Shown: piece by piece, positions 1 through 64,000 of the stretch
Layout of the letters: each line of letters opens with the position of its first letter
Numbering within the stretch: position 1 is the first letter of the stretch
Virus record (IMG/VR): IMGVR_UViG_3300044617_002200
Coordinates: 1 to 64,000 of that record
DNA length: 64,000 nt
Reading direction: 5' to 3' (one strand)
DNA from: a virus
Program-made: the position numbers and the translations under genes
Notes under the pieces: model-generated
Told to the model about the DNA's origin: nothing
Seen by the model: the letters and a program-made list of their open reading frames with translations, nothing else
The model's database searches: none

Positions 1-126
1 CCGCTTGTCGAAGACGAACCGCTTGTCGAAGACGAACCGCTTGTCGAAGACGAACCGCTTGTCGAAGACGAACCGCTTGTCGAAGACGAACCGCTTGTCG
101 AAGACGAACCGCTTGTCGAAGACGAA
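1..126. repeat. 18-bp tandem repeat, seven perfect copies
   Basis: The 18-bp unit ccgcttgtcgaagacgaa is repeated seven times without a mismatch and may continue left of the window. In the protease frame on the minus strand it reads SSSTSG. An eighth copy sits at 211-228. The lack of any substitution indicates recent expansion. Confidence 0.97.
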
Positions 127-1970
127 CTACTAGAAGACGAAAATATGACATTTTCGAAACTTATAAAAACGTTACCGGCGCTAAATGAAGAGCCACCTGT
201 AGAAGACGAGCCGCTTGTCGAAGACGAACTACTAGAAGACGAAAATATGACATTTTCGAAACTTATAAAAAGATTACCGGCGCTAAATGAAGAGCTGGCA
301 AATGAAGAACTACTACTAGAAGAAATATAAGACGAACTACTAGAAGAAATATAAGACGAACTACTAGAAAAATTAACCCCTGTATTATTATCTGAATAAT
401 ATATAGAATTCTTATCAGAACCAATAAACATTCTGTTACCGCTCCAAGAAATATTTATAGATTTAGGATAAATAACTTTATTATTGTTTCTTATAGAGGA
501 AATATACCAATCTTCTCCATAATTATTGCTATAATAATAATTACCACTAATAATACCAGATTCTGCTAAGAAAATATTTTTACCGTCGTTAGATATAGAA
601 ACATCTACCCAATGCTTTGGTGAAAGTAAATTTTGATCTACATTTATATTTAAATAATTTAAATTCTTAAAAGAAGAAGAACTATTTGAAGTATACAAAA
701 GAGAATTTAAATTCGAATCTTCAAAAGTTAAACCCGCAAACCAATATTTTTTATCTTTTACGGTTTTAAATAAATCTCTGCTAGTACTGGTATTATTTAA
801 TATTAAAATATGTTTTTTTGTTTTATCTGTAAAATTAGTAACTCTTCCATCCCAGTATTCTATATTTAATAAAGTTGCTATTCTATCAATTCGGCATGCA
901 ATACCAGTAAATCTAGTGCCCGCAAAACACAACCCCACAATTTTATGAACACCATTAAAATTTGCTATTAAAACAGAGCCGCTATCTCCTCCAGAAATTG
1001 GATTTCTCGTTCCATCTCGATTTTTAAATTGAATACAATCGCCGAAATCTATTTTAAAAATCTGATCATTATAAAAATACGAAATAGTAAAAAATCCCGA
1101 AGTCCCCGTAATTTTCAAAGAACAATTTTTACCACCCTTGGCCCCAGTTGTTCGGCCAGAAGAATAAACCTCTCTGTCATAAAAAGATAAAGAATCTATT
1201 TCTTCAGAAGTAGCGAACGAGTAATAACGGCCTTCATAATTTAAGCCTAATTGTTGAAATGATTCATTTTTATCAACAATAATCTCTCCATTTTTATTTT
1301 TTTTATCTAGAGCAATAAGCCCACAGTCTACGTAATTTATTTTATCTAAACTATACGGAATAAATCTTTTAATAGTACCAATAGAATCATTCTCTAAATT
1401 TATAGGAGTACCTTCCGTCCATTGGATGATTTTTTTTTCTTTAGAATTATTCGGCAGATTATTTGTATCTGATGTATTTACAGAACAAAAAAAATCTTTC
1501 ATTAAAACATGATTATTTGTTAACCCTACCGCAGAGCCATCGTCTTTGTCCAAACAAACCATACCTAACGTACCTCTTGGTAGCATTCTAGATATTGGAT
1601 CATAATTATCTGTAAAATTAGCTACAACGATGCCTCCTTTAATAGGCCGGTGTCTCGATCTATGCTTTTTTATTTCTTGAGATATATTATATTCCCAATC
1701 ATAGCAAGCTAACGAAACAGGAGAATCTTCTTCTACTACGTCAGTTATATATCTAAGACCATCTATCCAGACTTCGGTTGGCAGTAATTCATCTTCTGGA
1801 ATATACTTTTTTATTTTTTTTACAGAAACCTTAAAGGTAATACATTCAACATTTGTAGAAATATTATTTTTTATTTTTTTGGAAAAAATTACCCCAGTAA
1901 CATAATCTGGAGTTTTTAAATACAAATCTTCTATTTTTCCTAAAAATAATTTTTTATCTCTTGATTGCAT
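1..1970 (-). CDS. Trypsin-like serine protease with serine-rich repeats (3' end outside window)
   Basis: The reading frame is open from ATG at 1970 down to the left edge, about 656 residues, with no stop seen. The N-terminal 370 residues form a chymotrypsin-fold protease. The His is in GLTNNHVL (H154), the likely Asp in VDCGLIAL (D215) and the nucleophile in GGDSGS (S330); GLCFAGT follows as the usual strand after the serine. The tail from about residue 525 is nearly all Ser with Thr and Gly (SSSTSG units) and two copies of a block holding FSAGN and FISFENVIF. It is a diverged relative of the protease at 2242-5355 and probably a virion tail or fibre protein. All three catalytic residues look intact. 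The start follows the 65-codon gene by 6 bases, suggesting translational coupling. Protease call confident; target unknown. Confidence 0.85.
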   Translation of the reverse strand, partial: MQSRDKKLFLGKIEDLYLKTPDYVTGVIFSKKIKNNISTNVECITFKVSVKKIKKYIPEDELLPTEVWIDGLRYITDVVEEDSPVSLACYDWEYNISQEIKKHRSRHRPIKGGIVVANFTDNYDPISRMLPRGTLGMVCLDKDDGSAVGLTNNHVLMKDFFCSVNTSDTNNLPNNSKEKKIIQWTEGTPINLENDSIGTIKRFIPYSLDKINYVDCGLIALDKKNKNGEIIVDKNESFQQLGLNYEGRYYSFATSEEIDSLSFYDREVYSSGRTTGAKGGKNCSLKITGTSGFFTISYFYNDQIFKIDFGDCIQFKNRDGTRNPISGGDSGSVLIANFNGVHKIVGLCFAGTRFTGIACRIDRIATLLNIEYWDGRVTNFTDKTKKHILILNNTSTSRDLFKTVKDKKYWFAGLTFEDSNLNSLLYTSNSSSSFKNLNYLNINVDQNLLSPKHWVDVSISNDGKNIFLAESGIISGNYYYSNNYGEDWYISSIRNNNKVIYPKSINISWSGNRMFIGSDKNSIYYSDNNTGVNFSSSSSYISSSSSSYISSSSSSSFASSSFSAGNLFISFENVIFSSSSSSSSTSGSSSTGGSSFSAGNVFISFENVIFSSSSSSSSTSGSSSTSGSSSTSGSSSTSGSSSTSGSSSTSGSSSTS
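109..312. repeat. 102-bp direct duplication in the protease tail
   Basis: Positions 109-210 and 211-312 are two copies of a 102-bp unit that begins with the 18-bp repeat. They share long exact stretches, including the part coding for FISFENVIF, and differ at a few bases and at the end of the second copy. The unit is 34 codons, so the frame is preserved. Confidence 0.85.
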
Positions 1971-1976
1971 TTTAAG

Positions 1977-2174
1977 TTAATGAGTCTCTTTTTGTATTTC
2001 AAAAAATATATAAAGATCTTTAATTGATTTTGTCTCAGATGAAAAAGAATTTGACCCATTAATAGCATCTGCACTCAGATTAAAATCTTCATCGGCATTG
2101 ATATTAGTTTCTAAAAAAACTGCATCAAAATTCAAATTTTTTCTTAAATTTTCGTCATAGATATAATTTTCCAT
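1977..2174 (-). CDS. Small hypothetical protein upstream of protease
   Basis: This 65-residue acidic protein has no recognised domain, signal peptide or membrane segment. The start is well supported: AGGAG lies 6 bases before the ATG, one of the better ribosome sites in the window, and a GTGTAAT box sits further upstream at 2197-2203. It ends 6 bases before the protease gene that runs off the left edge, so the two are probably co-transcribed. It could be a small virion or accessory protein for that protease, but only position suggests this. Confidence 0.7.
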   Translation of the reverse strand: MENYIYDENLRKNLNFDAVFLETNINADEDFNLSADAINGSNSFSSETKSIKDLYIFFEIQKETH

Positions 2175-2196
2175 AAAGCTCCTTATGCCTTATAAA

Positions 2197-2203
2197 ATTA
2201 CAC
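2197..2203 (-). promoter_or_regulatory. GTGTAAT box upstream of 1977-2174
   Basis: On the minus strand GTGTAATTTTATAAGG lies about 23 bases before the start codon. It matches the motif found before many genes here and is proposed as a late promoter core. Confidence 0.5.
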
Positions 2204-2241
2204 CAAAATCCAAAAAAAATCTTTAAAGCGAATATTATATA

Positions 2242-5200
2242 TTACAAATATATTGTATTAGAGTCTTGATTTAATTTTAATATATCAAAGTTATCTATTA
2301 ACTCCTTTAAATTAAAAGAATTTGGAGAATATGGCGGCGGTTGCCATCCTGGAGGAGCGGTAGTCCCACCACCCTCTCCTAAGCAGCAACTATAAACAAC
2401 TTCATTACATTCATTCAATATTCTTACCCAAGTAACGCCTAAATGCGGGTTCGTATTTCCAGGCGAAGGAACTATAGAAATTGAAAACGATAGAGGTATT
2501 CCTGTATTAGAACCAGTATTAACTCCAGAAAAACCAAATAGAATAAAATTATCATCACTAGTTATAATTCTAGAACTATATCTATCATATTGACCATTAT
2601 ACGGGAATGGTCCTGGTCCATTATCTCTTGTTCCGGCATTATTCAACATCCCACTTAACACAGTATATCCACTGGGAGATAACTCTGTTTTCATTTTAAT
2701 GTCAAAGTCAGCTCTATTGCAAACGTGACCACCACCACAAGGATTATCTACCCCAACATTATCTCCACCAGGACCTTGACCCGAACCACTTGTAAAGATT
2801 AAGAAAGATCCAGATGCGTCATACCAACCGCTAATTAAATCATTCGGACCGCAAGGAACTGTTGGACCACCACCGCCTCCACCTCCAAGAGATTGCACAA
2901 CAATAGTTAATGTCCAAACTTCTTGTATGCCACCTCCATTTCCAGGACCCCCTCCACCATAAGTACCAGTAAATACAATTTTTGTTGTATAAGTACCAGG
3001 TGTTGTTGGCGTTCCAACAACTCTAGCAATGACAGAGTTATTAAGTCCAGCCACTGCTTCGTTGTTTATTGTAACTCCCGGACATACGTTTGGATCTTCT
3101 ATACAAACTGGTCCACTTGGAGGACAAAGTCCGCATGTTTTCAAAATAGCTCCGTTCGATATCGCTAAATTTTCAATAGCATATATTTTTTTTGTATAAT
3201 AATTAATACCCATTCTTCCTGCGGAAGAGTCTCTCGGCTCACAGCATCCGCCAGGATTAATTGCACAACTAATAGCACTAGTTAATGATACTTCTTCATT
3301 TTTATTTTTTAATTCAAATTGAGAATTATCATTTATAAGTTCAGAGACAGCTTCTTTAGATAGAAAAAATTCATTTCCATTAATTGATAAAGGATAATTT
3401 TTGCCAGATTTTGATCTAGCATATATAAAACAACGTTCTCCATCGTCGATTTTTATTGATGAAGTAGGATCTGGCTGAGGCACGATATGAAAGAAAAACC
3501 CACTACCACCGCTACCTATTGATCCAGATAATCCACTTTTTAAAATTGCTGTAGAAGGATTATAGCCAGCTGGAAGTGGAGCTTCTTCAAAAAATAACCA
3601 TTGCTTATTTGGTGTATGTCCAGGACCAGACTCATAAGTTAATTTAAAATCTATCGAATCAGGGCCTGGATTTATAATTCCACTTTCTAAAGAAATTCTG
3701 CAAGGAAAAGGCGGTTCATTAATAAATACAGATTCCGCATGAAAGGTATTAAATTCTAAAAGACCGTCTCCTACAAAACATGGAGGAAGTATTCTTTCGG
3801 GCGGATAGCAAACTGCATCGCTAGGATCACCCTGGTTATGCACATAAATAGTCTCCACTTTATAACCCACCAATCCCTGACCAACGACAGGAGTACAAAA
3901 AGGGTTGTCTCCAGAACATGCTAATCTGTTATTTATATTATCCCAATATTCCTGAGAACCAGTTGGGTATATATTATTATTAGCAGACCCGATACCCGCT
4001 TGATAAAAAGTAACACCATTGAAATCAAAATAATCACCTTTAAAATCTTTTGGAGCCACAACAATAGTTCCTTTTTTCATTGTGTCTACACCTAAAGGTC
4101 TACCATCCCATTGGCTAATATTCAAAGCTTTTTGGACATTATCAATTCTACAGGCATACCCTATAGCACGAGTTGAACTAATCGTACCAGCAAAAATCAA
4201 CCCGACTACTTTAAAGACAGAACCAAATTTTGCTAATAGAAAAGAACCTGAATCTCCTCCAGCAACTGCCATTCCTTGGCCATCTGCATAGTCTACCTCT
4301 ATAAGATCAGAATAATAAAGATCTACTGTTGAACCTTGTGATTGAACTTTTAAAGGACCAATACTAACAGTAACTCCAACTCTAGTTATTTTTAAACCAC
4401 AAGACTCGTTTTTAGGACCTGTTCTTGCTCCAGCACTGATAGCCACTGCATTCAAACAACTATTAATTTCTTGAGTTGTTGCAAATGGCACATTAGTAAC
4501 ATTGGCTGGTAAAATACCGAGTTGAAGATTAGATACTCCGCTCGTTAATAAAGAACTACTACCTAAGGTACATATAGCGGCATCCACAGTATTCATCACA
4601 TAACAAGTTGGAGTACTGGCGGCTGAAGGAGTATATTTTTTGGGACGACCGATAACCGCTGTTCCAGTTGTAACGACACTATTAGTTGAATCTTGAAGAA
4701 CAACTTGATCATAACCGCTAATAAAAGTTCCATTACTTGCCCATACATTCCCCTGTATAGTCCATCTTTGAACAGCAACGTTATCGTATATATTGTATAT
4801 TTCTTTAGCGAGGCTTCTATTGTGAGCGTAAGTATAATCTTTCACTATTACGTGAGCATTTGTTAACCCAACAACAGTGTTTGTATCATTATCTACGACT
4901 AAACCTCCCAAAGTACCTCCAAACCTATTAAATATTTGGTTTTGATTCGTTCCTCCGTTGCCGTCCAAGAAAGCGTTAGTATACATGTTCAAGACATGAA
5001 TACCACCTATCAAAGGCCTATGTGCCCTTCTATGTTCTGCTACGTTAAAAGGAGTAGGAGTAGCATCAAAATTATTGCAAGTAACTAAAAATTCGGCAAA
5101 CCCTCTTTCTACCACATCAGTTTTAAGCTTTTGTCCTTGTAAATAAACATATTCTGGAATTAAATCTCTGTCATCTATAACACTTAAGGGTCTTTTTTTA

Positions 5201-5355
5201 TGAACAAAATAAGTTAAACTCAATTCGTTCGTTTCGACCCCACTAACAATTTTATTACCAATACCAAATCCGTGAATATTAGGAGATGTTTCACGCATCA
5301 ACCCTGCGAACTCTTCGGTTAAACTTTCTCTGTCGTTTAATAAACTTATCTCCAT
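2242..5355 (-). CDS. Large trypsin-like protease with Ig-like C-terminal region
   Basis: This 1037-residue protein starts with a region (about 25-90) resembling the lead-in of the plant NAL1/bacterial trypsin-like family: GFGIGNKIVSG, then TYFVHKKRP and LKTDVVERG. A chymotrypsin-fold domain follows with H168 in GLTNAHV, D258 in NTVDAAI and S369 in GGDSGS, so the triad looks complete. The middle part is rich in Gly, Pro and Cys. Around 790-860 there is an Ig-like stretch (GTPTTPGTYTTKIVFTGTYG, then a TLTIVVQ strand), with a Gly-rich linker and a final beta-rich region. It lies among tail genes and is a paralogue of the protease at 1-1970, so it is probably a virion tail or fibre component that cuts host surface protein or matures a virion protein. 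No signal peptide is seen. Confidence 0.85.
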   Translation of the reverse strand: MEISLLNDRESLTEEFAGLMRETSPNIHGFGIGNKIVSGVETNELSLTYFVHKKRPLSVIDDRDLIPEYVYLQGQKLKTDVVERGFAEFLVTCNNFDATPTPFNVAEHRRAHRPLIGGIHVLNMYTNAFLDGNGGTNQNQIFNRFGGTLGGLVVDNDTNTVVGLTNAHVIVKDYTYAHNRSLAKEIYNIYDNVAVQRWTIQGNVWASNGTFISGYDQVVLQDSTNSVVTTGTAVIGRPKKYTPSAASTPTCYVMNTVDAAICTLGSSSLLTSGVSNLQLGILPANVTNVPFATTQEINSCLNAVAISAGARTGPKNESCGLKITRVGVTVSIGPLKVQSQGSTVDLYYSDLIEVDYADGQGMAVAGGDSGSFLLAKFGSVFKVVGLIFAGTISSTRAIGYACRIDNVQKALNISQWDGRPLGVDTMKKGTIVVAPKDFKGDYFDFNGVTFYQAGIGSANNNIYPTGSQEYWDNINNRLACSGDNPFCTPVVGQGLVGYKVETIYVHNQGDPSDAVCYPPERILPPCFVGDGLLEFNTFHAESVFINEPPFPCRISLESGIINPGPDSIDFKLTYESGPGHTPNKQWLFFEEAPLPAGYNPSTAILKSGLSGSIGSGGSGFFFHIVPQPDPTSSIKIDDGERCFIYARSKSGKNYPLSINGNEFFLSKEAVSELINDNSQFELKNKNEEVSLTSAISCAINPGGCCEPRDSSAGRMGINYYTKKIYAIENLAISNGAILKTCGLCPPSGPVCIEDPNVCPGVTINNEAVAGLNNSVIARVVGTPTTPGTYTTKIVFTGTYGGGGPGNGGGIQEVWTLTIVVQSLGGGGGGGPTVPCGPNDLISGWYDASGSFLIFTSGSGQGPGGDNVGVDNPCGGGHVCNRADFDIKMKTELSPSGYTVLSGMLNNAGTRDNGPGPFPYNGQYDRYSSRIITSDDNFILFGFSGVNTGSNTGIPLSFSISIVPSPGNTNPHLGVTWVRILNECNEVVYSCCLGEGGGTTAPPGWQPPPYSPNSFNLKELIDNFDILKLNQDSNTIYL

Positions 5356-5365
5356 ATAATTAATA

Positions 5366-5372
5366 ATTACAC
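5366..5372 (-). promoter_or_regulatory. GTGTAAT box upstream of large protease
   Basis: Minus-strand GTGTAATTATTAATTAT immediately precedes the ATG at 5355, in a gap of only 24 bases. It matches the recurring box. Confidence 0.5.
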
Positions 5373-5379
5373 CTCTTGT

Positions 5380-8300
5380 CTAAAAAAAACCTTGGTTTCC
5401 AATTGAAAAAAAACAGGTGGGTCTAAAAAATTGTATAGAATCATAAGTTTTTCTTGTATAAAAATTGTTTGATAATGGATTGTCATAGTCTGGAGGACGA
5501 GAATCATTAGAATTTTTATTTAGATAATTAAAATTACCAACTAATGCGTATCTATATAAAAGATTGCCGTAAATATTTCCGATTGCTAAAGAATCTAATT
5601 CGGAATTATTTTCTGAATCTATAAAACCTACAGTTACACCTTCTGCATAAATATCTAATTTTGTCCAACCATATCTTTTAATTCTTTTTACAGAACCATC
5701 TAAAGGAGTAGAGAAATTACGCAAGCCGTTGCCTCCTGCCCCATTGACTATATAATATATATTTTTTTTCTTTTCTAATAGTCGTTTTTCAAATCTCTCA
5801 TAATTTTTTGAAAAACCGTTAAAAATAATATCTGCAGAATTTAAATTCCATCCGTTTTCAGAATTTAAATCATAATATCCATAATTATACGATTCAGATG
5901 TAAATGGCGGATGATTAAATAACACAAATTTAAATGGATATTCTGAATTAGAAATTGCGTTATTAAACCACGTTTTTTGTATAGATCGATATGTTTCGTT
6001 ATGTTTACTAGACACTGATTCTCCTTTTCCAGCGCCTTCAGAAATAAGTCCACAACGAGAATTACCTCCTGTTATAGGATCGCTATCAAGTACAAAAAAA
6101 TGACAAGGCCCAATTTTAAGCTCGTAATACTTTCTACTATTAGAAGTATTTTTTATTAAATTATTTAATATTAAATTAAAATAACTTAAATATATATCTC
6201 CGAAACCATCTACTCCATCATAATCTTTTTCACCCAAAACAGGATAAAAATTTGAAACAGAAGTTGGAGAGACATCTTTAAACACAAACCTACAAGAATT
6301 AATACCCGTGGGTAAATAAATTTTTCCCTTTTCAATTATATCTATATCAGAAGATTTACGGTAATATTCTATAAATTCTCTATTTGGCTTTTTAACTTCT
6401 ATGGATAAAAAAGAAGGTTTATAATTTTCTAAAAATTCAATATAATAACCTGTCAAATAATTATTAAAAATATTATTTTTTTCATAACCTAAAAATATAT
6501 CTTCCTCTGCTCCATCTTTAGATAAAACGGCCATGTCGGTTAATTCATTTTTTGTAAAAGCTCTCCAAGCTAAAAAAGGGTTGTAATCTTTACTAAAAAT
6601 TACTTCTCCGTCGTTATTAGAGTAAGAATTTAAATTTGGAATAAAATCATTTACATTAGCAGGTAAGCTTATATCAATACTATCATATAAGTAAAAAGAA
6701 TCTATGTTCAATAAAGGAGCTGATCCAGAAACATAATTCTTATGAGGCCATTTTTTAGATTCATTAATTTCATACTGCAAATATTTAAATGGTTTGGGGT
6801 CATTAATTCTAAAATACTTCTTCGAAGAAGAATACCAATTATTATTCAATTCAGAATCTGAGTAAATCCTACTATCTAAAGTAACCCAGGTAGTTAAATT
6901 TTGAGAACCTTTTAAAGAAGTTGATAAAGGATAAAAAGAAGAATTATAATCAAGTCCTATTTCGTAATATTTCGCAACAGGAGAAACATTTAATTCATCT
7001 TTAAATTCAATTCTGATATATCCTGTCTGATTTTCAGAAGTCGTCCATGATTGAGAATCAGATATGTTTCTTAAATCTTTTTCTATAAATAAATTCTGAA
7101 CTAAATTAGTGTTTTCAGACGCAGTAATAGTTATATTAGAACCAGTTAAAGATTGCGGTATTACATGCCTTAGAAGCGTTCCTGTTGAACTTTCAGAAAA
7201 TATTAATTTATTTTTTAGATCTGCAACTCCAGATTCTCCAGAGTAAATAAAACCGCTTATATATTTATTTTCTACCAACACATATTTATCATATTCCTGA
7301 ATATTAGGAATATTAGGCACTCCCGAGGAAGGCGGACTCCAAAATCTTTCATCAAGATTAAAGCAATAAAAACCAGTATAAAAAATATTTTTATTAAAAA
7401 AACCGGTACCAATTCCGGTATTTACGACATCATTGTAAATACCACTCAAAGCAGTTACAGAAGAAAAATCAATGTTTCTACTTTTGAATATAAATTCTGA
7501 AGAACTAACTTCTTCTTCTTCTAAAGAAACTGCATTTATTTTTGTTCCGCTAGAAGGGAATCCCACTGCAAATCCCCCATAAAACGGCAAATCATATTCG
7601 TAATTTATATTACCGGTAGCATAAAAAAGTCTATTTTGAATTATATTATCAAAACTTCCTGTAGCAGGAACGCCATAGAAGTTTGAATTAGAACTTTTAC
7701 CATCGCCCTTTAAATTACCTGATAAATAATCAAAACCATAAACAAAACCACTAAAAGAACCGCTAGCGAAGCCGGTCGCTTCATAATAATCTAAAATTAC
7801 TTCTCCAGTATTACCATAAATAGGATAGACAGAAAAACTAACTGTCTCAGGTTTAGGTATTATAGATCTTAATTCGTAATTATAAAAGTAACCAGAAGTA
7901 TTATTATTATCTATAAAAGTTAATCCAGTGAAACCAGCTAAAAATTCCAAATAATAAATTGGATCTTTAGTAAATTGCATCTCAAAATCTTGAGAAATAT
8001 TGCCGAAATTAGTTCTTAAAAATAATCTTGGTCTAACAACTGTTCCAGCCAAGCCAGCCAATCTCCCTGTTCCAAAAATAAAATCTAAAATTATATTACC
8101 GCTAGATAAACCATTCACTAATTCTGGATATATTTCATTTTTAATTCCAAAAATACCACCAGCATTGAATAAATCTCCGGAAAAAATCTTAAAAGTTTTA
8201 TTTGATTCCTCTGATAGGTTTGAGATATAACCGGTAACATCTTGCCCTACAGGAATTTTATACGGAAAATTTATAGAATAAGAAGGTTTCAATCCTTGAA

Positions 8301-8661
8301 TAGTTAAATCGAAGTCAATTGGAGTTCTATCTGTTTCAATTAAAAAATTATTGTAATAATCACCTCGGAAAGGCGTATATAAACAAACTGGAGTACCCTG
8401 AATAAAATAATTTAAGAAATCATTTCCTAAATTTCCTGAAATAGAAATAATTTCATTAGGATTATAAGACCAAACATGGTTCTGGTCATAATCAAAAATT
8501 TTTCCACTCTCGAATTTAAATATAATAGTTTCTAATTCCGAATTTTTAGAAAAACCAATATTACTAATCCCGGTGACATTGCCAAATGAAGCTTCAAAAA
8601 GAAAAGTAAGCTCGTTACTTCCCGGTATGCTTCTATATAATACACCAGAATCTATTTGCAT
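5380..8661 (-). CDS. Giant tail protein with discoidin-like and degenerate phosphoesterase domains
   Basis: This is a 1093-residue protein. Residues about 550-640 resemble an F5/8 type C (discoidin) carbohydrate-binding module: LSTSLKGSQNLTTWVTLDSR, then KYFRIND and LQYEINE. Residues about 790-1000 follow the purple acid phosphatase/calcineurin order, with PVLGEKDYDG in place of PVLGNHDY, then FFVLDSD, FNHPPF in place of HRPPY, NGFSKNYER in place of SGHDHNYER, and YIVNGAGGNG. Several metal-binding Asn and His positions are therefore replaced and the domain is probably inactive. The first 500 residues are beta-rich, Gly/Tyr/Phe-rich tail-like sequence. It begins 2 bases after the hub candidate ends and belongs to the post-tape-measure tail set. 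A role in glycan binding at the tail tip is inference. Confidence 0.75.
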   Translation of the reverse strand: MQIDSGVLYRSIPGSNELTFLFEASFGNVTGISNIGFSKNSELETIIFKFESGKIFDYDQNHVWSYNPNEIISISGNLGNDFLNYFIQGTPVCLYTPFRGDYYNNFLIETDRTPIDFDLTIQGLKPSYSINFPYKIPVGQDVTGYISNLSEESNKTFKIFSGDLFNAGGIFGIKNEIYPELVNGLSSGNIILDFIFGTGRLAGLAGTVVRPRLFLRTNFGNISQDFEMQFTKDPIYYLEFLAGFTGLTFIDNNNTSGYFYNYELRSIIPKPETVSFSVYPIYGNTGEVILDYYEATGFASGSFSGFVYGFDYLSGNLKGDGKSSNSNFYGVPATGSFDNIIQNRLFYATGNINYEYDLPFYGGFAVGFPSSGTKINAVSLEEEEVSSSEFIFKSRNIDFSSVTALSGIYNDVVNTGIGTGFFNKNIFYTGFYCFNLDERFWSPPSSGVPNIPNIQEYDKYVLVENKYISGFIYSGESGVADLKNKLIFSESSTGTLLRHVIPQSLTGSNITITASENTNLVQNLFIEKDLRNISDSQSWTTSENQTGYIRIEFKDELNVSPVAKYYEIGLDYNSSFYPLSTSLKGSQNLTTWVTLDSRIYSDSELNNNWYSSSKKYFRINDPKPFKYLQYEINESKKWPHKNYVSGSAPLLNIDSFYLYDSIDISLPANVNDFIPNLNSYSNNDGEVIFSKDYNPFLAWRAFTKNELTDMAVLSKDGAEEDIFLGYEKNNIFNNYLTGYYIEFLENYKPSFLSIEVKKPNREFIEYYRKSSDIDIIEKGKIYLPTGINSCRFVFKDVSPTSVSNFYPVLGEKDYDGVDGFGDIYLSYFNLILNNLIKNTSNSRKYYELKIGPCHFFVLDSDPITGGNSRCGLISEGAGKGESVSSKHNETYRSIQKTWFNNAISNSEYPFKFVLFNHPPFTSESYNYGYYDLNSENGWNLNSADIIFNGFSKNYERFEKRLLEKKKNIYYIVNGAGGNGLRNFSTPLDGSVKRIKRYGWTKLDIYAEGVTVGFIDSENNSELDSLAIGNIYGNLLYRYALVGNFNYLNKNSNDSRPPDYDNPLSNNFYTRKTYDSIQFFRPTCFFSIGNQGFF

Positions 8662-8663
8662 TT

Positions 8664-11072
8664 TTAATAACCCACTCTTTTTATATCAGAAGAAACTTTC
8701 CTCAAAATGACTTCTGGGTTTGGCGGCTTTGGAGGCTTAGAGGCGAATTCGACACTAGTTTTAAAACCATCTTCTCCTAAAGAAATTTCCATTGAAGAAA
8801 GACCGCTAGAGGGAGATAAATCTAATCCATCTGGTTCTCCAGCAAAAATAAAAGAAGACCTCTCCATCGGAGAGGTAACAGAAGAAGCAACTGCAGTGGG
8901 TAAATCAGAGCGTTTCGCCCCCCAAGAATCAAATTCCGCATCAGTCATATTATCTATAGAAACATTTATTCTAGCAACGTCTTTTGCATTACCAACTGAT
9001 CCTGTAGAGTTAAGTATTTCTTTATTACTATCATCATTCAATAATTTTTGTATAGAACTAGTGAATCTTGTCACAAATTGATACTGACTTTTACTAGGGG
9101 CTAAAAATCTTATATTTGATTTCGCATCTTTTAAAGATATACTGATACCTTCTGCCATTTTTTGAACAAGCCCAGAAATAGGTTCTTTTGGGTCTTCGTT
9201 CTTTTCCGGTTGAAGCTTATCCATCAAATATTTTCTAGCCTCGTCTTCCGCAGATAAGCATGGTTTATTTTTAGAGTCTTCTATTGCGTCGCATTGTTTA
9301 GGGGCGTTTTGATTATATTCAGAAACATCGTCGATAGTGGATTCTAAATCATTTTGACCGCTAATGTATGTTACTTTTAAACCAAGATTTTTTTTGACAA
9401 AATCAGAATTCGGGTAAATAACTAAAGTGTTTACTTTTTTAGAAAGTTCTTTTGTTAAAAGCTCTGCTTCAATTAAATACCCTATTAAACCAGACTCGAC
9501 TAACTCAATGTGAATAGGACTACAAGCTCTTAACTCTCGAGTTAATTCAGATAAACCCAATTCTTCTAAAATAGAACTTGGATCATGAGAGAAAGTTCCA
9601 TTTCTTTCCAACAAATTGGATGCTGAAAATTCATCAGTTTGATCTTCTAAATAAGAGCCTTGAGGTTCTACGCTAACTTCAGATTGTACTAAAACATCGC
9701 TGTTACAAAAATAATAAGATCTATTCGTACCTGGGACTTTATAATGGCGACCGAAATTCGACATATTAGTTTTTTCAAGATCTCTCCATGTAGCTAAAAT
9801 TCCTTCGTCATGACTTACATATGCAGCAGTAAAACTAGGCAAACCCTCTTCATCTAGATCTTGCAAGGCTTGAATAGCTTCTTCATAACCGCCAGTTTTT
9901 ATTAAAAAATTTATAATTTTTTTAATATCTACGGTTTCGCCTTTATCAGTTATTTTGTAACCCATAATTCTCCACCATTTCTTTTCAAAAGCATAAATAT
10001 CTCTTAAAGAATCACTAATCAAACCTAACATCCCGCAAATTACAAACTCGCTTCGACTTCTTCCGTCTCCAAAAGTACCGCCCTCCGCGTCTAGTGATTT
10101 TCTTGTACCATTCTTATTTAAATAATAATTTAATGGATATGGATTAACAGAAGAAGTTACTATTTCTGAATACTCTCCATCTACAGCAGTAGGAGCTTCT
10201 TTTGGTTTTGCGCTATAAGAAATAGCAAATTGTCTATAAGTACCTTCCATAGAAGCACCTTCCGAAACAGAAATTAAATTAGAAGCATTAGACGATGGAA
10301 CGCTTGATATACCGGCAGAAGCTTCAAAAAATTTTAGACCGTTATTCCCTCCCGACGAATAATCCCAATAAAAATCATAACCAAAATCTGCGCACCAATT
10401 TTGTAAAACTTCTCTCAGCGTACCGGAATGAGTGGTTCTATATTTAGAATTTTTATCCGGCATATTTAAACTTATAGGACAAGCTTGTTTTAATTCTGAA
10501 AAATTATAATCAGTGGTCGGGATTTCACATTCTGAGTCTCTAAATTGTTCTGTACCTACCAATATAGCGCCTCCTTTAACGGCAGAGCCTTTTTTACATT
10601 TTCTTGTTATAGAGTGAGATCCTAAAGATCGCTCCATCCAATCTAAATAATACCCCCAAGAACCATTACTCTTCAAAATAGGAAGAATAGTTTTTTCTTT
10701 AGAAAAATCGAATTTTTTTGTTTTAGATATTTCAGATCCATTTACGCCCAATAAACCTCTTTTCCATAAAACAACATAATGTCTATCAAGTATAATACTA
10801 TTATCTATTATTTCAACTTCTAACAAAGATTGTTCTGCTGTTTTTGTAATATTATAAGACCAGACAATTCCATTAAAAGTAAAAGAACCCATTCTAACTG
10901 ATACGGCCTTATTTAGAGAACCAGAGCTTATATTATATGATCCAGAAGAACTAACTATGTTTAATGTTAAAACGCTAGGCTCAGCGGAATAGTTTGTTTT
11001 TAATGATAATCCATAAATCACTCCACCATAAGATGGACCACTAATATTTGGAATTTTTTGAAATGAAGACAT
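8664..11072 (-). CDS. Putative tail hub / tail-tip protein
   Basis: This 802-residue protein is read from an ATG preceded by AAAAGG and a GTGTAAA box. Its first 300 residues are beta-rich and contain TLREVLQNWCADFGYDFYWD, which resembles hub proteins of the gp27/Tal type, where a helix with a conserved aromatic packs in the second domain. The remainder holds alternating helices and an unusual number of Ser/Glu segments. It lies third after the tape measure, where siphoviruses encode distal tail and tail-associated proteins. No peptidase or lysozyme motif was found. Family membership rests on position and general pattern only. Confidence 0.5.
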   Translation of the reverse strand: MSSFQKIPNISGPSYGGVIYGLSLKTNYSAEPSVLTLNIVSSSGSYNISSGSLNKAVSVRMGSFTFNGIVWSYNITKTAEQSLLEVEIIDNSIILDRHYVVLWKRGLLGVNGSEISKTKKFDFSKEKTILPILKSNGSWGYYLDWMERSLGSHSITRKCKKGSAVKGGAILVGTEQFRDSECEIPTTDYNFSELKQACPISLNMPDKNSKYRTTHSGTLREVLQNWCADFGYDFYWDYSSGGNNGLKFFEASAGISSVPSSNASNLISVSEGASMEGTYRQFAISYSAKPKEAPTAVDGEYSEIVTSSVNPYPLNYYLNKNGTRKSLDAEGGTFGDGRSRSEFVICGMLGLISDSLRDIYAFEKKWWRIMGYKITDKGETVDIKKIINFLIKTGGYEEAIQALQDLDEEGLPSFTAAYVSHDEGILATWRDLEKTNMSNFGRHYKVPGTNRSYYFCNSDVLVQSEVSVEPQGSYLEDQTDEFSASNLLERNGTFSHDPSSILEELGLSELTRELRACSPIHIELVESGLIGYLIEAELLTKELSKKVNTLVIYPNSDFVKKNLGLKVTYISGQNDLESTIDDVSEYNQNAPKQCDAIEDSKNKPCLSAEDEARKYLMDKLQPEKNEDPKEPISGLVQKMAEGISISLKDAKSNIRFLAPSKSQYQFVTRFTSSIQKLLNDDSNKEILNSTGSVGNAKDVARINVSIDNMTDAEFDSWGAKRSDLPTAVASSVTSPMERSSFIFAGEPDGLDLSPSSGLSSMEISLGEDGFKTSVEFASKPPKPPNPEVILRKVSSDIKRVGY

Positions 11073-11089
11073 ACCTTTTACCGAATTAT

Positions 11090-11096
11090 TTTACAC
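11090..11096 (-). promoter_or_regulatory. GTGTAAA box upstream of tail hub candidate
   Basis: Minus-strand GTGTAAAATAATTCGG lies about 18 bases before the ATG at 11072, in a 47-base gap between genes. Confidence 0.5.
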
Positions 11097-11119
11097 TAAA
11101 CTAGTATATAAAAAACAAT

Positions 11120-13033
11120 TTATCTATATACAAAGAAAAAATCGTCCGTATTGTCATAGATCAAATCTAAATTTTTACCGAAGCTGAACGATCCTGAAAT
11201 TCTATCAAATTTAGAATTTTCTATATAATCTTTATCGATAGTTTGTTTGATACCATTTAAATAAACATGGGTACAATAGTTGTTAAAATTAGAATCTAAT
11301 TCTACTGTAGAACGAGAATCAAAGGTATAAGAAAAGTCTGAATTTAAATTTTTTACATAAAGTAAATTTAGTCTAGAAGAAATTAAGTCAAAATTTAAAA
11401 AATTAGGCAATTCATAATCTTTTCCACTAATTAATTTTTGTCCGTTTAAAAAAACAAAGCTATTGTCAAAACTCGCATCTGAAATAGACATACCGCTGAA
11501 AATACTACCAATTAAATATATACTGTAATTCCCAGTTATATTATCTACTGTCAAAACATCATTCTCTGTAAAAAATTTTTCCGTCTCTATATTCCGCCCA
11601 GTTAAATAATAATCAAAAAGAGGGCCTATTAATTCTTCATAGCCAATTTTTTTTCCAGAATAACCCCCATCAATTAGCAATTGACCATTTGCAAACAGTA
11701 AAATATCGCTATTTTTATAATTCCTATTTAAAAAATGTTTTCCTCGAACAGAATCATACAAAGCAGGAATGTTAAAATATTTACGATTAGCCTTGTAATT
11801 TTCTTTATAGATTTCTATTAAATTCTCGCTTGTTTCTTCTGTATTAAAATATAAAGACACCTCAGAAAATGAAAGAGACTTTAAATAATCTGTGTCAATT
11901 GAATAATTTAAATCACCAGTAACGACAGTAAATGAATCGCAAACGTCTTCAGTTATAAAAATTTTTTCGGAACCCGTTATTGTGCCCGTAATTTCTATAT
12001 TCTCATATTCAAATCTTGGCACAAGCCCAGTTAAAGCGATCTCAGTAGTAAATCTAACCTCTCTAAAACCAGATAAATAAACTGTTTCATAAATGGGTCT
12101 TTCGATATTGCAACTATCTAAAAAATAACCTACTAAATCTTCTCTTTTACCTGTTCTTGTGTAATATAAAATTCCTGTTTCTATCGAGGTAACCCCAGTA
12201 ATTTGATTTTCATATATAACATTTTCAATTAGCTGGTAACCCGTAATTCCCGTATAAGAAAAGCCTGAATCTATAAAATACCCAGTAGTATAACAAATTT
12301 CTCTAGAAAAACCTTGAACTTCTCTTGGAGAAGAATATAATCCTAAGGCAAGATCATTTGCATAAATTGACGGTATATCTTCAAAATAATAAAAACGATC
12401 AATCAAACCATATAAATTATCCACATCATTTTGAATAAAATTCCTAACAGGAGATCCGCCTATAAATAATTTGTTAGCATTAATTATTGAATTATTGAAT
12501 ATTTCAAAATCCCTCGTTTCAAAATTAAAAGTATTATTATCAAACCTCCCAATAGAAATATTGGACCCATCCTTACCAACCATGATTAAATTTTTATCAG
12601 ACAAAATTTCATCAAAAGTAAAAGTGAAAACCCCTTCAACTCCATTATTATATTTATAATAAAGCTTATTAGCAGAATTAACACCAACAAAAAAACCTCT
12701 AGCTTCATCGTTAACTTCATCCACGCTTGAAAATAAGATACTATCTTTTGAATCAAATTTTTCATAAGATATTAAAAATAGATAATTATCTTTTTGATAA
12801 TCAATATTAGAATTAAAATAAATATAATTATTTTTATCAAAAAAACCAGGCTTGTTATTAACAAAAACTGATTCATTAAAAACCAATCCCGTTAATGCGA
12901 AATTCGACGAAAAGTCGGGGTAAAGCAAACCCCCGTTAAAGCTGCCGCTCGAAAAATCAAAACCAACAATATTTTTCTGGATAGGTTCTCCTAGAAGATT
13001 TAAATAAAATTTAATACCAGTATAATTAATCAT
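11120..13033 (-). CDS. Tail protein with concanavalin-like N-terminal region and repeated beta hairpins
   Basis: This 637-residue protein has an N-terminal 230 residues resembling a LamG/concanavalin-type jelly roll (NNYIYFNSN, LFLISYEKF, a closing YGLIDRFYYFED strand). The C-terminal half repeats a hairpin of the form NGQ-x-L-x-G-x-DY: LFANGQLLIDGG, VFLNGQKLISGKDYE and VYLNGIKQTIDKDYIE. Such hairpins are common in phage tail and baseplate proteins. The gene overlaps the upstream tail gene by 4 bases (ATGA), so it is translationally coupled. The likely role is a peripheral tail-tip protein that contacts surface glycans; this is inferred from fold and position. Confidence 0.55.
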   Translation of the reverse strand: MINYTGIKFYLNLLGEPIQKNIVGFDFSSGSFNGGLLYPDFSSNFALTGLVFNESVFVNNKPGFFDKNNYIYFNSNIDYQKDNYLFLISYEKFDSKDSILFSSVDEVNDEARGFFVGVNSANKLYYKYNNGVEGVFTFTFDEILSDKNLIMVGKDGSNISIGRFDNNTFNFETRDFEIFNNSIINANKLFIGGSPVRNFIQNDVDNLYGLIDRFYYFEDIPSIYANDLALGLYSSPREVQGFSREICYTTGYFIDSGFSYTGITGYQLIENVIYENQITGVTSIETGILYYTRTGKREDLVGYFLDSCNIERPIYETVYLSGFREVRFTTEIALTGLVPRFEYENIEITGTITGSEKIFITEDVCDSFTVVTGDLNYSIDTDYLKSLSFSEVSLYFNTEETSENLIEIYKENYKANRKYFNIPALYDSVRGKHFLNRNYKNSDILLFANGQLLIDGGYSGKKIGYEELIGPLFDYYLTGRNIETEKFFTENDVLTVDNITGNYSIYLIGSIFSGMSISDASFDNSFVFLNGQKLISGKDYELPNFLNFDLISSRLNLLYVKNLNSDFSYTFDSRSTVELDSNFNNYCTHVYLNGIKQTIDKDYIENSKFDRISGSFSFGKNLDLIYDNTDDFFFVYR

Positions 13034-14622
13034 GATGATATAGGACCTTCAAATAACCAGCTTTCTTTTAAATTTACACTTTTTAAATCAGGATTAATTG
13101 TTTCGTTATTATTTTCAAGAACGCCTCTACCTACTCCATAATTACTTTTTATACGTCCTAATTCACTTTGAGCCGCCGATAAAGCTTCTTGCATACTAGA
13201 ATTTGGTTTAGCTATTGCAGTAACATCAAAATCAGCTCTAGCTCTTCTCGCAGTGCCAAGATCTTGAACATTATGATCTCCAGGTGTAACCGCCGAAGCA
13301 TTAGGTACATATATTTTAACTGATGGTTTTAAATTAACAGTAGACTGCAAGCTCAAGATTTTATCCGAAAAATGCTGATATTTGTCATCCCAAGTTGCAC
13401 TAAAATTAATTCTAGCATTAAATTCATCAAAAGTCGCAGATTCGTTTAATTTTTTATTATATAAAACTCTATTAGAAATTTCTTTTCTATATTCTGCATT
13501 AGCTAAAGAAAAAGGATCAAAAGAATTTTTGTAAAAATTTTTTACTTTTTCCCATTTAGTTTTTGTGTCGCCATATTTTGCAAATATTTCAGTATTTAAT
13601 GTTACTGTGGTAATATTTTTAATATTATCACTAGAAATATCTACCGAATAGTTGTTAACTACATCCGAAGAATAATCATTATTAAAAGTATAGTTAAATG
13701 AAATTTTATTTTCATACTCGAATTCTGTAACCGAATTCTCTATTGGTTTTGAATTTAAAATTACTCCTACCGAAGAAACAGTATTAGAATTAGCAATATT
13801 ATAAAAATTTATCTTATCTAATTCCTCTCTTAAGACAGGAAGAGTATTCTTTGTTAGAGAACCTTCTATATTAGTGACTACGTAACCATCATTAACTCCA
13901 GAGGAAATATCTATAGAATAATTTAAAAAACAATTTTTAGGGCTTTCAATTGATCTCGTTTTTTGATAAACGCCCTCCCAAGAATAAAATCCCTCTATCC
14001 GATTGATTTCTTCTTTAACAGAATCAAGTAAATAATCAGAACCGTTCGGGTCAATTAAAATCGGATTAATTTTATTAAAATTGTCTTTTCGAGAAACAAC
14101 CCACTCTTTCGCATTTTCTAATGGAGACTTATTATTTATTTTTAAGCCTTTTGCTGATAAAGAATGGGTTACAGAAGCTATTCCAAAGTCTTCTTCTTTA
14201 AATTCTAAATTTTCTTGTGGTTCTATTATTCCATAATAATTATTAAATAAACTTGGCTCATATACTGTAAAATTTATCTCGAATGGTATTACTCCGTACC
14301 ATTTATCCTCCGGAATACTTAACGAATCAAATATAGCTCTTTCAGCTTTAAATAAAATATCATTATCTTGTTTTATCTCTAATTCTTTAAAATTAGAAGA
14401 AAGCCTTTCTTTTAATATATTGAGAGATCTATTTAATTCAAAAAAAGAAGTTTCTCCCAAATATCTTCCAGTTATCTGTCCTTGCATTTTTAGATTAGTA
14501 ACTTGGTTCCAAGTATTTTTATAATCGATAAAATTTTGTTCTGAAGAAATAAATGGGATTGGTGCAATATCTTTAAACAAATCTTGATTATTATATAATA
14601 TTTTAATATTAGACTCGCTCAT
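13030..14622 (-). CDS. Tail protein, paralogue of the adjacent 14625-16292 product
   Basis: This 530-residue protein has no named domain. It is beta-rich with Asn/Ser-rich strands, and it contains a PGDHNVQDLG segment and a C-terminal helix (SSMQEALSAAQSELGRI). Layout and spacing of segments match the upstream neighbour: an early MQGQITGRYLG-type segment, a SYSVDISS-type strand, a TKWEKVKNFYKNS-type linker helix and a final A/S-rich helix. I therefore regard the two as an old tandem duplication. It lies second after the tape measure, so a distal-tail or tail-tip ring protein is plausible. It starts 2 bases after the upstream gene ends and overlaps the downstream one by 4. Confidence 0.55.
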   Translation of the reverse strand: MSESNIKILYNNQDLFKDIAPIPFISSEQNFIDYKNTWNQVTNLKMQGQITGRYLGETSFFELNRSLNILKERLSSNFKELEIKQDNDILFKAERAIFDSLSIPEDKWYGVIPFEINFTVYEPSLFNNYYGIIEPQENLEFKEEDFGIASVTHSLSAKGLKINNKSPLENAKEWVVSRKDNFNKINPILIDPNGSDYLLDSVKEEINRIEGFYSWEGVYQKTRSIESPKNCFLNYSIDISSGVNDGYVVTNIEGSLTKNTLPVLREELDKINFYNIANSNTVSSVGVILNSKPIENSVTEFEYENKISFNYTFNNDYSSDVVNNYSVDISSDNIKNITTVTLNTEIFAKYGDTKTKWEKVKNFYKNSFDPFSLANAEYRKEISNRVLYNKKLNESATFDEFNARINFSATWDDKYQHFSDKILSLQSTVNLKPSVKIYVPNASAVTPGDHNVQDLGTARRARADFDVTAIAKPNSSMQEALSAAQSELGRIKSNYGVGRGVLENNNETINPDLKSVNLKESWLFEGPISS

Positions 14623-14624
14623 AA

Positions 14625-16292
14625 CTAAGAATGTTTGTAAGTTATACTGTACGAAGCAGTTTGCTCTATTTCATTAGAGTTAAAAGAAACTTCTTCTATA
14701 TATTTTTGGCTTGAGGGAATTTGAGATACAAAAGAAGACAATCTTTGTTTCAAAGCATTTATATACTGAAATCCATTAAATATTTGGTTTTGACTTAATA
14801 AAGCTATTTCCGCAGAAGCACTCAAAGTAGCCGAACCTTGTTTTGTGAAACCTTGGTTTTGTATAAATGTATAAGATCTATTCGGAATAATAAATTCTTT
14901 AGTAAAAGATAAAGCGTCTGTTTTCGAATATTCTATATTAATTCTTCGTATATCGCTATTTAAGTTTATTCTCGGGTCATCTGAATATTCATAACTATAT
15001 GTAATTTGCCCTTCAGCAGGTTTTTTTACTACATTTTTATTAACTAATTTTAAAGACGAAGAAGCTTTGTCGGCAGAAGAAACGTATGTATTCCAAATAG
15101 AAAGAGTATTATTAGTTATTTCATTTTTTTTCGTATTCCAGGCGTTTTCGGCTTTTTTGTACTTATCGTTTTGAACTAAATTATATTTTACTCCTACCCC
15201 CTCTATAGTTCCATTTTCTATTACTTTCCAAATCCAATCTGCGTCTCTTTGTATTATTAAAGTATTTTCAAAAATAAAATTAGCATTTTTTCTTTTTTCA
15301 TCGTTATCGTACTCTACACTATAATTTATAGTTCCATCAAATTTGTTTATAACAATGCTTTTTTGAGAAGGTCCAGAGCTAATCAATTCGGAGTTTTCTA
15401 TATTAAATCTATTTGATGTTTTATATCTATTAAAAACAAGATTGCATCTATTAAAAGAATTATTTATACCTTCTACTGGATCATTCAAACCCAAAAGAGC
15501 GCACTCATATAAAGACGGGGAATTAGATTCGGCTTTTATCGAAGCATCCTCTTTAACAGCAACTCTGCCCTCTGAGTCTAAACGGATGCTTATATTTCTA
15601 TTTATTGAGAAAGGTTTATCTAAATTATTGTTATTCTGGTAAGAAAATTTCTTAGAAAATCCGCACGAACTATTTATTAAATCATAAGATTCACTTTTTA
15701 ATACAGAATAAGAATTTTCTGGTCTTGTATTATAATTACCCTCTTTTAAATTAGAAGGTAAAGTCTTTAATAATTCTAAAGCTAGCTGTTGAGCAAAAGA
15801 AATTAAATTCAAATTAACGTCGTTAGACTCAAATTCAATTTGTATATTATGATCTCCCCCTAAAATAGAACTATCTGCATCAAAATCAAGAGTAAATGTT
15901 TCATTAAAATTTTTTATTAAATGTAAATTTTTATTGTTTAAATTAACACCATTAAATTCCGGACCAAGATCAGTGATCGATACTTCATCTAAAATTTCTA
16001 TTTCTGCTTGAAATTCTGTATTTTTTACCCAGTTACCTTCGTCGAAAGATAAAGATTTAATTTTACCTTTCCCAAAACTGACGCCATTTATAGTAACTTC
16101 CTGAAAATTCCTCGCTAAAGATTTAATTTCTTGAACTCCCTCAAAAACGTTTTTAACGCCATTATCGTTCAACAGATCTAAAATATAGCCACGAATAGAA
16201 ATTTGTTTTACTATAGAGTAGTAAAAAGACTTTTCTCCCAAAAAAGAATTTTGATGGTTATAACCAAGAAGCTGTATATTATTAAATATCAT
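14625..16292 (-). CDS. Putative distal tail protein, first gene after the tape measure
   Basis: This 555-residue beta-rich protein starts 1 base after the tape measure stop. Its N-terminus (LLGYNHQNSFLGEKSFYYS, then VTINGVSFGKGKIKSLSFDE) looks like a tail-ring protein with an insertion site definition strand of the Dit type. The middle holds alternating Asn-rich strands and a linker helix (YKKAENAWNTKKNEI). In siphoviruses the gene next to the tape measure encodes Dit, the ring at the tail end, so this is the best candidate for that role, with its downstream paralogue as a second ring. No catalytic motif is present. Confidence 0.5.
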   Translation of the reverse strand: MIFNNIQLLGYNHQNSFLGEKSFYYSIVKQISIRGYILDLLNDNGVKNVFEGVQEIKSLARNFQEVTINGVSFGKGKIKSLSFDEGNWVKNTEFQAEIEILDEVSITDLGPEFNGVNLNNKNLHLIKNFNETFTLDFDADSSILGGDHNIQIEFESNDVNLNLISFAQQLALELLKTLPSNLKEGNYNTRPENSYSVLKSESYDLINSSCGFSKKFSYQNNNNLDKPFSINRNISIRLDSEGRVAVKEDASIKAESNSPSLYECALLGLNDPVEGINNSFNRCNLVFNRYKTSNRFNIENSELISSGPSQKSIVINKFDGTINYSVEYDNDEKRKNANFIFENTLIIQRDADWIWKVIENGTIEGVGVKYNLVQNDKYKKAENAWNTKKNEITNNTLSIWNTYVSSADKASSSLKLVNKNVVKKPAEGQITYSYEYSDDPRINLNSDIRRINIEYSKTDALSFTKEFIIPNRSYTFIQNQGFTKQGSATLSASAEIALLSQNQIFNGFQYINALKQRLSSFVSQIPSSQKYIEEVSFNSNEIEQTASYSITYKHS

Positions 16293-16293
16293 C

Positions 16294-19200
16294 TTAAATT
16301 CTAGCTAAAGATGGAGGTACTTTTTTTCCTAAAGCTCTTTTTACATTATTTCCTATTTGATCATTTATCTCTGGAAGCATAGATAAAATAACCTCTCTTG
16401 GGTCTTGTTGAGCCGAAGTTATATTTAAATTTACAGGAGCATTTATATCCGCTTTTACATTAGAAGTCATGCCAGCAGCAAAATTAGGAACAAAATTACT
16501 CGCAGCACCAGTAAGCTTTTCTATAGCCGAATTTAAACTTTCTAACATAATTGAAATATTATTATTAGGAATATTATTTTCGGATAGACTATCAAAAGCG
16601 CTTACAATATTATTTAATCCAGAATCTAAATTAGAAAAATTCGGGACTCTTTTTTCAAAATTCATACCTGACATTTTTAAATTTTCTCCAGCATGGTCTC
16701 TAAAAGCTTGGGATAAAGAATTTTGCCCTTGTAATTTATTAAAGACTCCTAATCCAAGTGGATTTGTCGCACTTTTTAATAAACCAGAACTCCCTACTCT
16801 AACAGAATTCAATGCTTCACTGGGAGAAGCACCCATAGAAACCAAGCTAGCAACTTCTCTTTGAATTGAATCATTAAGAGGATTTTTTTCAAAAAAGTTA
16901 GGAATAAAACCTTTTGAGTAAGAATCAGTTTTTTTATGCGAGTTGTATACAGTTCTTAATTTCGAATACTGCTGTCTAGAATACATTGTTTTGTATTCCA
17001 TTAATTTTTTAGCAAGAGCCATTTTTTCTTCAGATGTTTTTGCGTTTTTTATAGCATCTTCATAAGCAGTATTTAATTCTAAAACTTCTGCTTTCGCCGT
17101 TTCATCAGAATAAGCGTTTTCTTTTTGAGTAGATTCTATTACCGATCTAACAGGGTCAGCATTTGAAGAAGTATCGCTTTTAGTATTTAATAAAGACGCA
17201 ACCTTTTCAGAAGGCTTTCTTTCCAAAACTGGCGCTTTTGACTCCTCTTCTTTTGGTAAAGGATTCGTTGCGTCTGGATCTAAAATCCCTGTAGATTTTT
17301 GACGAACCCTATCAGAAATTACCTGTGTAGCATACAAACCTTCTGTTAACCAACGCTTACCAGCAGGAGTTAATTTATACGAACTATCTTCCGAACCATA
17401 CTTTTCTAAAGTTTGTTTTAATGATTTAATTTTATTTCTAGCTTCGCTATAGCTTTTGTCCTGAAATTCACTTTTTTTAATTTCAGTTAAAGAATCTTGT
17501 ATATTTCTAATAAAAGAGGCCATTTCATCTTCAGAGAATTGTTCTGATGGGTAAAGTCCCTCTACAACAGATTTTGGTCTAGAAGTTTTTGTATCTATTT
17601 CTCCAACAGCTTTTTGCTTCATTCTCGATTGAGACTCTTTTATTTCGTTTAAAACCGTAGAAGAAAAATCGGCTATTTCTTTTGGTATTTGAGTACCACT
17701 ATACTCCTCAAGTTGTTTTTTAGCTAATTCATACTGTTTTCTTGCTTCCCCAACTTTTCCAGCATCTTCCGATCTGTTTGCATTTTCTATTATACGATAA
17801 ATATTTTCTGGTATTGTTGGTTTAGTTTTTTTAGTATCACTGCTAGAGCTAGGTTGAGAAACCGTATTTTTAGCAGAGGATACCGGTTTAGAAGCAGGAG
17901 TGGGAATAACAGAAGCAGGAGCGGGTTGGTTTTGATTTGCTGTAATTATCGCAGGCATTGCTGCATTATTATTGACAACTGACTCAGGATTTTCAGTAGT
18001 AGAAGAAGCAATATCTCTAACCGTTAAACCAGTATCTATAGCTGCAGAAATACCAGTTCCAATGCCAGGAAAACTTCCTGCTACTCCAGAAACAACTTCT
18101 AAACCTGCGCCTGCGAAATCACCCTCCATAGCACGCGAAATACCGAAACCAATACCAGCACCAATACCAATTATAGGTATCTTTTTTAATATGGCTTTTC
18201 CCAATCCTTTGCCCCCAGCTTTTCCAGCTGTTTTTGCTGCAGATTTTGTAGTAGCTTCAGCTGCTTCTTCTACAACTTTGCTAGTAGCTTTCGACGCCGC
18301 TTTATTTTGGAAAGCTTGCTCTACAGTTTTTTTTGCTAAATCATCTGAGTAACCTTTTGATTTCAACCAGTTATATAATTGGCTTTTTTGAGAAATACCT
18401 CCCGTTCTTCCTCTAGAACCTACTTTTCCAGGAGTGGTTGTATTTTTTTTATTTCTATCTAAAAACTCCAAAGCTTCTCTTTCTGCTTTTTTTATAGGGT
18501 CTTCTGGTTTAGGGGTCGGTACTTTTTTAGTCTCAGGTTTGGGTTTTTCCGCATCTGCGATACCCTTTTTAACGCTATCTGATTCAAGTTGTGATATTGG
18601 TTTATCAATAGGGGCAATTTTTTCTGGATTTATTTTTGCTAATTTTTTTCTAGCGACTGCCTGCTCTTCCGGAGTACCAAAATCAACCATTCTTTTTAAT
18701 TTATCTGCCTTAGTGTCCATTGACTGCTCTAAAGCAAGATTCTTATTTACTTTAGATACACCCTCTGCTTCTTGTATAGCTTTTTTGTATATTTCAGCTG
18801 GAGTGCTATTTGTTCCAGCCTGTTTATCCATCTCAAAAATCCCTTCTAAAAATGCGGCGGAGTCTTCTAATGTATTAAAAGTTCCTGACTCAACTAATTG
18901 ACGAATTGTTTTTTCAAATCCAGGATCTTTAGGAATCCTAGCAAAATTAGGTATAAGCCCTTTCGCAAAATTAAACGCTTTTTGCATATCCCTTGTAAGG
19001 ACTGCTGTTTTTCTCGTTCCTCCAAAATTTTTAATTAATTTCTCACCACTATTAATCATGGCGGGTTTTCCGTTAAGGTCATTTAAAAAAACAGGATAAT
19101 CTGAAGGCAATGCCCCACCAATGCCTTTATTAATAGCAGAAGTTTCATTTTTAAATGCAGGTATATACCCTGACGCTTTGTTTTTAACTGGGCCTTTAGG

Positions 19201-22200
19201 TGGAGAATATGGTTGTAAATTATTTTCAGATCCTGCTCTTTGAGACATTATTTGAGCTAAAGAAATAATAGATTTATCTATATTTTGAAGAACTCCAAAT
19301 TGCTGAGTCTGTATTTGAGTTTGAAGTGACGCTTGATTTACTAGCGGATCATCAGATATAGATAAACCGGATTTTATTGCTTCTGCAACTTGTAAATTTA
19401 TTTTTTCTATTTGACCGATAGAGTTTTTATAAATTTTACTGAAAATTGAGTTAAAAACAGAGCTATCTATTTGACCAGTAGCTTGTCCCATTTGTAAAGC
19501 GGCGATCTCTTTGGGATTGAATTGTTTTAAAGCATCAACAAAAGATCTATACTCTTGTCTAACATCATCTGGTAAAATAGCTCTTCCAGTATTCTGTCTA
19601 GAAATAGCATCATCCCGCAAGGCTTTTTCAAATTCTTTTATTTTATTTGAAATATCTTGAGTCAATCCCGCCATGGCTTTTTGGTAAGAATCAGATTGTG
19701 GATCTACCTCATATAGGCCTCCCGATAATGTTTGCAATGTCTTTATAAGAGATAAATAATTTCTTCCCAAATCAGGAATATCTGCAACTCTAGCATTTAC
19801 AGATTCTTTATTGTTATATCTAAAAGCACTTTTAGATTCTATGCCTTTGATTTCATTTACAAATGAATCTAAAGATTTTAAAGGGGTTATTTCATTACCA
19901 AATTCGTCTTTTTGAGGAGATAAAAAACTTTCAGCACCTCCAAAAATACCAGTCGCCGATTGAAGTGTTTTTAAAACTAAATTTTGAGTAGCTCTATCAG
20001 CTAAACTTTTGTTAGCAAGTTTTTCTTGTTGGTTAATGCTGATTAATTCATTATTTGTTTTTTCAGCCAATATTTCAATATTTGTTAAAATTGAGTTTAC
20101 ATTTTCTACACCAGCAGAAATCAAATAAGTTTTTAAACCTCTAAGTAAATTTTGAGTATCTATTTGTTCTCCTAAAGCTTTTCCAAGCAAAGTGTTAGAA
20201 TTTTTAAAACTTGATTCTAATTTCAAGTTCTGACTTTCTAACTGAAGACGGTTAGTACTAATTTGTTTGGGAGATAAATTTTCACCCGAAGCCTGGTCTA
20301 TTATTTTTTTTCTAACATCTTCAAAAGCAGACCCTAATAAAGTTGAGACTTGATTTTGAAAATCAAGATTTCTATTTTGAATAGAATTAATTCTATCATT
20401 GCTATTTTTTAATATATCTTCCGCAATCTGGTATTGAGTTGCAATTCTAGAACCCTCGCCAGTTATTTGAGAAGCAGCCTCTCTTTTATTAGAAAAATTC
20501 TGTTCAATTATTCTATTTTGACTAAATTGTTGTAAAGCTAATTTAGATTGTTCTATACTAGAAATATAAGCTTGTGTTATTTCAATATTTTTTCGAATAG
20601 AATCTTTTGTTTTTTCTAATAATTGATTTTCAAAAGCCCTGCTCTTAGATAAATTTCGAATAGAATCATCATAATTTTTTTGAGCTGTAATAGAATCTTC
20701 AAAAGATTTTTTAGAATTATCTAATCCAGCAGCAAAAGTTTTTACGATTACAGATAAAGAGTCGAAAGGTATTGTTGCTAATTCGTTTTTTAAACTTCTA
20801 ACTTCTTCTGTGTCTGGCAATCCAGAAGCAAAAGCTTCCGCGAAATCTTGCGATGAATTAATATTCGAACTAAATCCTTGCCCACCACCAACAGCGTTAA
20901 TCTTACCAAGACCAGACCTCTCATCTAATCCTTGAAAAAATATTGATTGCAATGTTTTATTTAATTTTTCTAATTCTTTAGAATCATTTTCTAATAATCC
21001 TGATCCGAATAAACCGCCACTCACATTTCTAATATTAGCGTTTGATCTCTCCTGCCCAAGTATTTTTCCTACATCCTGTAAATTAGAAGTAAATTCAGTT
21101 ACAACTTGTTTATTTTGAAGTATTTTAGCTATTTTTTCTCTAGCTTCAGATAAACTTTTGGAACTTAGAATTGATTTTTTTTCTTCTTCTGAAACACCAT
21201 TCAAAGATTCATTTAAAGCTTTTCTAGCTTTATTTACAGTATCTAAATCAGCGCCATCTTCAAGAAGTTTTTGGTAATTTTCAGATGCAGTTAAAAATTT
21301 AGAAGAACTGTCGGAAAAATTCTGAAGACTTTCTCTTGATTTTTCTGCTGCTGAAGAGAGTTCTGGAAAATTAGAATTTAATTCATCTAATAATGGGCCT
21401 AGCGATAATAAACCACCAGCCACACCGCCTACAGCGGCTCCGATAGGTCCTCCTACTAAAAATCCCGCTCCTGCAAAAGATGCGGTTTGCCCGAGAGCAC
21501 TTACAGCTGCACCAGTTCTTCTATCTTCTGGATTATTTCTACCTATAGAATTAGCAATTGTTTCAGCTATAATAGGAGCTGAAGTTAAACCTAATGCGCC
21601 ACCAGAAGACAAGCCAGCTTTAATTCCAGCTCCAGAAAAAATTCTTTTAAAAGTCCCTGCCACACCGGAAGACCCGGCTATTTTTTCTAACTTCCCTAAA
21701 GAAGTTTCTGATTTAGATATTTGAGCTTCAAGTTTTCTGAATTGTTTACTATTCTTATCTAGAGAGGATAACTCTTCTTTTCTTATCGAAATAGAAGACC
21801 TTATTTTGTCGATTTCAGAATTAAACTCAGAATTAAAACTTCTAAATCCAATCGAAAGTAAAGCTAACTGAGTTAAAACAGCACCTATAGATCCAAAATC
21901 AGCCTGCTCTGCAAAGTTAGGAATATATCCAGTAGACTTGCTTTTTACAGCTTTATTTTCTTTTGATTTAGTCCCCTCGTCTCTACTATTAAAAACGCCC
22001 AAACCAAAAGGGTTAGATTTTGATACTAAATCTTTATTATTAGCTACATAAATTTTATTATTTGGTAATCCTGACTCATTAGTCTCTCTAATTATAGCAT
22101 CTTTTAAGGCATTTGAAAAATTTGGAATAAAACCTTTAGAGCGCGACTTCATTTTTGGAACTCTAAAAATATTCTCTTTCAATCCTTTGCGTATAACATC

Positions 22201-24681
22201 AGGAGCTAAAGACTCGGAAATTTTTGCTTCATAGTCCCCAGGTGTATTATTAAATAATGACCTTAATTCTTGGTTTGGGTTAATAAAATCTATAACAGCA
22301 CTAGCCCCGCCCTCTCTAGATGATTGAGCCATAACGGAATTAGTTCCTTTTGTGACAGCTGTTTCAAATACAGTTCCAGCTATACTAGGAAGCGAACCAA
22401 GATTTGATAATTCCGAAACATCTTTAATTCTTGCTAGCGAAGATTTATTTCCAAAAAAACTTACATAGCGATTTGTATAATCAACAATATAATCGCCAAT
22501 TCCTCTAGCAAGATCCTGATCTTCTGGCTCGATAGCTTCTTTTGGATTAAATCCACTTGAATTAAAACGCGCTTTATATATTTGCCCTCTTGCCCCAAAT
22601 TGCCCGTCTTTATCTTTCCAAGAAGCCTCTATTTTCTTATAAGAATTCGTTTGTTTACCATAGATTAGACTTAATCTATCTGTAGAGCCCAAGTCGATTG
22701 GAGGCGAGGCAACTTTATTATCCTGAGTTTTACCAATTTGATATTTTAACTGACTTAATCTTTGTTTTTCTTGATCAGTGAGGGTTTTCTTTCTTTCTAA
22801 ATTATAAAGTTCAGTTTTTGGATTTACAGCAAAATTAGGTATATAACCCAAAGCCATTGAGAGTCCCTTTTGCATTTCGCGAGTAAGAATTGCCGTTTCT
22901 TTGCTTCCTCCAAAATTTTCTACAAGCCTCTCTCCTGTATTTATTACAGTTGGTTCTCCATTTATATTGAATGGGCCAATTGGTTTATCACTAGGCTTTG
23001 CGCCCCCAACTCTTTTCTGTATATCTTTTTGTTCTTTTTTAAAAGCAGGTATATAACCATCCGCCCTAGTTTTAGGAGTCGGTGCGTTAGGAATTCCCTC
23101 TGAAACTCTTACGCCTCTATTAAATAATTGAGAAGCAATTTTAGCCGTTAATATATCCTGTTTTTGTAATTCAGTTGTTTGTGCTCTTAAACTAGCCAAT
23201 AGTTGTTCAGTTGCCTTAGCTACACCCTGAGTACCTTGCTGCATTAACTGAAGCAACTGTGGATTTTGACTAAGAATACTCGTTATACTTTTTTGTAAAT
23301 CAGCTTGTTGTTTCGCAGCATTATTTAGACCCAGAAGTTCCTTAGAACTGCCTATTGCAAATTTAGAAAAATCCTTAAATAATTTAGCAAGAACACCTCC
23401 TATTAAAGCAATTCCTGGACCAGCTAATATTTTACCTATACCGTCTAAAATACCAGTACCTAGTTTAGCGCCGAATCCTTCACTATCTACATTGTTTAAA
23501 TTTTCTAATATCAAATTACCCCCGCCTACCACTCTTTCAAACGATGGTCCAATTACTCTTTCCCCTGCTGCAGCAGCTAATTGCACAGCATTCTCTCTTA
23601 AAGCATTCAATTGAGCTGCGTAGGTTTTATTTAATTCTTCATTTCTTCTTATAGCTTGATCAGTTGTCGATTCAGCAACTTTTAAAGCATTATTATATAT
23701 AGAAAATTCTTTACCTAAATCTGCAAGAGCAGACTTCAAAATATTTATTTGGAACACTCCGCCAACTTTTTCAGCAACTTCCGCCTGCTGAAGCGTACCT
23801 AACTTATCATAAACCGACCCTAAGTCTTGGAGTAATGCTATTGTTGATTTCAATTGACCTGTTCCATCTGTAGTCGAAATCCCCAATCCTTCTAAAAGGT
23901 CTACTACTTTTGTTCTTTGTAATCTTGTAAAAATAGTTTTAAAGGAGTTACCAATAACAGCTCCACCTCTAGCCGTAGTTTGTTGAGCGGCTGTAACAAT
24001 TGCGATTAATTCATTTAAACTAACTCCTGATTGAGCAGCGCTGCTACCTACACGGCTAATAGCGTCAGCTAAATCAGCTGAACTCACCGCGAAAGCTGCG
24101 TCAACATTTGCGAATTTATTGACTATTTCAGTTGCAGTTACGGCTTCTGAGGCGAAAGAATTTACTGCTGCTGTTAAAGCCTCGACGCTTTTAGCAGCAT
24201 CTAGACCGCTCAATCTAGACAATATTAAAGCTTCATTTGTTCTTTTTAAAGTTTCTGATATCCCTAAACCCTGTCTTGAAAATTCCGTAGCAGCTTTTGC
24301 TACAGCTTCAAAAGATTGACCCGTATTTTTAGCAATATTAAATAAATCTGCTCCAAATTTATTTAATTCAGTAGATGATGCATTTAAAATTACATTTATA
24401 TCTTGTAAAGATTTTTGAACTTCAATAGTAGATGAGACTAAAGATTGAAAAGCTTTCTCAATACCAAAAATAATACCCGCACTTGCGCCGAAGGCTATAA
24501 CTCTTGCGTTAGAAGCATCTAATGATTTGTTAAATTCATTAATTTTTCCAGTTATACGACCCAAAGGCTGCTCGCCTTTAGTTTTTAAGTCAATTTCAAA
24601 AACCTTATTAACGCTTTTTCGTATATCACGATCTAAGCGTTTTGTATTCCCACCAATATCTAAATCAATTGAAGCTGGCAT
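16294..24681 (-). CDS. Tail tape measure protein
   Basis: At 2795 residues this is the largest gene in the window. Residues about 45-400 match the TP901-type tape measure core: VIAFGASAGIIFGIEKAF, the Ala/Ser-rich helix AVNSFASEAVTATEIVNKFA, and TTARGGAVIGNSFKTIFTRL. Long helices follow, with two Gly/Ala-rich hydrophobic stretches (about 1070-1110 and 2140-2200) that could insert in a membrane during DNA entry. A short motif, GYIPNFA or GFIPNFS, recurs at about eight places, and a 78-residue block is duplicated (541-618 and 1837-1914). Start: AAAAAGG before the ATG and a GTGTAAA box upstream. At roughly 1.5 angstroms per residue an extended protein would set a tail near 400 nm. Confidence 0.95.
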   Translation of the reverse strand: MPASIDLDIGGNTKRLDRDIRKSVNKVFEIDLKTKGEQPLGRITGKINEFNKSLDASNARVIAFGASAGIIFGIEKAFQSLVSSTIEVQKSLQDINVILNASSTELNKFGADLFNIAKNTGQSFEAVAKAATEFSRQGLGISETLKRTNEALILSRLSGLDAAKSVEALTAAVNSFASEAVTATEIVNKFANVDAAFAVSSADLADAISRVGSSAAQSGVSLNELIAIVTAAQQTTARGGAVIGNSFKTIFTRLQRTKVVDLLEGLGISTTDGTGQLKSTIALLQDLGSVYDKLGTLQQAEVAEKVGGVFQINILKSALADLGKEFSIYNNALKVAESTTDQAIRRNEELNKTYAAQLNALRENAVQLAAAAGERVIGPSFERVVGGGNLILENLNNVDSEGFGAKLGTGILDGIGKILAGPGIALIGGVLAKLFKDFSKFAIGSSKELLGLNNAAKQQADLQKSITSILSQNPQLLQLMQQGTQGVAKATEQLLASLRAQTTELQKQDILTAKIASQLFNRGVRVSEGIPNAPTPKTRADGYIPAFKKEQKDIQKRVGGAKPSDKPIGPFNINGEPTVINTGERLVENFGGSKETAILTREMQKGLSMALGYIPNFAVNPKTELYNLERKKTLTDQEKQRLSQLKYQIGKTQDNKVASPPIDLGSTDRLSLIYGKQTNSYKKIEASWKDKDGQFGARGQIYKARFNSSGFNPKEAIEPEDQDLARGIGDYIVDYTNRYVSFFGNKSSLARIKDVSELSNLGSLPSIAGTVFETAVTKGTNSVMAQSSREGGASAVIDFINPNQELRSLFNNTPGDYEAKISESLAPDVIRKGLKENIFRVPKMKSRSKGFIPNFSNALKDAIIRETNESGLPNNKIYVANNKDLVSKSNPFGLGVFNSRDEGTKSKENKAVKSKSTGYIPNFAEQADFGSIGAVLTQLALLSIGFRSFNSEFNSEIDKIRSSISIRKEELSSLDKNSKQFRKLEAQISKSETSLGKLEKIAGSSGVAGTFKRIFSGAGIKAGLSSGGALGLTSAPIIAETIANSIGRNNPEDRRTGAAVSALGQTASFAGAGFLVGGPIGAAVGGVAGGLLSLGPLLDELNSNFPELSSAAEKSRESLQNFSDSSSKFLTASENYQKLLEDGADLDTVNKARKALNESLNGVSEEEKKSILSSKSLSEAREKIAKILQNKQVVTEFTSNLQDVGKILGQERSNANIRNVSGGLFGSGLLENDSKELEKLNKTLQSIFFQGLDERSGLGKINAVGGGQGFSSNINSSQDFAEAFASGLPDTEEVRSLKNELATIPFDSLSVIVKTFAAGLDNSKKSFEDSITAQKNYDDSIRNLSKSRAFENQLLEKTKDSIRKNIEITQAYISSIEQSKLALQQFSQNRIIEQNFSNKREAASQITGEGSRIATQYQIAEDILKNSNDRINSIQNRNLDFQNQVSTLLGSAFEDVRKKIIDQASGENLSPKQISTNRLQLESQNLKLESSFKNSNTLLGKALGEQIDTQNLLRGLKTYLISAGVENVNSILTNIEILAEKTNNELISINQQEKLANKSLADRATQNLVLKTLQSATGIFGGAESFLSPQKDEFGNEITPLKSLDSFVNEIKGIESKSAFRYNNKESVNARVADIPDLGRNYLSLIKTLQTLSGGLYEVDPQSDSYQKAMAGLTQDISNKIKEFEKALRDDAISRQNTGRAILPDDVRQEYRSFVDALKQFNPKEIAALQMGQATGQIDSSVFNSIFSKIYKNSIGQIEKINLQVAEAIKSGLSISDDPLVNQASLQTQIQTQQFGVLQNIDKSIISLAQIMSQRAGSENNLQPYSPPKGPVKNKASGYIPAFKNETSAINKGIGGALPSDYPVFLNDLNGKPAMINSGEKLIKNFGGTRKTAVLTRDMQKAFNFAKGLIPNFARIPKDPGFEKTIRQLVESGTFNTLEDSAAFLEGIFEMDKQAGTNSTPAEIYKKAIQEAEGVSKVNKNLALEQSMDTKADKLKRMVDFGTPEEQAVARKKLAKINPEKIAPIDKPISQLESDSVKKGIADAEKPKPETKKVPTPKPEDPIKKAEREALEFLDRNKKNTTTPGKVGSRGRTGGISQKSQLYNWLKSKGYSDDLAKKTVEQAFQNKAASKATSKVVEEAAEATTKSAAKTAGKAGGKGLGKAILKKIPIIGIGAGIGFGISRAMEGDFAGAGLEVVSGVAGSFPGIGTGISAAIDTGLTVRDIASSTTENPESVVNNNAAMPAIITANQNQPAPASVIPTPASKPVSSAKNTVSQPSSSSDTKKTKPTIPENIYRIIENANRSEDAGKVGEARKQYELAKKQLEEYSGTQIPKEIADFSSTVLNEIKESQSRMKQKAVGEIDTKTSRPKSVVEGLYPSEQFSEDEMASFIRNIQDSLTEIKKSEFQDKSYSEARNKIKSLKQTLEKYGSEDSSYKLTPAGKRWLTEGLYATQVISDRVRQKSTGILDPDATNPLPKEEESKAPVLERKPSEKVASLLNTKSDTSSNADPVRSVIESTQKENAYSDETAKAEVLELNTAYEDAIKNAKTSEEKMALAKKLMEYKTMYSRQQYSKLRTVYNSHKKTDSYSKGFIPNFFEKNPLNDSIQREVASLVSMGASPSEALNSVRVGSSGLLKSATNPLGLGVFNKLQGQNSLSQAFRDHAGENLKMSGMNFEKRVPNFSNLDSGLNNIVSAFDSLSENNIPNNNISIMLESLNSAIEKLTGAASNFVPNFAAGMTSNVKADINAPVNLNITSAQQDPREVILSMLPEINDQIGNNVKRALGKKVPPSLARI
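18940..19173 (-). repeat. 78-residue tape measure block, copy 2
   Basis: This segment encodes residues 1837-1914. It aligns without gaps to the block at 22828-23061, with about 44 of 78 residues identical by hand count. It starts SGYIPAFK and ends IPNFA. Confidence 0.85.
22828..23061 (-). repeat. 78-residue tape measure block, copy 1
   Basis: This segment encodes residues 541-618, with exactly the same length as the copy at 18940-19173. It starts DGYIPAFK, contains NFGG and LTREMQK, and ends GYIPNFA. The two copies are about 1300 residues apart. Confidence 0.85.
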
Positions 24682-24701
24682 ACCTTTTTCCTATATAATT
24701 A

Positions 24702-24708
24702 TTTACAC
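24702..24708 (-). promoter_or_regulatory. GTGTAAA box upstream of tape measure
   Basis: Minus-strand GTGTAAATAATTATATAGG lies 21 bases before the tape measure ATG, just past the stop of the upstream gene. Confidence 0.55.
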
Positions 24709-24709
24709 T

Positions 24710-25741
24710 TCAATTATTTTCTCGAACATTCAAATAATCAGACTTTTCTATAATCCCGCCGCTTTCCTTAGCCATTTCTAATAAACTTTTACCTTTTATT
24801 TTTTCAACTTTCACACCCATTTCTTTTAAGTCTTGTTGTGAAGCTCCAACGTAACTACCAACAGCATTTTTAGTATTAGTTTTATTAGATTTTTTTATAA
24901 ATTTATTTCCTTTACTAGGGGAGGAATTATAATTATCAAACCATTCTACTAATTTATCAGAATCATTTAAAATATCGTCGCTTATTTGTTTTCCAGTTTC
25001 TGACTGCATTTTGATAAAATTCTTAAACATTTTCCCATACATTAACAAATCTATCTGATATTTTGTACATTTAGAAGCTGCAATACCCCAAAAATTTAAA
25101 GCATCTTCGCTTAAAAACATTAAATTTTGAAAAAACCCACTAGCCCCGACTTTCTTTAAAGATTGGCTATTGAATATATCAGTATAATTAAAATAAGCAT
25201 TACGTATTTCTTCAGCGTCATTATCTGTTAAATCATAATAATCATTTTTATCTTTAAAATATTTATTCGTAAATTTAGAATCTTCAAATGTATATTCTAT
25301 CAATAATTCTTCTGTTAATTTGTTATTTGCATATTCTTCTAAACAAAAACCTATAAGCTCTCTTCTTTGTTTATTATAAGATATTAAAATAGAGTTATTT
25401 TTTTCTATCTGCTCATCTATAGATTTTTTTTGAGAAGGATAAAGAAGTTTATCTTTTGTAATTTTTAAGTTATTAATTGTTTTAATCAATAAATCTATTT
25501 TAGATTCATACTCTAAACTCCACCAGCTATTTGAAATAGCCTCTTCTATTTTTTCTTTTTCAGAAACTAAGCCCTTTTTAGACCCTTCTTTTAAAAAGAA
25601 TTCGTAGTTTGAATAATTCTTAAAATGTTCTGCTACGGTAGGGTGTTTGAAAAAAATTTTATTTTTGTTTTTTAATAAAACACCAGTAAAGCCATCGCAT
25701 ATATTGCTATACAGTATGCCTAATTCATAGCTTTTATCCAC
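24710..25741 (-). CDS. Putative tail assembly protein upstream of tape measure
   Basis: This 343-residue, mostly helical, Lys/Asn/Glu-rich protein has no recognised motif. The start is GTG at 25741; the same frame has a stop two codons upstream, so no longer form is possible. It follows the preceding gene by 6 bases and ends 28 bases before the tape measure start. In tailed phages this position usually holds the tail assembly chaperones that coat the tape measure before tube assembly. Many such pairs are linked by a ribosomal frameshift, but the stop just upstream rules out a fusion here. The role is inferred from position. Confidence 0.5.
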   Translation of the reverse strand: MDKSYELGILYSNICDGFTGVLLKNKNKIFFKHPTVAEHFKNYSNYEFFLKEGSKKGLVSEKEKIEEAISNSWWSLEYESKIDLLIKTINNLKITKDKLLYPSQKKSIDEQIEKNNSILISYNKQRRELIGFCLEEYANNKLTEELLIEYTFEDSKFTNKYFKDKNDYYDLTDNDAEEIRNAYFNYTDIFNSQSLKKVGASGFFQNLMFLSEDALNFWGIAASKCTKYQIDLLMYGKMFKNFIKMQSETGKQISDDILNDSDKLVEWFDNYNSSPSKGNKFIKKSNKTNTKNAVGSYVGASQQDLKEMGVKVEKIKGKSLLEMAKESGGIIEKSDYLNVRENN

Positions 25742-25747
25742 ATTTTA

Positions 25748-26557
25748 TCAACTAACTTGTATTTTTTCTATTACATTATCTGCTTCGTTAGGAGGAGTCG
25801 GTTGACTTGAAGAAGCACTTTCTATGTTTTTATTCTCTTCAGTTTTATCTATGATGTTTTCTTCTTCGTTTTCACTAATATAATTTTTGTCAAATAAAGA
25901 GAAATCCTCTTTAGTCTCGGCCCTACCCAAAAACCACAAAGTTATTAAATAAGTGAGTCTTCTTATTATTCCTAATAAAAACTCGTTTTTTTCAGAGTCA
26001 TCTTCTAACGAATCATATTTTAATAATTTTTCATTAAATTCATTACCTTCGAATAAAGCAACAAAATTTCCGTTTTCATCTTGACGATAAGAAAGGAACA
26101 TAACCCACCATAATATGGTTCTATTCCGAGCTTTTGCTTCAGCAGTATTTTCAAAAATTGCTATTTGAGAAGCCTCAAAAGCCTGTATATCTTTTTTTAC
26201 AGAATCAAGTTCTTCTATTAAAGAATCTACCCTGCTTTTTTCGACATCTGTTCTTTCTGATTCGCCCTTTATAAGAATAGATTGTAAATCAAAAGATTTA
26301 TCTCTAAACTTTATAAGTAAACTTCCATATAACTCCCTGTCTTGCTCGCTAATGCTACCACCGCCATTTGAAAGAATGGTGTTCCATGCGGCTTTAGGCA
26401 AAACTCCGGCTTTTGCGAATCTAGATGTTTCGGTAGCATAAAACAACTCCCCGTCTTCTCTTAATTTACGATTAGGTTTTAATATAGCGAACTTCTTAGC
26501 ACCGCCGCTATTTTTTGTTTCAAACTCATACATCCAAGAATTTTTATGTTTTTCCAT
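25748..26557 (-). CDS. Putative tail assembly chaperone
   Basis: This 269-residue acidic helical protein begins with a basic beta stretch (KKFAILKPNRKLREDGELFYATETS) and has a central helix pair (residues 100-160, including a Trp-rich NRTILWWVMFLSYRQ). It ends in a low-complexity Glu/Asn/Ser tail. It lies two genes before the tape measure, with a small gene 9 bases upstream. Fold and position suit a tail assembly chaperone that binds the tape measure. No enzymatic motif was seen, and the assignment is positional. Confidence 0.5.
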   Translation of the reverse strand: MEKHKNSWMYEFETKNSGGAKKFAILKPNRKLREDGELFYATETSRFAKAGVLPKAAWNTILSNGGGSISEQDRELYGSLLIKFRDKSFDLQSILIKGESERTDVEKSRVDSLIEELDSVKKDIQAFEASQIAIFENTAEAKARNRTILWWVMFLSYRQDENGNFVALFEGNEFNEKLLKYDSLEDDSEKNEFLLGIIRRLTYLITLWFLGRAETKEDFSLFDKNYISENEEENIIDKTEENKNIESASSSQPTPPNEADNVIEKIQVS

Positions 26558-26566
26558 ATAAGAATA

Positions 26567-26791
26567 TTATTTGTCTTTTAATATAAAATCAAAAGAATTT
26601 ACTTGTTCCTCTATATTTCTAGAGCAATCATTACCATAATCTAAGACCCGCTTTCTTAATTTAGAAAACTCTTCTTCAGAAATTTTTTTATCGTTTCTTA
26701 AATCTTCTAAAATATAGAGAAAACCCAAATAAAGTTTTTTTACGTCTCTATATATGAAAGTCCTTATAAGATTATTTAAATCTATGTTCAT
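26567..26791 (-). CDS. Small helical protein at start of tail assembly operon
   Basis: This 74-residue protein is almost entirely helical by composition (FSKLRKRVLDYGNDCSRNIE). It starts with an ATG preceded by AAAAGG. It is the first gene after the terminator that ends the tail tube gene, and a GTGTAAA box lies 31 bases upstream, so it probably opens a new transcript running into the tape measure. Function unknown; a small tail-assembly factor is plausible. Confidence 0.6.
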   Translation of the reverse strand: MNIDLNNLIRTFIYRDVKKLYLGFLYILEDLRNDKKISEEEFSKLRKRVLDYGNDCSRNIEEQVNSFDFILKDK

Positions 26792-26821
26792 TTTCCTTTT
26801 AAAAACCTTTACCTTTATTTA

Positions 26822-26828
26822 TTTACAC
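26822..26828 (-). promoter_or_regulatory. GTGTAAA box directly after a terminator
   Basis: Minus-strand GTGTAAATAAATAAAGG starts four bases past the T-run of the tail tube terminator and 31 bases before the next start codon. A promoter is expected here because upstream transcripts would stop at the hairpin. This is the strongest single case for the box being a promoter. Confidence 0.65.
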
Positions 26829-26831
26829 ATC

Positions 26832-26866
26832 TAAAAAAAAACGACCACTTATATTTAAGTGGTCGT
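26832..26866 (-). terminator. Intrinsic terminator after tail tube gene
   Basis: An 11-bp perfect stem (ACGACCACTTA paired with TAAGTGGTCGT, loop TATT on the plus strand) at 26841-26866 is followed on the minus strand by a run of nine T. It lies 20 bases past the tube gene stop. Confidence 0.92.
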
Positions 26867-26886
26867 TTATATAATTTATTATTATT

Positions 26887-27966
26887 TTATAATACGCTTC
26901 CAGAAATAAAGACGCCTCTAGCAGTATCTTGAGGACCACCGATTTGGACTTCGTAAGTTGCACTCATTGTTGCGTTACTTCCGATTGCTGAACTAAAATT
27001 CTGAGAAACAAGTTTTGCTTGTTTGAAAAGATAAGCTAAAGAAGCATCGCCTGTTCCATTACAGTTCGGTTTCTTTAGAATTATGTTAAAATCATAATTT
27101 GGATTCGAGCATAATAAATCGGCCAAATTAGCATTATCTAAATCTCCTACTTCGGCATTAACTTCTAAAGTAGCAGTAACAGGAAAATCTATTTCTCTAG
27201 AGAAAGCGAATCTACTACCTAATTTTTGCAGAGGAGTACGACTTAATTCGAAAGATAAAGTAAAATCTTGAACTTTTAAATTTGTTTCATCATAACCAAA
27301 TGCACTATTATTGGGCAGGCTGAAAACAATATCTCCAGGTTGAAGCGCTGTAGCTTGAGATGCATTGTCATCTTCTTTTGCCGATGGTAAAGAAAAGAAA
27401 ACGTTATTTAATGGTTGTCCAGTAGCAGGATCAACAGCAGGACTTGCGCCACTTTCCCCAATAGAAGAATAAACTCTAATATTTAAGCCTTCTATATCAA
27501 CACTCGCTGTAGGTATATCTCCAACTGCAGCAGTAACGCTATAAGAAGTTAAGAAACCATTTCCAATAGCGATAACACCAGTATTGGGTAAGTTATAACC
27601 ATTCGCATCATTTCCTTCGTCAGCAATTAAAAGATAATAATTTTTTTCATCAGTTGCTTTTTGTAAAAGTTGCGAAATACAAGACTGTACGCCACTTGTA
27701 TTCAAGCCCAAATACTTTTCGTTACTTCCATCTGTAACATAATACGATAAACTAGCATTAACAGTTGGCGCTTCAGTTTCGATACGGTCAATAGCAGCAA
27801 GATTACCGAACTGATTTACGTCTGTAAAATTACGACTAAAGTCTTCATCGAAAGATTGAACTCTAGTCAATTGTTTAATTGATCCGTCAATAGTTTGATC
27901 TATTTCAGGCTTGACTTGACTAGCATAGACAGCCAAAACGTTATATATAACTCTATTTCTGCTCAT
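26887..27966 (-). CDS. Major tail tube protein
   Basis: This 359-residue protein opens with a short basic segment followed by NVLAVYASQ, typical of tail tube proteins. It has a beta-rich core (VNASLSYYVTDG, TLSFELSRTPLQKLGSRFAFSREIDFPVTATLEV) and a final strand set ending FISGSVL. An inserted domain near 100-190 contains YYLLIADEGND. The gene is followed by its own strong terminator, as expected for a protein made in hundreds of copies. It lies between connector genes and tail assembly genes in the normal order. Size is somewhat large for a tube subunit, which suggests an extra surface domain. No sheath gene is adjacent. Confidence 0.75.
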   Translation of the reverse strand: MSRNRVIYNVLAVYASQVKPEIDQTIDGSIKQLTRVQSFDEDFSRNFTDVNQFGNLAAIDRIETEAPTVNASLSYYVTDGSNEKYLGLNTSGVQSCISQLLQKATDEKNYYLLIADEGNDANGYNLPNTGVIAIGNGFLTSYSVTAAVGDIPTASVDIEGLNIRVYSSIGESGASPAVDPATGQPLNNVFFSLPSAKEDDNASQATALQPGDIVFSLPNNSAFGYDETNLKVQDFTLSFELSRTPLQKLGSRFAFSREIDFPVTATLEVNAEVGDLDNANLADLLCSNPNYDFNIILKKPNCNGTGDASLAYLFKQAKLVSQNFSSAIGSNATMSATYEVQIGGPQDTARGVFISGSVL

Positions 27967-27973
27967 AACAATA

Positions 27974-27980
27974 ATTACAT
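27974..27980 (-). promoter_or_regulatory. Variant box (ATGTAAT) upstream of tail tube gene
   Basis: Minus-strand ATGTAATTATTGTTATG directly precedes the tube gene start. It differs from the consensus at the first base, so support is weaker than for the exact boxes. Confidence 0.3.
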
Positions 27981-28015
27981 TATATTTAGATTGCCGACAC
28001 TTAATTTATAAAAAA

Positions 28016-28861
28016 TTATTTTCTAGGACTTCTCACAGAGGATAATTCAAAATCTACTAATGCAGCAAGACACTTTTTATTAATTTTAGAATTTTCAACT
28101 TCACTTAATTTCGAAACAGTAACGTTTTTAATAAAACTATAATCCTGAACAGAAACAAAAGATGCGTAATTTTTATAATTAAAATTAATACCACTTTTTA
28201 TATCACCATAAATATCAAAAGGCAATTCCTTGGAATCAAATATTGGTATGTTCTTCTTATTAGAATCATTAAGTAATGATAGCAAAGAATCTAAAGAAAA
28301 GCTATTAGAAGCAAGAATTATACATCTAACCATCGACTCTGTAGAATCTTGTCCTCCGAAAGAAAAAGGATAATTTTGTATATTTGTATTTTTAATGAAA
28401 ATACAAGGAAAAGGGCGATCTAAATAATTTAAAGACCCAGTAATTGCATTTATTTTTGGAGTTACAGAATAAGCGTTTTCAAAAATAAGTTTTTCTTCTT
28501 TTTCGTCTGTATAATATATATTATATTCTTTTAAAGCATAAGACGAAGTTATATTTTTCCCAATATTTTTAGAAACATAAATAGCTCGGCCTCTATTATA
28601 ATCAATTTTTAAGCCATTATTTTTTGGTTCGTATACGCCATTATTAAAAACCCCAGAAATAATATTCGCACCTGTTATACTAGTATCATAAACCCATTGG
28701 CGAAAAGGAGACCCATAAATAGAGCTTAATGCAAAATTTGGGTCAGCTGTTTCAAAAAGTTTACCACTATAGTTAGTATAAGCTTCTCCATGATATAAAA
28801 TTTCATGATCTAACCACAAATAGAAACTAGACATTAAATTATTTAAATAAGAATTTTTCAT
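28016..28861 (-). CDS. Putative tail terminator or neck protein
   Basis: This 281-residue protein has an N-terminal aromatic helix (NNLMSSFYLWLDHEILYHGEA) and a beta-rich body with many Asn and Tyr. There is no catalytic motif or membrane segment. It overlaps the upstream connector candidate by 4 bases (ATGA) and precedes the tube gene, the place of the tail terminator or tail completion protein in the standard head-to-tail order. Its size exceeds a typical terminator (130-200 residues), so it may carry an extra domain. The assignment is by position. Confidence 0.4.
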   Translation of the reverse strand: MKNSYLNNLMSSFYLWLDHEILYHGEAYTNYSGKLFETADPNFALSSIYGSPFRQWVYDTSITGANIISGVFNNGVYEPKNNGLKIDYNRGRAIYVSKNIGKNITSSYALKEYNIYYTDEKEEKLIFENAYSVTPKINAITGSLNYLDRPFPCIFIKNTNIQNYPFSFGGQDSTESMVRCIILASNSFSLDSLLSLLNDSNKKNIPIFDSKELPFDIYGDIKSGINFNYKNYASFVSVQDYSFIKNVTVSKLSEVENSKINKKCLAALVDFELSSVRSPRK

Positions 28862-29436
28862 TTAATTTTTAAGTTATTTATATTTTTTATGAAATCATCA
28901 TATAACGCAGTAAAATAAGGGACTGATTTAAAAACAGCATTTCTAAAATCCGTCGCCTGTATACCGGTACCAGTACGAGAAGATTTGAACTTTCCATATA
29001 AATAAGCGCTCAAACCAGATATATATTTCTCTATATCGAACAACCAACTTCTACCATTCTCCCATGGCATTTTAGTAACTTTTTTAATTTCCGAAATAGA
29101 AGGTATAAGTATCTTAAATTTATAAGAATCTTGTTTTCTTATAACACTTCCAATTTTTATATTTTTCAATAAACTTTTAACGCCTAATGTTGGATTGTTA
29201 TCAGTAAACCCAATAAAAGAAAATAAATTTCCGTATCCACCTAAAGTAGAAGATATATTTTTGGCTAGCGGACCGCCTTCAATTTCTTTAGTTACAGGAT
29301 GGTTGTTAAATTTTTTTATAAATATATTTTTTTCTTTTATAACTTCTTGTTCTACTATATTAGTAATTAATTTTTGAACATTTTTGTTAGCAAAAATTTC
29401 TTTGTTAAGTTGTTTTCTGTTTATTCTTGCCGCCAT
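28858..29436 (-). CDS. Putative HK97 gp10-like head-tail connector
   Basis: This 192-residue basic protein has an N-terminal helix (QLNKEIFANKNVQKLITNIVEQEV) followed by a Gly-rich turn GGYGNLFSFIGF. That layout recalls tail completion proteins of the gp10 type, which also place a long helix before a beta sheet. It starts 2 bases after the preceding gene and overlaps the next by 4, so it belongs to one translational unit of connector genes. Moderate confidence from position and pattern. Confidence 0.4.
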   Translation of the reverse strand: MAARINRKQLNKEIFANKNVQKLITNIVEQEVIKEKNIFIKKFNNHPVTKEIEGGPLAKNISSTLGGYGNLFSFIGFTDNNPTLGVKSLLKNIKIGSVIRKQDSYKFKILIPSISEIKKVTKMPWENGRSWLFDIEKYISGLSAYLYGKFKSSRTGTGIQATDFRNAVFKSVPYFTALYDDFIKNINNLKIK

Positions 29437-29438
29437 AT

Positions 29439-29870
29439 TTATTCACTTTCTTTAAAGTAAATTATATAAAAATATATATCAAATAACCCAATTGGACGAC
29501 TAGTACCTACTTGCTGAACTACACGCCCATCTATTTCTATTCGCTCAGCGTCTGAAATAAAATCTAGCATTTCTTTTTTTACCTTTACTCTGCAAAAGTT
29601 ACCTCGAATTTCTTCTTTTATTTCGGGTATCCCACCTAATTCGGAAGCGTCGCCCCATTTTATTCTACAATCAAAAATTCCAGACACGGGCTGATAACTT
29701 ACAGAAACAGAGTCTTGTTCATTATACAAAAAATTATAAGATATATCACTTGAGATAATAGTTCTCTCTGGTGTTTTCCAAACAATTACGGGTCTTGCAA
29801 AAGTATCATGGATATCATTCATCAATGATGCATATACTAATTTAGAATTTTCATCAACTAAAGAAGGCAT
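29439..29870 (-). CDS. Putative head-tail connector protein
   Basis: This 143-residue beta-rich protein (PVIVWKTPERTIISSD, FDCRIKWGDASELG, FCRVKVKKEMLDFI) resembles small stopper or neck proteins that seal the portal after packaging. It begins 1 base after the upstream stop and ends 2 bases before the next start. No named domain was recognised. The 130-150 residue length matches many stopper proteins, which supports the positional call. Confidence 0.4.
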   Translation of the reverse strand: MPSLVDENSKLVYASLMNDIHDTFARPVIVWKTPERTIISSDISYNFLYNEQDSVSVSYQPVSGIFDCRIKWGDASELGGIPEIKEEIRGNFCRVKVKKEMLDFISDAERIEIDGRVVQQVGTSRPIGLFDIYFYIIYFKESE

Positions 29871-29871
29871 A

Positions 29872-30789
29872 TCAAGTTATATTTCTAGGTTTTTCATTAC
29901 TATAATAGTAATTAACTCCAATAAAATCATCTCCAGATATTTGTTCCGCTGAGGATGTTTTCTTCAGATACATTTTAATTAAAAATTGCAACTCTTCATA
30001 ACTATCTTTATAAAGCGCTCTTAGATTTTTTGAAATTTCATTTTTATTAATTCTAGTTATAGAAGAATCCCCATCTTTTATAGATACCCAATCGCCCACC
30101 ATGCTAACCGATTTTGCTATGTCAAAAGATTGTTTCTTATAAAAATTACATTCAAACAGTTTTTTATAAATAGCCATTTGATCATTATTAAGCTCTGGTT
30201 CTAAATAATAATAAACAGGTATCTCGACTGTTGATCCATCTTCTGATATTTTTTCAGAACCGGAAGCGACTATTGGATAAAGACCTATCGAAGGAGGAAC
30301 CGTATTAAGCCACCAATTCCCAGTTATCTCAGTCACATCAAAAGCATCTGATTCTATAAGACCCCAAACTATAAAATCTACGCCAGGAACTCCTATTGAA
30401 TCATCTTGAGAAACCCAGCCAGTAAAATTTGCTTTACCATAAACTGAATAATCTTGATTAACTACATACTTAATAACGTTTGAAACAATACTAGGGTCTG
30501 GATTTGTATAAATATAAACTGGACGATTATTTAAAAACGATGTTTGCGTATAAATTAAAGGCGAAGACGCGGGAAAGGTTTCTTCTATATATTTCGGAAA
30601 TAAGCGCGGGCCAGGAGGAGTAGAACATCTTTGTATATCGGTACCTATTAAATTATTTAAATTACCTATATTAGAATCGTCTAAAAACCAGCTAGAGACT
30701 CTCGAAATAGGATACTCAGTTGGATTATTTAAATCCAAATAAACGCCTGAAACAAAATTATAAAAAGAATCTATAGCTGAATTATTCAC
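29872..30789 (-). CDS. Putative head-tail adaptor-region protein
   Basis: This 305-residue protein starts at a GTG preceded by a GTGTAAA box rather than a clear ribosome site. It opens with a helix (SAIDSFYNFVSGVYLDLNN), has a beta-rich centre with several Pro-Pro turns and ends in helices (LRALYKDSYEELQFLIKMYLKK). It heads the connector group between capsid and tube genes, so an adaptor or neck role is likely, but no family was recognised. Confidence 0.4.
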   Translation of the reverse strand: MNNSAIDSFYNFVSGVYLDLNNPTEYPISRVSSWFLDDSNIGNLNNLIGTDIQRCSTPPGPRLFPKYIEETFPASSPLIYTQTSFLNNRPVYIYTNPDPSIVSNVIKYVVNQDYSVYGKANFTGWVSQDDSIGVPGVDFIVWGLIESDAFDVTEITGNWWLNTVPPSIGLYPIVASGSEKISEDGSTVEIPVYYYLEPELNNDQMAIYKKLFECNFYKKQSFDIAKSVSMVGDWVSIKDGDSSITRINKNEISKNLRALYKDSYEELQFLIKMYLKKTSSAEQISGDDFIGVNYYYSNEKPRNIT

Positions 30790-30797
30790 ATAAGAAA

Positions 30798-30804
30798 TTT
30801 ACAC
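30798..30804 (-). promoter_or_regulatory. GTGTAAA box upstream of connector genes
   Basis: Minus-strand GTGTAAATTTCTTAT lies 8 bases before the GTG start at 30789, within the 21-base gap after the SAP-like gene. Confidence 0.5.
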
Positions 30805-30810
30805 AAAAAA

Positions 30811-31167
30811 TCAGGCCCCTTCTCTTAATATCTTGCGCGCTTTAGCTGGCAAATCATCCAGGTTTGTTTTTGCAACAGCTTGGACGCAAGAATTAGTTTT
30901 TGATTGCCATTTAATAAATTCAGCAACTAATCTATCGGTAAGAACTTTTCTATCTTGCGTTGGAACAAGGCCAATTTTATAAGCATGAGCTTGTAAATCA
31001 GTCATATTCATTTCTGATAAAAATTTAGAATATTCTTCTGTATTAGTTGTCTTATAAAGACATAAACTTTCTCCGAGTATCTCATCTAAGGAAGAAAAAG
31101 ACTTTGGATTTAAAGTTTCATCTTTACCGTGAATTTCCATATTTTTTTTTGTTTTTTTTGATTTCAT
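30811..31167 (-). CDS. Small basic protein with SAP-like helical motif
   Basis: This 118-residue protein begins with a Lys-rich stretch. Residues about 50-85 have a helix-extended-helix form (MTDLQAHAYKIGLVPTQDRK, then LTDRLVAEFIKW) like SAP or Rho-N domains, which bind nucleic acid. Such domains are often encoded between capsid and connector genes in large phages. The start is supported by AGAGGT about 9 bases before the ATG. It lies directly after the capsid terminator, so it needs its own promoter, and no exact box is visible. Confidence 0.5.
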   Translation of the reverse strand: MKSKKTKKNMEIHGKDETLNPKSFSSLDEILGESLCLYKTTNTEEYSKFLSEMNMTDLQAHAYKIGLVPTQDRKVLTDRLVAEFIKWQSKTNSCVQAVAKTNLDDLPAKARKILREGA

Positions 31168-31213
31168 AAAAATAGACCTCTATTCTATTCTAGATATAAA
31201 GGCTTGTTTTTTC

Positions 31214-31241
31214 AAAAAAAAGAGCCGCGTAAAGCGGCTCT
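31214..31241 (-). terminator. Intrinsic terminator after major capsid gene
   Basis: A GC-rich 8-bp stem (AGAGCCGC with GCGGCTCT, 5-base loop) at 31221-31241, extendable by A:T pairs, is followed on the minus strand by a run of T down to 31214. It lies about 36 bases past the capsid stop codon. Confidence 0.92.
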
Positions 31242-31276
31242 TTTAAAGAATTAATTTCTTTTATGTTAGGTTCAGC

Positions 31277-32377
31277 TTAAACAATAAGTCCAACTGCAGC
31301 CTTAGCATCAACAGCCACGCGGCCCTCTTCTACAAAGCTGTAGAATCCAACCTTTTGACTGCGAGCTAAAAATTGGTCGTCTGGTAAAACCTTTACCTGT
31401 CCACGAGTTTCGCTTTGAATAGCGACTGGTCGCAAGAAAGCGTTACGAGTGGAATCGACACCAATAATTAATTCACTAGCAGCACTATTAAAAGCACTTC
31501 CACCGAATTGAGTATTACCAGCTAAAGCTCCAAATAAATCATTATATTTGCGAGATCTACCTAACTCTAAGAGTTCGTGAATTTTAACACCAAATATTTC
31601 ATTTGTTCCGGCACTGCGGTAAATGTCTTCTCTAACATTATCTGGAAGAGCTACATTACCGGCACTGTTTCCAGCACCATTTCTGGTGTTCATTGGCTGA
31701 TAAGCAAAACCACGAATTTGCTCTTTGATTTCGGGACTAACATAAATATCTGTTAGACCACGGCTTTGATTTCCAACAGGAGTACCTCCAGTGTAAGCAG
31801 TGTTTAATCTACGAACTAAAGTCCATAGCTTATTCATATCATCGAGCTGGAATGTTCCTGGAGTACCAGCGCGGAAAACGTGCTTAGAATTATTAGTTTC
31901 GGCGTCAGCCAAAAGCTTTAAAATAACAGCCCAAGCATTTCTCTCTTGCTTAACTAAAAGTTCATTGGCCATTCTCTCTAAACCTGCAGCGACAACATCT
32001 AATCTTGCTCTACGAACATATCTTTTATCCATAGAAATAGCGCTATCAAGACGATAAGTATTTACTTTCATTTCTTGAAGCCCTTGGACAAAATTAGTTG
32101 GAAGACCACCACCAACAGTTTGGCTCCAAACGCTAATATGACCCTCATTTAAACCATAATAAAGGTCTAAAGGAATCGAGGGAGAGTCGTCCTCATCAAA
32201 TTCTACATCACGATAGAAAGCCGAGGCTGTAGATGATTGCAACAAAACTTGCTGAATGACATCTCCGATAAATGCAGCAAATGCTTCTTGAGCTTCAGCA
32301 GCGACAATTTTATTGTCCGATGCCAAGGCTTTAATTAGTTCTATTTGCTCTGGATTTTTTTCAAATTGAATTTTCAT
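31277..32377 (-). CDS. Major capsid protein (HK97 fold)
   Basis: At 366 residues it has the features of HK97-fold capsid proteins: an N-terminal helix region, VNTYRLDSAISMDKRYVRRA near the E-loop/P-domain spine helix, a long helix ERMANELLVKQERNAWAVIL, then TDIYVSPEIKEQIRGF and a C-terminal strand set with DDQFLARSQKVGFYSFVEEG. GC content looks higher than in the neighbours and codons are more even, as expected for a highly expressed gene. It follows the protease and capsid-surface genes and ends at a strong terminator. The short size suggests that the scaffold is supplied by the protease gene product instead of an N-terminal delta domain. Confidence 0.9.
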   Translation of the reverse strand: MKIQFEKNPEQIELIKALASDNKIVAAEAQEAFAAFIGDVIQQVLLQSSTASAFYRDVEFDEDDSPSIPLDLYYGLNEGHISVWSQTVGGGLPTNFVQGLQEMKVNTYRLDSAISMDKRYVRRARLDVVAAGLERMANELLVKQERNAWAVILKLLADAETNNSKHVFRAGTPGTFQLDDMNKLWTLVRRLNTAYTGGTPVGNQSRGLTDIYVSPEIKEQIRGFAYQPMNTRNGAGNSAGNVALPDNVREDIYRSAGTNEIFGVKIHELLELGRSRKYNDLFGALAGNTQFGGSAFNSAASELIIGVDSTRNAFLRPVAIQSETRGQVKVLPDDQFLARSQKVGFYSFVEEGRVAVDAKAAVGLIV

Positions 32378-32413
32378 ATATTTTTTTCTTCTATTTTTTT
32401 TCTTCTATTTTTT
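32378..32413 (-). promoter_or_regulatory. Duplicated purine-rich leader before capsid gene
   Basis: The gap contains two tandem copies of AATAGAAGAAAAAA on the minus strand, giving two AGAAG ribosome-site-like boxes before the ATG at 32377. The upstream copy touches the stop codon of 32412-32948. Confidence 0.5.
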
Positions 32414-32948
32414 AAAGTTCGATTTTTAAAAGTGCATATCCTTCTGCATCTTTAGGTCCTAAGAATTTGCCTACAGTCTTAGAAGAATAAGCAACAACTT
32501 TTAGATCGCCGTTACCAGCATCAGCAACAGCGGCTCCACTACCAAAACCGGGGTTACCTTGTGCTACATGAGCTAAAACGATACCCTTGGTTAATATTGG
32601 AGCAGCCTGTCCACTAACAATAACGTCCATCTCAGCTGCTTTGCGGGGGTTAAATAACAAAACTTCTCCGTTTTCATCAAACTTACGAACATCTTTTAAT
32701 AAAAGCCCAACAATATTGCCAGCAGTGGATCCAGAAGCGGCAGGCGCGACTGTCCAGGGAACATTAAATTGAGCGGAAAAAGTGTTATCATAAGCTGATA
32801 AATTATCAACAGATGTGTTTGCTTTTAAATCGATGCCATTACCAACAGCTGTTACAACTGCTCCTTTATTAACGGATTCTGCATTAACAGCAAAAAGGTT
32901 AATAACATCGTGTTCATCATAATCTCTAAATGGTTTTAAATTTGCCAT
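32412..32948 (-). CDS. Putative capsid decoration / stabilisation protein
   Basis: This 178-residue Ala/Gly/Val-rich protein is beta-rich with VNKGAVVTAVGNGIDLK and GIVLAHVAQGNPGFG segments. It closely resembles head-stabilising proteins of the DUF2190 or gpD-like kind that cap capsid three-fold sites. It sits between the prohead protease and the major capsid protein, which is the normal place for such proteins. The base composition is GC-richer than nearby genes, in line with high expression. There is no signal peptide. The exact family is uncertain. Confidence 0.6.
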   Translation of the reverse strand: MANLKPFRDYDEHDVINLFAVNAESVNKGAVVTAVGNGIDLKANTSVDNLSAYDNTFSAQFNVPWTVAPAASGSTAGNIVGLLLKDVRKFDENGEVLLFNPRKAAEMDVIVSGQAAPILTKGIVLAHVAQGNPGFGSGAAVADAGNGDLKVVAYSSKTVGKFLGPKDAEGYALLKIEL

Positions 32949-32965
32949 AATTTTTTTATCTTTCT

Positions 32966-34819
32966 TTATTTAATTTTTACGCTATTTTTATTAAAAGCTG
33001 CATTGATTTTTTCGACCAACGAGGCTTCTTGAGGAGAGGATGCGTTAGGAAGAACTTCTTCTTTCACCTCTGCACTCGAAATTATTTCTTCTACAGATTT
33101 ATTTTCACTAGCTTTAACTTCTTCTTTAACTTTTTCTTCGTTAACTTTTTTACTTTCCATTTTCTTGTTGGATTTCTTTTTCGCGGCAGCTAGTGTTGAA
33201 AATTTCTTATACCACTTTTCAAATTGCTCATCGTTCTCTATAGTATTTAAATCTTCTGCTACTATAGAGCGATCTTCTTCAGACAATTCGAATTCTTCAT
33301 CTATTAAAGACATTCTGTTTTGAAAGTTAACTTCAATCTCTTTTGCTCGCAAGTCTTCTTGAAGTTTTGAAAAATCATTTTTCACTTGTTCGCTTTCAGT
33401 TTTTATTTTGTCTATTTCTGCATTTAAGGAAGAAAGTTTTTCTTCAGCTAATTGCAAAGCATTTTCTTTTTCTTCAACTTTAGTTTTCCATTCAGAAGCC
33501 AGCTCGTTAATTTTATTAGAAATAAAATCTCTAACTTCGCTAGCAGCCAATTCTTTAATGGAAGACTCCGTTATATCTTCAATAGTTTTTACTTGCATAG
33601 TATTTTTTACATTTTTATTTTCTTCTTGGACACTTTTTTTATTAATTTTAATTTCAGAAGATTCGATTTCATTTTCATCTAAACTATCTTCCTCGCTTTC
33701 ATCCATATCATCTTGCTTTTCTAATTTAATATATTCTTCGGCTTTCTCTTTAGAGTCAAAGCATTTTTCCATTTCACCATCTTCAAAAACAGCGTATCCA
33801 TCACAACCTTCTACATCTTGTTTAATTTCATAATTAGAAGCTTTAGATTGCTGGTCTTTATTTTTTTGAATATTCCTATCAGAAACAATCACTCCGCTTA
33901 CTTCAGCTGCGGGGTTATTTGTAAACCCAATACCGAGAGGTAAAACATTTCCTGTTAAATTTAAAAGCAATAAATCTCCATCTTCCGCAAAACCATTACC
34001 GCCGAAAACTTTTAACTTGTCTTTCAAACTAACAATCTCTTTATCATTTTCTATGATAGTTGCTTCAGCTAGATTTTTATTACCTTTTGCTATATTAAAT
34101 TCATTAAATCCAAGTTCCCAACTCGCACTTATAGATAAATATTTAGAAGAAGACGGGTCATTACTATCAATTAATTCAGATGCAAACTCTGGATTAGCTA
34201 CTTTCCATATATATCCAGAAAGAACAACGTTAAATGGATCTTTCGTATTTTTAATATCTTCTAAAGATAATGGGCGACTACTACCAAATTCACTAAAACC
34301 ATAACCAGTACAAACGCCTACTATAACTCTACGATTATGCTCTATATTAAAAGGCTTGTTAACAAAATTTTCCACCATAGATAAAGCAACGTCTGTTCCT
34401 ATAATATGTCCGTTTTTGTTTCCACGGTTTACAACAAATGCATCGAATGCAACTGCCATCAAATCCTTGTTAACATCTAAGTTTATATTTTCTGGGATAT
34501 ATTGTTTTAATTGATCTATAGAAGCCATTGCTAAATATTTATCTTCTTCTAGAGATATCATTGCTTGTACCAATATTCCGTCAAATTTAATTGAATATTT
34601 AAAATCCTCAAATGCTCTCATTTTACAATTTACACTTCCATCTGATAAAAATGCAATATTTTTCAATTTATTATTAATTTTAATTCTATTATCTTTTAGA
34701 TGATTTAACTCAAAGGCACAAACAGAAATAGGTCTCGAAAAAGAATATAAAACATCGGATAGATCAAACCCACTTTTAGGATCAATAATTTCTGTTATTG
34801 TTTCGTCATAAAAAGGCAT
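32966..34819 (-). CDS. Prohead protease with C-terminal scaffold-like coiled coil
   Basis: This is a 617-residue protein. Residues 1-300 form a prohead protease of the herpesvirus-assemblin type: FNIEHNRRVIVGVC places the catalytic His at 161, and KYLSISASWE holds the candidate Ser near 229-231. Residues about 338-370 (GYAVFEDGEMEKCFDSKEKA) match a short motif that follows many phage structural proteins. Residues 380-617 are acidic and helical with a long coiled coil (430-500), then Lys/Glu-rich repeats, which suits a scaffold. A fused protease-scaffold gene is known from several phages, where internal cleavage frees the scaffold. It lies upstream of the capsid genes, with a GTGTATAAT-type box before the start. 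Confidence 0.8.
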   Translation of the reverse strand: MPFYDETITEIIDPKSGFDLSDVLYSFSRPISVCAFELNHLKDNRIKINNKLKNIAFLSDGSVNCKMRAFEDFKYSIKFDGILVQAMISLEEDKYLAMASIDQLKQYIPENINLDVNKDLMAVAFDAFVVNRGNKNGHIIGTDVALSMVENFVNKPFNIEHNRRVIVGVCTGYGFSEFGSSRPLSLEDIKNTKDPFNVVLSGYIWKVANPEFASELIDSNDPSSSKYLSISASWELGFNEFNIAKGNKNLAEATIIENDKEIVSLKDKLKVFGGNGFAEDGDLLLLNLTGNVLPLGIGFTNNPAAEVSGVIVSDRNIQKNKDQQSKASNYEIKQDVEGCDGYAVFEDGEMEKCFDSKEKAEEYIKLEKQDDMDESEEDSLDENEIESSEIKINKKSVQEENKNVKNTMQVKTIEDITESSIKELAASEVRDFISNKINELASEWKTKVEEKENALQLAEEKLSSLNAEIDKIKTESEQVKNDFSKLQEDLRAKEIEVNFQNRMSLIDEEFELSEEDRSIVAEDLNTIENDEQFEKWYKKFSTLAAAKKKSNKKMESKKVNEEKVKEEVKASENKSVEEIISSAEVKEEVLPNASSPQEASLVEKINAAFNKNSVKIK

Positions 34820-34844
34820 AAATAATATTAATTATATATAAAAT

Positions 34845-34851
34845 TATACAC
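34845..34851 (-). promoter_or_regulatory. Variant box (GTGTATAAT) upstream of prohead protease
   Basis: Minus-strand GTGTATAATTTTATATATA lies about 26 bases before the ATG at 34819 and differs from the consensus by one inserted T. It is the only box in the gap between lysis and head genes. Confidence 0.4.
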
Positions 34852-34869
34852 TTATTAAATTTTAATATA

Positions 34870-35343
34870 CTATAAAAGTGCTGCTTGAAAATGCATCCAA
34901 TCATAATTTCTAGCTCTACCCAAGCTAACCCAGTTTTCTGATTCTACTATTTTCCAGAAATCTCTATACTCTGCTTTAGCAAAACTTGCTTGTTTATTGG
35001 TCATTTTCAAAGTATTTCTATCTGGATCTAAATCCACTGCAGCGCCCCAAGAATGAATAGACCAACTAGACCCACCCCTCATTTTTCTAACATTTAAACA
35101 CCCGCCAAAAACATCAAGTCTTAGTCGTTGTATTTCTTTCAAACCATATGTTTTGAGTGTTTTTTCAAAAATTGTATGTAAAGATTCCGAAACTTTTTTA
35201 TTACAAGTTAATCTTTTTATCACAGTGTTAGTATCCCATGCAAGCTTTAAAGAATACGGTAAATCTAATCTAGATTGGTTTTCGCCAACTGGACCATAAT
35301 AATCTAGCATAGATTGTAAATTTTGTTTAGGCCAATTATTCAT
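34870..35343 (-). CDS. Endolysin, M15-type zinc peptidase
   Basis: I take the start at 35343 (MNNWPKQ), which overlaps the holin-candidate stop by 8 bases; the longer frame to 35385 would overlap by 50 bases and add a short hydrophobic stretch. The 157-residue protein carries the M15 zinc site: H97 and D104 in SIHSWGAAVDLD, the catalytic Asp (D148) and H151 in NYDWMHFQ. M15 enzymes cut peptidoglycan stem peptides or cross-bridges, so this is the cell-wall lytic enzyme. It has no signal peptide, so release depends on the holin. It closes the lysis cassette placed between fibre and head genes. Confidence 0.9.
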   Translation of the reverse strand: MNNWPKQNLQSMLDYYGPVGENQSRLDLPYSLKLAWDTNTVIKRLTCNKKVSESLHTIFEKTLKTYGLKEIQRLRLDVFGGCLNVRKMRGGSSWSIHSWGAAVDLDPDRNTLKMTNKQASFAKAEYRDFWKIVESENWVSLGRARNYDWMHFQAALL

Positions 35344-35809
35344 TATCTTTTTGTATCCACTCCAAAGGGGCATAAGAAGGATCATTCTTAAATTTTTCAG
35401 CGTAATTTATTATAACGTTCTCATTTATTTCTTCACTTGTATATTTATGATCGCCTTCTAAATTTACACTGCTATTAGATTGCATTTTATAATCTAAAAC
35501 CGTTTGAACACCTAAATAGCTAGCAATTATTACGGCTAATATTTTTATAGTTTCTGTAAATATAGAAACAAAAGGCAATGTCAAATTAGGGAAACTAGCA
35601 GTTAAAAACAAAACGACAATACTAGCTAAATAAAAAATTGCCAATATCACAACAGAGCAAAAAACAACATAAAACTTTTTTGAAGTAAAAAAATTAATTT
35701 TACTAAAATCTTCCTTATATTTTATGGGAGTATTTATTGGCGATTTATTAAACTGCAACATAGAAACGAGGGAAGATGCTATATTAGCTATGGAGCGTTG
35801 TAAGTACAT
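35336..35809 (-). CDS. Putative holin (two membrane segments)
   Basis: The start is set at ATG 35809 (MYLQRS) because the region upstream carries a GTGTAAT box instead of coding signal; the open frame could otherwise begin at TTG 35833. The 157-residue protein has two strong hydrophobic segments at about residues 45-69 and 80-105, followed by a polar C-terminal tail of about 50 residues. It lies directly before the endolysin with an 8-base overlap, in the place of a holin. The length is greater than a small class II holin. Assignment is by topology and neighbours. Confidence 0.6.
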   Translation of the reverse strand: MYLQRSIANIASSLVSMLQFNKSPINTPIKYKEDFSKINFFTSKKFYVVFCSVVILAIFYLASIVVLFLTASFPNLTLPFVSIFTETIKILAVIIASYLGVQTVLDYKMQSNSSVNLEGDHKYTSEEINENVIINYAEKFKNDPSYAPLEWIQKDNE

Positions 35810-35919
35810 GACTTTATTAATAATATTACACAACCTAATAATAATCCTGACATAAATAATAAAACATCAAGGTTTCTTTTTAAGAATTGTAAAATTACTT
35901 TTTTAAATAAAGTTTTCAT
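35788..35919 (-). CDS. Small single-span membrane protein in lysis cassette
   Basis: This 43-residue protein begins at ATG 35919 (MKTLFKK); a longer frame reaches into the spanin gene and is less likely. It has a basic N-terminus and one membrane segment (LLFMSGLLLGCVILLI). It lies between spanin and holin candidate and overlaps the latter's start by 22 bases. A pinholin, antiholin or holin partner is possible. Too short for a firm call. Confidence 0.5.
   Translation of the reverse strand: MKTLFKKVILQFLKRNLDVLLFMSGLLLGCVILLIKSCTYNAP
35825..35831 (-). promoter_or_regulatory. GTGTAAT box upstream of holin candidate
   Basis: Minus-strand GTGTAATATTATTAATAAAG ends 2 bases before the ATG at 35809. 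It lies where the longer TTG-initiated frame would begin, so it also guides the start choice. Confidence 0.45.
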
Positions 35920-35924
35920 ATATT

Positions 35925-36611
35925 TTATAATACGCCCTTCATTCTTAAGTAAACTCCGCCTCCGATCATAAGACAAAGAAAAGCTATAACAATATATAAT
36001 TTCAAAATATGAAGATCTTTTTTAATTGTTTCTTTTTGTAATTTATTTAAATCTTCAATCATTTTTGTATTGTATTTTTGTTGCTTTAATAACTCGTCGT
36101 CAATATCTTGAGCTAATTGCTTAAGCCTGAGGTTGTCTTTTTCTAACTGCTCTTTAAATTCTTTGGTTTGTAAAAGTTCCTTCCATTCTTCCGAATTTTC
36201 AACCAGAAGTTTTGCGTGTTTAAGATTTTCTGGAATAACAAGTCTTAAAATAGTTTCTTCTTCGTCTTTATAAGAAGTAGAAGTAATAATGTTACTAACT
36301 AGCTTATCGGTACGGCTCGAATTACCAGGCGAAGTTTTAATGTCGTTATTAGTATTTACAGAGCTAATAGATTTTATTTTTTTAGTTAAAATAGGAGGTA
36401 TTTTTATAGGATTTTTAGGAGGATAAGCTAATTTCTTAGCTTGTTCAGCGTATTCAAAAGCTTTTTCAAATCTAGCATTTTTAATTCCTTCGGAAGTAGC
36501 AAAAACAGCTTGAGACAAAGCCTCGCTTCTTTTTTCTGTATAAATAGTACAAGAGCTACCAATAAAACAAAACAAAAATATAAGAATAAAAGTAAAATAT
36601 TTCTTTTTCAT
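35925..36611 (-). CDS. Putative unimolecular spanin (lipoprotein with C-terminal anchor)
   Basis: This 228-residue protein starts with a lipoprotein signal (MKKKYFTFILIFLFCFIGSSC) with the modified Cys at 21; Gly at the -3 position is less usual than Leu. A Lys/Glu-rich helical and coiled-coil periplasmic part follows (about 130-198), then one C-terminal membrane segment (YIVIAFLCLMIGGGVYL). A lipid anchor in the outer membrane and a C-terminal inner-membrane span in one chain is the layout of unimolecular spanins, such as T1 gp11, which fuse the two membranes at the end of lysis. It leads the lysis cassette. The topology implies a Gram-negative host. Confidence 0.7.
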   Translation of the reverse strand: MKKKYFTFILIFLFCFIGSSCTIYTEKRSEALSQAVFATSEGIKNARFEKAFEYAEQAKKLAYPPKNPIKIPPILTKKIKSISSVNTNNDIKTSPGNSSRTDKLVSNIITSTSYKDEEETILRLVIPENLKHAKLLVENSEEWKELLQTKEFKEQLEKDNLRLKQLAQDIDDELLKQQKYNTKMIEDLNKLQKETIKKDLHILKLYIVIAFLCLMIGGGVYLRMKGVL

Positions 36612-36624
36612 AAAGATAATGTAT

Positions 36625-36631
36625 ATTACAC
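36625..36631 (-). promoter_or_regulatory. GTGTAAT box upstream of spanin
   Basis: Minus-strand GTGTAATATACATTATC lies 14 bases before the ATG at 36611, in the 40-base gap after the fibre gene, and would start the lysis transcript. Confidence 0.5.
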
Positions 36632-36651
36632 TTTATTCTTTTTAAGATATA

Positions 36652-39504
36652 TTAATTATCCAAATCGGTTATTACTAATTGATCATTAGAATTATAGTAG
36701 GATAAACGAGATTGGTTATTTGAATTTTTTAAAAATTTTACAGAATAAGACGAATAAACATGTGCATTCTGTGCAGCAAGATTCAAATTAGAACCAGAAA
36801 AAGAACCTTCATTATATCTAAAATTATCACCAATTACATTTTTTTCGAAATTGTTGAAAATATTATTTTCAAAAAAATTACCTATTAATAAGTTACTATT
36901 AAAGTTTTGCCCTATGTAATTTTTATAGAAAGAACCCTTTATTAAATTTCCCGAAAAAGAGTTTGATATTTCATTATTAAAACACTTAGAAATATTATTT
37001 GAATTAAATTGGTCACCTACTGCATTAGAATAAAATCCACTTCCTATAATATTTGAAGAAAACTCGTCTCCTATTTTATTTCTATAAAAATATCGAGCAT
37101 CAATAGTATTATTGCTAAAATCTGACCCTATTTCATTAGAATAACAATTAATGTTTTGACCGCTAGGAACATAAAAAACACTGTTTATTAATTTTTTAAT
37201 ATATATATCTTTAACACCTGTAGAATTTAAAATCCCCGTATTAGTAATTGAGTTTGAAAAAATCGGCTGTTGTATCAAAGCTCCTGTTAAAACTGGTAGT
37301 GTCAAAATATTTGTTGAGCCATTTGATTTTATATTAAAAAAGTCTAACTCGTCACTTGTAGCAAAATAACTATCTGCTTCAATAAAAGGAGTTAACTGCT
37401 GCCACCAATCAGAATTCTGATCTGGGCTTTTATTTATATTTGAATTTTTTAGAGAGATAAATAACTTACCAGCACTTGTTTTTACAACATCGTCTTTACT
37501 ATAATTATAGGATGTGCTGTATAAAACAACCGAGCTTAAATCTAATTTACCGCAATTTACGGTCAAATTTCTCCAATCACAAGATATATCAATACTATTT
37601 TTAGTGTCTATTCTTCTATAAATCCAACCCTTAAAATCATTTATTTCTGTATTATTATTGCTCTCCCAAGTATAACTGGTTTTAGCTTCGTCATCATAAT
37701 ATATAATATCTTCTGGATATATTGTTGAAAAAGCATTTTTGGCGATGGAATTTTTGGTTAAAGCCATAACAACCAAAGGTTCAAAGTATTTCCCACTTTT
37801 TACTGTTTTATCTGTACTACTTTTGTTCCACCATTTAGAAATAAAATCGGTTATCTCATAATAAGAACCTTCTGTTAAAAGGTTGTTGTTTTTTAAATTT
37901 TTGAACCCACTAAAAGTTAATTTATTATAATTTTGATAATTCTCTGATTCTATTACTTGTTGGTTTGAATAATTTTTAAGCCTCCACTCCGGAGAAATAA
38001 ATACAAACTCCGCAAAATCGCCTATTTTAGGATTTTGTATATTATACAATGTTAAATTCTCGGAAAAAGAGTTTCCAGTTAAATATTTAAATCTAAAACT
38101 TAAAGAGTCTGGATTCTGAATATTTAAAGAAACATTGTAATATAATATATCTCCATTTTGAGCGTTTTGACCAGAAACATCTGGTAAATCAATTATACAT
38201 GCTCCTGTCGTATCAAAAAGACAATCAATATATAAATTTCTAGATGCAGGCGTTTTCGAAATTAAAAAATCATCAACAAACCATGCGCTGTTAACTTTAT
38301 CATAGCCAGTCAAATAATTTAGAGTTTCTTCTAATAAGAAGATATCCCCCATTTCATGCGGGTGTTCTGATTTAGCGTATTGTAGAAACGGAATAGACTC
38401 TAATGTCCAAAAATTCGAATTTTTATTCTTAAATTCTATAAAATAATCTCTATTAGAAATCTCTGAATATATATTATATAAAGAATAATAGTCAGGCCCC
38501 TCTAATAAATTTTGCCCGTTAAAAGATATTTTGTATTCATAACCAGATTTAATTTTATTAATTAAAACTGGATCTACATATGACAATTTAAATTTTATAT
38601 TATTTCCAGATTCAGATAAGTTCAAATCCGGTAAGTTTATATTAAAATCCCCAGTTTGGTAAATATAAATATCGTATTCAGTATTATTTTTATTCGTTAA
38701 AAAAATATTTCTATTTCCACTCAAAAAAATACTTTCAAAGTTTATTTTATTTGAAAAGGCACTATTTGAACCCCAATTTATTTTTTTTAGCGCTCTTTTC
38801 TCATAAAGGGGATGAATGATAGGATAAACAAGATTAGGAATTAAAGGCCCATCATATTCTATCATCACATAAGATTCAAAATCTGAATTTAAATCTTGTT
38901 GATTTTGTTTTGATATATTAACGATATTTCCAGTTCTTATCCCTAAAGGTAAATCAACCGATTCAGTAAATGGTACTCCAAATAAATTATATATTCCAAA
39001 AGAAGTATGTCCGTTAATCGTATCAATATAAGAATTTCCCTCTAAAATTATATTAGAGTCTTTATCAAAAACTACGTCTACTCCAGAAAAATAAACTCCA
39101 GAAGTAAAAAAAGATTTTGACCCAGAAATAAAATTTTGAAGACCAACAATATCCCCTTCCAACAAGATTTTTTTACCGCTTATATATATTGCTTTATCAA
39201 ATATTTTTTCTCCAGAAATTATTTGATCACCAGTTGTATAAACTACATTTTCTAAATTTATAATCCCGGTGCCAGAAATGATATTATTAGTGATATCGCC
39301 TTCAAGTAAAACTCTTTTGTTATCAACTATAGGTCTGTTCGAAAAAGTTTTTTGACCTTGTATATTTTGATTTCCAGTAGTATATACAACATCTTTAATT
39401 AAACTATCAACTTGCCCAAAAGATGGGAAAAGTAATTGTCCATATTCATAAACTGCTCCGCTAATATCAGCGTCAATTTGTCTTCTTTTAATTAAACTTC
39501 TCAT
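36652..39504 (-). CDS. Beta-helix tail fibre protein
   Basis: This is a 950-residue protein. The N-terminal 160 residues repeat a module of the form VYTTGNQNIQGQKTF, then RPIV, then a VLLEGDI strand, shared with the fibre at 55405-58206. The middle (about 570-740) matches a region of the fibre at 58482-61052, with a WWN segment, EPLVVMAL and PEDIIYYDD and the phrase NDFKGWIYRR. Residues about 800-905 contain ten copies of a 9-residue repeat (NKIGDEFSS, NIIGSGFYS, NAVGDQFNS), likely coils of a beta-helix. The end (NDQLVITDLDN) is also shared. It overlaps the portal gene by 4 bases. This looks like a mosaic receptor-binding or fibre protein. Confidence 0.75.
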   Translation of the reverse strand: MRSLIKRRQIDADISGAVYEYGQLLFPSFGQVDSLIKDVVYTTGNQNIQGQKTFSNRPIVDNKRVLLEGDITNNIISGTGIINLENVVYTTGDQIISGEKIFDKAIYISGKKILLEGDIVGLQNFISGSKSFFTSGVYFSGVDVVFDKDSNIILEGNSYIDTINGHTSFGIYNLFGVPFTESVDLPLGIRTGNIVNISKQNQQDLNSDFESYVMIEYDGPLIPNLVYPIIHPLYEKRALKKINWGSNSAFSNKINFESIFLSGNRNIFLTNKNNTEYDIYIYQTGDFNINLPDLNLSESGNNIKFKLSYVDPVLINKIKSGYEYKISFNGQNLLEGPDYYSLYNIYSEISNRDYFIEFKNKNSNFWTLESIPFLQYAKSEHPHEMGDIFLLEETLNYLTGYDKVNSAWFVDDFLISKTPASRNLYIDCLFDTTGACIIDLPDVSGQNAQNGDILYYNVSLNIQNPDSLSFRFKYLTGNSFSENLTLYNIQNPKIGDFAEFVFISPEWRLKNYSNQQVIESENYQNYNKLTFSGFKNLKNNNLLTEGSYYEITDFISKWWNKSSTDKTVKSGKYFEPLVVMALTKNSIAKNAFSTIYPEDIIYYDDEAKTSYTWESNNNTEINDFKGWIYRRIDTKNSIDISCDWRNLTVNCGKLDLSSVVLYSTSYNYSKDDVVKTSAGKLFISLKNSNINKSPDQNSDWWQQLTPFIEADSYFATSDELDFFNIKSNGSTNILTLPVLTGALIQQPIFSNSITNTGILNSTGVKDIYIKKLINSVFYVPSGQNINCYSNEIGSDFSNNTIDARYFYRNKIGDEFSSNIIGSGFYSNAVGDQFNSNNISKCFNNEISNSFSGNLIKGSFYKNYIGQNFNSNLLIGNFFENNIFNNFEKNVIGDNFRYNEGSFSGSNLNLAAQNAHVYSSYSVKFLKNSNNQSRLSYYNSNDQLVITDLDN

Positions 39505-41423
39505 TGTCTATCAAGATTTTTTTTACTGTGAAAAAGTACGATAGCAGTTTTTATATCAACGCCGAAATTCTCAGAAATCTTATTAATTTCTTCTAAATTA
39601 TGCGCTTTAATAGTTTTTGGTTCTTTGCAATATTCTTCTATTTTTGAATTCCAATTAAGAGGGTCTTCATTTATTGCAATCATTTCCGAGACATCTTTTA
39701 TTATGTTTCTTTGATCTGCTGTAAGTCTTTTTTTATTAAATTGATTCTTCAGTTTAGAAGTAATATTACTTTCTAATTGATCATACGATAGTAAATTTTT
39801 TGTAACTAAATTTGCATCAATTAAATCATTATAGGAAGAAGCCGTACCTATTTTACCAGGAGTTTTAGTTGATTGCTTTACACCGGTTGTTCCACCTGGA
39901 CGACCAGCTTCCGTATTTAAATTTTGAGCTTTGTTTAATAGAGGTTGATACAAACCGTCTTCTTGAAGTTTCGTAAACTTTTTTTGAGATTCTATACTTT
40001 CTTCAGGAAGCGGAAGTCTTCCTGTATCAATAGCGGTGAGTCCTTCTTCTGGAGTCAAAACTCCAAGTTCTATCAATCTAGAATATATCCGTGTTAAATT
40101 CGAATCACTTTTGAAGTCAGCGTCTTTGAACCTTGGCGTCGGCAAGTTTTTAAAGTTTAAATTTTTACCTATTTTTTTAATTTCTGGTATTATAAACTCA
40201 TTCAAAAAGGTTTCTCTAGCGTGTTTTAAACGTGACAAAAAAACTTCAATTTTCGTTGAGGTATTAGCATACTTTTCCTCTCCAAATAAAACATTGTTCA
40301 ACCCATATCTAATGTCCCTATCAACAACTTCATATTTTTTGGGATCCAGAATCTGGCCAATTTCGGGTATAATGAACTTTATATTAGTTGTGTAATCTGT
40401 AACTAAAATTCTACCAACGCTTTCGTTTTCAAAAATTTTTCTTAAGTTTCCAATTTGGTCTTTTGTCGGCATACCAACTTCGTCATTCCCCATAGTTACT
40501 AATAAAACAGCTTGCTGTATTGTTCTGCTAATAGCCATATCCATATTTTTAAGCTCCGCTTTCCAGTTAATATCTTCTAAAACAGGAAAACCCATTGGTA
40601 CACTAAAAGGTTCGTAATCTTGTTTTTTATAAAAAATTGGTATAAATTTTTCTTCATCTAAATCAAAAACCATTTGTTGATGTAAGTTGGATGTTTTAGC
40701 GTCCTTAAATTTTTTAATATCAACTATTTTTTCAGATAATTGTTTATCCTGAGGAGTACTAGGATTTAATAAAACTTGCATTTCAAAATCATTTAGTATT
40801 TTAATATATTTTGGAGTTATAAAAGAAGCTGACCCTACAGCCTGTATATCGGCTGGATTCAATATAACATATCTAATTGGAATTTGATTAGATTTAGCCT
40901 CGCCAATCATTAAGTCTGAAATAACACGCATATCTTGTTTATTAAATTCAGCGCTTAATTTATATAAAAATACGTTGCCACTTCTAAAAAACTCGCGAAA
41001 AAACATATCCTGCAGTCTCCACAAATTAATTTTGTCTGACCAGCTTGTGAAAAATTTTCTTGATTGCTCGTTTCCTCCTGTAAAATATATTGGAGAACAG
41101 CTAAATTCAGTCATTAAATCAATAGTATTTCTAAATATTGAAAAATTATAATAAGCTTTTTGACACAAAATAATAGTGTCTTTTATACTAATGTTAGAAT
41201 TGTATTTTCCTCCTCCACTTCCATAAGTAAAAGGTATAACCCCTCCCTCTATATTTGCATACTTATCAGATCTTGATATTGAGGCGGAACGATTCCTTCT
41301 TACCGAAGAAGATTGATTAGATGTAGACGTATCTACTGACCTAGAACCCTTAACTTGAATCAAAGAATCACTCGAGGCTTGTATTACTTGCGGAACCGGG
41401 AAATTAATATTTTTTTTATTCAT
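39501..41423 (-). CDS. Portal protein
   Basis: This 640-residue protein has a disordered Ser/Arg-rich N-terminus (about 35-55). The body has portal features: NISIKDTIILCQKAYYNFSIFRNTIDLMTE near the wing, RYVILNPADIQAVGS, and the stem-like region VDRDIRYGLNNVLFGEEKYANTST. The C-terminal half includes RLIELGVLTPEEGLTAIDTG, typical of portal crown regions. It follows the terminase and precedes head genes. Twelve copies would form the ring at the packaging vertex. Start choice is supported by an upstream GTGTAAT box. Length is within the usual range for portals. Confidence 0.85.
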   Translation of the reverse strand: MNKKNINFPVPQVIQASSDSLIQVKGSRSVDTSTSNQSSSVRRNRSASISRSDKYANIEGGVIPFTYGSGGGKYNSNISIKDTIILCQKAYYNFSIFRNTIDLMTEFSCSPIYFTGGNEQSRKFFTSWSDKINLWRLQDMFFREFFRSGNVFLYKLSAEFNKQDMRVISDLMIGEAKSNQIPIRYVILNPADIQAVGSASFITPKYIKILNDFEMQVLLNPSTPQDKQLSEKIVDIKKFKDAKTSNLHQQMVFDLDEEKFIPIFYKKQDYEPFSVPMGFPVLEDINWKAELKNMDMAISRTIQQAVLLVTMGNDEVGMPTKDQIGNLRKIFENESVGRILVTDYTTNIKFIIPEIGQILDPKKYEVVDRDIRYGLNNVLFGEEKYANTSTKIEVFLSRLKHARETFLNEFIIPEIKKIGKNLNFKNLPTPRFKDADFKSDSNLTRIYSRLIELGVLTPEEGLTAIDTGRLPLPEESIESQKKFTKLQEDGLYQPLLNKAQNLNTEAGRPGGTTGVKQSTKTPGKIGTASSYNDLIDANLVTKNLLSYDQLESNITSKLKNQFNKKRLTADQRNIIKDVSEMIAINEDPLNWNSKIEEYCKEPKTIKAHNLEEINKISENFGVDIKTAIVLFHSKKNLDRQ

Positions 41424-41449
41424 TACAATATTATATAGATTATAATCAA

Positions 41450-41456
41450 ATTACAC
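41450..41456 (-). promoter_or_regulatory. GTGTAAT box upstream of portal
   Basis: Minus-strand GTGTAATTTGATTATAATC lies 27 bases before the ATG at 41423, in the 44-base gap after the terminase. A TATAAT-like stretch follows within it. Confidence 0.5.
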
Positions 41457-41467
41457 CTAAATACCTA

Positions 41468-43369
41468 TTACAGAAGCTCAGCTATAAAAGTAGTATTTTT
41501 TTTAACAAAATTTTCTGGGTCTACAATATCAAAATATATCTTTAACCCCCAATTACTTAACATCAACGTGGTATAATTATCTTTTCTTGCTCTATTTATG
41601 CTAGTAGACCTTTTAAGATGATAAGGCAAATCAAAGCTCTGAGTTCCTCTAGAAGTAGTAGTAACTTCAATGTTTGCGCATTGTTCTTTCGTATCTTTTA
41701 TTATAAAGTCCTGTTCTTCTATAAATTCTCTAACAGTCAATTTTTTTGTTTCATATTCGGTGTCTGCTTTATCTCCTATACCTCTAGGACAAATATCTGA
41801 CATCGGTAAGTTCATTGAAAAAACATTTTCTAAAATGTCGGGGTGACAGCTAGCACGAGATGCAAACCATATTTTTTTATGGTCTATACATGTTTGAAGA
41901 TAAGAGTTTGCTCTAGATAAAAAAGCAGAAGTAAAATATTGTTTCACACATATTGAACCAAAGTCTCTGTTATATTGAGACGCGCAATTTTTTACCATTT
42001 TTACGTAATCTTCATTTTCTTTATCTGAATCAAAATCTATAAAACCTATTTTTTTATTAATTTTTTTAAAAAATTCTGAATTATTTACTGCATCTATAAA
42101 AGTGTCTGCTCCGGCATGATCAATAATAACTAACGCTATATTAAAATGTTTATATAAATAATAAAAATATTTAATATGATCTTGCAATGAAGCTCCCGCT
42201 ACTTGGTAACCATGAACTACGACTCCTTGTTTTTTTTCCTCATCTATTTCAACAACACTCATCGCAAAATAATCTGCTGTTTTAGAAGCAGAAAAATTAG
42301 GGTCTATTCCTAAAATATATTTTTTGTCACTATCACCGACTATTTTCGTTGTAGGGTATTCTCCATCTGGTATAGTACACAAATGCATTTTTTGAGGAGA
42401 AAAATAACTATCCCCACCATCAATGAATCTAGCGCAATATTCTCTTAAAAATGAATGATGAGAACTTCCCCCGCTTTTAGCTACTTGAATTGCAGCTTGG
42501 TCTACCATATGAGAAGGTAAGGCCTCGTAACTCAATTGTGAAATAAAATAAGTTCCCGGCAATTCTCCATCTTTAGCTGTTTGAACGTCAGGATTTTCAA
42601 TTAAATGCGACCATTTTTGATAAACATTAAATAAATGCTCGAAAGTATAACTAGCGGAACTCAAAGCTAACATTTGAGAAGTGTTTTCAAAAATTTGACG
42701 ATTATCAGGATGTAGTAATCCTTTTTGAATTAATTCCTCTTCAAGTCTTCTAATTCGGATTCTTTCTCCAACATCACGAGGGGAACTTAAAAATGGAATC
42801 AATACATTATCAATAATATCTGCTGGTAATAATAAAAACTCATCCAGAATCAGAACATTAGCTCTGATACCTCTAATTTTTTCTCCAGTCAATGGAATTG
42901 CTGTTATGCTACCCCCATTTATCTGCCATTCATATTGATCATTCCTCTTACTTTTTAAACCAAAACATTGCATAGCTAACCGGGCGACAGATGAACTCAA
43001 GAATTTTTCTATTTCATTAAAAACTCTACGGCTAGTTCTAAAATTTACAGAAGCTATTAATATTTTAGTTCCTGGTTCAAATATACATTTCAATATGCAA
43101 TAAATGGCCGCACAAAAACTTTTAGCGCACCCTCTTCCCCATATCAGCATACAATAATTCTTATTAAAAAAAGAATTAAGAGTTAGTTCTTGATATGATT
43201 CTAACGTCAAACCTAATATTAAATCAGTCGTAAAGCCTAGATTATATCTCAAAAACTTCGCTAAAGAAATTCGAGCGTCCATATCAGAAAGCTCTCCTTT
43301 AAGAGACAGGAGTTCTTTATTTACATTCTTTATATTTTTTTTATTTTGATTACCTATTATTAAACTCAT
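41468..43369 (-). CDS. terL: Terminase large subunit
   Basis: This 633-residue protein has an ATPase half with Walker A GRGCAKS (78-84) and Walker B VLILDEF (172-178, D176/E177), and a nuclease half whose first acidic residue is D356 in LGIDPNFS, with D417 in VIIDHAG as the second. This layout is typical of phage DNA-packaging motors that cut and translocate the genome into the prohead. It overlaps the upstream nuclease gene by 20 bases and precedes the portal. The Walker A sequence has Cys-Ala in place of the more common Gly-Lys arrangement, but the lysine is kept. Full length. Confidence 0.95.
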   Translation of the reverse strand: MSLIIGNQNKKNIKNVNKELLSLKGELSDMDARISLAKFLRYNLGFTTDLILGLTLESYQELTLNSFFNKNYCMLIWGRGCAKSFCAAIYCILKCIFEPGTKILIASVNFRTSRRVFNEIEKFLSSSVARLAMQCFGLKSKRNDQYEWQINGGSITAIPLTGEKIRGIRANVLILDEFLLLPADIIDNVLIPFLSSPRDVGERIRIRRLEEELIQKGLLHPDNRQIFENTSQMLALSSASYTFEHLFNVYQKWSHLIENPDVQTAKDGELPGTYFISQLSYEALPSHMVDQAAIQVAKSGGSSHHSFLREYCARFIDGGDSYFSPQKMHLCTIPDGEYPTTKIVGDSDKKYILGIDPNFSASKTADYFAMSVVEIDEEKKQGVVVHGYQVAGASLQDHIKYFYYLYKHFNIALVIIDHAGADTFIDAVNNSEFFKKINKKIGFIDFDSDKENEDYVKMVKNCASQYNRDFGSICVKQYFTSAFLSRANSYLQTCIDHKKIWFASRASCHPDILENVFSMNLPMSDICPRGIGDKADTEYETKKLTVREFIEEQDFIIKDTKEQCANIEVTTTSRGTQSFDLPYHLKRSTSINRARKDNYTTLMLSNWGLKIYFDIVDPENFVKKNTTFIAELL

Positions 43370-44303
43370 ATTTATTAAAGTAATATTGTAAATCTAAATT
43401 TTTAAGCTTATCTTTTTCAAGACTTAATATCTTCAAGGAATATTTAGTAGCCTCTTCTTTATTTTTGGCAAAAACAAATTGAAGATTATTAAAATCTTTA
43501 TTTAAAACTCTCATTCGGTGAGCTATAAACTCACCTGAAGCTTTTCCAAAAAAATTTTTTTTGTATAATATGTCGTTTAAAGTTGACTCAACAACTACTA
43601 TTAAATACCCATCTAAATCCAAACTTCTTTTTATTTCGTTTTGAAAGCGTATAAAACCTTTACTTAAAGTATTTATAAAATCTGACGCGCTTTTTCTTTC
43701 TATTGAAACCGAAGGATCTTCCAAAGAAGCGTAATCTCCAAATTCTAACTTTTTATTTGTAACATTTACGCAACTGTCAAAAACAAAAGGCTTTTGCTCT
43801 CTAGTATCGACAATTAAGTTAGAAACTTTATTAAATTTTAAACTTTTTAAAAATTTTTCATTATATTTAAATAATGATTTTAAACTTAAAATTTCACAAA
43901 TTTCGTCGAAGTTCATATTAATAGACTCTTCGATATAAGAAATTGGTAATAAACAATTAACAGTGCTAATAATAGCTTCCGGCAACGCATTTTCTATATT
44001 TTTTAATAATATATAATTTTTATATTTATTAAATATATAATCGCGCCTTTCTTCTACAGATTTAGACTTCAACCATAATTTTAAATTTTTTCTATTATTA
44101 AAATCGCTTAACAAGTATTGTTCTAATGATTTAAATTTTATAGCGCTTTTATCATAAAAGTCAAATTTTTTTTCGTATTTATTTATATAATCTTTTAAAG
44201 AAATATTATGTTTAGATTTTAAATAATTTATAAAAGTTTTTACTTCTACCTCTTTATTATCAATCTTACAATAGATTTTATAATTATCCATAGACCATTT
44301 CAT
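43350..44303 (-). CDS. ERCC4-type nuclease
   Basis: This 317-residue protein has a C-terminal half with the XPF/MUS81 nuclease signature: VDTREQKPF (D166), FGDY (D190) and ERKSASD (202-208), matching the ERKxxxD active site. The first 45 residues (YCKIDNKEVEVKTF, KHNISLKDYINKY) look like a phage zinc-finger DNA-binding module that has lost most of its cysteines. The enzyme probably cuts branched or flap DNA, perhaps to clear the substrate for packaging. It lies between the small terminase candidate and the large terminase and overlaps both by 20 bases. An alternative start at 44291 would shorten the upstream overlap to 8. Confidence 0.88.
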   Translation of the reverse strand: MKWSMDNYKIYCKIDNKEVEVKTFINYLKSKHNISLKDYINKYEKKFDFYDKSAIKFKSLEQYLLSDFNNRKNLKLWLKSKSVEERRDYIFNKYKNYILLKNIENALPEAIISTVNCLLPISYIEESINMNFDEICEILSLKSLFKYNEKFLKSLKFNKVSNLIVDTREQKPFVFDSCVNVTNKKLEFGDYASLEDPSVSIERKSASDFINTLSKGFIRFQNEIKRSLDLDGYLIVVVESTLNDILYKKNFFGKASGEFIAHRMRVLNKDFNNLQFVFAKNKEEATKYSLKILSLEKDKLKNLDLQYYFNKYEFNNR

Positions 44304-45378
44304 CTATATCAATACCTTTTATTATAGCTTTTAATTCATCCATCGATGACAGACGCTTCGCTTCCTGTTCTAAATTTTGCTTCTGGGCCTCTGCTAAATT
44401 AATAATAGATTTTCTTTTTTCTTCGTCTTTCCAAGCTTGAACCAAATTTAGAATACTCGCATTTTCTTCTTTTCGTTCTTGTAATTTTTTAGACCTATCA
44501 TCCACTAGAGATTTATAAAGTTTATTTTGTCTTCCGCGACATTGATTATATTCTGTCTGAAGATTATTAATAGCTTCATTTAACTGCATTTTTATGTTTC
44601 TACCCTCGTCTTCTTCAGAAGACTGCCTTAACATCTGCCTAAGTTCTTCAACTTGTTGTAAAATAGTAGAAGCAGTGACCACTTCTGTACATAATGTAAT
44701 AAATTGATCTAATTCTTCTTGAGAAAGATCTTCTTTATTATAAGTATAACGAATAAAAGCGTCCTCAAACAACTTTCTATCATCTTCTCTTTTGTAGGTA
44801 TTTATTTGATAACAAAAACTAAAAGTATTCAAATATCTTTGAAGAGACTCTGCTTGTTTTAACTGTATTGCTTTTAATTCTAAAGTCCAATTTAAATTTA
44901 AGTATCTATTAATTCTGGCTACAGTTTGGTCTAATCTTCTAGGTGGGAAATATTCAGTTATTATATTGTCGTTATCTTGTTTTTCTTCAGGGATATAATC
45001 AATTTGTTCAAAAGAATTTTCTTCTTTACTTTTTAATAAATTTATATATTTACTAACCTCTTTAGATTCTAAACTCAAATGTGTTAATTCTTTTTTAAAA
45101 ATTAATTTAGCGATATCTAAATAGTGCTGATCTTTAAAATTATTTTTTATAAACTCTTTTTGATCTTCTGTTAAAGAAATTCTTTCCCTTTGATAAACGG
45201 AACGACTTTTATATTCAATATTGTTATCGATTATGAATTTTTTAATTTCCCTGCCCTGTTTGCTTCTCGTGTCTATATTTTTATTTTCATAAACAAAAGC
45301 TGTAATCTCTGTAAGAGTCGCTTCTGGGTTCTTATTTAGTATTTCATAAATACGACTTTTATGATTTTCATTTAACAT
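44284..45378 (-). CDS. Putative terminase small subunit (helical DNA-binding protein)
   Basis: This 364-residue, almost all-helical acidic protein has an N-terminal winged-helix-like region (SRIYEILNKNPEATLTEITA, then EIKKFIIDNNIEYKSRS) and a long coiled coil at about 240-350. There is no ATPase or nuclease motif. Its place two genes upstream of the large terminase and its HTH-plus-coil build suit a small terminase that recognises packaging DNA and forms a ring. The size is at the upper end for that family. It overlaps the nuclease gene by 20 bases. Confidence 0.5.
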   Translation of the reverse strand: MLNENHKSRIYEILNKNPEATLTEITAFVYENKNIDTRSKQGREIKKFIIDNNIEYKSRSVYQRERISLTEDQKEFIKNNFKDQHYLDIAKLIFKKELTHLSLESKEVSKYINLLKSKEENSFEQIDYIPEEKQDNDNIITEYFPPRRLDQTVARINRYLNLNWTLELKAIQLKQAESLQRYLNTFSFCYQINTYKREDDRKLFEDAFIRYTYNKEDLSQEELDQFITLCTEVVTASTILQQVEELRQMLRQSSEEDEGRNIKMQLNEAINNLQTEYNQCRGRQNKLYKSLVDDRSKKLQERKEENASILNLVQAWKDEEKRKSIINLAEAQKQNLEQEAKRLSSMDELKAIIKGIDIDEMVYG

Positions 45379-45380
45379 AA

Positions 45381-46082
45381 TCAGATAACTTCTTTAACTA
45401 AAATCCTAGCTTTTTGTAAAATTCTAGATTTTATTTTACCTATCTGCCTATAAGCTGGGCGTCCTTCTTTTAAACTCAATTTATAGCCCATCTTACTTGC
45501 GACTTCATTTTCTTCTAAATTTTGCAAGAATAATAAGTCGTAAACTTTCCATTCTATTACTGTTAAATTTTTTTTCATTAATTCATGAAAATGAGGTAAA
45601 ACCTTGTCTATATCAAAAAAAGATACAGACTCTTGTATCGAGTGCTCTAATGTTATTTCTGGAATATCTGAAATCGGAGTATGGATGCTTATTGGAAATT
45701 TTATATCATAAGCGGGTTTTTTATTTTTTTCCCATTTTGAATAATCTTTGCATTGACTATTTTGCAATCCATATACAGCGCAATTATTTTCGCCCATGTT
45801 AAATTTGCATTTAAGGCACGGTCTAGAAAAATTTGAATAATAATTACGAATCATATTTGTCATCTGATGATTAATTACTTGGTTAAGCCAAGGTCTAAGG
45901 GGTCTAGACGCGTCCCATTTAACCCATTTTTTATAAATATGTAATTTTAGTTTTTGAGAAACATCTTCAAAATCCATCCAAGATATAGCTGTTAAGTGCC
46001 ATCGATGTTTTCTTTTTTGTATTTCTGAGTCAATTATTTCTATACTTTCTTCAAAAGAGGGTCTTAAAATTTTTTTTCTCAT
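45381..46082 (-). CDS. Sigma-70-like RNA polymerase sigma factor
   Basis: This is a 233-residue protein. Residues about 20-82 resemble sigma region 2: MDFEDVSQKLKLHIYKKW, then RPLRPWLNQVINHQMTNMIR, which would bind the polymerase clamp and melt the -10 region. After it comes a small cysteine cluster C89, C92, C101, C111, probably one zinc. Residues about 170-230 look like region 4 (LTVIEWKVYDLLFLQ, then EVASKMGYKLSLKEG) with a helix-turn-helix. Such factors drive late transcription in large phages. It probably directs host polymerase to the GTGTAAW boxes described here. It lies 3 bases after the zinc-ribbon gene and directly before the terminase genes. Confidence 0.8.
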   Translation of the reverse strand: MRKKILRPSFEESIEIIDSEIQKRKHRWHLTAISWMDFEDVSQKLKLHIYKKWVKWDASRPLRPWLNQVINHQMTNMIRNYYSNFSRPCLKCKFNMGENNCAVYGLQNSQCKDYSKWEKNKKPAYDIKFPISIHTPISDIPEITLEHSIQESVSFFDIDKVLPHFHELMKKNLTVIEWKVYDLLFLQNLEENEVASKMGYKLSLKEGRPAYRQIGKIKSRILQKARILVKEVI

Positions 46083-46085
46083 GTT

Positions 46086-46505
46086 TCATTTATTTCTAGA
46101 ACAACCGGCTTCATTTTTGAAAGCTTCTAAAATTTCGTTAGAAGACCTTGGTGAATCACTTATATATTGTTCGGTTTTAATTTTAATTGAATCAGTTCCC
46201 TCATTATTTTCATCAAAATAATCTGAATTTTCATTAGCATTGATTAAATCTCCTAAAGTATGATTTGATTTACTTATATCTGCTTGAAAAGTAAAAGACG
46301 GTTTTACACGTTTAAAATTTACAAATTGAGAAACTTCTATCGAATCTTCTTTATAAAGATTATCTTTATAAGCTAAAGTATTAGGTAAAACTGGTTTATT
46401 TTTTTCTAAAACTGAAGAAAAAATTGTTTTACAAAAACTACACACATCAGGCCTTTTTGAGAAAAAAGTATTACCTTTACCGCATTTATAGCAATAATAT
46501 TTCAT
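46086..46505 (-). CDS. Zinc-ribbon protein next to the sigma factor
   Basis: This 139-residue protein has an N-terminal zinc ribbon with Cys at 5, 8, 22 and 25 (YCYKCGKG and DVCSFC). The rest is polar, with little predicted structure. It lies just upstream of the sigma-like factor (3-base gap) and starts from a region shared with the divergent metallopeptidase gene, which contains a GTGTACA box. A partner of sigma or polymerase is a fair guess. Function unknown. Confidence 0.65.
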   Translation of the reverse strand: MKYYCYKCGKGNTFFSKRPDVCSFCKTIFSSVLEKNKPVLPNTLAYKDNLYKEDSIEVSQFVNFKRVKPSFTFQADISKSNHTLGDLINANENSDYFDENNEGTDSIKIKTEQYISDSPRSSNEILEAFKNEAGCSRNK

Positions 46506-46521
46506 TATATTAATTATAATG

Positions 46522-46528
46522 TGTACAC
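46522..46528 (-). promoter_or_regulatory. Variant box (GTGTACA) upstream of zinc-ribbon gene
   Basis: Minus-strand AGTGTACACATTATAAT lies 17 bases before the ATG at 46505. GTGTACAC is self-complementary, so it may also be an operator between the divergent genes. Confidence 0.4.
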
Positions 46529-46561
46529 TTTACTTTAACAAAATTTTTCTTTCTATAAAAA

Positions 46562-46568
46562 GTGTAAT
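46562..46568 (+). promoter_or_regulatory. GTGTAAT box on plus strand before metallopeptidase
   Basis: Plus-strand AGTGTAATTAATAAAC ends directly at the ATG of 46577. It is the same motif as the minus-strand boxes but oriented to its own plus-strand gene, showing that orientation follows gene direction. Confidence 0.6.
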
Positions 46569-46576
46569 TAATAAAC

Positions 46577-47179
46577 ATGAAAGATTTTTTAAAATCTGAT
46601 TTATATCAATATATATTAAACGATATCGAAGACTACGATGGGAAAATTGTTTTTTGTAAAGGCAAGTATTGCGGAGGAGATAATCAGTGCGCAGGTATTT
46701 TCTATATTGATTCAAAAGACCAACCAGTTTTAAAAGTAGCTACAAAAACAACCCTTCCAGAAGAGTGGATCGGAGCTTTAATACATGAATATTGTCATTT
46801 CATACAATGGAGAGATGATTGTAAAGAATGGAGAGATTTTGAATTAAAAGGTCTAGCTTTCTCAGAAATAATACAAACGCCGAAAAAATATAAAAAAGAA
46901 TTATTAGTTTTGTTAAATCTAGAATTAGATTGCGAAAAAAAAGTTGTATCTATACTAGGGAAAAAAAATCTCTTTTTGGATAAAAAAAAATATGTTCAAA
47001 CAGCAAACGCAATTCTTTATAAATATGGATTCCTTTATAAGGAAGGCAAGTGGCCAATAATAAACAAAAATAGATTTGAAAAAATTACCGAGCTTTGTAA
47101 TACAAAATTATTTTCAGATCCACTCCAATACACAGATCTGCCGATAAAAATAAAAGATTTTTTTAAAAATAAAAGTTAA
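46577..47179 (+). CDS. HExxH metallopeptidase-like protein
   Basis: This 200-residue plus-strand protein has EEWIGALIHEYCHFIQW, with the zinc-binding H70, E71 and H74 of an HExxH site preceded by an aliphatic helix. A possible third ligand lies in the helical C-terminal part, but I cannot fix it. Cysteines at 27, 32 and 38 before the site may form a second metal site or a disulphide. The product may cut a host or phage protein in the cytoplasm; no signal peptide is seen. It converges on the PhoH gene, and the two overlap by 4 bases at their stops. The family is not recognised more precisely. Confidence 0.7.
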   Translation: MKDFLKSDLYQYILNDIEDYDGKIVFCKGKYCGGDNQCAGIFYIDSKDQPVLKVATKTTLPEEWIGALIHEYCHFIQWRDDCKEWRDFELKGLAFSEIIQTPKKYKKELLVLLNLELDCEKKVVSILGKKNLFLDKKKYVQTANAILYKYGFLYKEGKWPIINKNRFEKITELCNTKLFSDPLQYTDLPIKIKDFFKNKS

Positions 47180-47910
47180 TTAATTTTTAATTTCTCAAAT
47201 TCATCAATAATAAAGCTTAATATTTCAGATCTAACTATATCTGTTTTGTCAAATTCAAAAGTGTAAATACCATTTTTTTTAGCTTCTTCTGTATTAAATA
47301 AAGAGAATATTTTTTCAAATCCACTATTTTTAATATCGGATTGCTTAACATCACCACAAATAAATAAATTAGAAAATTTAGCCATGCGTGTCATAACTAA
47401 TAAAAAATCTTCCACACGGCAATTTTGAGCTTCATCCAGAATAAAACAGGCATTTGATATATTAAGACCTCTTAAAAACCCCAAAGGAACTCCTATAATT
47501 CTATTATCTGACATTAAAGATTTAATTTGATTTTCTGGTATTAATTCATTTAATTTATCAGTTAAAGGCTGGAGATAAGGATTCATTTTTTCCTCCGTAG
47601 ATCCTTTTATATATCCGATACCATGGACAGAAGATTCAACGGGAACACGACTATAATAAATTTCGCTAATTTTTTTATTTTTTATCTTATTTAATGCCGT
47701 ATAAACAGATAATAAAGTTTTTGCAGTTCCAGCGACGCCCTTCACTATAAGAATCTTAACGTCTTTTTTTTCAGCTAGCTCCAAAAATATTTTTTGTTTT
47801 TCTGTCCAAGGTAGTTCTTTTATTTTTAAATCTACAGAGTAAAATTTGTTTCTTTTTTTTTCTGTATATGGAGAAGTATCTTTTTGATTTTCTTTAGTTT
47901 CTTTTTTCAT
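47176..47910 (-). CDS. phoH: PhoH-like ATPase
   Basis: This 244-residue protein is a P-loop ATPase of the PhoH family: Walker A GVAGTAKT (58-65), then SRVPVE, Walker B CFILDEAQN (155-163) and the sensor GDVKQSD (186-192). PhoH-like genes are frequent in phages; their role is uncertain, with links to RNA helicase or phosphate-stress functions. It opens 72 bases from the divergent heat-shock gene, with a GTGTAAT box upstream. It ends in the convergent overlap with the metallopeptidase gene. The length is about that of PhoH without the KH or PIN additions. Confidence 0.93.
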   Translation of the reverse strand: MKKETKENQKDTSPYTEKKRNKFYSVDLKIKELPWTEKQKIFLELAEKKDVKILIVKGVAGTAKTLLSVYTALNKIKNKKISEIYYSRVPVESSVHGIGYIKGSTEEKMNPYLQPLTDKLNELIPENQIKSLMSDNRIIGVPLGFLRGLNISNACFILDEAQNCRVEDFLLVMTRMAKFSNLFICGDVKQSDIKNSGFEKIFSLFNTEEAKKNGIYTFEFDKTDIVRSEILSFIIDEFEKLKIN

Positions 47911-47926
47911 GCAAACTATAAATATA

Positions 47927-47933
47927 ATTACAC
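47927..47933 (-). promoter_or_regulatory. GTGTAAT box upstream of phoH
   Basis: Minus-strand AGTGTAATTATATTTATAG lies 17 bases before the ATG at 47910. It is a clean match to the consensus. Confidence 0.55.
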
Positions 47934-47982
47934 TGGTATTTTTTATTGAACATATTTAGTATTAAATAGTCTAATAGAGTCT

Positions 47983-48399
47983 ATGAATATAAATACTACA
48001 CTTATTCCTAAATCTTATATCAGCGGTAATAATTCTTGGGACATTATAGATAGGTTAACAAATGCCTTCCCAAAATGGGATTCAATGTTTGATTTAATAG
48101 CTAGCCCTACCTATAGTTTTTCAGAAGCTTTCGGTTTTACCGAAAATCCAAAAATAAAAAATCAATTTAATTTAGAAATCGAAATACCTCGATTTAGAAA
48201 AGAAAATATCAAAATAACAACAGAAAATAATAAACTTTTTATAAATGCTGAACAAGATGGGCTTAAATTTTATCACTCTATTAATATCCCAGATCATTTA
48301 GATCAAGAGTCTATTGAAGCAGAATTAGATCATGGTGTTTTGACTATAAAAGCAGACAAAATTCAAAAATTCAGAAGTAAAAAAGTCAATATTAAATAA
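47983..48399 (+). CDS. Small heat-shock protein (Hsp20/alpha-crystallin)
   Basis: This 138-residue plus-strand protein has an alpha-crystallin domain at about residues 60-135: IEIPRFRKENIKITTENNKL, then DQESIEAELDHGVLTIKADK, with the conserved hydrophobic core strand. Small heat-shock proteins hold unfolded proteins; phages with large virions may use one to protect assembly intermediates. The N-terminal 50 residues are aromatic, as usual in this family. The gene is followed within 24 bases by a bidirectional hairpin terminator. The upstream region holds no exact GTGTAAW box, so it may be expressed differently from the late genes. Confidence 0.9.
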   Translation: MNINTTLIPKSYISGNNSWDIIDRLTNAFPKWDSMFDLIASPTYSFSEAFGFTENPKIKNQFNLEIEIPRFRKENIKITTENNKLFINAEQDGLKFYHSINIPDHLDQESIEAELDHGVLTIKADKIQKFRSKKVNIK

Positions 48400-48417
48400 G
48401 TAAAAAAATAAATTAAT

Positions 48418-48459
48418 AAAAAAACGCGCTTATCCTTAATAGAGGTAAGCGCGTTTTTA
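48418..48459. terminator. Bidirectional intrinsic terminator
   Basis: A GC-rich stem ACGCGCTTA with TAAGCGCGT (48424-48454) has a run of A on its left and a run of T on its right, so it can end the plus-strand heat-shock transcript and the minus-strand PhoD transcript. It overlaps the PhoD stop codon. Confidence 0.88.
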
Positions 48460-49887
48460 CTTATATAAAAATGACAGAGGGTTAACAAATAAATTTTGTT
48501 TATTATGACAAACGTTTATAAAAGATACAATACTACCACATAAAATTTGCTGATCAGCACCTTCTGAAGAACCCGAGGAACTTGACGAACTTGACGAACT
48601 TGACGAACTTGACGAACTTGACGATATAGGAATACCAGCAATTAAATCAAAACTAACATCTATTGCAATAGATTCTGTAAAATCTATTTTACTAACAACT
48701 ATACCTTTAAAATTAATATTTATACTAGTATTGCCCGTATCGTTTATTTCTATTACGCCATATTGTGTAACCCATCCAGTTCCAGAATCATTTGTTATCG
48801 GACCTAATGTGTATGGACCACCTTTAGGGCGAGCTTGTTGATCTAAAGCTGCGGCATGACATACTTTTAAAGAACCATAATTGTTAATACTAGATCCATC
48901 ATCAAAAGCCAGAGCATGCATGTCTCCTGATAAAATAACTATTCTATCACGTAAATTATTTTGATTGATGAAATCTACTATCTCTAGCCTCGCTGCATGA
49001 TATCCACCCCAATCATCTTTCCCGTCTCCTGTTGAAGAAATCCAAGGCTTGGTATTTACCCAAACAATTATTTGAGAATTATTTTTAGCCGCCAGCATTT
49101 CTGAAAAAAACCAAGATTTTTGATCTGGAGATAATACTTGCTGTCGAGAATCTGTAGATGGATAGGTACCTTTTTCTTCACGTTCACTTCTAATATCTGT
49201 AACTATAAACCTTGCACGACCTCTAACAAAACTATAATATGGGGAATCTGTATTTCCATTCTTAGCTAGTATCGATGAATATGGAACCCTTCGTCTATAT
49301 GCAGCTATAGCTGCATTTCGTGAAGGATTTAATTTACTGCCATCATTGGGACCATAATCATGATCATCCCACATATAATACATTGGGAGATTTTTCCAAC
49401 AATTATTTTGACGAGGAGCATTAAATACCCCGTCATAAGATTGATGAAAAAGGGCTTCATTATTTGTACTTATATCGCTATAATGCATGTCCCCCAAATG
49501 CAAAAATAAATCAATTTCATTATTAATAGCTTTTTGGGCTATTCTATCGTATATAATTTGATTTGAAGCGGTTACCCCCGGACCTGGGACAGAAGAAGAA
49601 AAAGAACACGAAGCAAATCCTAATTTAAAACTATAAACACCACTCACCGGGGTTTTAAAACTTCCTACATAATTATCGATAGGCACTCCATTACTATAAC
49701 AAATTCTAACATAATATTTAGTATTTGGTAATAAGTTTGAAATTTGAAATTTAGCTAAATTAAAATTATCAACTGACGCAGCAGAACTCGTTAAATTTAT
49801 TATTGAAAAATTATTAAAAATAGAGCATTGGGCAATATAAAAATTATCACTTGCATTTAAAATTTTAGCCGTAATATTTATTGTCAT
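48457..49887 (-). CDS. PhoD-like alkaline phosphatase / phosphodiesterase with poly-Ser linker
   Basis: This is a 476-residue protein. Residues 1-85 look like a fibronectin-type domain. The enzyme part carries PhoD signatures: FASC (C94), LGDMHY (D133, H135), WDDHDYG (D174-D177) and SGDMHA (D322, H324). The metal ligands look intact, so it may be active on phosphate esters. Residues about 427-450 are a serine run (DNA repeat 48578-48622) and the end is a short hydrophobic tail. No export signal is seen, which fits a virion-bound enzyme that acts on the outer surface, such as on teichoic or lipopolysaccharide phosphates. It lies 5 bases after the serine-repeat gene. Confidence 0.88.
   Translation of the reverse strand: MTINITAKILNASDNFYIAQCSIFNNFSIINLTSSAASVDNFNLAKFQISNLLPNTKYYVRICYSNGVPIDNYVGSFKTPVSGVYSFKLGFASCSFSSSVPGPGVTASNQIIYDRIAQKAINNEIDLFLHLGDMHYSDISTNNEALFHQSYDGVFNAPRQNNCWKNLPMYYMWDDHDYGPNDGSKLNPSRNAAIAAYRRRVPYSSILAKNGNTDSPYYSFVRGRARFIVTDIRSEREEKGTYPSTDSRQQVLSPDQKSWFFSEMLAAKNNSQIIVWVNTKPWISSTGDGKDDWGGYHAARLEIVDFINQNNLRDRIVILSGDMHALAFDDGSSINNYGSLKVCHAAALDQQARPKGGPYTLGPITNDSGTGWVTQYGVIEINDTGNTSININFKGIVVSKIDFTESIAIDVSFDLIAGIPISSSSSSSSSSSSSSSSSGSSEGADQQILCGSIVSFINVCHNKQNLFVNPLSFLYK
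48578..48622. repeat. 9-bp tandem repeat coding for serine
   Basis: The 9-bp unit gaacttgac is repeated five times and encodes a serine run near the end of the PhoD-like protein. Confidence 0.9.
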
Positions 49888-49892
49888 AAGAT

Positions 49893-51467
49893 TTATCCTA
49901 TCCAGAGCGATTGAGTTTGAGGTAATTGTAATAAAGATGAAGAGCTACCGCTTGTTGAAGAACTGTCTGTTACAGAACTAACGCTAGAAGAAGAACTACT
50001 TTTCGAAGAAGAAGAAGAACTACTTCTCGAAGAAGAGGAAGAACTTCTCGAAGAAGAGGAAGAACTTCTCCTCAAAGGTTGTTCGGAAGACGAGCTTGAA
50101 GATTCATCGCCAGGAAGATCTCCTCCTGATCCTGAAGAACCATCGAAAAAAGAACTAGACGAAGAACTAGACGAAGAACTAGACGAAGAACTAGACGAAG
50201 AACGAGACGAAGAACGAGACGAAGAACTAGACGAAGAACGAGACGAAGAACTAGATAAAGAGCGAGAAGAAGATCCAAGAAAAGATATCGACGATGGAGC
50301 GTTAGAATCTCCGTCACCTCCTAATATTTCTGGTGTCACGCAATCTCCACCACAACCAGATTCTGTTTGTAATATCCAAGCAGTTCCAGGGTTATTTGTT
50401 TGAACTTCTATTTGAAGTTGTCTTATATTAGCAGGAACTTCAATGCATCCAGTAACAGGAGTACCATTAGTAGAAATAAAACCCGTATCTCCTAAAAAAG
50501 AAAGAGAAGACGCTGTTGAAGTTGAAGATGAACCAGCGCAAATACAATTTAACGCTTGGGGATCATCACTTTCAGTACCGACAATTAATAATCTATCCGG
50601 AACAGAAAAAGTCTCAAAGTTTACTTTTATCCATCTTTTCGGGCAACCTTCGCTTTGATTTTTTTGGTTATTAGGAACACCATTTGTAGGAGGATCAAAA
50701 GCTTGATTCAGATTAATGGGTATTCTTGTGTGTTCTTCTTCGAGATCAATCCCTAAAAAATTTAAATCTTCTATTATTAAATCATCTAATAATGATAATA
50801 TTTGTTCTTGGGAAAAAGTACTATTCCCGATTCCAGAAGAGCTTGAATTATTATTGTTTGAGGAGCTACTCCCTCCACTTGAAGAGCTACTGCTTGAAGA
50901 GCTACTGCTTGAAGAGCTACTGCTTGAAGAGCTACTGCTTGAAGAGCTACTGCTTGAAGAATCTGAAAAGCTACTGCTTGAAGAAGAACCTCTGCCACTA
51001 CTCGAAGACGAACGAGAAGAAGAAGATGACGAACGAGAAGAAGAAGATGACGAACGAGAAGAAGAAGATGACGAACGAGATGATGATGATGATGAACGAG
51101 AAGAAGAAGAAGAAGAAGACGAAGAACTAGAAGAAGATGAGCATATATAACAATAAATTTCACAGAGACCCTCTACACCGCCACTAGTTTCTATAGGAGG
51201 AGGTAGAGCATTACAGTCTGGACATCCACTACTACTACTACTACTACTATTAGGACATGAAAAAATAGGTATACACGGAGGCGGGCAAGGAGTTTGTGAC
51301 TGAACAACTAGGTTAGGAGGAGTATTTAAAAAAGATCCTGCCGCTGAATTATAATCTGGGTCTGCAAAAATTCTATTCAAGAAAGAACGCTTTGCGAATT
51401 CATACTTGGTCGGAAGATTATATACGAAGTCAAGAGCTTCGTCTCTAGTTTGGAATTTATCGAACAT
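49893..51467 (-). CDS. Poly-serine repeat protein
   Basis: This 524-residue protein has an N-terminal 60 residues that look folded, then three serine-dominated stretches (roughly 110-210, 405-445 and 465-515) flanking a central folded part with Cys (WIKVNFETFSVPDRLLIVGT). The serine runs alternate with single Arg or Gly. Such tails act as extended linkers or, when glycosylated, as stiff rods. It is read divergently from two glycosyltransferase genes and lies upstream of the PhoD-like enzyme, so it may be a glycosylated virion fibre or linker. There is no signal peptide. Function unknown. Confidence 0.7.
   Translation of the reverse strand: MFDKFQTRDEALDFVYNLPTKYEFAKRSFLNRIFADPDYNSAAGSFLNTPPNLVVQSQTPCPPPCIPIFSCPNSSSSSSSGCPDCNALPPPIETSGGVEGLCEIYCYICSSSSSSSSSSSSSSRSSSSSSRSSSSSSRSSSSSSRSSSSSSRSSSSSGRGSSSSSSFSDSSSSSSSSSSSSSSSSSSSSSSSSSSSSGGSSSSNNNNSSSSGIGNSTFSQEQILSLLDDLIIEDLNFLGIDLEEEHTRIPINLNQAFDPPTNGVPNNQKNQSEGCPKRWIKVNFETFSVPDRLLIVGTESDDPQALNCICAGSSSTSTASSLSFLGDTGFISTNGTPVTGCIEVPANIRQLQIEVQTNNPGTAWILQTESGCGGDCVTPEILGGDGDSNAPSSISFLGSSSRSLSSSSSRSSSSSSSRSSSRSSSSSSSSSSSSSSSSSFFDGSSGSGGDLPGDESSSSSSEQPLRRSSSSSSRSSSSSSRSSSSSSSKSSSSSSVSSVTDSSSTSGSSSSLLQLPQTQSLWIG
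50161..50256. repeat. 12-bp tandem repeat coding for Ser/Arg
   Basis: Eight copies of gaagaactagac or gaagaacgagac encode alternating serine and arginine. The copies differ at single bases, so the array is older than the 15-bp one. Confidence 0.9.
50881..50955. repeat. 15-bp tandem repeat coding for serine
   Basis: Five perfect copies of gaagagctactgctt, followed by a diverged copy, encode a serine run in the middle of the protein. Confidence 0.92.
51007..51069. repeat. 21-bp tandem repeat coding for Ser/Arg
   Basis: Three copies of gacgaacgagaagaagaagat are followed by a variant rich in gat and gaa triplets. It is the third array with a different unit in this gene. Confidence 0.88.
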
Positions 51468-51477
51468 TTTTCATGTA

Positions 51478-51484
51478 TTTACAC
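51478..51484 (-). promoter_or_regulatory. GTGTAAA box upstream of poly-serine gene
   Basis: Minus-strand AGTGTAAATACATG lies 10 bases before the ATG at 51467, at the left end of the divergent intergenic region. Confidence 0.5.
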
Positions 51485-51537
51485 TTTTTTTGGCTAGTTT
51501 AAAGTTATTTTATTTTTTTATAAAAAAACTGCATTCA

Positions 51538-51552
51538 TACTATAATATAGTA
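51538..51552 (+). promoter_or_regulatory. Perfect 15-bp palindrome next to glycosyltransferase start
   Basis: TACTATAATATAGTA is an inverted repeat around a single central base and ends 1 base before the ATG at 51554. It contains TATAAT. It could be an operator or a -10 region, and no ribosome site is seen between it and the start. Confidence 0.45.
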
Positions 51553-51553
51553 A

Positions 51554-52600
51554 ATGTTAACAAATTTATATTTTTTCCATTGGCCTTCCGATTTAGGTGG
51601 AGCAGACACAAGATTAAAAGAATTAATTCAATTATTTAGCTCTAATAAAAACTATAAATTGTACTGCATCCCAAATGACAATTTTAGATTGAAAGAACAA
51701 CATCATGTTGATTTTTTAAAAAAAAATAATGTAGAAATTTTAACTTGGGAAAGTCTGCCCGAAAAAACACATGGCTATGCTATAGCATTTTGTAATTTTC
51801 GAATCTTTACAGAAAAATGGAGATTAGAAAAAATTAAGAGTATAGGTTTAAAATTTCTTTGGTCGAATGATATGATGTGGGTGACTAACGAAGAATTAGC
51901 AGTAATTGAAAATAATCTTGTAGATGCCCATTTATATACAAGTCAATTTCACCAATTCACTCTAGAAAAAAAATACCCTAAACTAAAGGATGTTAAAAAT
52001 AGTTTCATAATACCAAACTACTTTCATCTTGAAAATTATAAAACAAAAAAAATAAAAAAGAAATATCCTAATAAATTTGTAGTAGGAAAGTTAAGCAGAG
52101 CCGATTTTGGTAAATTTAGCGAAAATTTCCCGCTTTTCTATGAAAAAATGCCTATAAAAAACCCATTATTTAGAGTAATGGGTGTCGATAAAAAAATACT
52201 CGAAAAATATTCTTGGCATTCTTTTGAAAATCAAAAATGGGAATTACTTCCAGAAAATTCTGAAAATTCTATAGATTTTTTATCTCAATTAGATCTTTAT
52301 GTATTTAATGCTAATCATAATTATACAGAAAATCAAACACGTGCAATGGTAGAGGCGCTATTATGCGGCGTTCCCGCTATCGCTCCTAATTATGGAAATT
52401 TTCCAAATATAATTTGGCACGGCAAAAATGGTTTTATATATGATTCTATAGAGGAATGTTACGAATATATTAAACTCTTGTCTTCTAATAAAGCTTTATT
52501 AAAATTTATGAAAACAAACAGTGAAATTTTCGCCAAACAAATTTGGTGCAACAAAGAATTACAAACATTGGAGTGGGAATCTATTTTTAAAAATTTATGA
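51554..52600 (+). CDS. Glycosyltransferase, GT-B fold (GT4-like)
   Basis: This 348-residue protein has a GT-B build: an N-terminal Rossmann-like domain with the glycine loop DLGGADTR (13-20) and a C-terminal donor-binding half with MVEALLCGVPAIAPNYGN (from about 265), the E and Gly-Pro pattern of GT4 enzymes. It probably transfers a nucleotide-activated sugar to a protein or lipid in the cytoplasm. The next gene overlaps by 4 bases (ATGA), forming an operon of two. It is read away from the poly-serine gene. Acceptor unknown. Confidence 0.85.
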   Translation: MLTNLYFFHWPSDLGGADTRLKELIQLFSSNKNYKLYCIPNDNFRLKEQHHVDFLKKNNVEILTWESLPEKTHGYAIAFCNFRIFTEKWRLEKIKSIGLKFLWSNDMMWVTNEELAVIENNLVDAHLYTSQFHQFTLEKKYPKLKDVKNSFIIPNYFHLENYKTKKIKKKYPNKFVVGKLSRADFGKFSENFPLFYEKMPIKNPLFRVMGVDKKILEKYSWHSFENQKWELLPENSENSIDFLSQLDLYVFNANHNYTENQTRAMVEALLCGVPAIAPNYGNFPNIIWHGKNGFIYDSIEECYEYIKLLSSNKALLKFMKTNSEIFAKQIWCNKELQTLEWESIFKNL

Positions 52601-53388
52601 AAAAATATTGTTATTGGTCAATAGCTTGGGGAGATTATAGCTATATGCTACAATCTTTAGTTAATTCAGCCAGAAGCGTAGGAGTAGAAGAAGATTTTAT
52701 AACTTTCAGTGATATACCAATATCTAATTCTATAAATTACGAACTAGATAAAAATATTGAACTAGATCAACTTCAGTTTTTTAAATTTGAATATTTAGTA
52801 AAAAAAATGAAAGAAATGGACTATGAATATTTTATATTTATAGATGCAGATCATTTCTTTTTAAGAAAACCCGAAATGGATTTAAATGAAATAATGCGCA
52901 ATTCTCCATGGCATTCTTTTCTAGAAAGTCCTATTAATGGCATTAAAACGCAAAGAAAAGATTGGTGGAGCGTACAGAATAAAATAATGGTTCAGTACAT
53001 GAAATTAATGGGAGTACAATGCGAAGAAATGCGGAATACAAACGGCGGTTTTTGGATTTGTCATAAAAATTTTTGCCAGCAAGCGCATACTCTTGCTTAC
53101 GAATTTCATAATAAATTAAAAAACATGGGGCTTATTGTTCCAGAAGAAGTTTCGATTGGTTATCTTTCTCATTTAATGAGTCCCAATGTATCAGATCGTT
53201 TCGCAGAACGGTTTACAAAATACTGGGCAAGCGATTGGACTGGGATTTTTCAAGATAAACTTCCTGAAGATATAGAGTGGGAAAGCACTTCTTATATGAC
53301 TTTTGAAAAAATACCGGTTCAACCAGCAATCATTCATGCGATGAGAAGTAAAAAAGCTTTAATAGATAAAAGTAAAATTACTCAATAA
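52597..53388 (+). CDS. Glycosyltransferase, GT-A fold
   Basis: This 263-residue protein carries IFIDADHFFL with a DxD metal motif (D83, D85) typical of GT-A glycosyltransferases. NTNGGFWI fits a conserved acceptor-side segment, and HAMRSKKAL lies near the end. The gene is coupled to the upstream GT4-like gene by a 4-base overlap, so the two probably build one glycan in steps. It ends 0 bases from the convergent small tail gene. The exact family is not recognised. Confidence 0.8.
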   Translation: MKKYCYWSIAWGDYSYMLQSLVNSARSVGVEEDFITFSDIPISNSINYELDKNIELDQLQFFKFEYLVKKMKEMDYEYFIFIDADHFFLRKPEMDLNEIMRNSPWHSFLESPINGIKTQRKDWWSVQNKIMVQYMKLMGVQCEEMRNTNGGFWICHKNFCQQAHTLAYEFHNKLKNMGLIVPEEVSIGYLSHLMSPNVSDRFAERFTKYWASDWTGIFQDKLPEDIEWESTSYMTFEKIPVQPAIIHAMRSKKALIDKSKITQ

Positions 53389-53739
53389 TTATAAATTATC
53401 ATCGGCCCACTTCTTAAGGAATGACCTGCTATCATAGCCCGACTGTACAGTAGTAAATAAAGAAACTCCGTTACCTCCTAGAAGAGGTTCTCCGCTATCA
53501 TCTAAAATTGATTGGTTAGATGTAATATATGTATTTTCGCCACTAATAAAAGGTTGAATTATTTCTGATATTTCTTCTTTTCTATTCAGTCTTAAAAGAG
53601 CTTCTGCTTTAATAAAGGCTTCAACTTCTTCAATCGAATATTCAGAAAAAAGCATATTCCAAAAATTAACTTTTTCTCCTTCATATTCTGCAACTGAATG
53701 AGTTTTATTTTTTTCATCTATAAATAAATAGTTTATCAT
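53389..53739 (-). CDS. Small hypothetical virion-region protein
   Basis: This 116-residue protein is set to start at ATG 53739 because GGGAGG lies 9 bases before it; the longer frame from TTG 53754 would cover that ribosome site. It is acidic with a helical middle (IEEVEAFIKAEALLRLNRKE), and the end contains GEPLLGGNGVSLFTTVQSG. It starts 2 bases past the stop of the tail protein at 53742-55400 and probably acts with it. Function unknown. Confidence 0.6.
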   Translation of the reverse strand: MINYLFIDEKNKTHSVAEYEGEKVNFWNMLFSEYSIEEVEAFIKAEALLRLNRKEEISEIIQPFISGENTYITSNQSILDDSGEPLLGGNGVSLFTTVQSGYDSRSFLKKWADDNL

Positions 53740-53741
53740 AA

Positions 53742-55400
53742 TTATTCCTCCCAAAGCGAAACATTCCAGTTTGTATCAATTACCCCTCCTCCACATTGGT
53801 TCACAACTCGAATCGAACCGCCTGTTGTATTAGAAAGAATACCATTCGGAAATTGCAAAGTATGTGGCTGACCACTTTTTAACCGAGTTTTTAATATCTC
53901 TAAACTAAAAGTTCCTGCTTGATTAAAATATTGAAAAATAAATTGACCGAACAAATCTACAGCAGTACTTCCCTGATACATCCATGAGAATATTATTTGG
54001 TTCAAACGGATTCGGCGAAAACTAGCAGAGCTAGTATAGATTGTTGCTATAGAATTATTAGCTAAAGAATTCCACTCTCCGGCTAGAGAAATATCCGGCA
54101 ATCTTGAGTCAACATAAGTCTCGGAGCTTAAACGATTAACATTTATATTTTTAACAACAAGGCCTACATCAGTACTAAGCATCCCGTCATTTAAATTTCT
54201 TAAAGCAGCACTTAATAATCTACCATTATTTTGAATAACGACCCCAAGAGCAGAATTAGTAGCTGATTGTACAATCAAAGGATTCGAATCGCTTATAGGA
54301 TTATTATTCCTTATAATTTCCGCTTGTGTTTTAAGATTTGATGCTGTAGACTGAGTCGCTATAAGCATACCAGTAACAGGTATATCACTTGCGCGAAGCT
54401 GTTGATTTGTTATCGGGCCACTTACAGGCTGTGTTGCCTGCCAAAAAACGCCTGAAACCCCAATAGGAGTATCTCTGAGTTGTGTATTAGTAAGCGGGCC
54501 AGTAACAGCTTGAGATAAAGGGAAAACTACATCAGCATTAACGGATCCTGTAACTATAACCGGATTTGAGTTTGGACTTAAAGCAACAACTAATGATCTA
54601 TCCGAAGCTTGAGCATTTTGCCCCGATGGTTTTACAGATACTTCGATACCATCTCTATCAACCAGTTGTATTTTTTTTGGTAATGTAGGACTAATATTTG
54701 CACCATACACTTGTAAACTAGCAGAACCAGAACCATTACCTACAAGCCTAAGGGATCCGCGTTTTGCTTTAATTAAAATCCATAAAGGGTCCGCATCAGA
54801 ACCAAATACAATATTTCCATTTAGTTCGGGATACTTTTCTCCATTAATCCAATATTCTGTTTCTGAATAATTTGATGAAAAATCAGAAGGATTAGCTGAC
54901 CATTGAATTTGTAAAGAGTAAGCTTCTTGAATGCTGCTAGAAGCCTTTAAAGCAACCCATTCATATTCAAAAGAAGAAACCGAAACAGCTGTAGAGGATT
55001 GGTTCCCAAGCGTAGAAAGCGTTCCTAATAAATTTCCTATTTGAATATCTGACGAGAATGTTTTTATGGAAGCTGCATTAAAACTAGGATGAGTATCAAA
55101 ACTATATTGCTGTATTTGAAATTTATCTCTAAGCGATCTATCATCATAATGTATAGCTAGAATATCAGTAGATTGATGTCCAGCACTAGCGGTATCAAAA
55201 TTTAAAGTAAAAACCGTATTACCACCAGAATAAGATCTGTTACTAACCCCTAACCCAGGCTGAGCTAAATTATAAAGAATTGTATTATCCCTAGTTTTAT
55301 TTATTATTAGAGAAAGACCTTCAGTAGATACGTCCTGACCAACAATCGTAACTGTCTTTAAAGTCGGATTAAAAGTATAATTTGTTGCTATTTGTTTCAT
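53742..55400 (-). CDS. Tail or fibre protein with repeated QLR motif
   Basis: This 552-residue beta-rich protein has a middle repeat of the form VTGPLTNTQLRDTPIGVSG and VSGPITNQQLRASDIPVTG, a pattern known from phage and prophage virion proteins. The N-terminus has FNPTLKTVTIVGQDVS and a CBM-like stretch (ISPTLPKKIQLVDRDGIEVS). It is read between fibre genes with short gaps (2 and 4 bases), so it is a virion surface component. Function not known. Confidence 0.55.
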   Translation of the reverse strand: MKQIATNYTFNPTLKTVTIVGQDVSTEGLSLIINKTRDNTILYNLAQPGLGVSNRSYSGGNTVFTLNFDTASAGHQSTDILAIHYDDRSLRDKFQIQQYSFDTHPSFNAASIKTFSSDIQIGNLLGTLSTLGNQSSTAVSVSSFEYEWVALKASSSIQEAYSLQIQWSANPSDFSSNYSETEYWINGEKYPELNGNIVFGSDADPLWILIKAKRGSLRLVGNGSGSASLQVYGANISPTLPKKIQLVDRDGIEVSVKPSGQNAQASDRSLVVALSPNSNPVIVTGSVNADVVFPLSQAVTGPLTNTQLRDTPIGVSGVFWQATQPVSGPITNQQLRASDIPVTGMLIATQSTASNLKTQAEIIRNNNPISDSNPLIVQSATNSALGVVIQNNGRLLSAALRNLNDGMLSTDVGLVVKNINVNRLSSETYVDSRLPDISLAGEWNSLANNSIATIYTSSASFRRIRLNQIIFSWMYQGSTAVDLFGQFIFQYFNQAGTFSLEILKTRLKSGQPHTLQFPNGILSNTTGGSIRVVNQCGGGVIDTNWNVSLWEE

Positions 55401-55404
55401 ATTA

Positions 55405-58206
55405 TTATAATGCCAACGCCATCGCGGTTGATATATTTGTTATATTGTTTGTTATATATGTTACACTTTCTACATTTTTATTTGTCCATAAATTGTTTTC
55501 AAAAACTAAAATCTGGCCAGATTGAGGATTAACAATTTTTACATCATGAAGTTCATCTATTTCATACCCATTTTGCACTTTAACGTACATAATGCCATTA
55601 TTACCATTACTTGGTCTTTCTACTACACCAAGAAATACAGCATGTTGCGGAGCTTGTGGTTTTGTTTTTGTAAGAGTACCATCTCCAGAACCTAACCAAA
55701 CCATATCGCCAGTATCAAATCCGGTTAATATACTTAAATTTTGCAGTTGTCCGTTAGTAAGAATATATCCATCAGCGCCACTAGCGATAGATTGTGCAGC
55801 CAAACCGAAAGTTCTTGCTGATGTTCCTTCACTGAGATTATTTGCTTTTTTAACTGTTGCTCTATCACCTTGCGCACCAGCAATATAAACAGTTTCTCCT
55901 TTAGTTAAATTTGCTCCGTTGTTTCTTACATAAGCAACCGTAGAAAAACCAAGAGGCACGCGAACATCACTATTCGGTAGTGAACTAGTTAGCACTCCAG
56001 TTATATCTTGGTCTCCTGATTTAGAAAGAGCATTGATATCATTTGGAGTAATATTTATATTAGCTTGTTTTACTAATGAATTAAAAGTATAACCTCCTAA
56101 AACTGAAACCCAGCCAGTAGCTAAATCCGGGGTCGCGACATCGCTAGAGGATCTAAAGAATAGAGTCTGAAAAGAACTGAGGCCTATTTCCCATCTAGAA
56201 GATGTAGAGTTCCACCCAATTTGGGTTGTGTTTGATAATCCATCTTTTGAATATAAAGGTCTTCCATTTCTAGTTCCTATTATTTTATAAATACCAGCAC
56301 CAGAGGACCAACTAATATTTAAAATTAAATTATCAGTATAATAATTCGAACCAATTGAAACAGCGTTAATGTCTTTAGGGTATATTGGATCGTTTCCACC
56401 AACAAAATGAGAATCTGCATGTCTTGTTACGGGTTCAATTAACCATTGATTTTCAAATCTTTCTCCGTAAATAAATCTAGCAGATTGATTAAAATAAAGC
56501 GTAGTAAGCAAACCTTGCTCAACATCGTACGCTGCGAAAGTAGGATATACGCGTAGTTCTCTATACAAATCATTGCTAAAATCAGAAGTCAAAGTGACCT
56601 CTACAAAAGAACCTTTTTCTAAATTTGTTTCTGGTAAAACTAAAAAAGAATGCCCTTCAACATTCATGAAGATATTAGCATAAGTATCTTTATTTTGAAT
56701 TTGAAAGACATCTCCGCTACCGAGGTTCGCTCCAGTATAAACGGGAGATAAAGCCACTCTATTATTACCAACAATTATTCTATTATTAAAAGTTTTTATT
56801 CCATTAATAGTTTGATTTCCAGTTATATAAACTAAATCTTGAGAATTTATTTCTGCAGGATTGATTTGAAAATAACTAGATCCGCCCCATCTATATGTTT
56901 TTGCGTCTCCGGTTGTTACATAAATTTTGCCAGCTTCTCCAGAAACCCCAGTAAGAGTGCTATAGTTTGGATATTCTATAACATCATCTACATAACTAGG
57001 TAATTGGCTAGAAGGAATTTTCCCATTTATTAATGATGCTGCATTAGAATCTCTAACAGGTACCTCTTTCTTCCATCGTAAATCTGATCCATTATATAAT
57101 AATCTATAAACTCTGCTTTCGTATTGATTTGTAAAATCATAATAATCCCAATTGTCTACAGTAGTACTATTATAATTTCTTATGTTAAAAGAAACCATAC
57201 CATTTATTTGAGTTCTTATTTCAATTCTATCTCCAAATCTAGCAGTACCACCTGAAAGTATATCTCTAGGCAATGCAATAACAGCTGATGCAAAGGCAAG
57301 CGATGCTGGACTATGATTAACTTCAACAATAGCATTTCTTCCAATATCTGGGCCATTAAAATTTTGGAGTGTAGATGTCAAGGATACTTCTTCATTAGGA
57401 GAAGTTAAGATAGCTGTTTTGTAATATACAGGTAAAGATTCAGATTCCCCAACAAGAGCTATCCCAGTATTATTAACTGTAGGTCTATTTAAAAAATTCC
57501 AATTATCATATAAGGTATGATTACCACTTTGTCTTAATTCAAAAACCGAGGGTTCACCAGGTGCATTTAAACGCTTTATAGTTAAATTTTGATCATAATT
57601 AGCCGAAGGATCTTGTATAACACCCCATAATCTTTTAAAACCACTAGAATCACCGCTAGCGCCGAAATCGATTCCAATTCTATTATGAGCGCCAGACGGA
57701 GAATAAAGTCTTAATGCTGTATCGTTTTTTATACAATTAATATTTCCATCTTTATCAATATAAAATGGAGTCGTGTCTGGATTATTAGAATCTTCAACCA
57801 GAAATACATGACCATTTCCGGTTGTTCTCTGCGTTAACCTTAATACAGGATCCGCAGACTCATTTTCAAATATAACAGAACCACCAGATACATGAAGCTT
57901 TGCTTTTGGATCTGATGTATTTACGCCAACATTTCCATTATCAGAAACAAAAAACGATATATTGCCCGTACCTATTTGTAAAGGATCTAGAAATGTTTTT
58001 ACCCCGCTAATGTTTTGATTACCCGTAGTATAAACGATTGTATTAGGTAATTGAATACCATTAGTAGAAGAAACCTCCCCGATTAATAAAACTCCAGTGC
58101 CATTTACTCTGGGTCTACTGGCGAAATCTTTAATCCCACTTATATTAGACTGGTCACCAGTTGTCGAAACAACTTGGTCTATATGGGCATGTATTTTTGT
58201 TGGCAT
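55405..58206 (-). CDS. Large tail fibre protein with repeated TTGNQ module
   Basis: This is a 933-residue protein. Residues 10-44 and 57-85 repeat a module (STTGDQSNISGIKDFASRP, then YTTGNQNISGVKTF) that recurs near 470 and in the fibre at 36652-39504. Residues about 95-150 (VGVNTSDPKAKLHVSGG) are typical of fibre shafts. The last 200 residues (LTKGETVYIAGAQGDRATV, then GDMVWLGSGDGTLTKTKPQA, LHDVKI) match a common C-terminal region of phage fibres. It probably forms a trimeric fibre for receptor contact. A GTGTAAT box precedes the gene. Confidence 0.75.
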   Translation of the reverse strand: MPTKIHAHIDQVVSTTGDQSNISGIKDFASRPRVNGTGVLLIGEVSSTNGIQLPNTIVYTTGNQNISGVKTFLDPLQIGTGNISFFVSDNGNVGVNTSDPKAKLHVSGGSVIFENESADPVLRLTQRTTGNGHVFLVEDSNNPDTTPFYIDKDGNINCIKNDTALRLYSPSGAHNRIGIDFGASGDSSGFKRLWGVIQDPSANYDQNLTIKRLNAPGEPSVFELRQSGNHTLYDNWNFLNRPTVNNTGIALVGESESLPVYYKTAILTSPNEEVSLTSTLQNFNGPDIGRNAIVEVNHSPASLAFASAVIALPRDILSGGTARFGDRIEIRTQINGMVSFNIRNYNSTTVDNWDYYDFTNQYESRVYRLLYNGSDLRWKKEVPVRDSNAASLINGKIPSSQLPSYVDDVIEYPNYSTLTGVSGEAGKIYVTTGDAKTYRWGGSSYFQINPAEINSQDLVYITGNQTINGIKTFNNRIIVGNNRVALSPVYTGANLGSGDVFQIQNKDTYANIFMNVEGHSFLVLPETNLEKGSFVEVTLTSDFSNDLYRELRVYPTFAAYDVEQGLLTTLYFNQSARFIYGERFENQWLIEPVTRHADSHFVGGNDPIYPKDINAVSIGSNYYTDNLILNISWSSGAGIYKIIGTRNGRPLYSKDGLSNTTQIGWNSTSSRWEIGLSSFQTLFFRSSSDVATPDLATGWVSVLGGYTFNSLVKQANINITPNDINALSKSGDQDITGVLTSSLPNSDVRVPLGFSTVAYVRNNGANLTKGETVYIAGAQGDRATVKKANNLSEGTSARTFGLAAQSIASGADGYILTNGQLQNLSILTGFDTGDMVWLGSGDGTLTKTKPQAPQHAVFLGVVERPSNGNNGIMYVKVQNGYEIDELHDVKIVNPQSGQILVFENNLWTNKNVESVTYITNNITNISTAMALAL

Positions 58207-58214
58207 AAAATGAT

Positions 58215-58221
58215 ATTACAC
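58215..58221 (-). promoter_or_regulatory. GTGTAAT box upstream of fibre gene
   Basis: Minus-strand GTGTAATATCATTTTATG ends at the ATG of 58206 and overlaps the stop codon of the preceding 86-codon gene. Confidence 0.5.
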
Positions 58222-58476
58222 TATATTTATTTTATTTTCCCATGTTAAACGATTAGACTCTATTTGATTATCTAATTCACTTTCTTCTTCTATCCAATTT
58301 AACCTTTCACAAAATAAAAGATAATCATCTATCTTTTCAATTTCTTTTTGTTCTGGTTTATTGGATTCCTTGTTAAATTCGAATTCTTTGATTTTAAAAA
58401 CATGATCTTTTTCCCAGTAATTAACTCTTACTGTGTTGTCTATATATGCGTCTTTTGTAACAAAAACATTTTTCAT
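58216..58476 (-). CDS. Small acidic protein between fibre genes
   Basis: This 86-residue protein has a beta start (VFVTKDAYIDNTVRVNYWEK) and an acidic helical rest with a Trp. It has no recognised domain. It lies 5 bases after the beta-helix fibre gene and 9 before the next fibre gene, which fits a small fibre assembly chaperone or an attachment factor. Function unknown. Confidence 0.6.
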   Translation of the reverse strand: MKNVFVTKDAYIDNTVRVNYWEKDHVFKIKEFEFNKESNKPEQKEIEKIDDYLLFCERLNWIEEESELDNQIESNRLTWENKINIV

Positions 58477-58481
58477 AAATT

Positions 58482-61052
58482 TTAAGCTGTTGGATCTGTT
58501 ACTACCAATTGATCAGTTGTGTTAAAGTAACTTAAACGAACCGTGTTATTAGAATTTGAGAAGATTCTAGTATTATAATTGTTATATACGTGAGTTGCTC
58601 CTGTAACATCACCTATACTATTATTATTTTCTATAGTATTTCTTCTAAAATTGTTTCCAACGGCGTTGTTGGTGAAGCTGCTTCCAACGGCGTTGTCGGT
58701 GAAGCTGCTTCCAATGGTGTTGGAGTTGAAGTAGTTTCCAATGGTGTTGTAGCTGAAGTTGTTTTCAACGGTGTTGTAGCTGAAGTTGTTTTCAATGGTG
58801 TTGGTGTAAAAGGACTCGTTTCCAATGGTGTTGGAGTTGAAGTAGTTTCCAATGGTGTTGGAGTAGAATAAGTTTCCAATGGTGTTGGAGTTGAAGTTGT
58901 TTCCAATGGTGTTGTAGTAGAAGCTGCTTCCAATGGTGTTGGATTGGAAGTCGACTCCAATGGTGTTGCGGTTGAAGTTGTTTCCGATGGTGTTGGAGAT
59001 GAAGTTGTTTCCAATGGTGTTATGTAAGAAGTAGTTTCCAACAGCGTTATTGGTGAAGTCTTTTCCAATATTATTATAATTAAAATCACTTCCTATTTTG
59101 TTTTCTAAAAAGAAAATATCTACAGAATTAAATATAAAAGGCCCGCTAGTGGTATTAAAATAAAAATTAGCGACTATATTATTACCGTAAAAACTGTTAC
59201 TGATAATATTAGAATAAAAAGCTTCTCCGATTGTATTGGTGGTAAAACCATTACCGATAACATTAGTATCAAAGCGATTACCAATCGAGTTTACCTGAAA
59301 ACCTTCTCCGATTGTATTGGAGTGAAAACCTTCTCCGATTGTATTGGAATAAAAATTATTACCAATAATAACATTTTGAAAACCGTTTTGTATTTTTATA
59401 TTATTGACGTTTTCGATATTTAATTGACTTTCTTGATCTAAAGATGTTACAAAAGTAGGTTGTTGAATTCTTGTTTGATACAAAGGAGGTAATGAAACTG
59501 ATATATTATTATTTGTTTTAAACGCAAGCTCACCGTCTTCCGTTATGTAAGTTGCAAAATAAGTTTGAGATTCATTAAACGGAGAAACCGGCAACCAGAA
59601 ATTAGTGTTTGTTAAATTATTATTTGTATTTGAATTAACCACAGAATAATAAAGCTTACCACTAACATCTTTTACGACATTATGTAAATTATATGTAGTA
59701 CCAGAATTGTATAAATTAACCGATGACATATCTGGACGGCAGCAGTTATTAGTTATATATCTCCAGTCCCAACCGATATCAATATTTTTCTTTGTATCAT
59801 TTCTTCTATAAATCCAACCCTTAAAATTGGGTATTGGTGTATTGATATTTCTTGTGCCCCAAGTATTTGAACTTGTTGCATCTATATCATAATACACAAT
59901 ATCTTCTGGGTGGAGTGTAGATTTCGCTTCAGTATGAATTCCACTCGCATTAACAGCTGTGACAACCAGTGGTTCTATTGCGCTACCAGTTAAAACAACA
60001 GTATTGTTTACAGATTGGTTCCACCATCTTAATTGGAAGTCATTGATAATGTAATTTTGCCCACTCTTTAATAGACCGCTATTTTTTAAATTTTTTAAAT
60101 CATTATAAGGTAATGAAATTGCAGATTGAATAGAAGAAATATCTACACCAGTTATAAATCCGCTAGGATTTGAAGCTGGGTATGCACCGATTTCTTGAGG
60201 AGTATGGAGGTGATTACCAGAAGCGACCGTGCCTGCAGTATCGCCTTTTCTTATAAATCTATCTTCAATAAAAGCACCCAGTGGAGTGTTTAAAAGAATT
60301 GGTATACCTCCACCAACATTAATAGGGAAAGTATTTAAAATTTCAGGACCTAGAGATTGAAAAAACGCATACCCCTCAAAAAAACCGCCATCCTCATTGT
60401 AAATGTTTGTTTGTATTCGAGGAATATCTTTAATTTTTAAATTATTTAAAGTATTATTATTCCCAGTTATTATTGAATGAGTTCTGATATAATTACTATT
60501 AAAACCAACTTTAGAAGGCGTTGGAGGAGAACCGCTAACAAAAAAACAACTTATATATGTCCCACTAGCAGGAACAATTGGGCTATTTGAAGCTGAAACC
60601 TCAAAATCTAAAGCAAATGTAGATCCTGGTAAAACAACTGCTGAACCGAGAGACTCAAAATTAAGAACATCTCCGGCTTCCCATCCTGTTCTGGGTATTT
60701 TTATTTTTGTGTTTCCGTTAGGAATACTTGACAAAATATACTTAGCGTATCTTTTAGGCTGTATTAAAAATTCATTATTTAAAAAATTGCTAGAATTTAT
60801 CTCGATATATTCATATTCGTGAGAATGTAATTTTTTAGCAGCACCAATATTCTCAGGATTAATTGGGTCTGTTCCACTTAAACTATGGACATAAGCATGA
60901 GAAGGTAAACTCCCAGAAGGTAAAACGCCGCTAATATCATTTAGCTTTAAATCAACATTTCCATTAATAGGTAATTTTCCGTTTACCGATAGTAATGCAG
61001 AATCAGGAACTGATGAATTTTCTATTGTCGAAATACCTATTTGATTAATCAT
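58482..61052 (-). CDS. Beta-helix tail fibre with 9-residue repeats
   Basis: This 856-residue protein starts with a linker region (LPSHAYVHSLSGTDPINPEN) and a middle region shared with 36652-39504 (WWNQS, EPLVVTAV, HPEDIVYYDID, PNFKGWIYRR, WDWRYITNNC). From about 550 to 810 there are roughly 28 copies of a 9-residue repeat such as NTIGNNFNS and NTIGSSFYY, with Ile/Val and Phe at fixed positions. Two repeats make 18 residues, the length of one coil in left-handed beta-helices. The end (NTTDQLVVTDPTA) is shared with the other fibre. The final half of the array is very uniform in DNA. It is a fibre or spike likely to contact the host. Confidence 0.75.
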   Translation of the reverse strand: MINQIGISTIENSSVPDSALLSVNGKLPINGNVDLKLNDISGVLPSGSLPSHAYVHSLSGTDPINPENIGAAKKLHSHEYEYIEINSSNFLNNEFLIQPKRYAKYILSSIPNGNTKIKIPRTGWEAGDVLNFESLGSAVVLPGSTFALDFEVSASNSPIVPASGTYISCFFVSGSPPTPSKVGFNSNYIRTHSIITGNNNTLNNLKIKDIPRIQTNIYNEDGGFFEGYAFFQSLGPEILNTFPINVGGGIPILLNTPLGAFIEDRFIRKGDTAGTVASGNHLHTPQEIGAYPASNPSGFITGVDISSIQSAISLPYNDLKNLKNSGLLKSGQNYIINDFQLRWWNQSVNNTVVLTGSAIEPLVVTAVNASGIHTEAKSTLHPEDIVYYDIDATSSNTWGTRNINTPIPNFKGWIYRRNDTKKNIDIGWDWRYITNNCCRPDMSSVNLYNSGTTYNLHNVVKDVSGKLYYSVVNSNTNNNLTNTNFWLPVSPFNESQTYFATYITEDGELAFKTNNNISVSLPPLYQTRIQQPTFVTSLDQESQLNIENVNNIKIQNGFQNVIIGNNFYSNTIGEGFHSNTIGEGFQVNSIGNRFDTNVIGNGFTTNTIGEAFYSNIISNSFYGNNIVANFYFNTTSGPFIFNSVDIFFLENKIGSDFNYNNIGKDFTNNAVGNYFLHNTIGNNFISNTIGNNFNRNTIGVDFQSNTIGSSFYYNTIGNNFNSNTIGNLFYSNTIGNYFNSNTIGNESFYTNTIENNFSYNTVENNFSYNTIGNYFNSNTIGSSFTDNAVGSSFTNNAVGNNFRRNTIENNNSIGDVTGATHVYNNYNTRIFSNSNNTVRLSYFNTTDQLVVTDPTA
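58640..59090. repeat. 27-bp repeat array in fibre gene
   Basis: About 16 copies of a 27-bp unit (core ttccaatggtgttgg) encode NTIGNNFNS-type repeats. One copy carries a one-codon insertion. DNA identity between copies is much greater than among the protein repeats at 59100-59340, so this part was recently homogenised or expanded. Confidence 0.9.
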
Positions 61053-61058
61053 AACTTT

Positions 61059-61370
61059 TTAATTTTGATATGTTACTGCTGCCCAAAAATTGCCATTACC
61101 ACTTGCGACAGCCCTAATAATACCAAAAGGAGTAGTCATGTATGCTGGAGTCGCATATCCACTGGATAGGTTATTAAATCTATAAAAATCAATGAAATCT
61201 TTTTCAAAAAATGGACTTTGATATTGTAAAGTTATGTTTGCTGGAGAATTTCCGCTATAGAAAACTGAAAAAGCGGCGTCTCTTGCTCTAGAAATATTAA
61301 CATATTCGCCAGTAACAGGTCCGGATTGACCACTCAATAATAGATCCGGTTTAAATAAAAAACTATTCAT
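61059..61370 (-). CDS. Small beta-rich virion protein
   Basis: This 103-residue protein has a strand set (SFLFKPDLLLSGQSGPVTGE, NITLQYQSP) and an aromatic end. It lies between two glycosyltransferase-like genes and the fibre gene, 6 bases upstream of the latter. It may be a fibre base or hinge protein. It has no recognised domain, and the start is not supported by a strong ribosome site, only by a GTGTATT-type box. Confidence 0.55.
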   Translation of the reverse strand: MNSFLFKPDLLLSGQSGPVTGEYVNISRARDAAFSVFYSGNSPANITLQYQSPFFEKDFIDFYRFNNLSSGYATPAYMTTPFGIIRAVASGNGNFWAAVTYQN

Positions 61371-61378
61371 ACTATATT

Positions 61379-61385
61379 AATACAC
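61379..61385 (-). promoter_or_regulatory. Variant box (GTGTATT) upstream of small virion gene
   Basis: Minus-strand GTGTATTAATATAGTATG ends at the start codon of 61370. It differs from the consensus by one base. Confidence 0.4.
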
Positions 61386-61392
61386 TATAATT

Positions 61393-62280
61393 TTAATATT
61401 TAATATTATATTTTTGTATGTAAGTATTAATAGTAGACATAAATTTATACTTGTCACACACAAGGTGGCACATACCTGTACCAGTTATCGTATAGGGCAT
61501 TGTATAATGATTAATATTTTTTTCATTTTCATCTACTAGACTGTCCTCTGAATTAAAAGACGGAAGTAAAACAATTTTTTCTCCAATTTTTAAAGGTCTT
61601 TCGCACATTAATCTATAACATACCTGCTCTAAGCTAACTGGAAAATACGCAGTAAATGTTTTGTGGGAATCGACTATTCTCTGAAATTTATTACTTTCAA
61701 AAAAGAATTTATTTTGTTTTACATAATTCAAGATTATATTTGCATTATTTTTTAATACATTTAAATATTCTGGACAACTAGTTCCGAATACTCCGAAATT
61801 TCTCGATATAAAAATATCTTTTTCCATATTCATATTCGGTAAAAATCCTGTATTTTCGAACATATCTTGAACGAAATTTTTCATCACCTTATGTTTTACC
61901 CAAGGCTCATCGTTCAAAGTAAAAAATTTAGAATTTTCTACTTTTTTAAAGATTTCTTTGTGAAATAAAAAAAAGTCAAAATCTACATGAACAAAGGGTC
62001 TTTCATGGTTTTTTATAGCAATAAATTTTCCGCCACTCCAAAATGGGATAGGAATTAAAGATAAATCTGATAATGACATTATGCGGACTTCATCATAAGG
62101 AATATTTTTAAAAATATGAGAACTTAATTCATCCACATACAAAATAGTTTTATACCCCTGTCTTCTCATTAAAAAGTTACTAAACGCGGCTAATTTTTTT
62201 TGTGTTTCTAATTCTTCTTGTTGATTAAAATCCCACCTATCTTTTCTATCTACTGTCCACCAGCTATAAATTGCGTCCAT
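61393..62280 (-). CDS. Glycosyltransferase-like protein (DUF6734-like)
   Basis: This 295-residue protein opens with MDAIYSWWTV and has RPFVHVDFDFFLF, a DxD motif (D100, D102) in the position expected for a GT-A enzyme, with a preceding FWSGGKFIAI segment. These features recall the DUF6734 family, which is related to glycosyltransferases. It lies 3 bases past the stop of the GT25-like gene, so the two probably act together on one substrate. A TTGTAAT-type variant box lies upstream at 62288-62294, but it is weaker. Confidence 0.65.
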   Translation of the reverse strand: MDAIYSWWTVDRKDRWDFNQQEELETQKKLAAFSNFLMRRQGYKTILYVDELSSHIFKNIPYDEVRIMSLSDLSLIPIPFWSGGKFIAIKNHERPFVHVDFDFFLFHKEIFKKVENSKFFTLNDEPWVKHKVMKNFVQDMFENTGFLPNMNMEKDIFISRNFGVFGTSCPEYLNVLKNNANIILNYVKQNKFFFESNKFQRIVDSHKTFTAYFPVSLEQVCYRLMCERPLKIGEKIVLLPSFNSEDSLVDENEKNINHYTMPYTITGTGMCHLVCDKYKFMSTINTYIQKYNIKY

Positions 62281-62283
62281 ATA

Positions 62284-63381
62284 TTATATTACAAATTCAA
62301 AAGTTAAAGATTTATGTAAAATTTCTCCATAATTAACGAATTCTTTTTTACAAAAATCTAATTTTTCGGGCCACTTTGGTTTTGGGCTGTCAATAACCCT
62401 GCCATCTGGATGCACATAGTATATATGCAATTTATATTTATTTTTATTTTTTAAAATTAATTTTAAGTCTTTAAAGGTGACTGTTACCGCCGTTGGTATT
62501 TTTGGACAGTCTTCAAAATTCAATTTAATATGGTTGTCTATAGGTATTATATTTTTTTCAGAATCTTCTATTAAGAATTTAAAAACGCGATATTTATCTA
62601 CATCTAAAATCATGTTGGGATGAATTTGGATTTCTATTTTGGAAAAATCGCATAAATACTTGATTAATTCATGATCAACTATATTAAATAAATAAGAAAT
62701 ATTTGGCGCGTTTATATATTTTCGCAACGATACGGGTTTGTCACCGCTTGCTTTTAATTCCGGATTTAAAAGATAACTATTTAGACTTGGATTAAAGCCA
62801 CCAATAGTATTATTGTCTATAGTATCTTTTAACGGTAAAAGAGTATTTATTATATGATCTATTTTTCGCCCATTAACAAAATATGTATACGTTCCCCAAG
62901 CATCGCCCTTTTGAAGAGTGTCTTTTGTTATTTTTTTTAAATTCGGCTGAACTTCTTCGTCCAAAAATTCGTAACACTTTTTACACCAAGTAAACATATG
63001 TAAAAAATCATAATCGGGAGGAAAAGATGGTATTAAATTTAAAAAGTTAGGGTGCAAGATACAATCATCCTCTATGACTAAGACATCTTCTTGTAAGTTA
63101 AGTCTTTTAATTTCATGTAATATTTTTAAATGACTCAACGCACATCCAAGAGTCCCCTTTAATTGTATCAATCCGTTGTCAAACCATTTTGGTCCTAGCC
63201 ATTTATTATAATCCATAGTAAAGTCTTCGCCATGAATCCCTAATATATGTAAATTTTCAACCTTATCAACTAAATTGGCTCGCTTTATTTCTTTGAATAA
63301 ATCCTTTAAACGTTTTTTGTAAGAATTTTTCCAAAAGACATTGACAGTACTAAAATATGGAGATACTATAAATATATGCAC
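62284..63381 (-). CDS. Glycosyltransferase family 25-like protein
   Basis: This 365-residue protein starts at a GTG. Its first half has the GT25 pattern: GTLGCALSHLKI (76-87) and VLVIEDDCILHPNF (E104, D105, D106 for metal), then MFTWCKKCYEFL. The second half is a beta-rich domain of unknown type. GT25 members act in lipopolysaccharide and collagen sugar transfer. It opens the pair with the DUF6734-like gene upstream of the fibre genes, so it may modify fibre or capsid proteins or the host surface. Confidence 0.8.
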   Translation of the reverse strand: MHIFIVSPYFSTVNVFWKNSYKKRLKDLFKEIKRANLVDKVENLHILGIHGEDFTMDYNKWLGPKWFDNGLIQLKGTLGCALSHLKILHEIKRLNLQEDVLVIEDDCILHPNFLNLIPSFPPDYDFLHMFTWCKKCYEFLDEEVQPNLKKITKDTLQKGDAWGTYTYFVNGRKIDHIINTLLPLKDTIDNNTIGGFNPSLNSYLLNPELKASGDKPVSLRKYINAPNISYLFNIVDHELIKYLCDFSKIEIQIHPNMILDVDKYRVFKFLIEDSEKNIIPIDNHIKLNFEDCPKIPTAVTVTFKDLKLILKNKNKYKLHIYYVHPDGRVIDSPKPKWPEKLDFCKKEFVNYGEILHKSLTFEFVI

Positions 63382-63434
63382 TTAATAATTATATTGATTT
63401 TATTAAACAAGTCAAATACAGATAATAAATAATT

Positions 63435-64000
63435 TTATGCGGTTATTGCTTTAGAGGCGCTGCCAATAAGGGTTGCATACGCTCTACGTTCATCATCATA
63501 TTGATTACCAGATCTGAACCAAGAATTTTTATTAGTTTTTATATTAACATTAACTCTAACTGCAATATTAGAAGAAGATTTACCTGCTTGGTTTGGGTTA
63601 ATGAAATCAAATTTATCCCCTATATAAATAGAATTTGGGTCTCGTCTCATGCAATAATATAGTTCAATATTATCAGATAAAGCTTCATAAGCGCCATCAT
63701 GAATACCCATGTTAGATTCTATATATATATTAGCTTGTCCGCCCGTCACGCCGGTATTTTCTAATATATTAGACCCATTAATTAAACTATCTGTAGCCGC
63801 CAGGAAGGGTTGTGGGAAACTAGCTGTATGTATCCTTGGCTCTAAGAGCAACTTACGATAAGAATTTCTAACTCTTACTCTTCTCGTTACCCCTCCAGCA
63901 AATGTCGCATCGACCAACCTAGTTTGATTCAATTTATCGTAGTTAGTTATATCTATCGTCTTACTTAAAGAGGTAAACGAGCCATCGGTTCTTGTAATAT
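63435..64000 (-). CDS. Hypothetical virion protein (5' end outside window)
   Basis: The frame continues upstream to the right edge without a stop: about 23 further codons precede the first internal TTG at 63932, so the gene starts outside the window. The visible 188 residues are beta-rich with basic patches (RRVRVRNSYRKLLLEPRIH) and a polar Asn-rich middle, and end in ATLIGSASKAITA. Similarity was not recognised. It lies at the start of the fibre and glycosyltransferase region and is probably a virion protein. Confidence 0.7.
   Translation of the reverse strand, partial: ITRTDGSFTSLSKTIDITNYDKLNQTRLVDATFAGGVTRRVRVRNSYRKLLLEPRIHTASFPQPFLAATDSLINGSNILENTGVTGGQANIYIESNMGIHDGAYEALSDNIELYYCMRRDPNSIYIGDKFDFINPNQAGKSSSNIAVRVNVNIKTNKNSWFRSGNQYDDERRAYATLIGSASKAITA

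Follow-up and report, generated by a model that had tools for sequence, protein, structure and literature searches.

Results

Organization of the protease locus

The window analyzed here comprises bases 1–64,000 of an 83,405-base IMG/VR virus record, and at its beginning lie two genes for NAL1-like serine proteases, both on the minus strand, as are all the window features described below. The first (PA, positions 3–1970; 656 residues) is truncated by the end of the record and carries a C-terminal extension with Asp-box motifs and Ser-rich sequence; the second (PB, 2242–5355) is complete at 1037 residues, its protease being fused to an adhesin-like C-terminal half. The protease region of PA (residues 1–420, positions 711–1970) contains a NAL1-type N-domain, the triad H154/D215/S330 (positions 1509–1511, 1326–1328 and 981–983) and a C-terminal YWxxG tag, and that of PB (residues 1–460, positions 3976–5355) contains the triad H168/D258/S369 (positions 4852–4854, 4582–4584 and 4249–4251) and the C-terminal tag FYQAG. 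Extensions at the C-termini had been predicted, and they are real: in PA an Asp-box-like region (positions 366–653; SNNYGEDWY, SDNNTG), beta-propeller-like by sequence and poorly modelled with low pLDDT, is followed by a Ser-rich linker (SSSTSG etc.) at DNA tandem repeats of 18-, 24- and 102-bp units (positions 1–373), and in PB a conserved domain with the signature 'PCGGGH...VYSCCL' (residues 850–1033, positions 2257–2808) forms the C-terminus. Because the assembly stops inside the tandem repeats, the true C-terminus of PA lies beyond the record. The two genes are separated by an ORF of 65 residues (1977–2174) that matches no family in Pfam or PHROG, and a profile search of the 83-kb record finds PA and PB as its only family members.

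Next to PB lies a tail-end protein of 1093 residues (5380–8661) with a purple-acid-phosphatase-like C-terminal domain (PF14008, E = 4e-4, under the curated cut-off), followed by an 802-residue protein (8664–11072) that is probably tail hub-like, a 2795-residue probable tape measure protein (16294–24681; assigned by length, position and a match over 1031 columns to a 2020-residue protein of a cousin phage), a probable major capsid protein (31277–32377; weak Phage_capsid_4 match, E = 0.025) about 26 kb from the proteases, and the terminase large subunit (41468–43369; phrog_2, E = 1.5e-24). Most of these genes taken singly have no direct family match, and the placement of the pair at the end of a tail gene run, as originally proposed, is instead supported by synteny with the cousin phage L016 (record G005; 60,654 bases), in which homologues occur in the same order, with identities of 54% for the terminase, 49% for a 637-residue portal-like protein, 54% for the capsid protein, 36% for the tape-measure-like protein and 25% for the hub-like protein. 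No sheath gene was detected in the window's record, which, as a weak test, would fit a non-contractile tail.

Several other genes of the window may be recorded here. A PhoD-like protein (48457–49887; E = 3.8e-18) is the second metallophosphatase-type protein in the window, the purple-acid-phosphatase-like protein being the first. Short BppL_N motifs occur in the proteins at 36652–39504 (1e-8) and 55405–58206 (2e-11), the latter of which also has a stretch matching the PHROG 'peptidase' family phrog_15439 (2e-11), and a glycosyltransferase-like gene is found at 61393–63381.

Sequence relationship and catalytic residues of PA and PB

PA and PB align with 29% identity over 486 columns (E = 6e-38) and are paralogues. 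A recent duplication was rejected as the source of the pair, as the two have long branches and are not resolved as sisters in a quick tree. The claim that both keep the His, Asp and Ser of a chymotrypsin-fold protease together with the motifs GLTNxHV and GGDSGS is confirmed, with GLTNAHV/GLTNNHV and GGDSGS present in the pair and all three residues located in each protein. Both also match phrog_20754 'protease' (9e-21 and 1e-18) over most of its 324-position profile; in Pfam neither has a match above threshold, and NAL1_N itself matches neither. By inspection, neither sequence begins with an obvious signal peptide.

The term 'trypsin-like' can be retained in part. The residue six before the catalytic Ser, which corresponds to trypsin Asp189 if the S1-pocket position is taken as a simple offset from Ser (loop lengths may differ), is Ala in PB and Pro in PA, and by the same offset it is Asp in none of 54 aligned members and Pro, Val or Ala in all of them. 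Judged from the alignment, the Asp of the canonical trypsin pocket is missing, and 'trypsin-like' holds for the fold only. Elsewhere in the alignment, a Cys of the N-terminal domain (PB C93 and PA C89; positions 5077–5079 and 1704–1706) is invariant in all 54 members, and a second Cys, kept in 44 of the 54, could form a disulphide with it.

Predicted structures

Structure prediction, proposed earlier as a check on both proteins, was carried out on monomers with AlphaFold2 using 53–54 sequences. The model of PB residues 1–485 has a mean pLDDT of 80.5 and a pTM of 0.86, and the protease part of PA has pLDDT mostly above 90. In Foldseek searches of the PDB the first 34 matches of each model are to rice NARROW LEAF 1 (NAL1; E = 2.5e-15 for PB and 1e-16 for PA), followed in each case by Streptomyces griseus protease B (SGPB). 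Both models align with NAL1 over about 400–490 columns, that is, over the whole protease region, with TM by target of 0.77 for PB and 0.73 for PA, and the predicted double beta-barrel is matched to both NAL1 and SGPB. At the sequence level, the family profile finds rice NAL1 among PDB sequences at E = 1e-8, profile positions 24–148 matching NAL1. The NAL1-like lead-in that had been suspected in one protein is thus upheld, and by the predicted structures both PA and PB are chymotrypsin-fold (S1-like) proteases with a genuine NAL1-type N-terminal domain.

Distribution of the family

The family is common in uncultured phages, relatives having been confirmed in at least 145 IMG/VR contigs by pattern scans that were not exhaustive. 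The first four finds, all on T4-like contigs, came from a hand-made pattern (HRxxHRP..GG), which also gave one false match (L005), and the scan that reached 145 contigs used a five-sequence alignment; IMG/VR scans with single back-translated proteins or with a two-sequence alignment found nothing. From the confirmed contigs 80 were kept, giving 73 distinct proteins when the first four are counted. Structural proteins with such domains had been called unusual; the domain is not peculiar to one phage, and in these contigs it often has fibre- or adhesin-like genes as neighbours.

Of 75 aligned proteins, about 71 keep the complete triad, and the search peptides themselves excluded the triad residues; in the 54-member alignment, His, Asp and Ser belong to a set of 24 invariant positions. 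Two tandem relatives (L060, 4042–6096; L041, 16659–17864) have lost the triad. The typical member is 400–440 residues long and ends in a short YWQxG tag, and about 20 members exceed 550 residues, the longest reaching 2766. A role for YWQxG as a docking tag common to neighbouring fibres was ruled out, since the tag was not found outside the protease family. Several records carry tandem copies, and one has up to seven matches; in L041 an array at 4705–17864 comprises six protease ORFs (seven profile matches), one of them lacking the triad. In two T4-like carriers (L002, 6911–9403; L003, 1330–3816) an insert of ~200–300 residues, binding-domain-like, lies between Asp and Ser.

Isolate phage records are almost devoid of the family: tblastn searches of them yielded no match for PA, PB or the relatives L006 and L017, and the single match of L013 was to one huge metagenomic phage. 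Searching predicted viral structures brought in one more relative, from Virus NIOZ-UU157 (E = 2e-35). Among bacteria, a scan of a species-level genome set with an eight-row alignment gave one weak relative, and 398 Pseudomonadota genomes gave five, the best at E = 3e-13. In a quick tree 56 phage members stand apart from bacterial NAL1-like proteins (SH-aLRT 99), and a huge-phage copy (L089) groups with the bacteria. To judge from the models and the conserved residues, both window proteins are most probably catalytically competent serine endoproteases, belonging to a virus-specific branch within the NAL1-like group of chymotrypsin-fold proteins.

Genomic surroundings and mobility of the protease

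A sheath gene is detectable in 18 carrier records, and in 17 of them, G006 being the exception, the protease is on the same strand as the sheath gene and 3–40 kb before it, mostly 12–20 kb. The scanned neighbours include sheath, tail fibre, baseplate wedge, Peptidase_S74, Mtd_N and lectin-like domains, and also non-structural genes such as DNA polymerase and glycosyltransferases. In T4-like carriers the protease lies between a gp15-type sheath stabiliser and the portal, and one such carrier has a separate gp21-type prohead protease, its identity being read from the ORF. In another group (L008, L012, L013) the protease has Cys-rich repeats carried on Thr/Pro linkers as neighbours, and in L041 a protease is fused to a related domain; the low-complexity linkers may inflate the scores of both relationships. 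Separately, 4 of the 85 scanned neighbours are GlcNAc transferases (PF11397), and genes of glycosyltransferase type are found close to Ser- or Thr/Pro-rich adhesins; they are candidates for phage-coded glycosylation of mucin-like linkers.

Comparison with two other phages shows the same adhesin domain with and without a protease. At the place syntenic to PB, after the hub-like protein and a 710-residue protein, G005 encodes a 400-residue protein made of a Ser-rich linker and the PB C-terminal domain (40% identity over 199 columns, E = 3e-37), in which no protease domain is found. The sole protease of G005 is a separate gene of 441 residues, located not at the tail end but between phoH and the packaging genes; downstream of it come a Ser-rich protein and then an RCC1 propeller (L016, 9713–10993; RCC1-repeat phage protein, PF13540, 1e-33). 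Similarly, L099 encodes a 1246-residue adhesin that combines Asp-box motifs, the PB C-terminal domain and poly-Ser; its record, which may be a fragment, yielded no protease. This adhesin adjoins a PhoD-like gene whose product is 65% identical to the window's PhoD-like protein. A tail- or adhesin-block location is thus seen both in the synteny with G005 and in the sheath-gene positions, with G005's own protease gene as the exception. Because the PB C-terminal domain occurs without the protease in G005 and L099, the protease is, on these comparisons, a movable module, gained, lost or shifted relative to conserved tail-end adhesin domains.

Discussion

Relation to known proteases

The fold and the family name (NAL1, PHROG 20754) are already known; a virus-specific clade carried on tail adhesins, in pairs or arrays, is not described in the open-access literature searched. 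No paper on the phage protease family was found in that literature, where papers on NAL1 structures are sparse. Rice NAL1 (PDB 8pmm, 8hau, 7y77) has in common with the phage proteins the N-terminal domain and the chymotrypsin-fold domain with LTNxHV and GDSGS, but identity is 13–19%, NAL1 is an intracellular plant regulator, and the YWQxG tag and adhesin extensions are features of the phage members. PHROG 20754, whose function is undescribed beyond the name 'protease', is matched by both window proteins, which differ from it in being longer and in having C-terminal modules. Bacterial NAL1-like trypsin-fold peptidases (e.g. Halomonas litopenaei L088) share GTLGF, NNHV, GRTTG and GDSGS; however, they are weak matches, and the phage members separate from them in the tree. 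Phage prohead proteases (S14/S49/U9/U35) have a ClpP-like or herpes-protease-like fold and a gene beside the capsid gene, neither of which applies to the window pair. The T4-like rhizobiophages phiM9 and P10VF are annotated with a 'trypsin-like serine protease' (PMC10783043), but these were rejected as relatives, as neither genome matches the family profile or PHROG 20754; P10VF_080 is about 229 residues long and lies outside the tail cluster.

Proposed function and alternatives

PA and PB are most likely, at somewhat better than an even chance, tail-borne endoproteases that cut host surface proteins; we infer activity, substrate and virion incorporation from gene content and predicted structure. 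The protease region, composed of the NAL1-type N-domain, the predicted two-barrel catalytic domain and the short YWQxG tag, is either fused to adhesin modules or has them encoded next to it; these modules are Asp-box or RCC1 propellers, Ser- or Thr/Pro-rich linkers and the PB-type C-terminal domain. Once the phage has adsorbed, its adhesin would keep the protease against the cell, where it could cut a proteinaceous surface layer, a pilus or a protein covering the receptor, and cleavage would open a path for the tail, much as polysaccharide depolymerases open one through capsules. The presence of two paralogues with different extensions suggests two substrates or two binding sites.

Both roles offered in the original prediction, digestion at the entry site and maturation of the virion, were weighed, and the first fits better. 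A morphogenesis protease, which would trim tail or fibre proteins, or the protein that carries it, while the virion is built, would suit a gene among structural genes, and phage heads are well known to mature by proteolysis, as with the phiKZ serine protease (PMC13282480). Entry-site digestion is nevertheless preferred because the number of copies ranges from one to about seven, because homologous adhesins occur both with and without the protease domain, and because a T4-like carrier has, by ORF reading, its own gp21-type protease; the long extensions fused to the protease likewise speak against a role in assembly, which is unlikely. Slightly less probable again is a receptor-destroying or release enzyme, which would detach the phage from decoys such as vesicles, debris and shed surface protein or remove the receptors of the infected cell: its anatomy would be the same and adhesin fusion would serve release equally well, but nothing in the sequence gives it preference over entry.

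A third alternative is an intracellular effector, ejected along with the DNA or produced late, which would break down host regulators or defence proteins. In plants NAL1 works inside the cell as a protease, maize ZmNAL1a degrading REL2 (PMC12915138), so that an injected or intracellular role is conceivable, and the apparent lack of a signal peptide in PA and PB agrees with it; the maize example is also a caution against inferring function from fold. The large adhesin-like domains fused to the protease and its location in a late tail block nonetheless make this reading rather improbable. A non-catalytic scaffold, in which the fold serves structure or binding only, is very improbable for the family, given that the triad persists in nearly all members at around 30% identity to PB, but the two tandem relatives that have lost it imply that binding may suffice in some copies.

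Implications

Sugar- and peptidoglycan-cleaving enzymes of phage tails are well known, and tail-spike depolymerases and other virion-borne enzymes provide the precedent of an enzyme domain exchanged between tail-end adhesins; to our knowledge, tail-borne serine proteases are not well known. Unlike tail-spike depolymerases, the present proteins, known here from their genes, would act on protein and not on polysaccharide. It is possible, though short of probable, that the virus-specific NAL1-like clade represents a general class of protein 'depolymerases', in which adhesin-borne movable modules, in pairs or arrays, would clear protein surface layers before DNA entry. Since homologous adhesins occur with and without the module, the entry idea can be tested directly. 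If it is true, cleavage of host surface proteins would be the way in for many uncultured phages, and the family would constitute a set of proteases pre-selected for bacterial surface targets.

Follow-up and report, generated by a model that had tools for sequence, protein, structure and literature searches.

Genomic context and domain layout

The window analyzed here is a 64,000-nucleotide stretch of viral DNA, part of an 83-kb IMG/VR record (IMGVR_UViG_3300044617_002200), and its tape-measure gene (16294-24681) and terminase gene (41468-43369) mark its source as a tailed phage. Within it, the modular tail protein P0001 was compared with proteins of the same locus in other records, above all with P0009 of a related uncultured phage (L092; IMGVR_UViG_3300047561_001492). 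The coordinates and strand of the P0001 ORF were confirmed, and its reading frame is open end to end. Features of the locus are given below, with amino acid (aa) positions referring to P0001.

8664..11072 (-): P0002, the upstream neighbor, a conserved tail-region protein of 802 aa that serves as synteny anchor (35-42% identity in three relatives)
5380..8661 (-): P0001, modular tail protein ORF of 1093 aa, stop codon included, starting 2 bases past the P0002 stop codon
7402..8661 (-): N-terminal part, aa 1-420, conserved across relatives (tblastn-type matches of 32-35% identity in G003, G004, G028 and G026)
6757..7128 (-): discoidin (F5/8 type C)-like domain, aa 512-635 (PF00754, below gathering)
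6274..6600 (-): putative second beta-rich domain, aa 688-796, common to L101, L102 and L103 at 33-35% identity
5605..6267 (-): second half of a purple acid phosphatase (PAP), with motifs 3-5 and the NGxGG strand, aa 799-1019, which comes first (PAP profile positions 76-256; VIA-align to pig PAP 77-302)
6223..6234 (-): motif 3, GEKD, aa 810 (canonical GNHD)
5905..5919 (-): motif 4, FNHPP, aa 915 (canonical FHHPP), ligand His retained
5794..5817 (-): motif 5, GFSKNYER, aa 949 (canonical GHEHNYER), both ligand His gone
5731..5745 (-): NGAGG turn, aa 973, still present
5383..5595 (-): likely decayed PAP first half (beta1-alpha1-beta2, motifs 1-2), aa 1023-1093, which comes last (alignment to the first half in L092)
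5527..5541 (-): putative motif 1 remnant, VGNFN (canonical IGDYG; L092 ADWG)
5383..5403 (-): putative motif 2 remnant, IGNQGFF (canonical LGDNNY; L092 IGNLNY)

A preliminary description of this DNA had called P0001 a tail protein, and its setting among tail genes, with P0002 upstream and the tape-measure gene on the same stretch, supports that view. The description had also placed a discoidin-like region ahead of the phosphatase. Such a region exists at aa ~512-635 (F5_F8_type_C, E = 0.001), where PF00754 also matches two of four homologues. Its 19.6 bits fall short of the Pfam gathering score (28.2), and we regard it as a real but weak resemblance, discoidin-like only. It does not adjoin the phosphatase: the domain at aa ~688-796, which has no match among PDB sequences or in Pfam, lies in between.

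P0001 terminates at motif 2 (SIGNQGFF*), and an alpha segment retained in L092 is missing. Shortening of the protein by a frameshift was considered and rejected, as inspection by eye showed that the other frames close soon after a T8 run. The next gene downstream begins at 5355. This tail gene (2242-5355, minus strand) has an N-terminal chymotrypsin-like serine protease region (TNAHV, GDSGS) and matches phrog_20754 'protease' at 9e-21, making it a candidate virion protease. The tape measure protein (minus strand, 2795 aa) additionally hits PHROGs of peptidases and endolysins at aa ~2065-2225, and two large minus-strand proteins (36652-39504 and 55405-58206) with matches to BppL_N, the N-terminal domain of a lower baseplate protein, are likely further adhesins.

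Relatives and exchangeable C-termini

Relatives of P0001 were found neither in INPHARED by tblastn nor in IMG/VR with patterns drawn from P0001 alone, and motif-pattern scans of IMG/VR returned either nothing or L092 only. The terminase has 80 close relatives in IMG/VR, and a search with P0001 over 48 of these records recovered the N-terminal part in six and, in G026, the phosphatase part as well, whose best segment is 46% identical. In relatives, including L090, L091, L092 and L102, the P0001-type gene invariably follows a P0002 homologue, while its C-terminus takes the following forms.

L090, L091: discoidin-like pair and poly-Ser
L102: discoidin-like pair and FG-GAP repeats
L094: DUF4214-like domain (by eye) and BNR/sortilin-like repeats
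L092: FG-GAP repeats with a phosphatase inside
Window (P0001): discoidin-like pair and phosphatase

Because these domains vary between phages at one locus, the C-terminus can be considered a swappable module, and P0001 is presumably a variable tail-tip or fiber-like contact protein located in the virion. Very long poly-serine tracts link tail-protein domains in this phage clade, as in L091 (2617-5913, more than 100 Ser), L090, L094, L102 and the window (48457-49887).

Ancestry and predicted fold of the C-terminal domain

The C-terminal ~295 aa of P0001 are, with near certainty, PAP-derived, as the preliminary description had proposed. A 266-position profile, built from ten canonical bacterial PAPs of the L108 phylum, matches aa 799-1019 at 90.3 bits, and a five-sequence family profile picks up plant and mammalian PAP structures among PDB sequences with E values down to 6e-12. 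Metallophos_C (E = 4e-4; 21.3 bits, below the cut-off of 23) was the sole match to P0001 in the Pfam scan, and a PHROGs search with the protein gave no match. The four quoted motifs, GEKD, FNHPP, GFSKNYER and NGAGG, were all located (aa 810, 915, 949 and 973). A turn of the NGxGG type is typical of PAPs.

PhoD-like Pfam PF09423 does not match P0001; the PhoD of this phage is a separate gene (48457-49887, minus strand), whose GDMHY, DDHD and GDMHALA motifs look intact and which finds its closest homologues among phages, at 36-40% identity, in those of Dolichospermum, Nostoc and Anabaena.

AlphaFold2 was run on aa 798-1093 with a five-sequence alignment and returned a model with a pLDDT of 52.7 and a pTM of 0.62. 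In a Foldseek search with this model the first nine matches were all PAPs (best E 4.7e-5). VIA-align superposed the low-confidence model on pig PAP with a Z of 9.7 over 174 residues at 3.6 A, model residues 1-232 of 296 (model pLDDT 53) falling on PAP residues 77-302. PAPs are therefore the best match of a low-confidence model, which does not refute the four-layer alpha-beta-beta-alpha phosphoesterase fold; because confidence in the model is low, assignment of the PAP fold depends chiefly on sequence similarity. The corresponding domain model for L092 (pLDDT 41) was too poor for a structure search.

Probable circular permutation of the phosphatase domain

The arrangement of the domain is clearest in L092, where P0009 (1689 aa; ORF 2664-7733, minus strand) matches the PAP profile twice, with model positions 74-201 at aa 747-912 (81 bits) followed by positions 22-75 at aa 1131-1193 (13 bits). 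The two matches are exact complements in reversed order, present in one copy each, with no further significant copy in the 1689 aa. A first-half profile alone scores 19.5 bits at aa 1131-1192 (best of ~200 decoys, 6.7), and this separate profile found nothing significant upstream of the second half. The first half, ..SFATIADWG..YVFGIGNLNY..AIDENVGSFYFDYLPCYRGVYSG, lines up well with the canonical ..RFAAIGDYG..FIITLGDNNY..TIDSNIGQFYHDYIYPYNGNFG. The GDHD, FHHP and GHEHIYER motifs are intact, the motif order is 3-4-5-1-2, and the break falls in the loop directly ahead of the motif 3 strand, while the bacterial L108 and the phage L120 proteins show the canonical, unpermuted order. From these alignments we conclude that the PAP of L092 is very probably circularly permuted. 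Origin of the order as a contig artefact was rejected, as the window copy, from a separate record, has what is likely the same order at 39% domain identity; both PAPs occupy the same locus. The P0009 domain also carries a ~95-aa insert behind motif 5, and it lies between repeats 4 and 5 of seven FG-GAP-type repeats recognized by eye, three of which are confirmed by Pfam. In L092 the D of motif 2 is replaced by N and the N of motif 3 by D; this reciprocal exchange might preserve the metal charge.

Motif order was the point on which the preliminary description needed revision: motifs 3-5 follow the PAP order, but motifs 1-2 are absent upstream, and what appears to be a decayed copy of them comes after motif 5. 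The window tail (aa 1023-1093) aligns to the L092 first half with a local score of 69, compared with a mean of 33.5 (sd 6.5, maximum 67) over 5000 shuffles, and phmmer gives 7.6 bits for the same comparison (at most 6.2 in 500 shuffles). In the window model this terminal unit forms a strand-helix-strand (pLDDT about 55-70), and the VIA-align match begins past the first half of the enzyme, at PAP residue 77, as permutation predicts. Since the canonical first-half PAP profile does not match aa 1023-1093, the case for the window rests on L092. It is likely that the PAP halves stand in swapped order in the window copy too, the first half being partly eroded and weakly recognizable. This copy and that of L092 are the two permuted copies found.

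The silence of canonical first-half profiles over aa 1023-1093 and the low overall pLDDT would also fit a window protein that carries the motifs 3-5 half alone, with an incomplete fold and some 70 unrelated, degenerate leftover residues at its end. We consider this unlikely: that tail aligns to the L092 first half and is predicted to fold as a strand-helix-strand, L092 carries both complementary halves in this order, and P0001 stops exactly at motif 2.

Loss of the metal site

Nine site residues were scored (D of motif 1, D and Y of motif 2, N and H of motif 3, the HH pair of motif 4, and both H of motif 5) and compared with 40 other residues that are invariant in bacterial PAPs. Site residues are retained at 1/9 in the window copy, 7/9 in L092, 9/9 in the intact phage PAP L120 and 0/9 in L121, against 26/40, 22/40, 29/40 and 30/40, respectively, of the non-site invariant residues. 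With residues treated as independent, which they are not fully, Fisher's test of site against other residues gives p = 0.007 for the window copy, or p = 0.07 when second-half sites alone are used; under the same imperfect assumption of independence, the unpermuted L121 (0/9 vs 30/40) gives p = 4e-5. On these values, selective erosion of the site within a conserved framework is significant for the window copy and strong for L121. Substitutions in the window copy are D to N in motif 1, D to N and Y to F in motif 2, N to E and H to K in motif 3, and H to F and H to K in motif 5; the single retained ligand is a motif 4 His. Lysines K812 and K952 now occupy the catalytic-His position (GEKD) and one ligand-His position (GFSKNYER).

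The loss of metal ligands and the retention of FNHPP and NGAGG that the preliminary description reported were both recovered, and its suggestion to look for intact motifs among relatives is answered by the nearby L092, where motifs 3-5 are intact. With the two-metal site lost, the window domain is predicted to be unable to hydrolyze phosphoesters, and on the residues observed it is very likely to be catalytically inactive.

L121 (4677-6098, plus strand, of IMGVR_UViG_3300045286_000131) has a canonical-order PAP next to structural genes, including tail genes, in a phage that carries an integrase, and is a second, independent PAP that its sequence predicts to be dead. When bacterial genomes were searched with the pair alignment, one canonical PAP, L108, was recovered. 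MT837099, a 7.7-kb fecal 'phage' record containing a PAP, was excluded as apparently bacterial.

Neutral decay would make the window domain a functionless passenger in the process of being lost, with the relatives that lack it as the end state. The domain is indeed wholly missing from relatives, and near-identical copies for measuring selection were not found. This explanation seems improbable, though, given that 26 of the 40 non-site invariant residues persist while the site is erased, that the frame is open throughout, and that an unrelated phage (L121) has the same pattern. Least probable is that the domain has kept enzymatic activity as a modified phosphoesterase with a single metal, working through E811 and H917 (plus Asn) on the host surface at entry: the retained motif 4 His, the E at the motif 3 Asn position, the 7/9 site residues of L092 and an apparently intact PhoD-like phosphatase in the same phage, which implies that virion phosphatases suit its lifestyle, speak for it, but substitutions have removed the bridging Asp, the Asp of motif 1, the Tyr and the two His of motif 5, and Lys stands at the catalytic-His and ligand-His positions.

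Proposed role in the virion

We favor, as reasonably probable overall, the explanation that P0001 ends in a circularly permuted PAP that is no longer catalytic and now serves the virion as a contact module. The PAP would have been permuted in an ancestor common to the window phage and the related phage, leaving the motifs 3-4-5 half ahead of the motifs 1-2 half. Loss of the two-metal site would then have followed in the window copy, with the fold retained as one of several exchangeable C-terminal modules, which the tail protein would present to the host surface. Reuse as a binding scaffold is plausible because C-terminal modules are swapped between phages and an independently dead PAP (L121) lies in a tail neighborhood. 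A contact or binding role for the domain is accordingly somewhat favored, although it may alternatively serve as a pure structural spacer. The dead pocket, evolved for phosphate groups and perhaps now lined by the two Lys, could bind an anionic group and leave it uncleaved; the partner would probably be either the surface of the host or an anionic polymer, for instance one rich in phosphate.

A broader and more tentative proposal is that the calcineurin-like/PAP fold underwent natural circular permutation within tail proteins of phages and that the site was then remodeled stepwise into a phosphate- or anion-binding receptor module. The permuted domain would have been inserted into an FG-GAP propeller (L092) or appended behind discoidin-like domains (window), and remodeling of the site would have followed, through the exchange of D and N between motifs 2 and 3 of L092 and complete loss in the window copy.

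Comparison with known systems

A natural circular permutant of the PAP / calcineurin-like superfamily was not found in the open-access literature, which by itself does not prove novelty. The closest report was a 2007 survey (PMC2213659) that tallies structural alignments of non-sequential type for the metallo-dependent phosphatase fold and, in the passage concerned, names no permuted family; internal symmetry of the fold may lie behind these alignments and might also make the fold tolerant of permutation. If the permutation is real, standard domain searches see half of such domains and label them truncated, and more may therefore be hidden.

Phosphoesterase-fold genes occur in other tailed phages, as in the window: Rowlf gp26 (PMC12352085) has a reported PAP match, its function being called unknown there, and Dolichospermum, Nostoc and Streptomyces phages have PhoD-like genes, which are annotated as enzymes, unlike the window PAP with its predicted inactivity. 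Among the phage PAPs compared here, that of L092 shares its locus and, probably, its permuted order with the window copy, and differs in its intact motifs 3-5 and its position between FG-GAP repeats. L121 resembles the window copy in being predicted dead with fold residues retained and in lying beside tail genes, but it is unpermuted and keeps 0/9 rather than 1/9 site residues. These phage proteins would form a graded series, from intact (L120) through permuted with most ligands (L092) and permuted and dead (window) to unpermuted and dead (L121), that could be used to test the evolution of an enzyme into an adhesin.

Compared with PAPs generally (PF00149 / PF14008; pig 5UQ6/7OV8, kidney bean 1KBP/4DHL, lupin 3ZK4), the window domain has a similar second-half sequence and motif framework, retains the NGxGG turn and is predicted, at low confidence, to fold alike, but its halves appear swapped, its ligands are lost, and it lies within a phage tail protein. 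A PAP fold serving as a membrane anchor is known from GAP50 of the Plasmodium glideosome (reviewed in PMC8949495), whose structure (3TGH) is the fourth-best VIA match to the window model (Z 9.4). Unlike the window domain, GAP50 is eukaryotic, keeps the canonical order and was earlier reported as an acid phosphatase.
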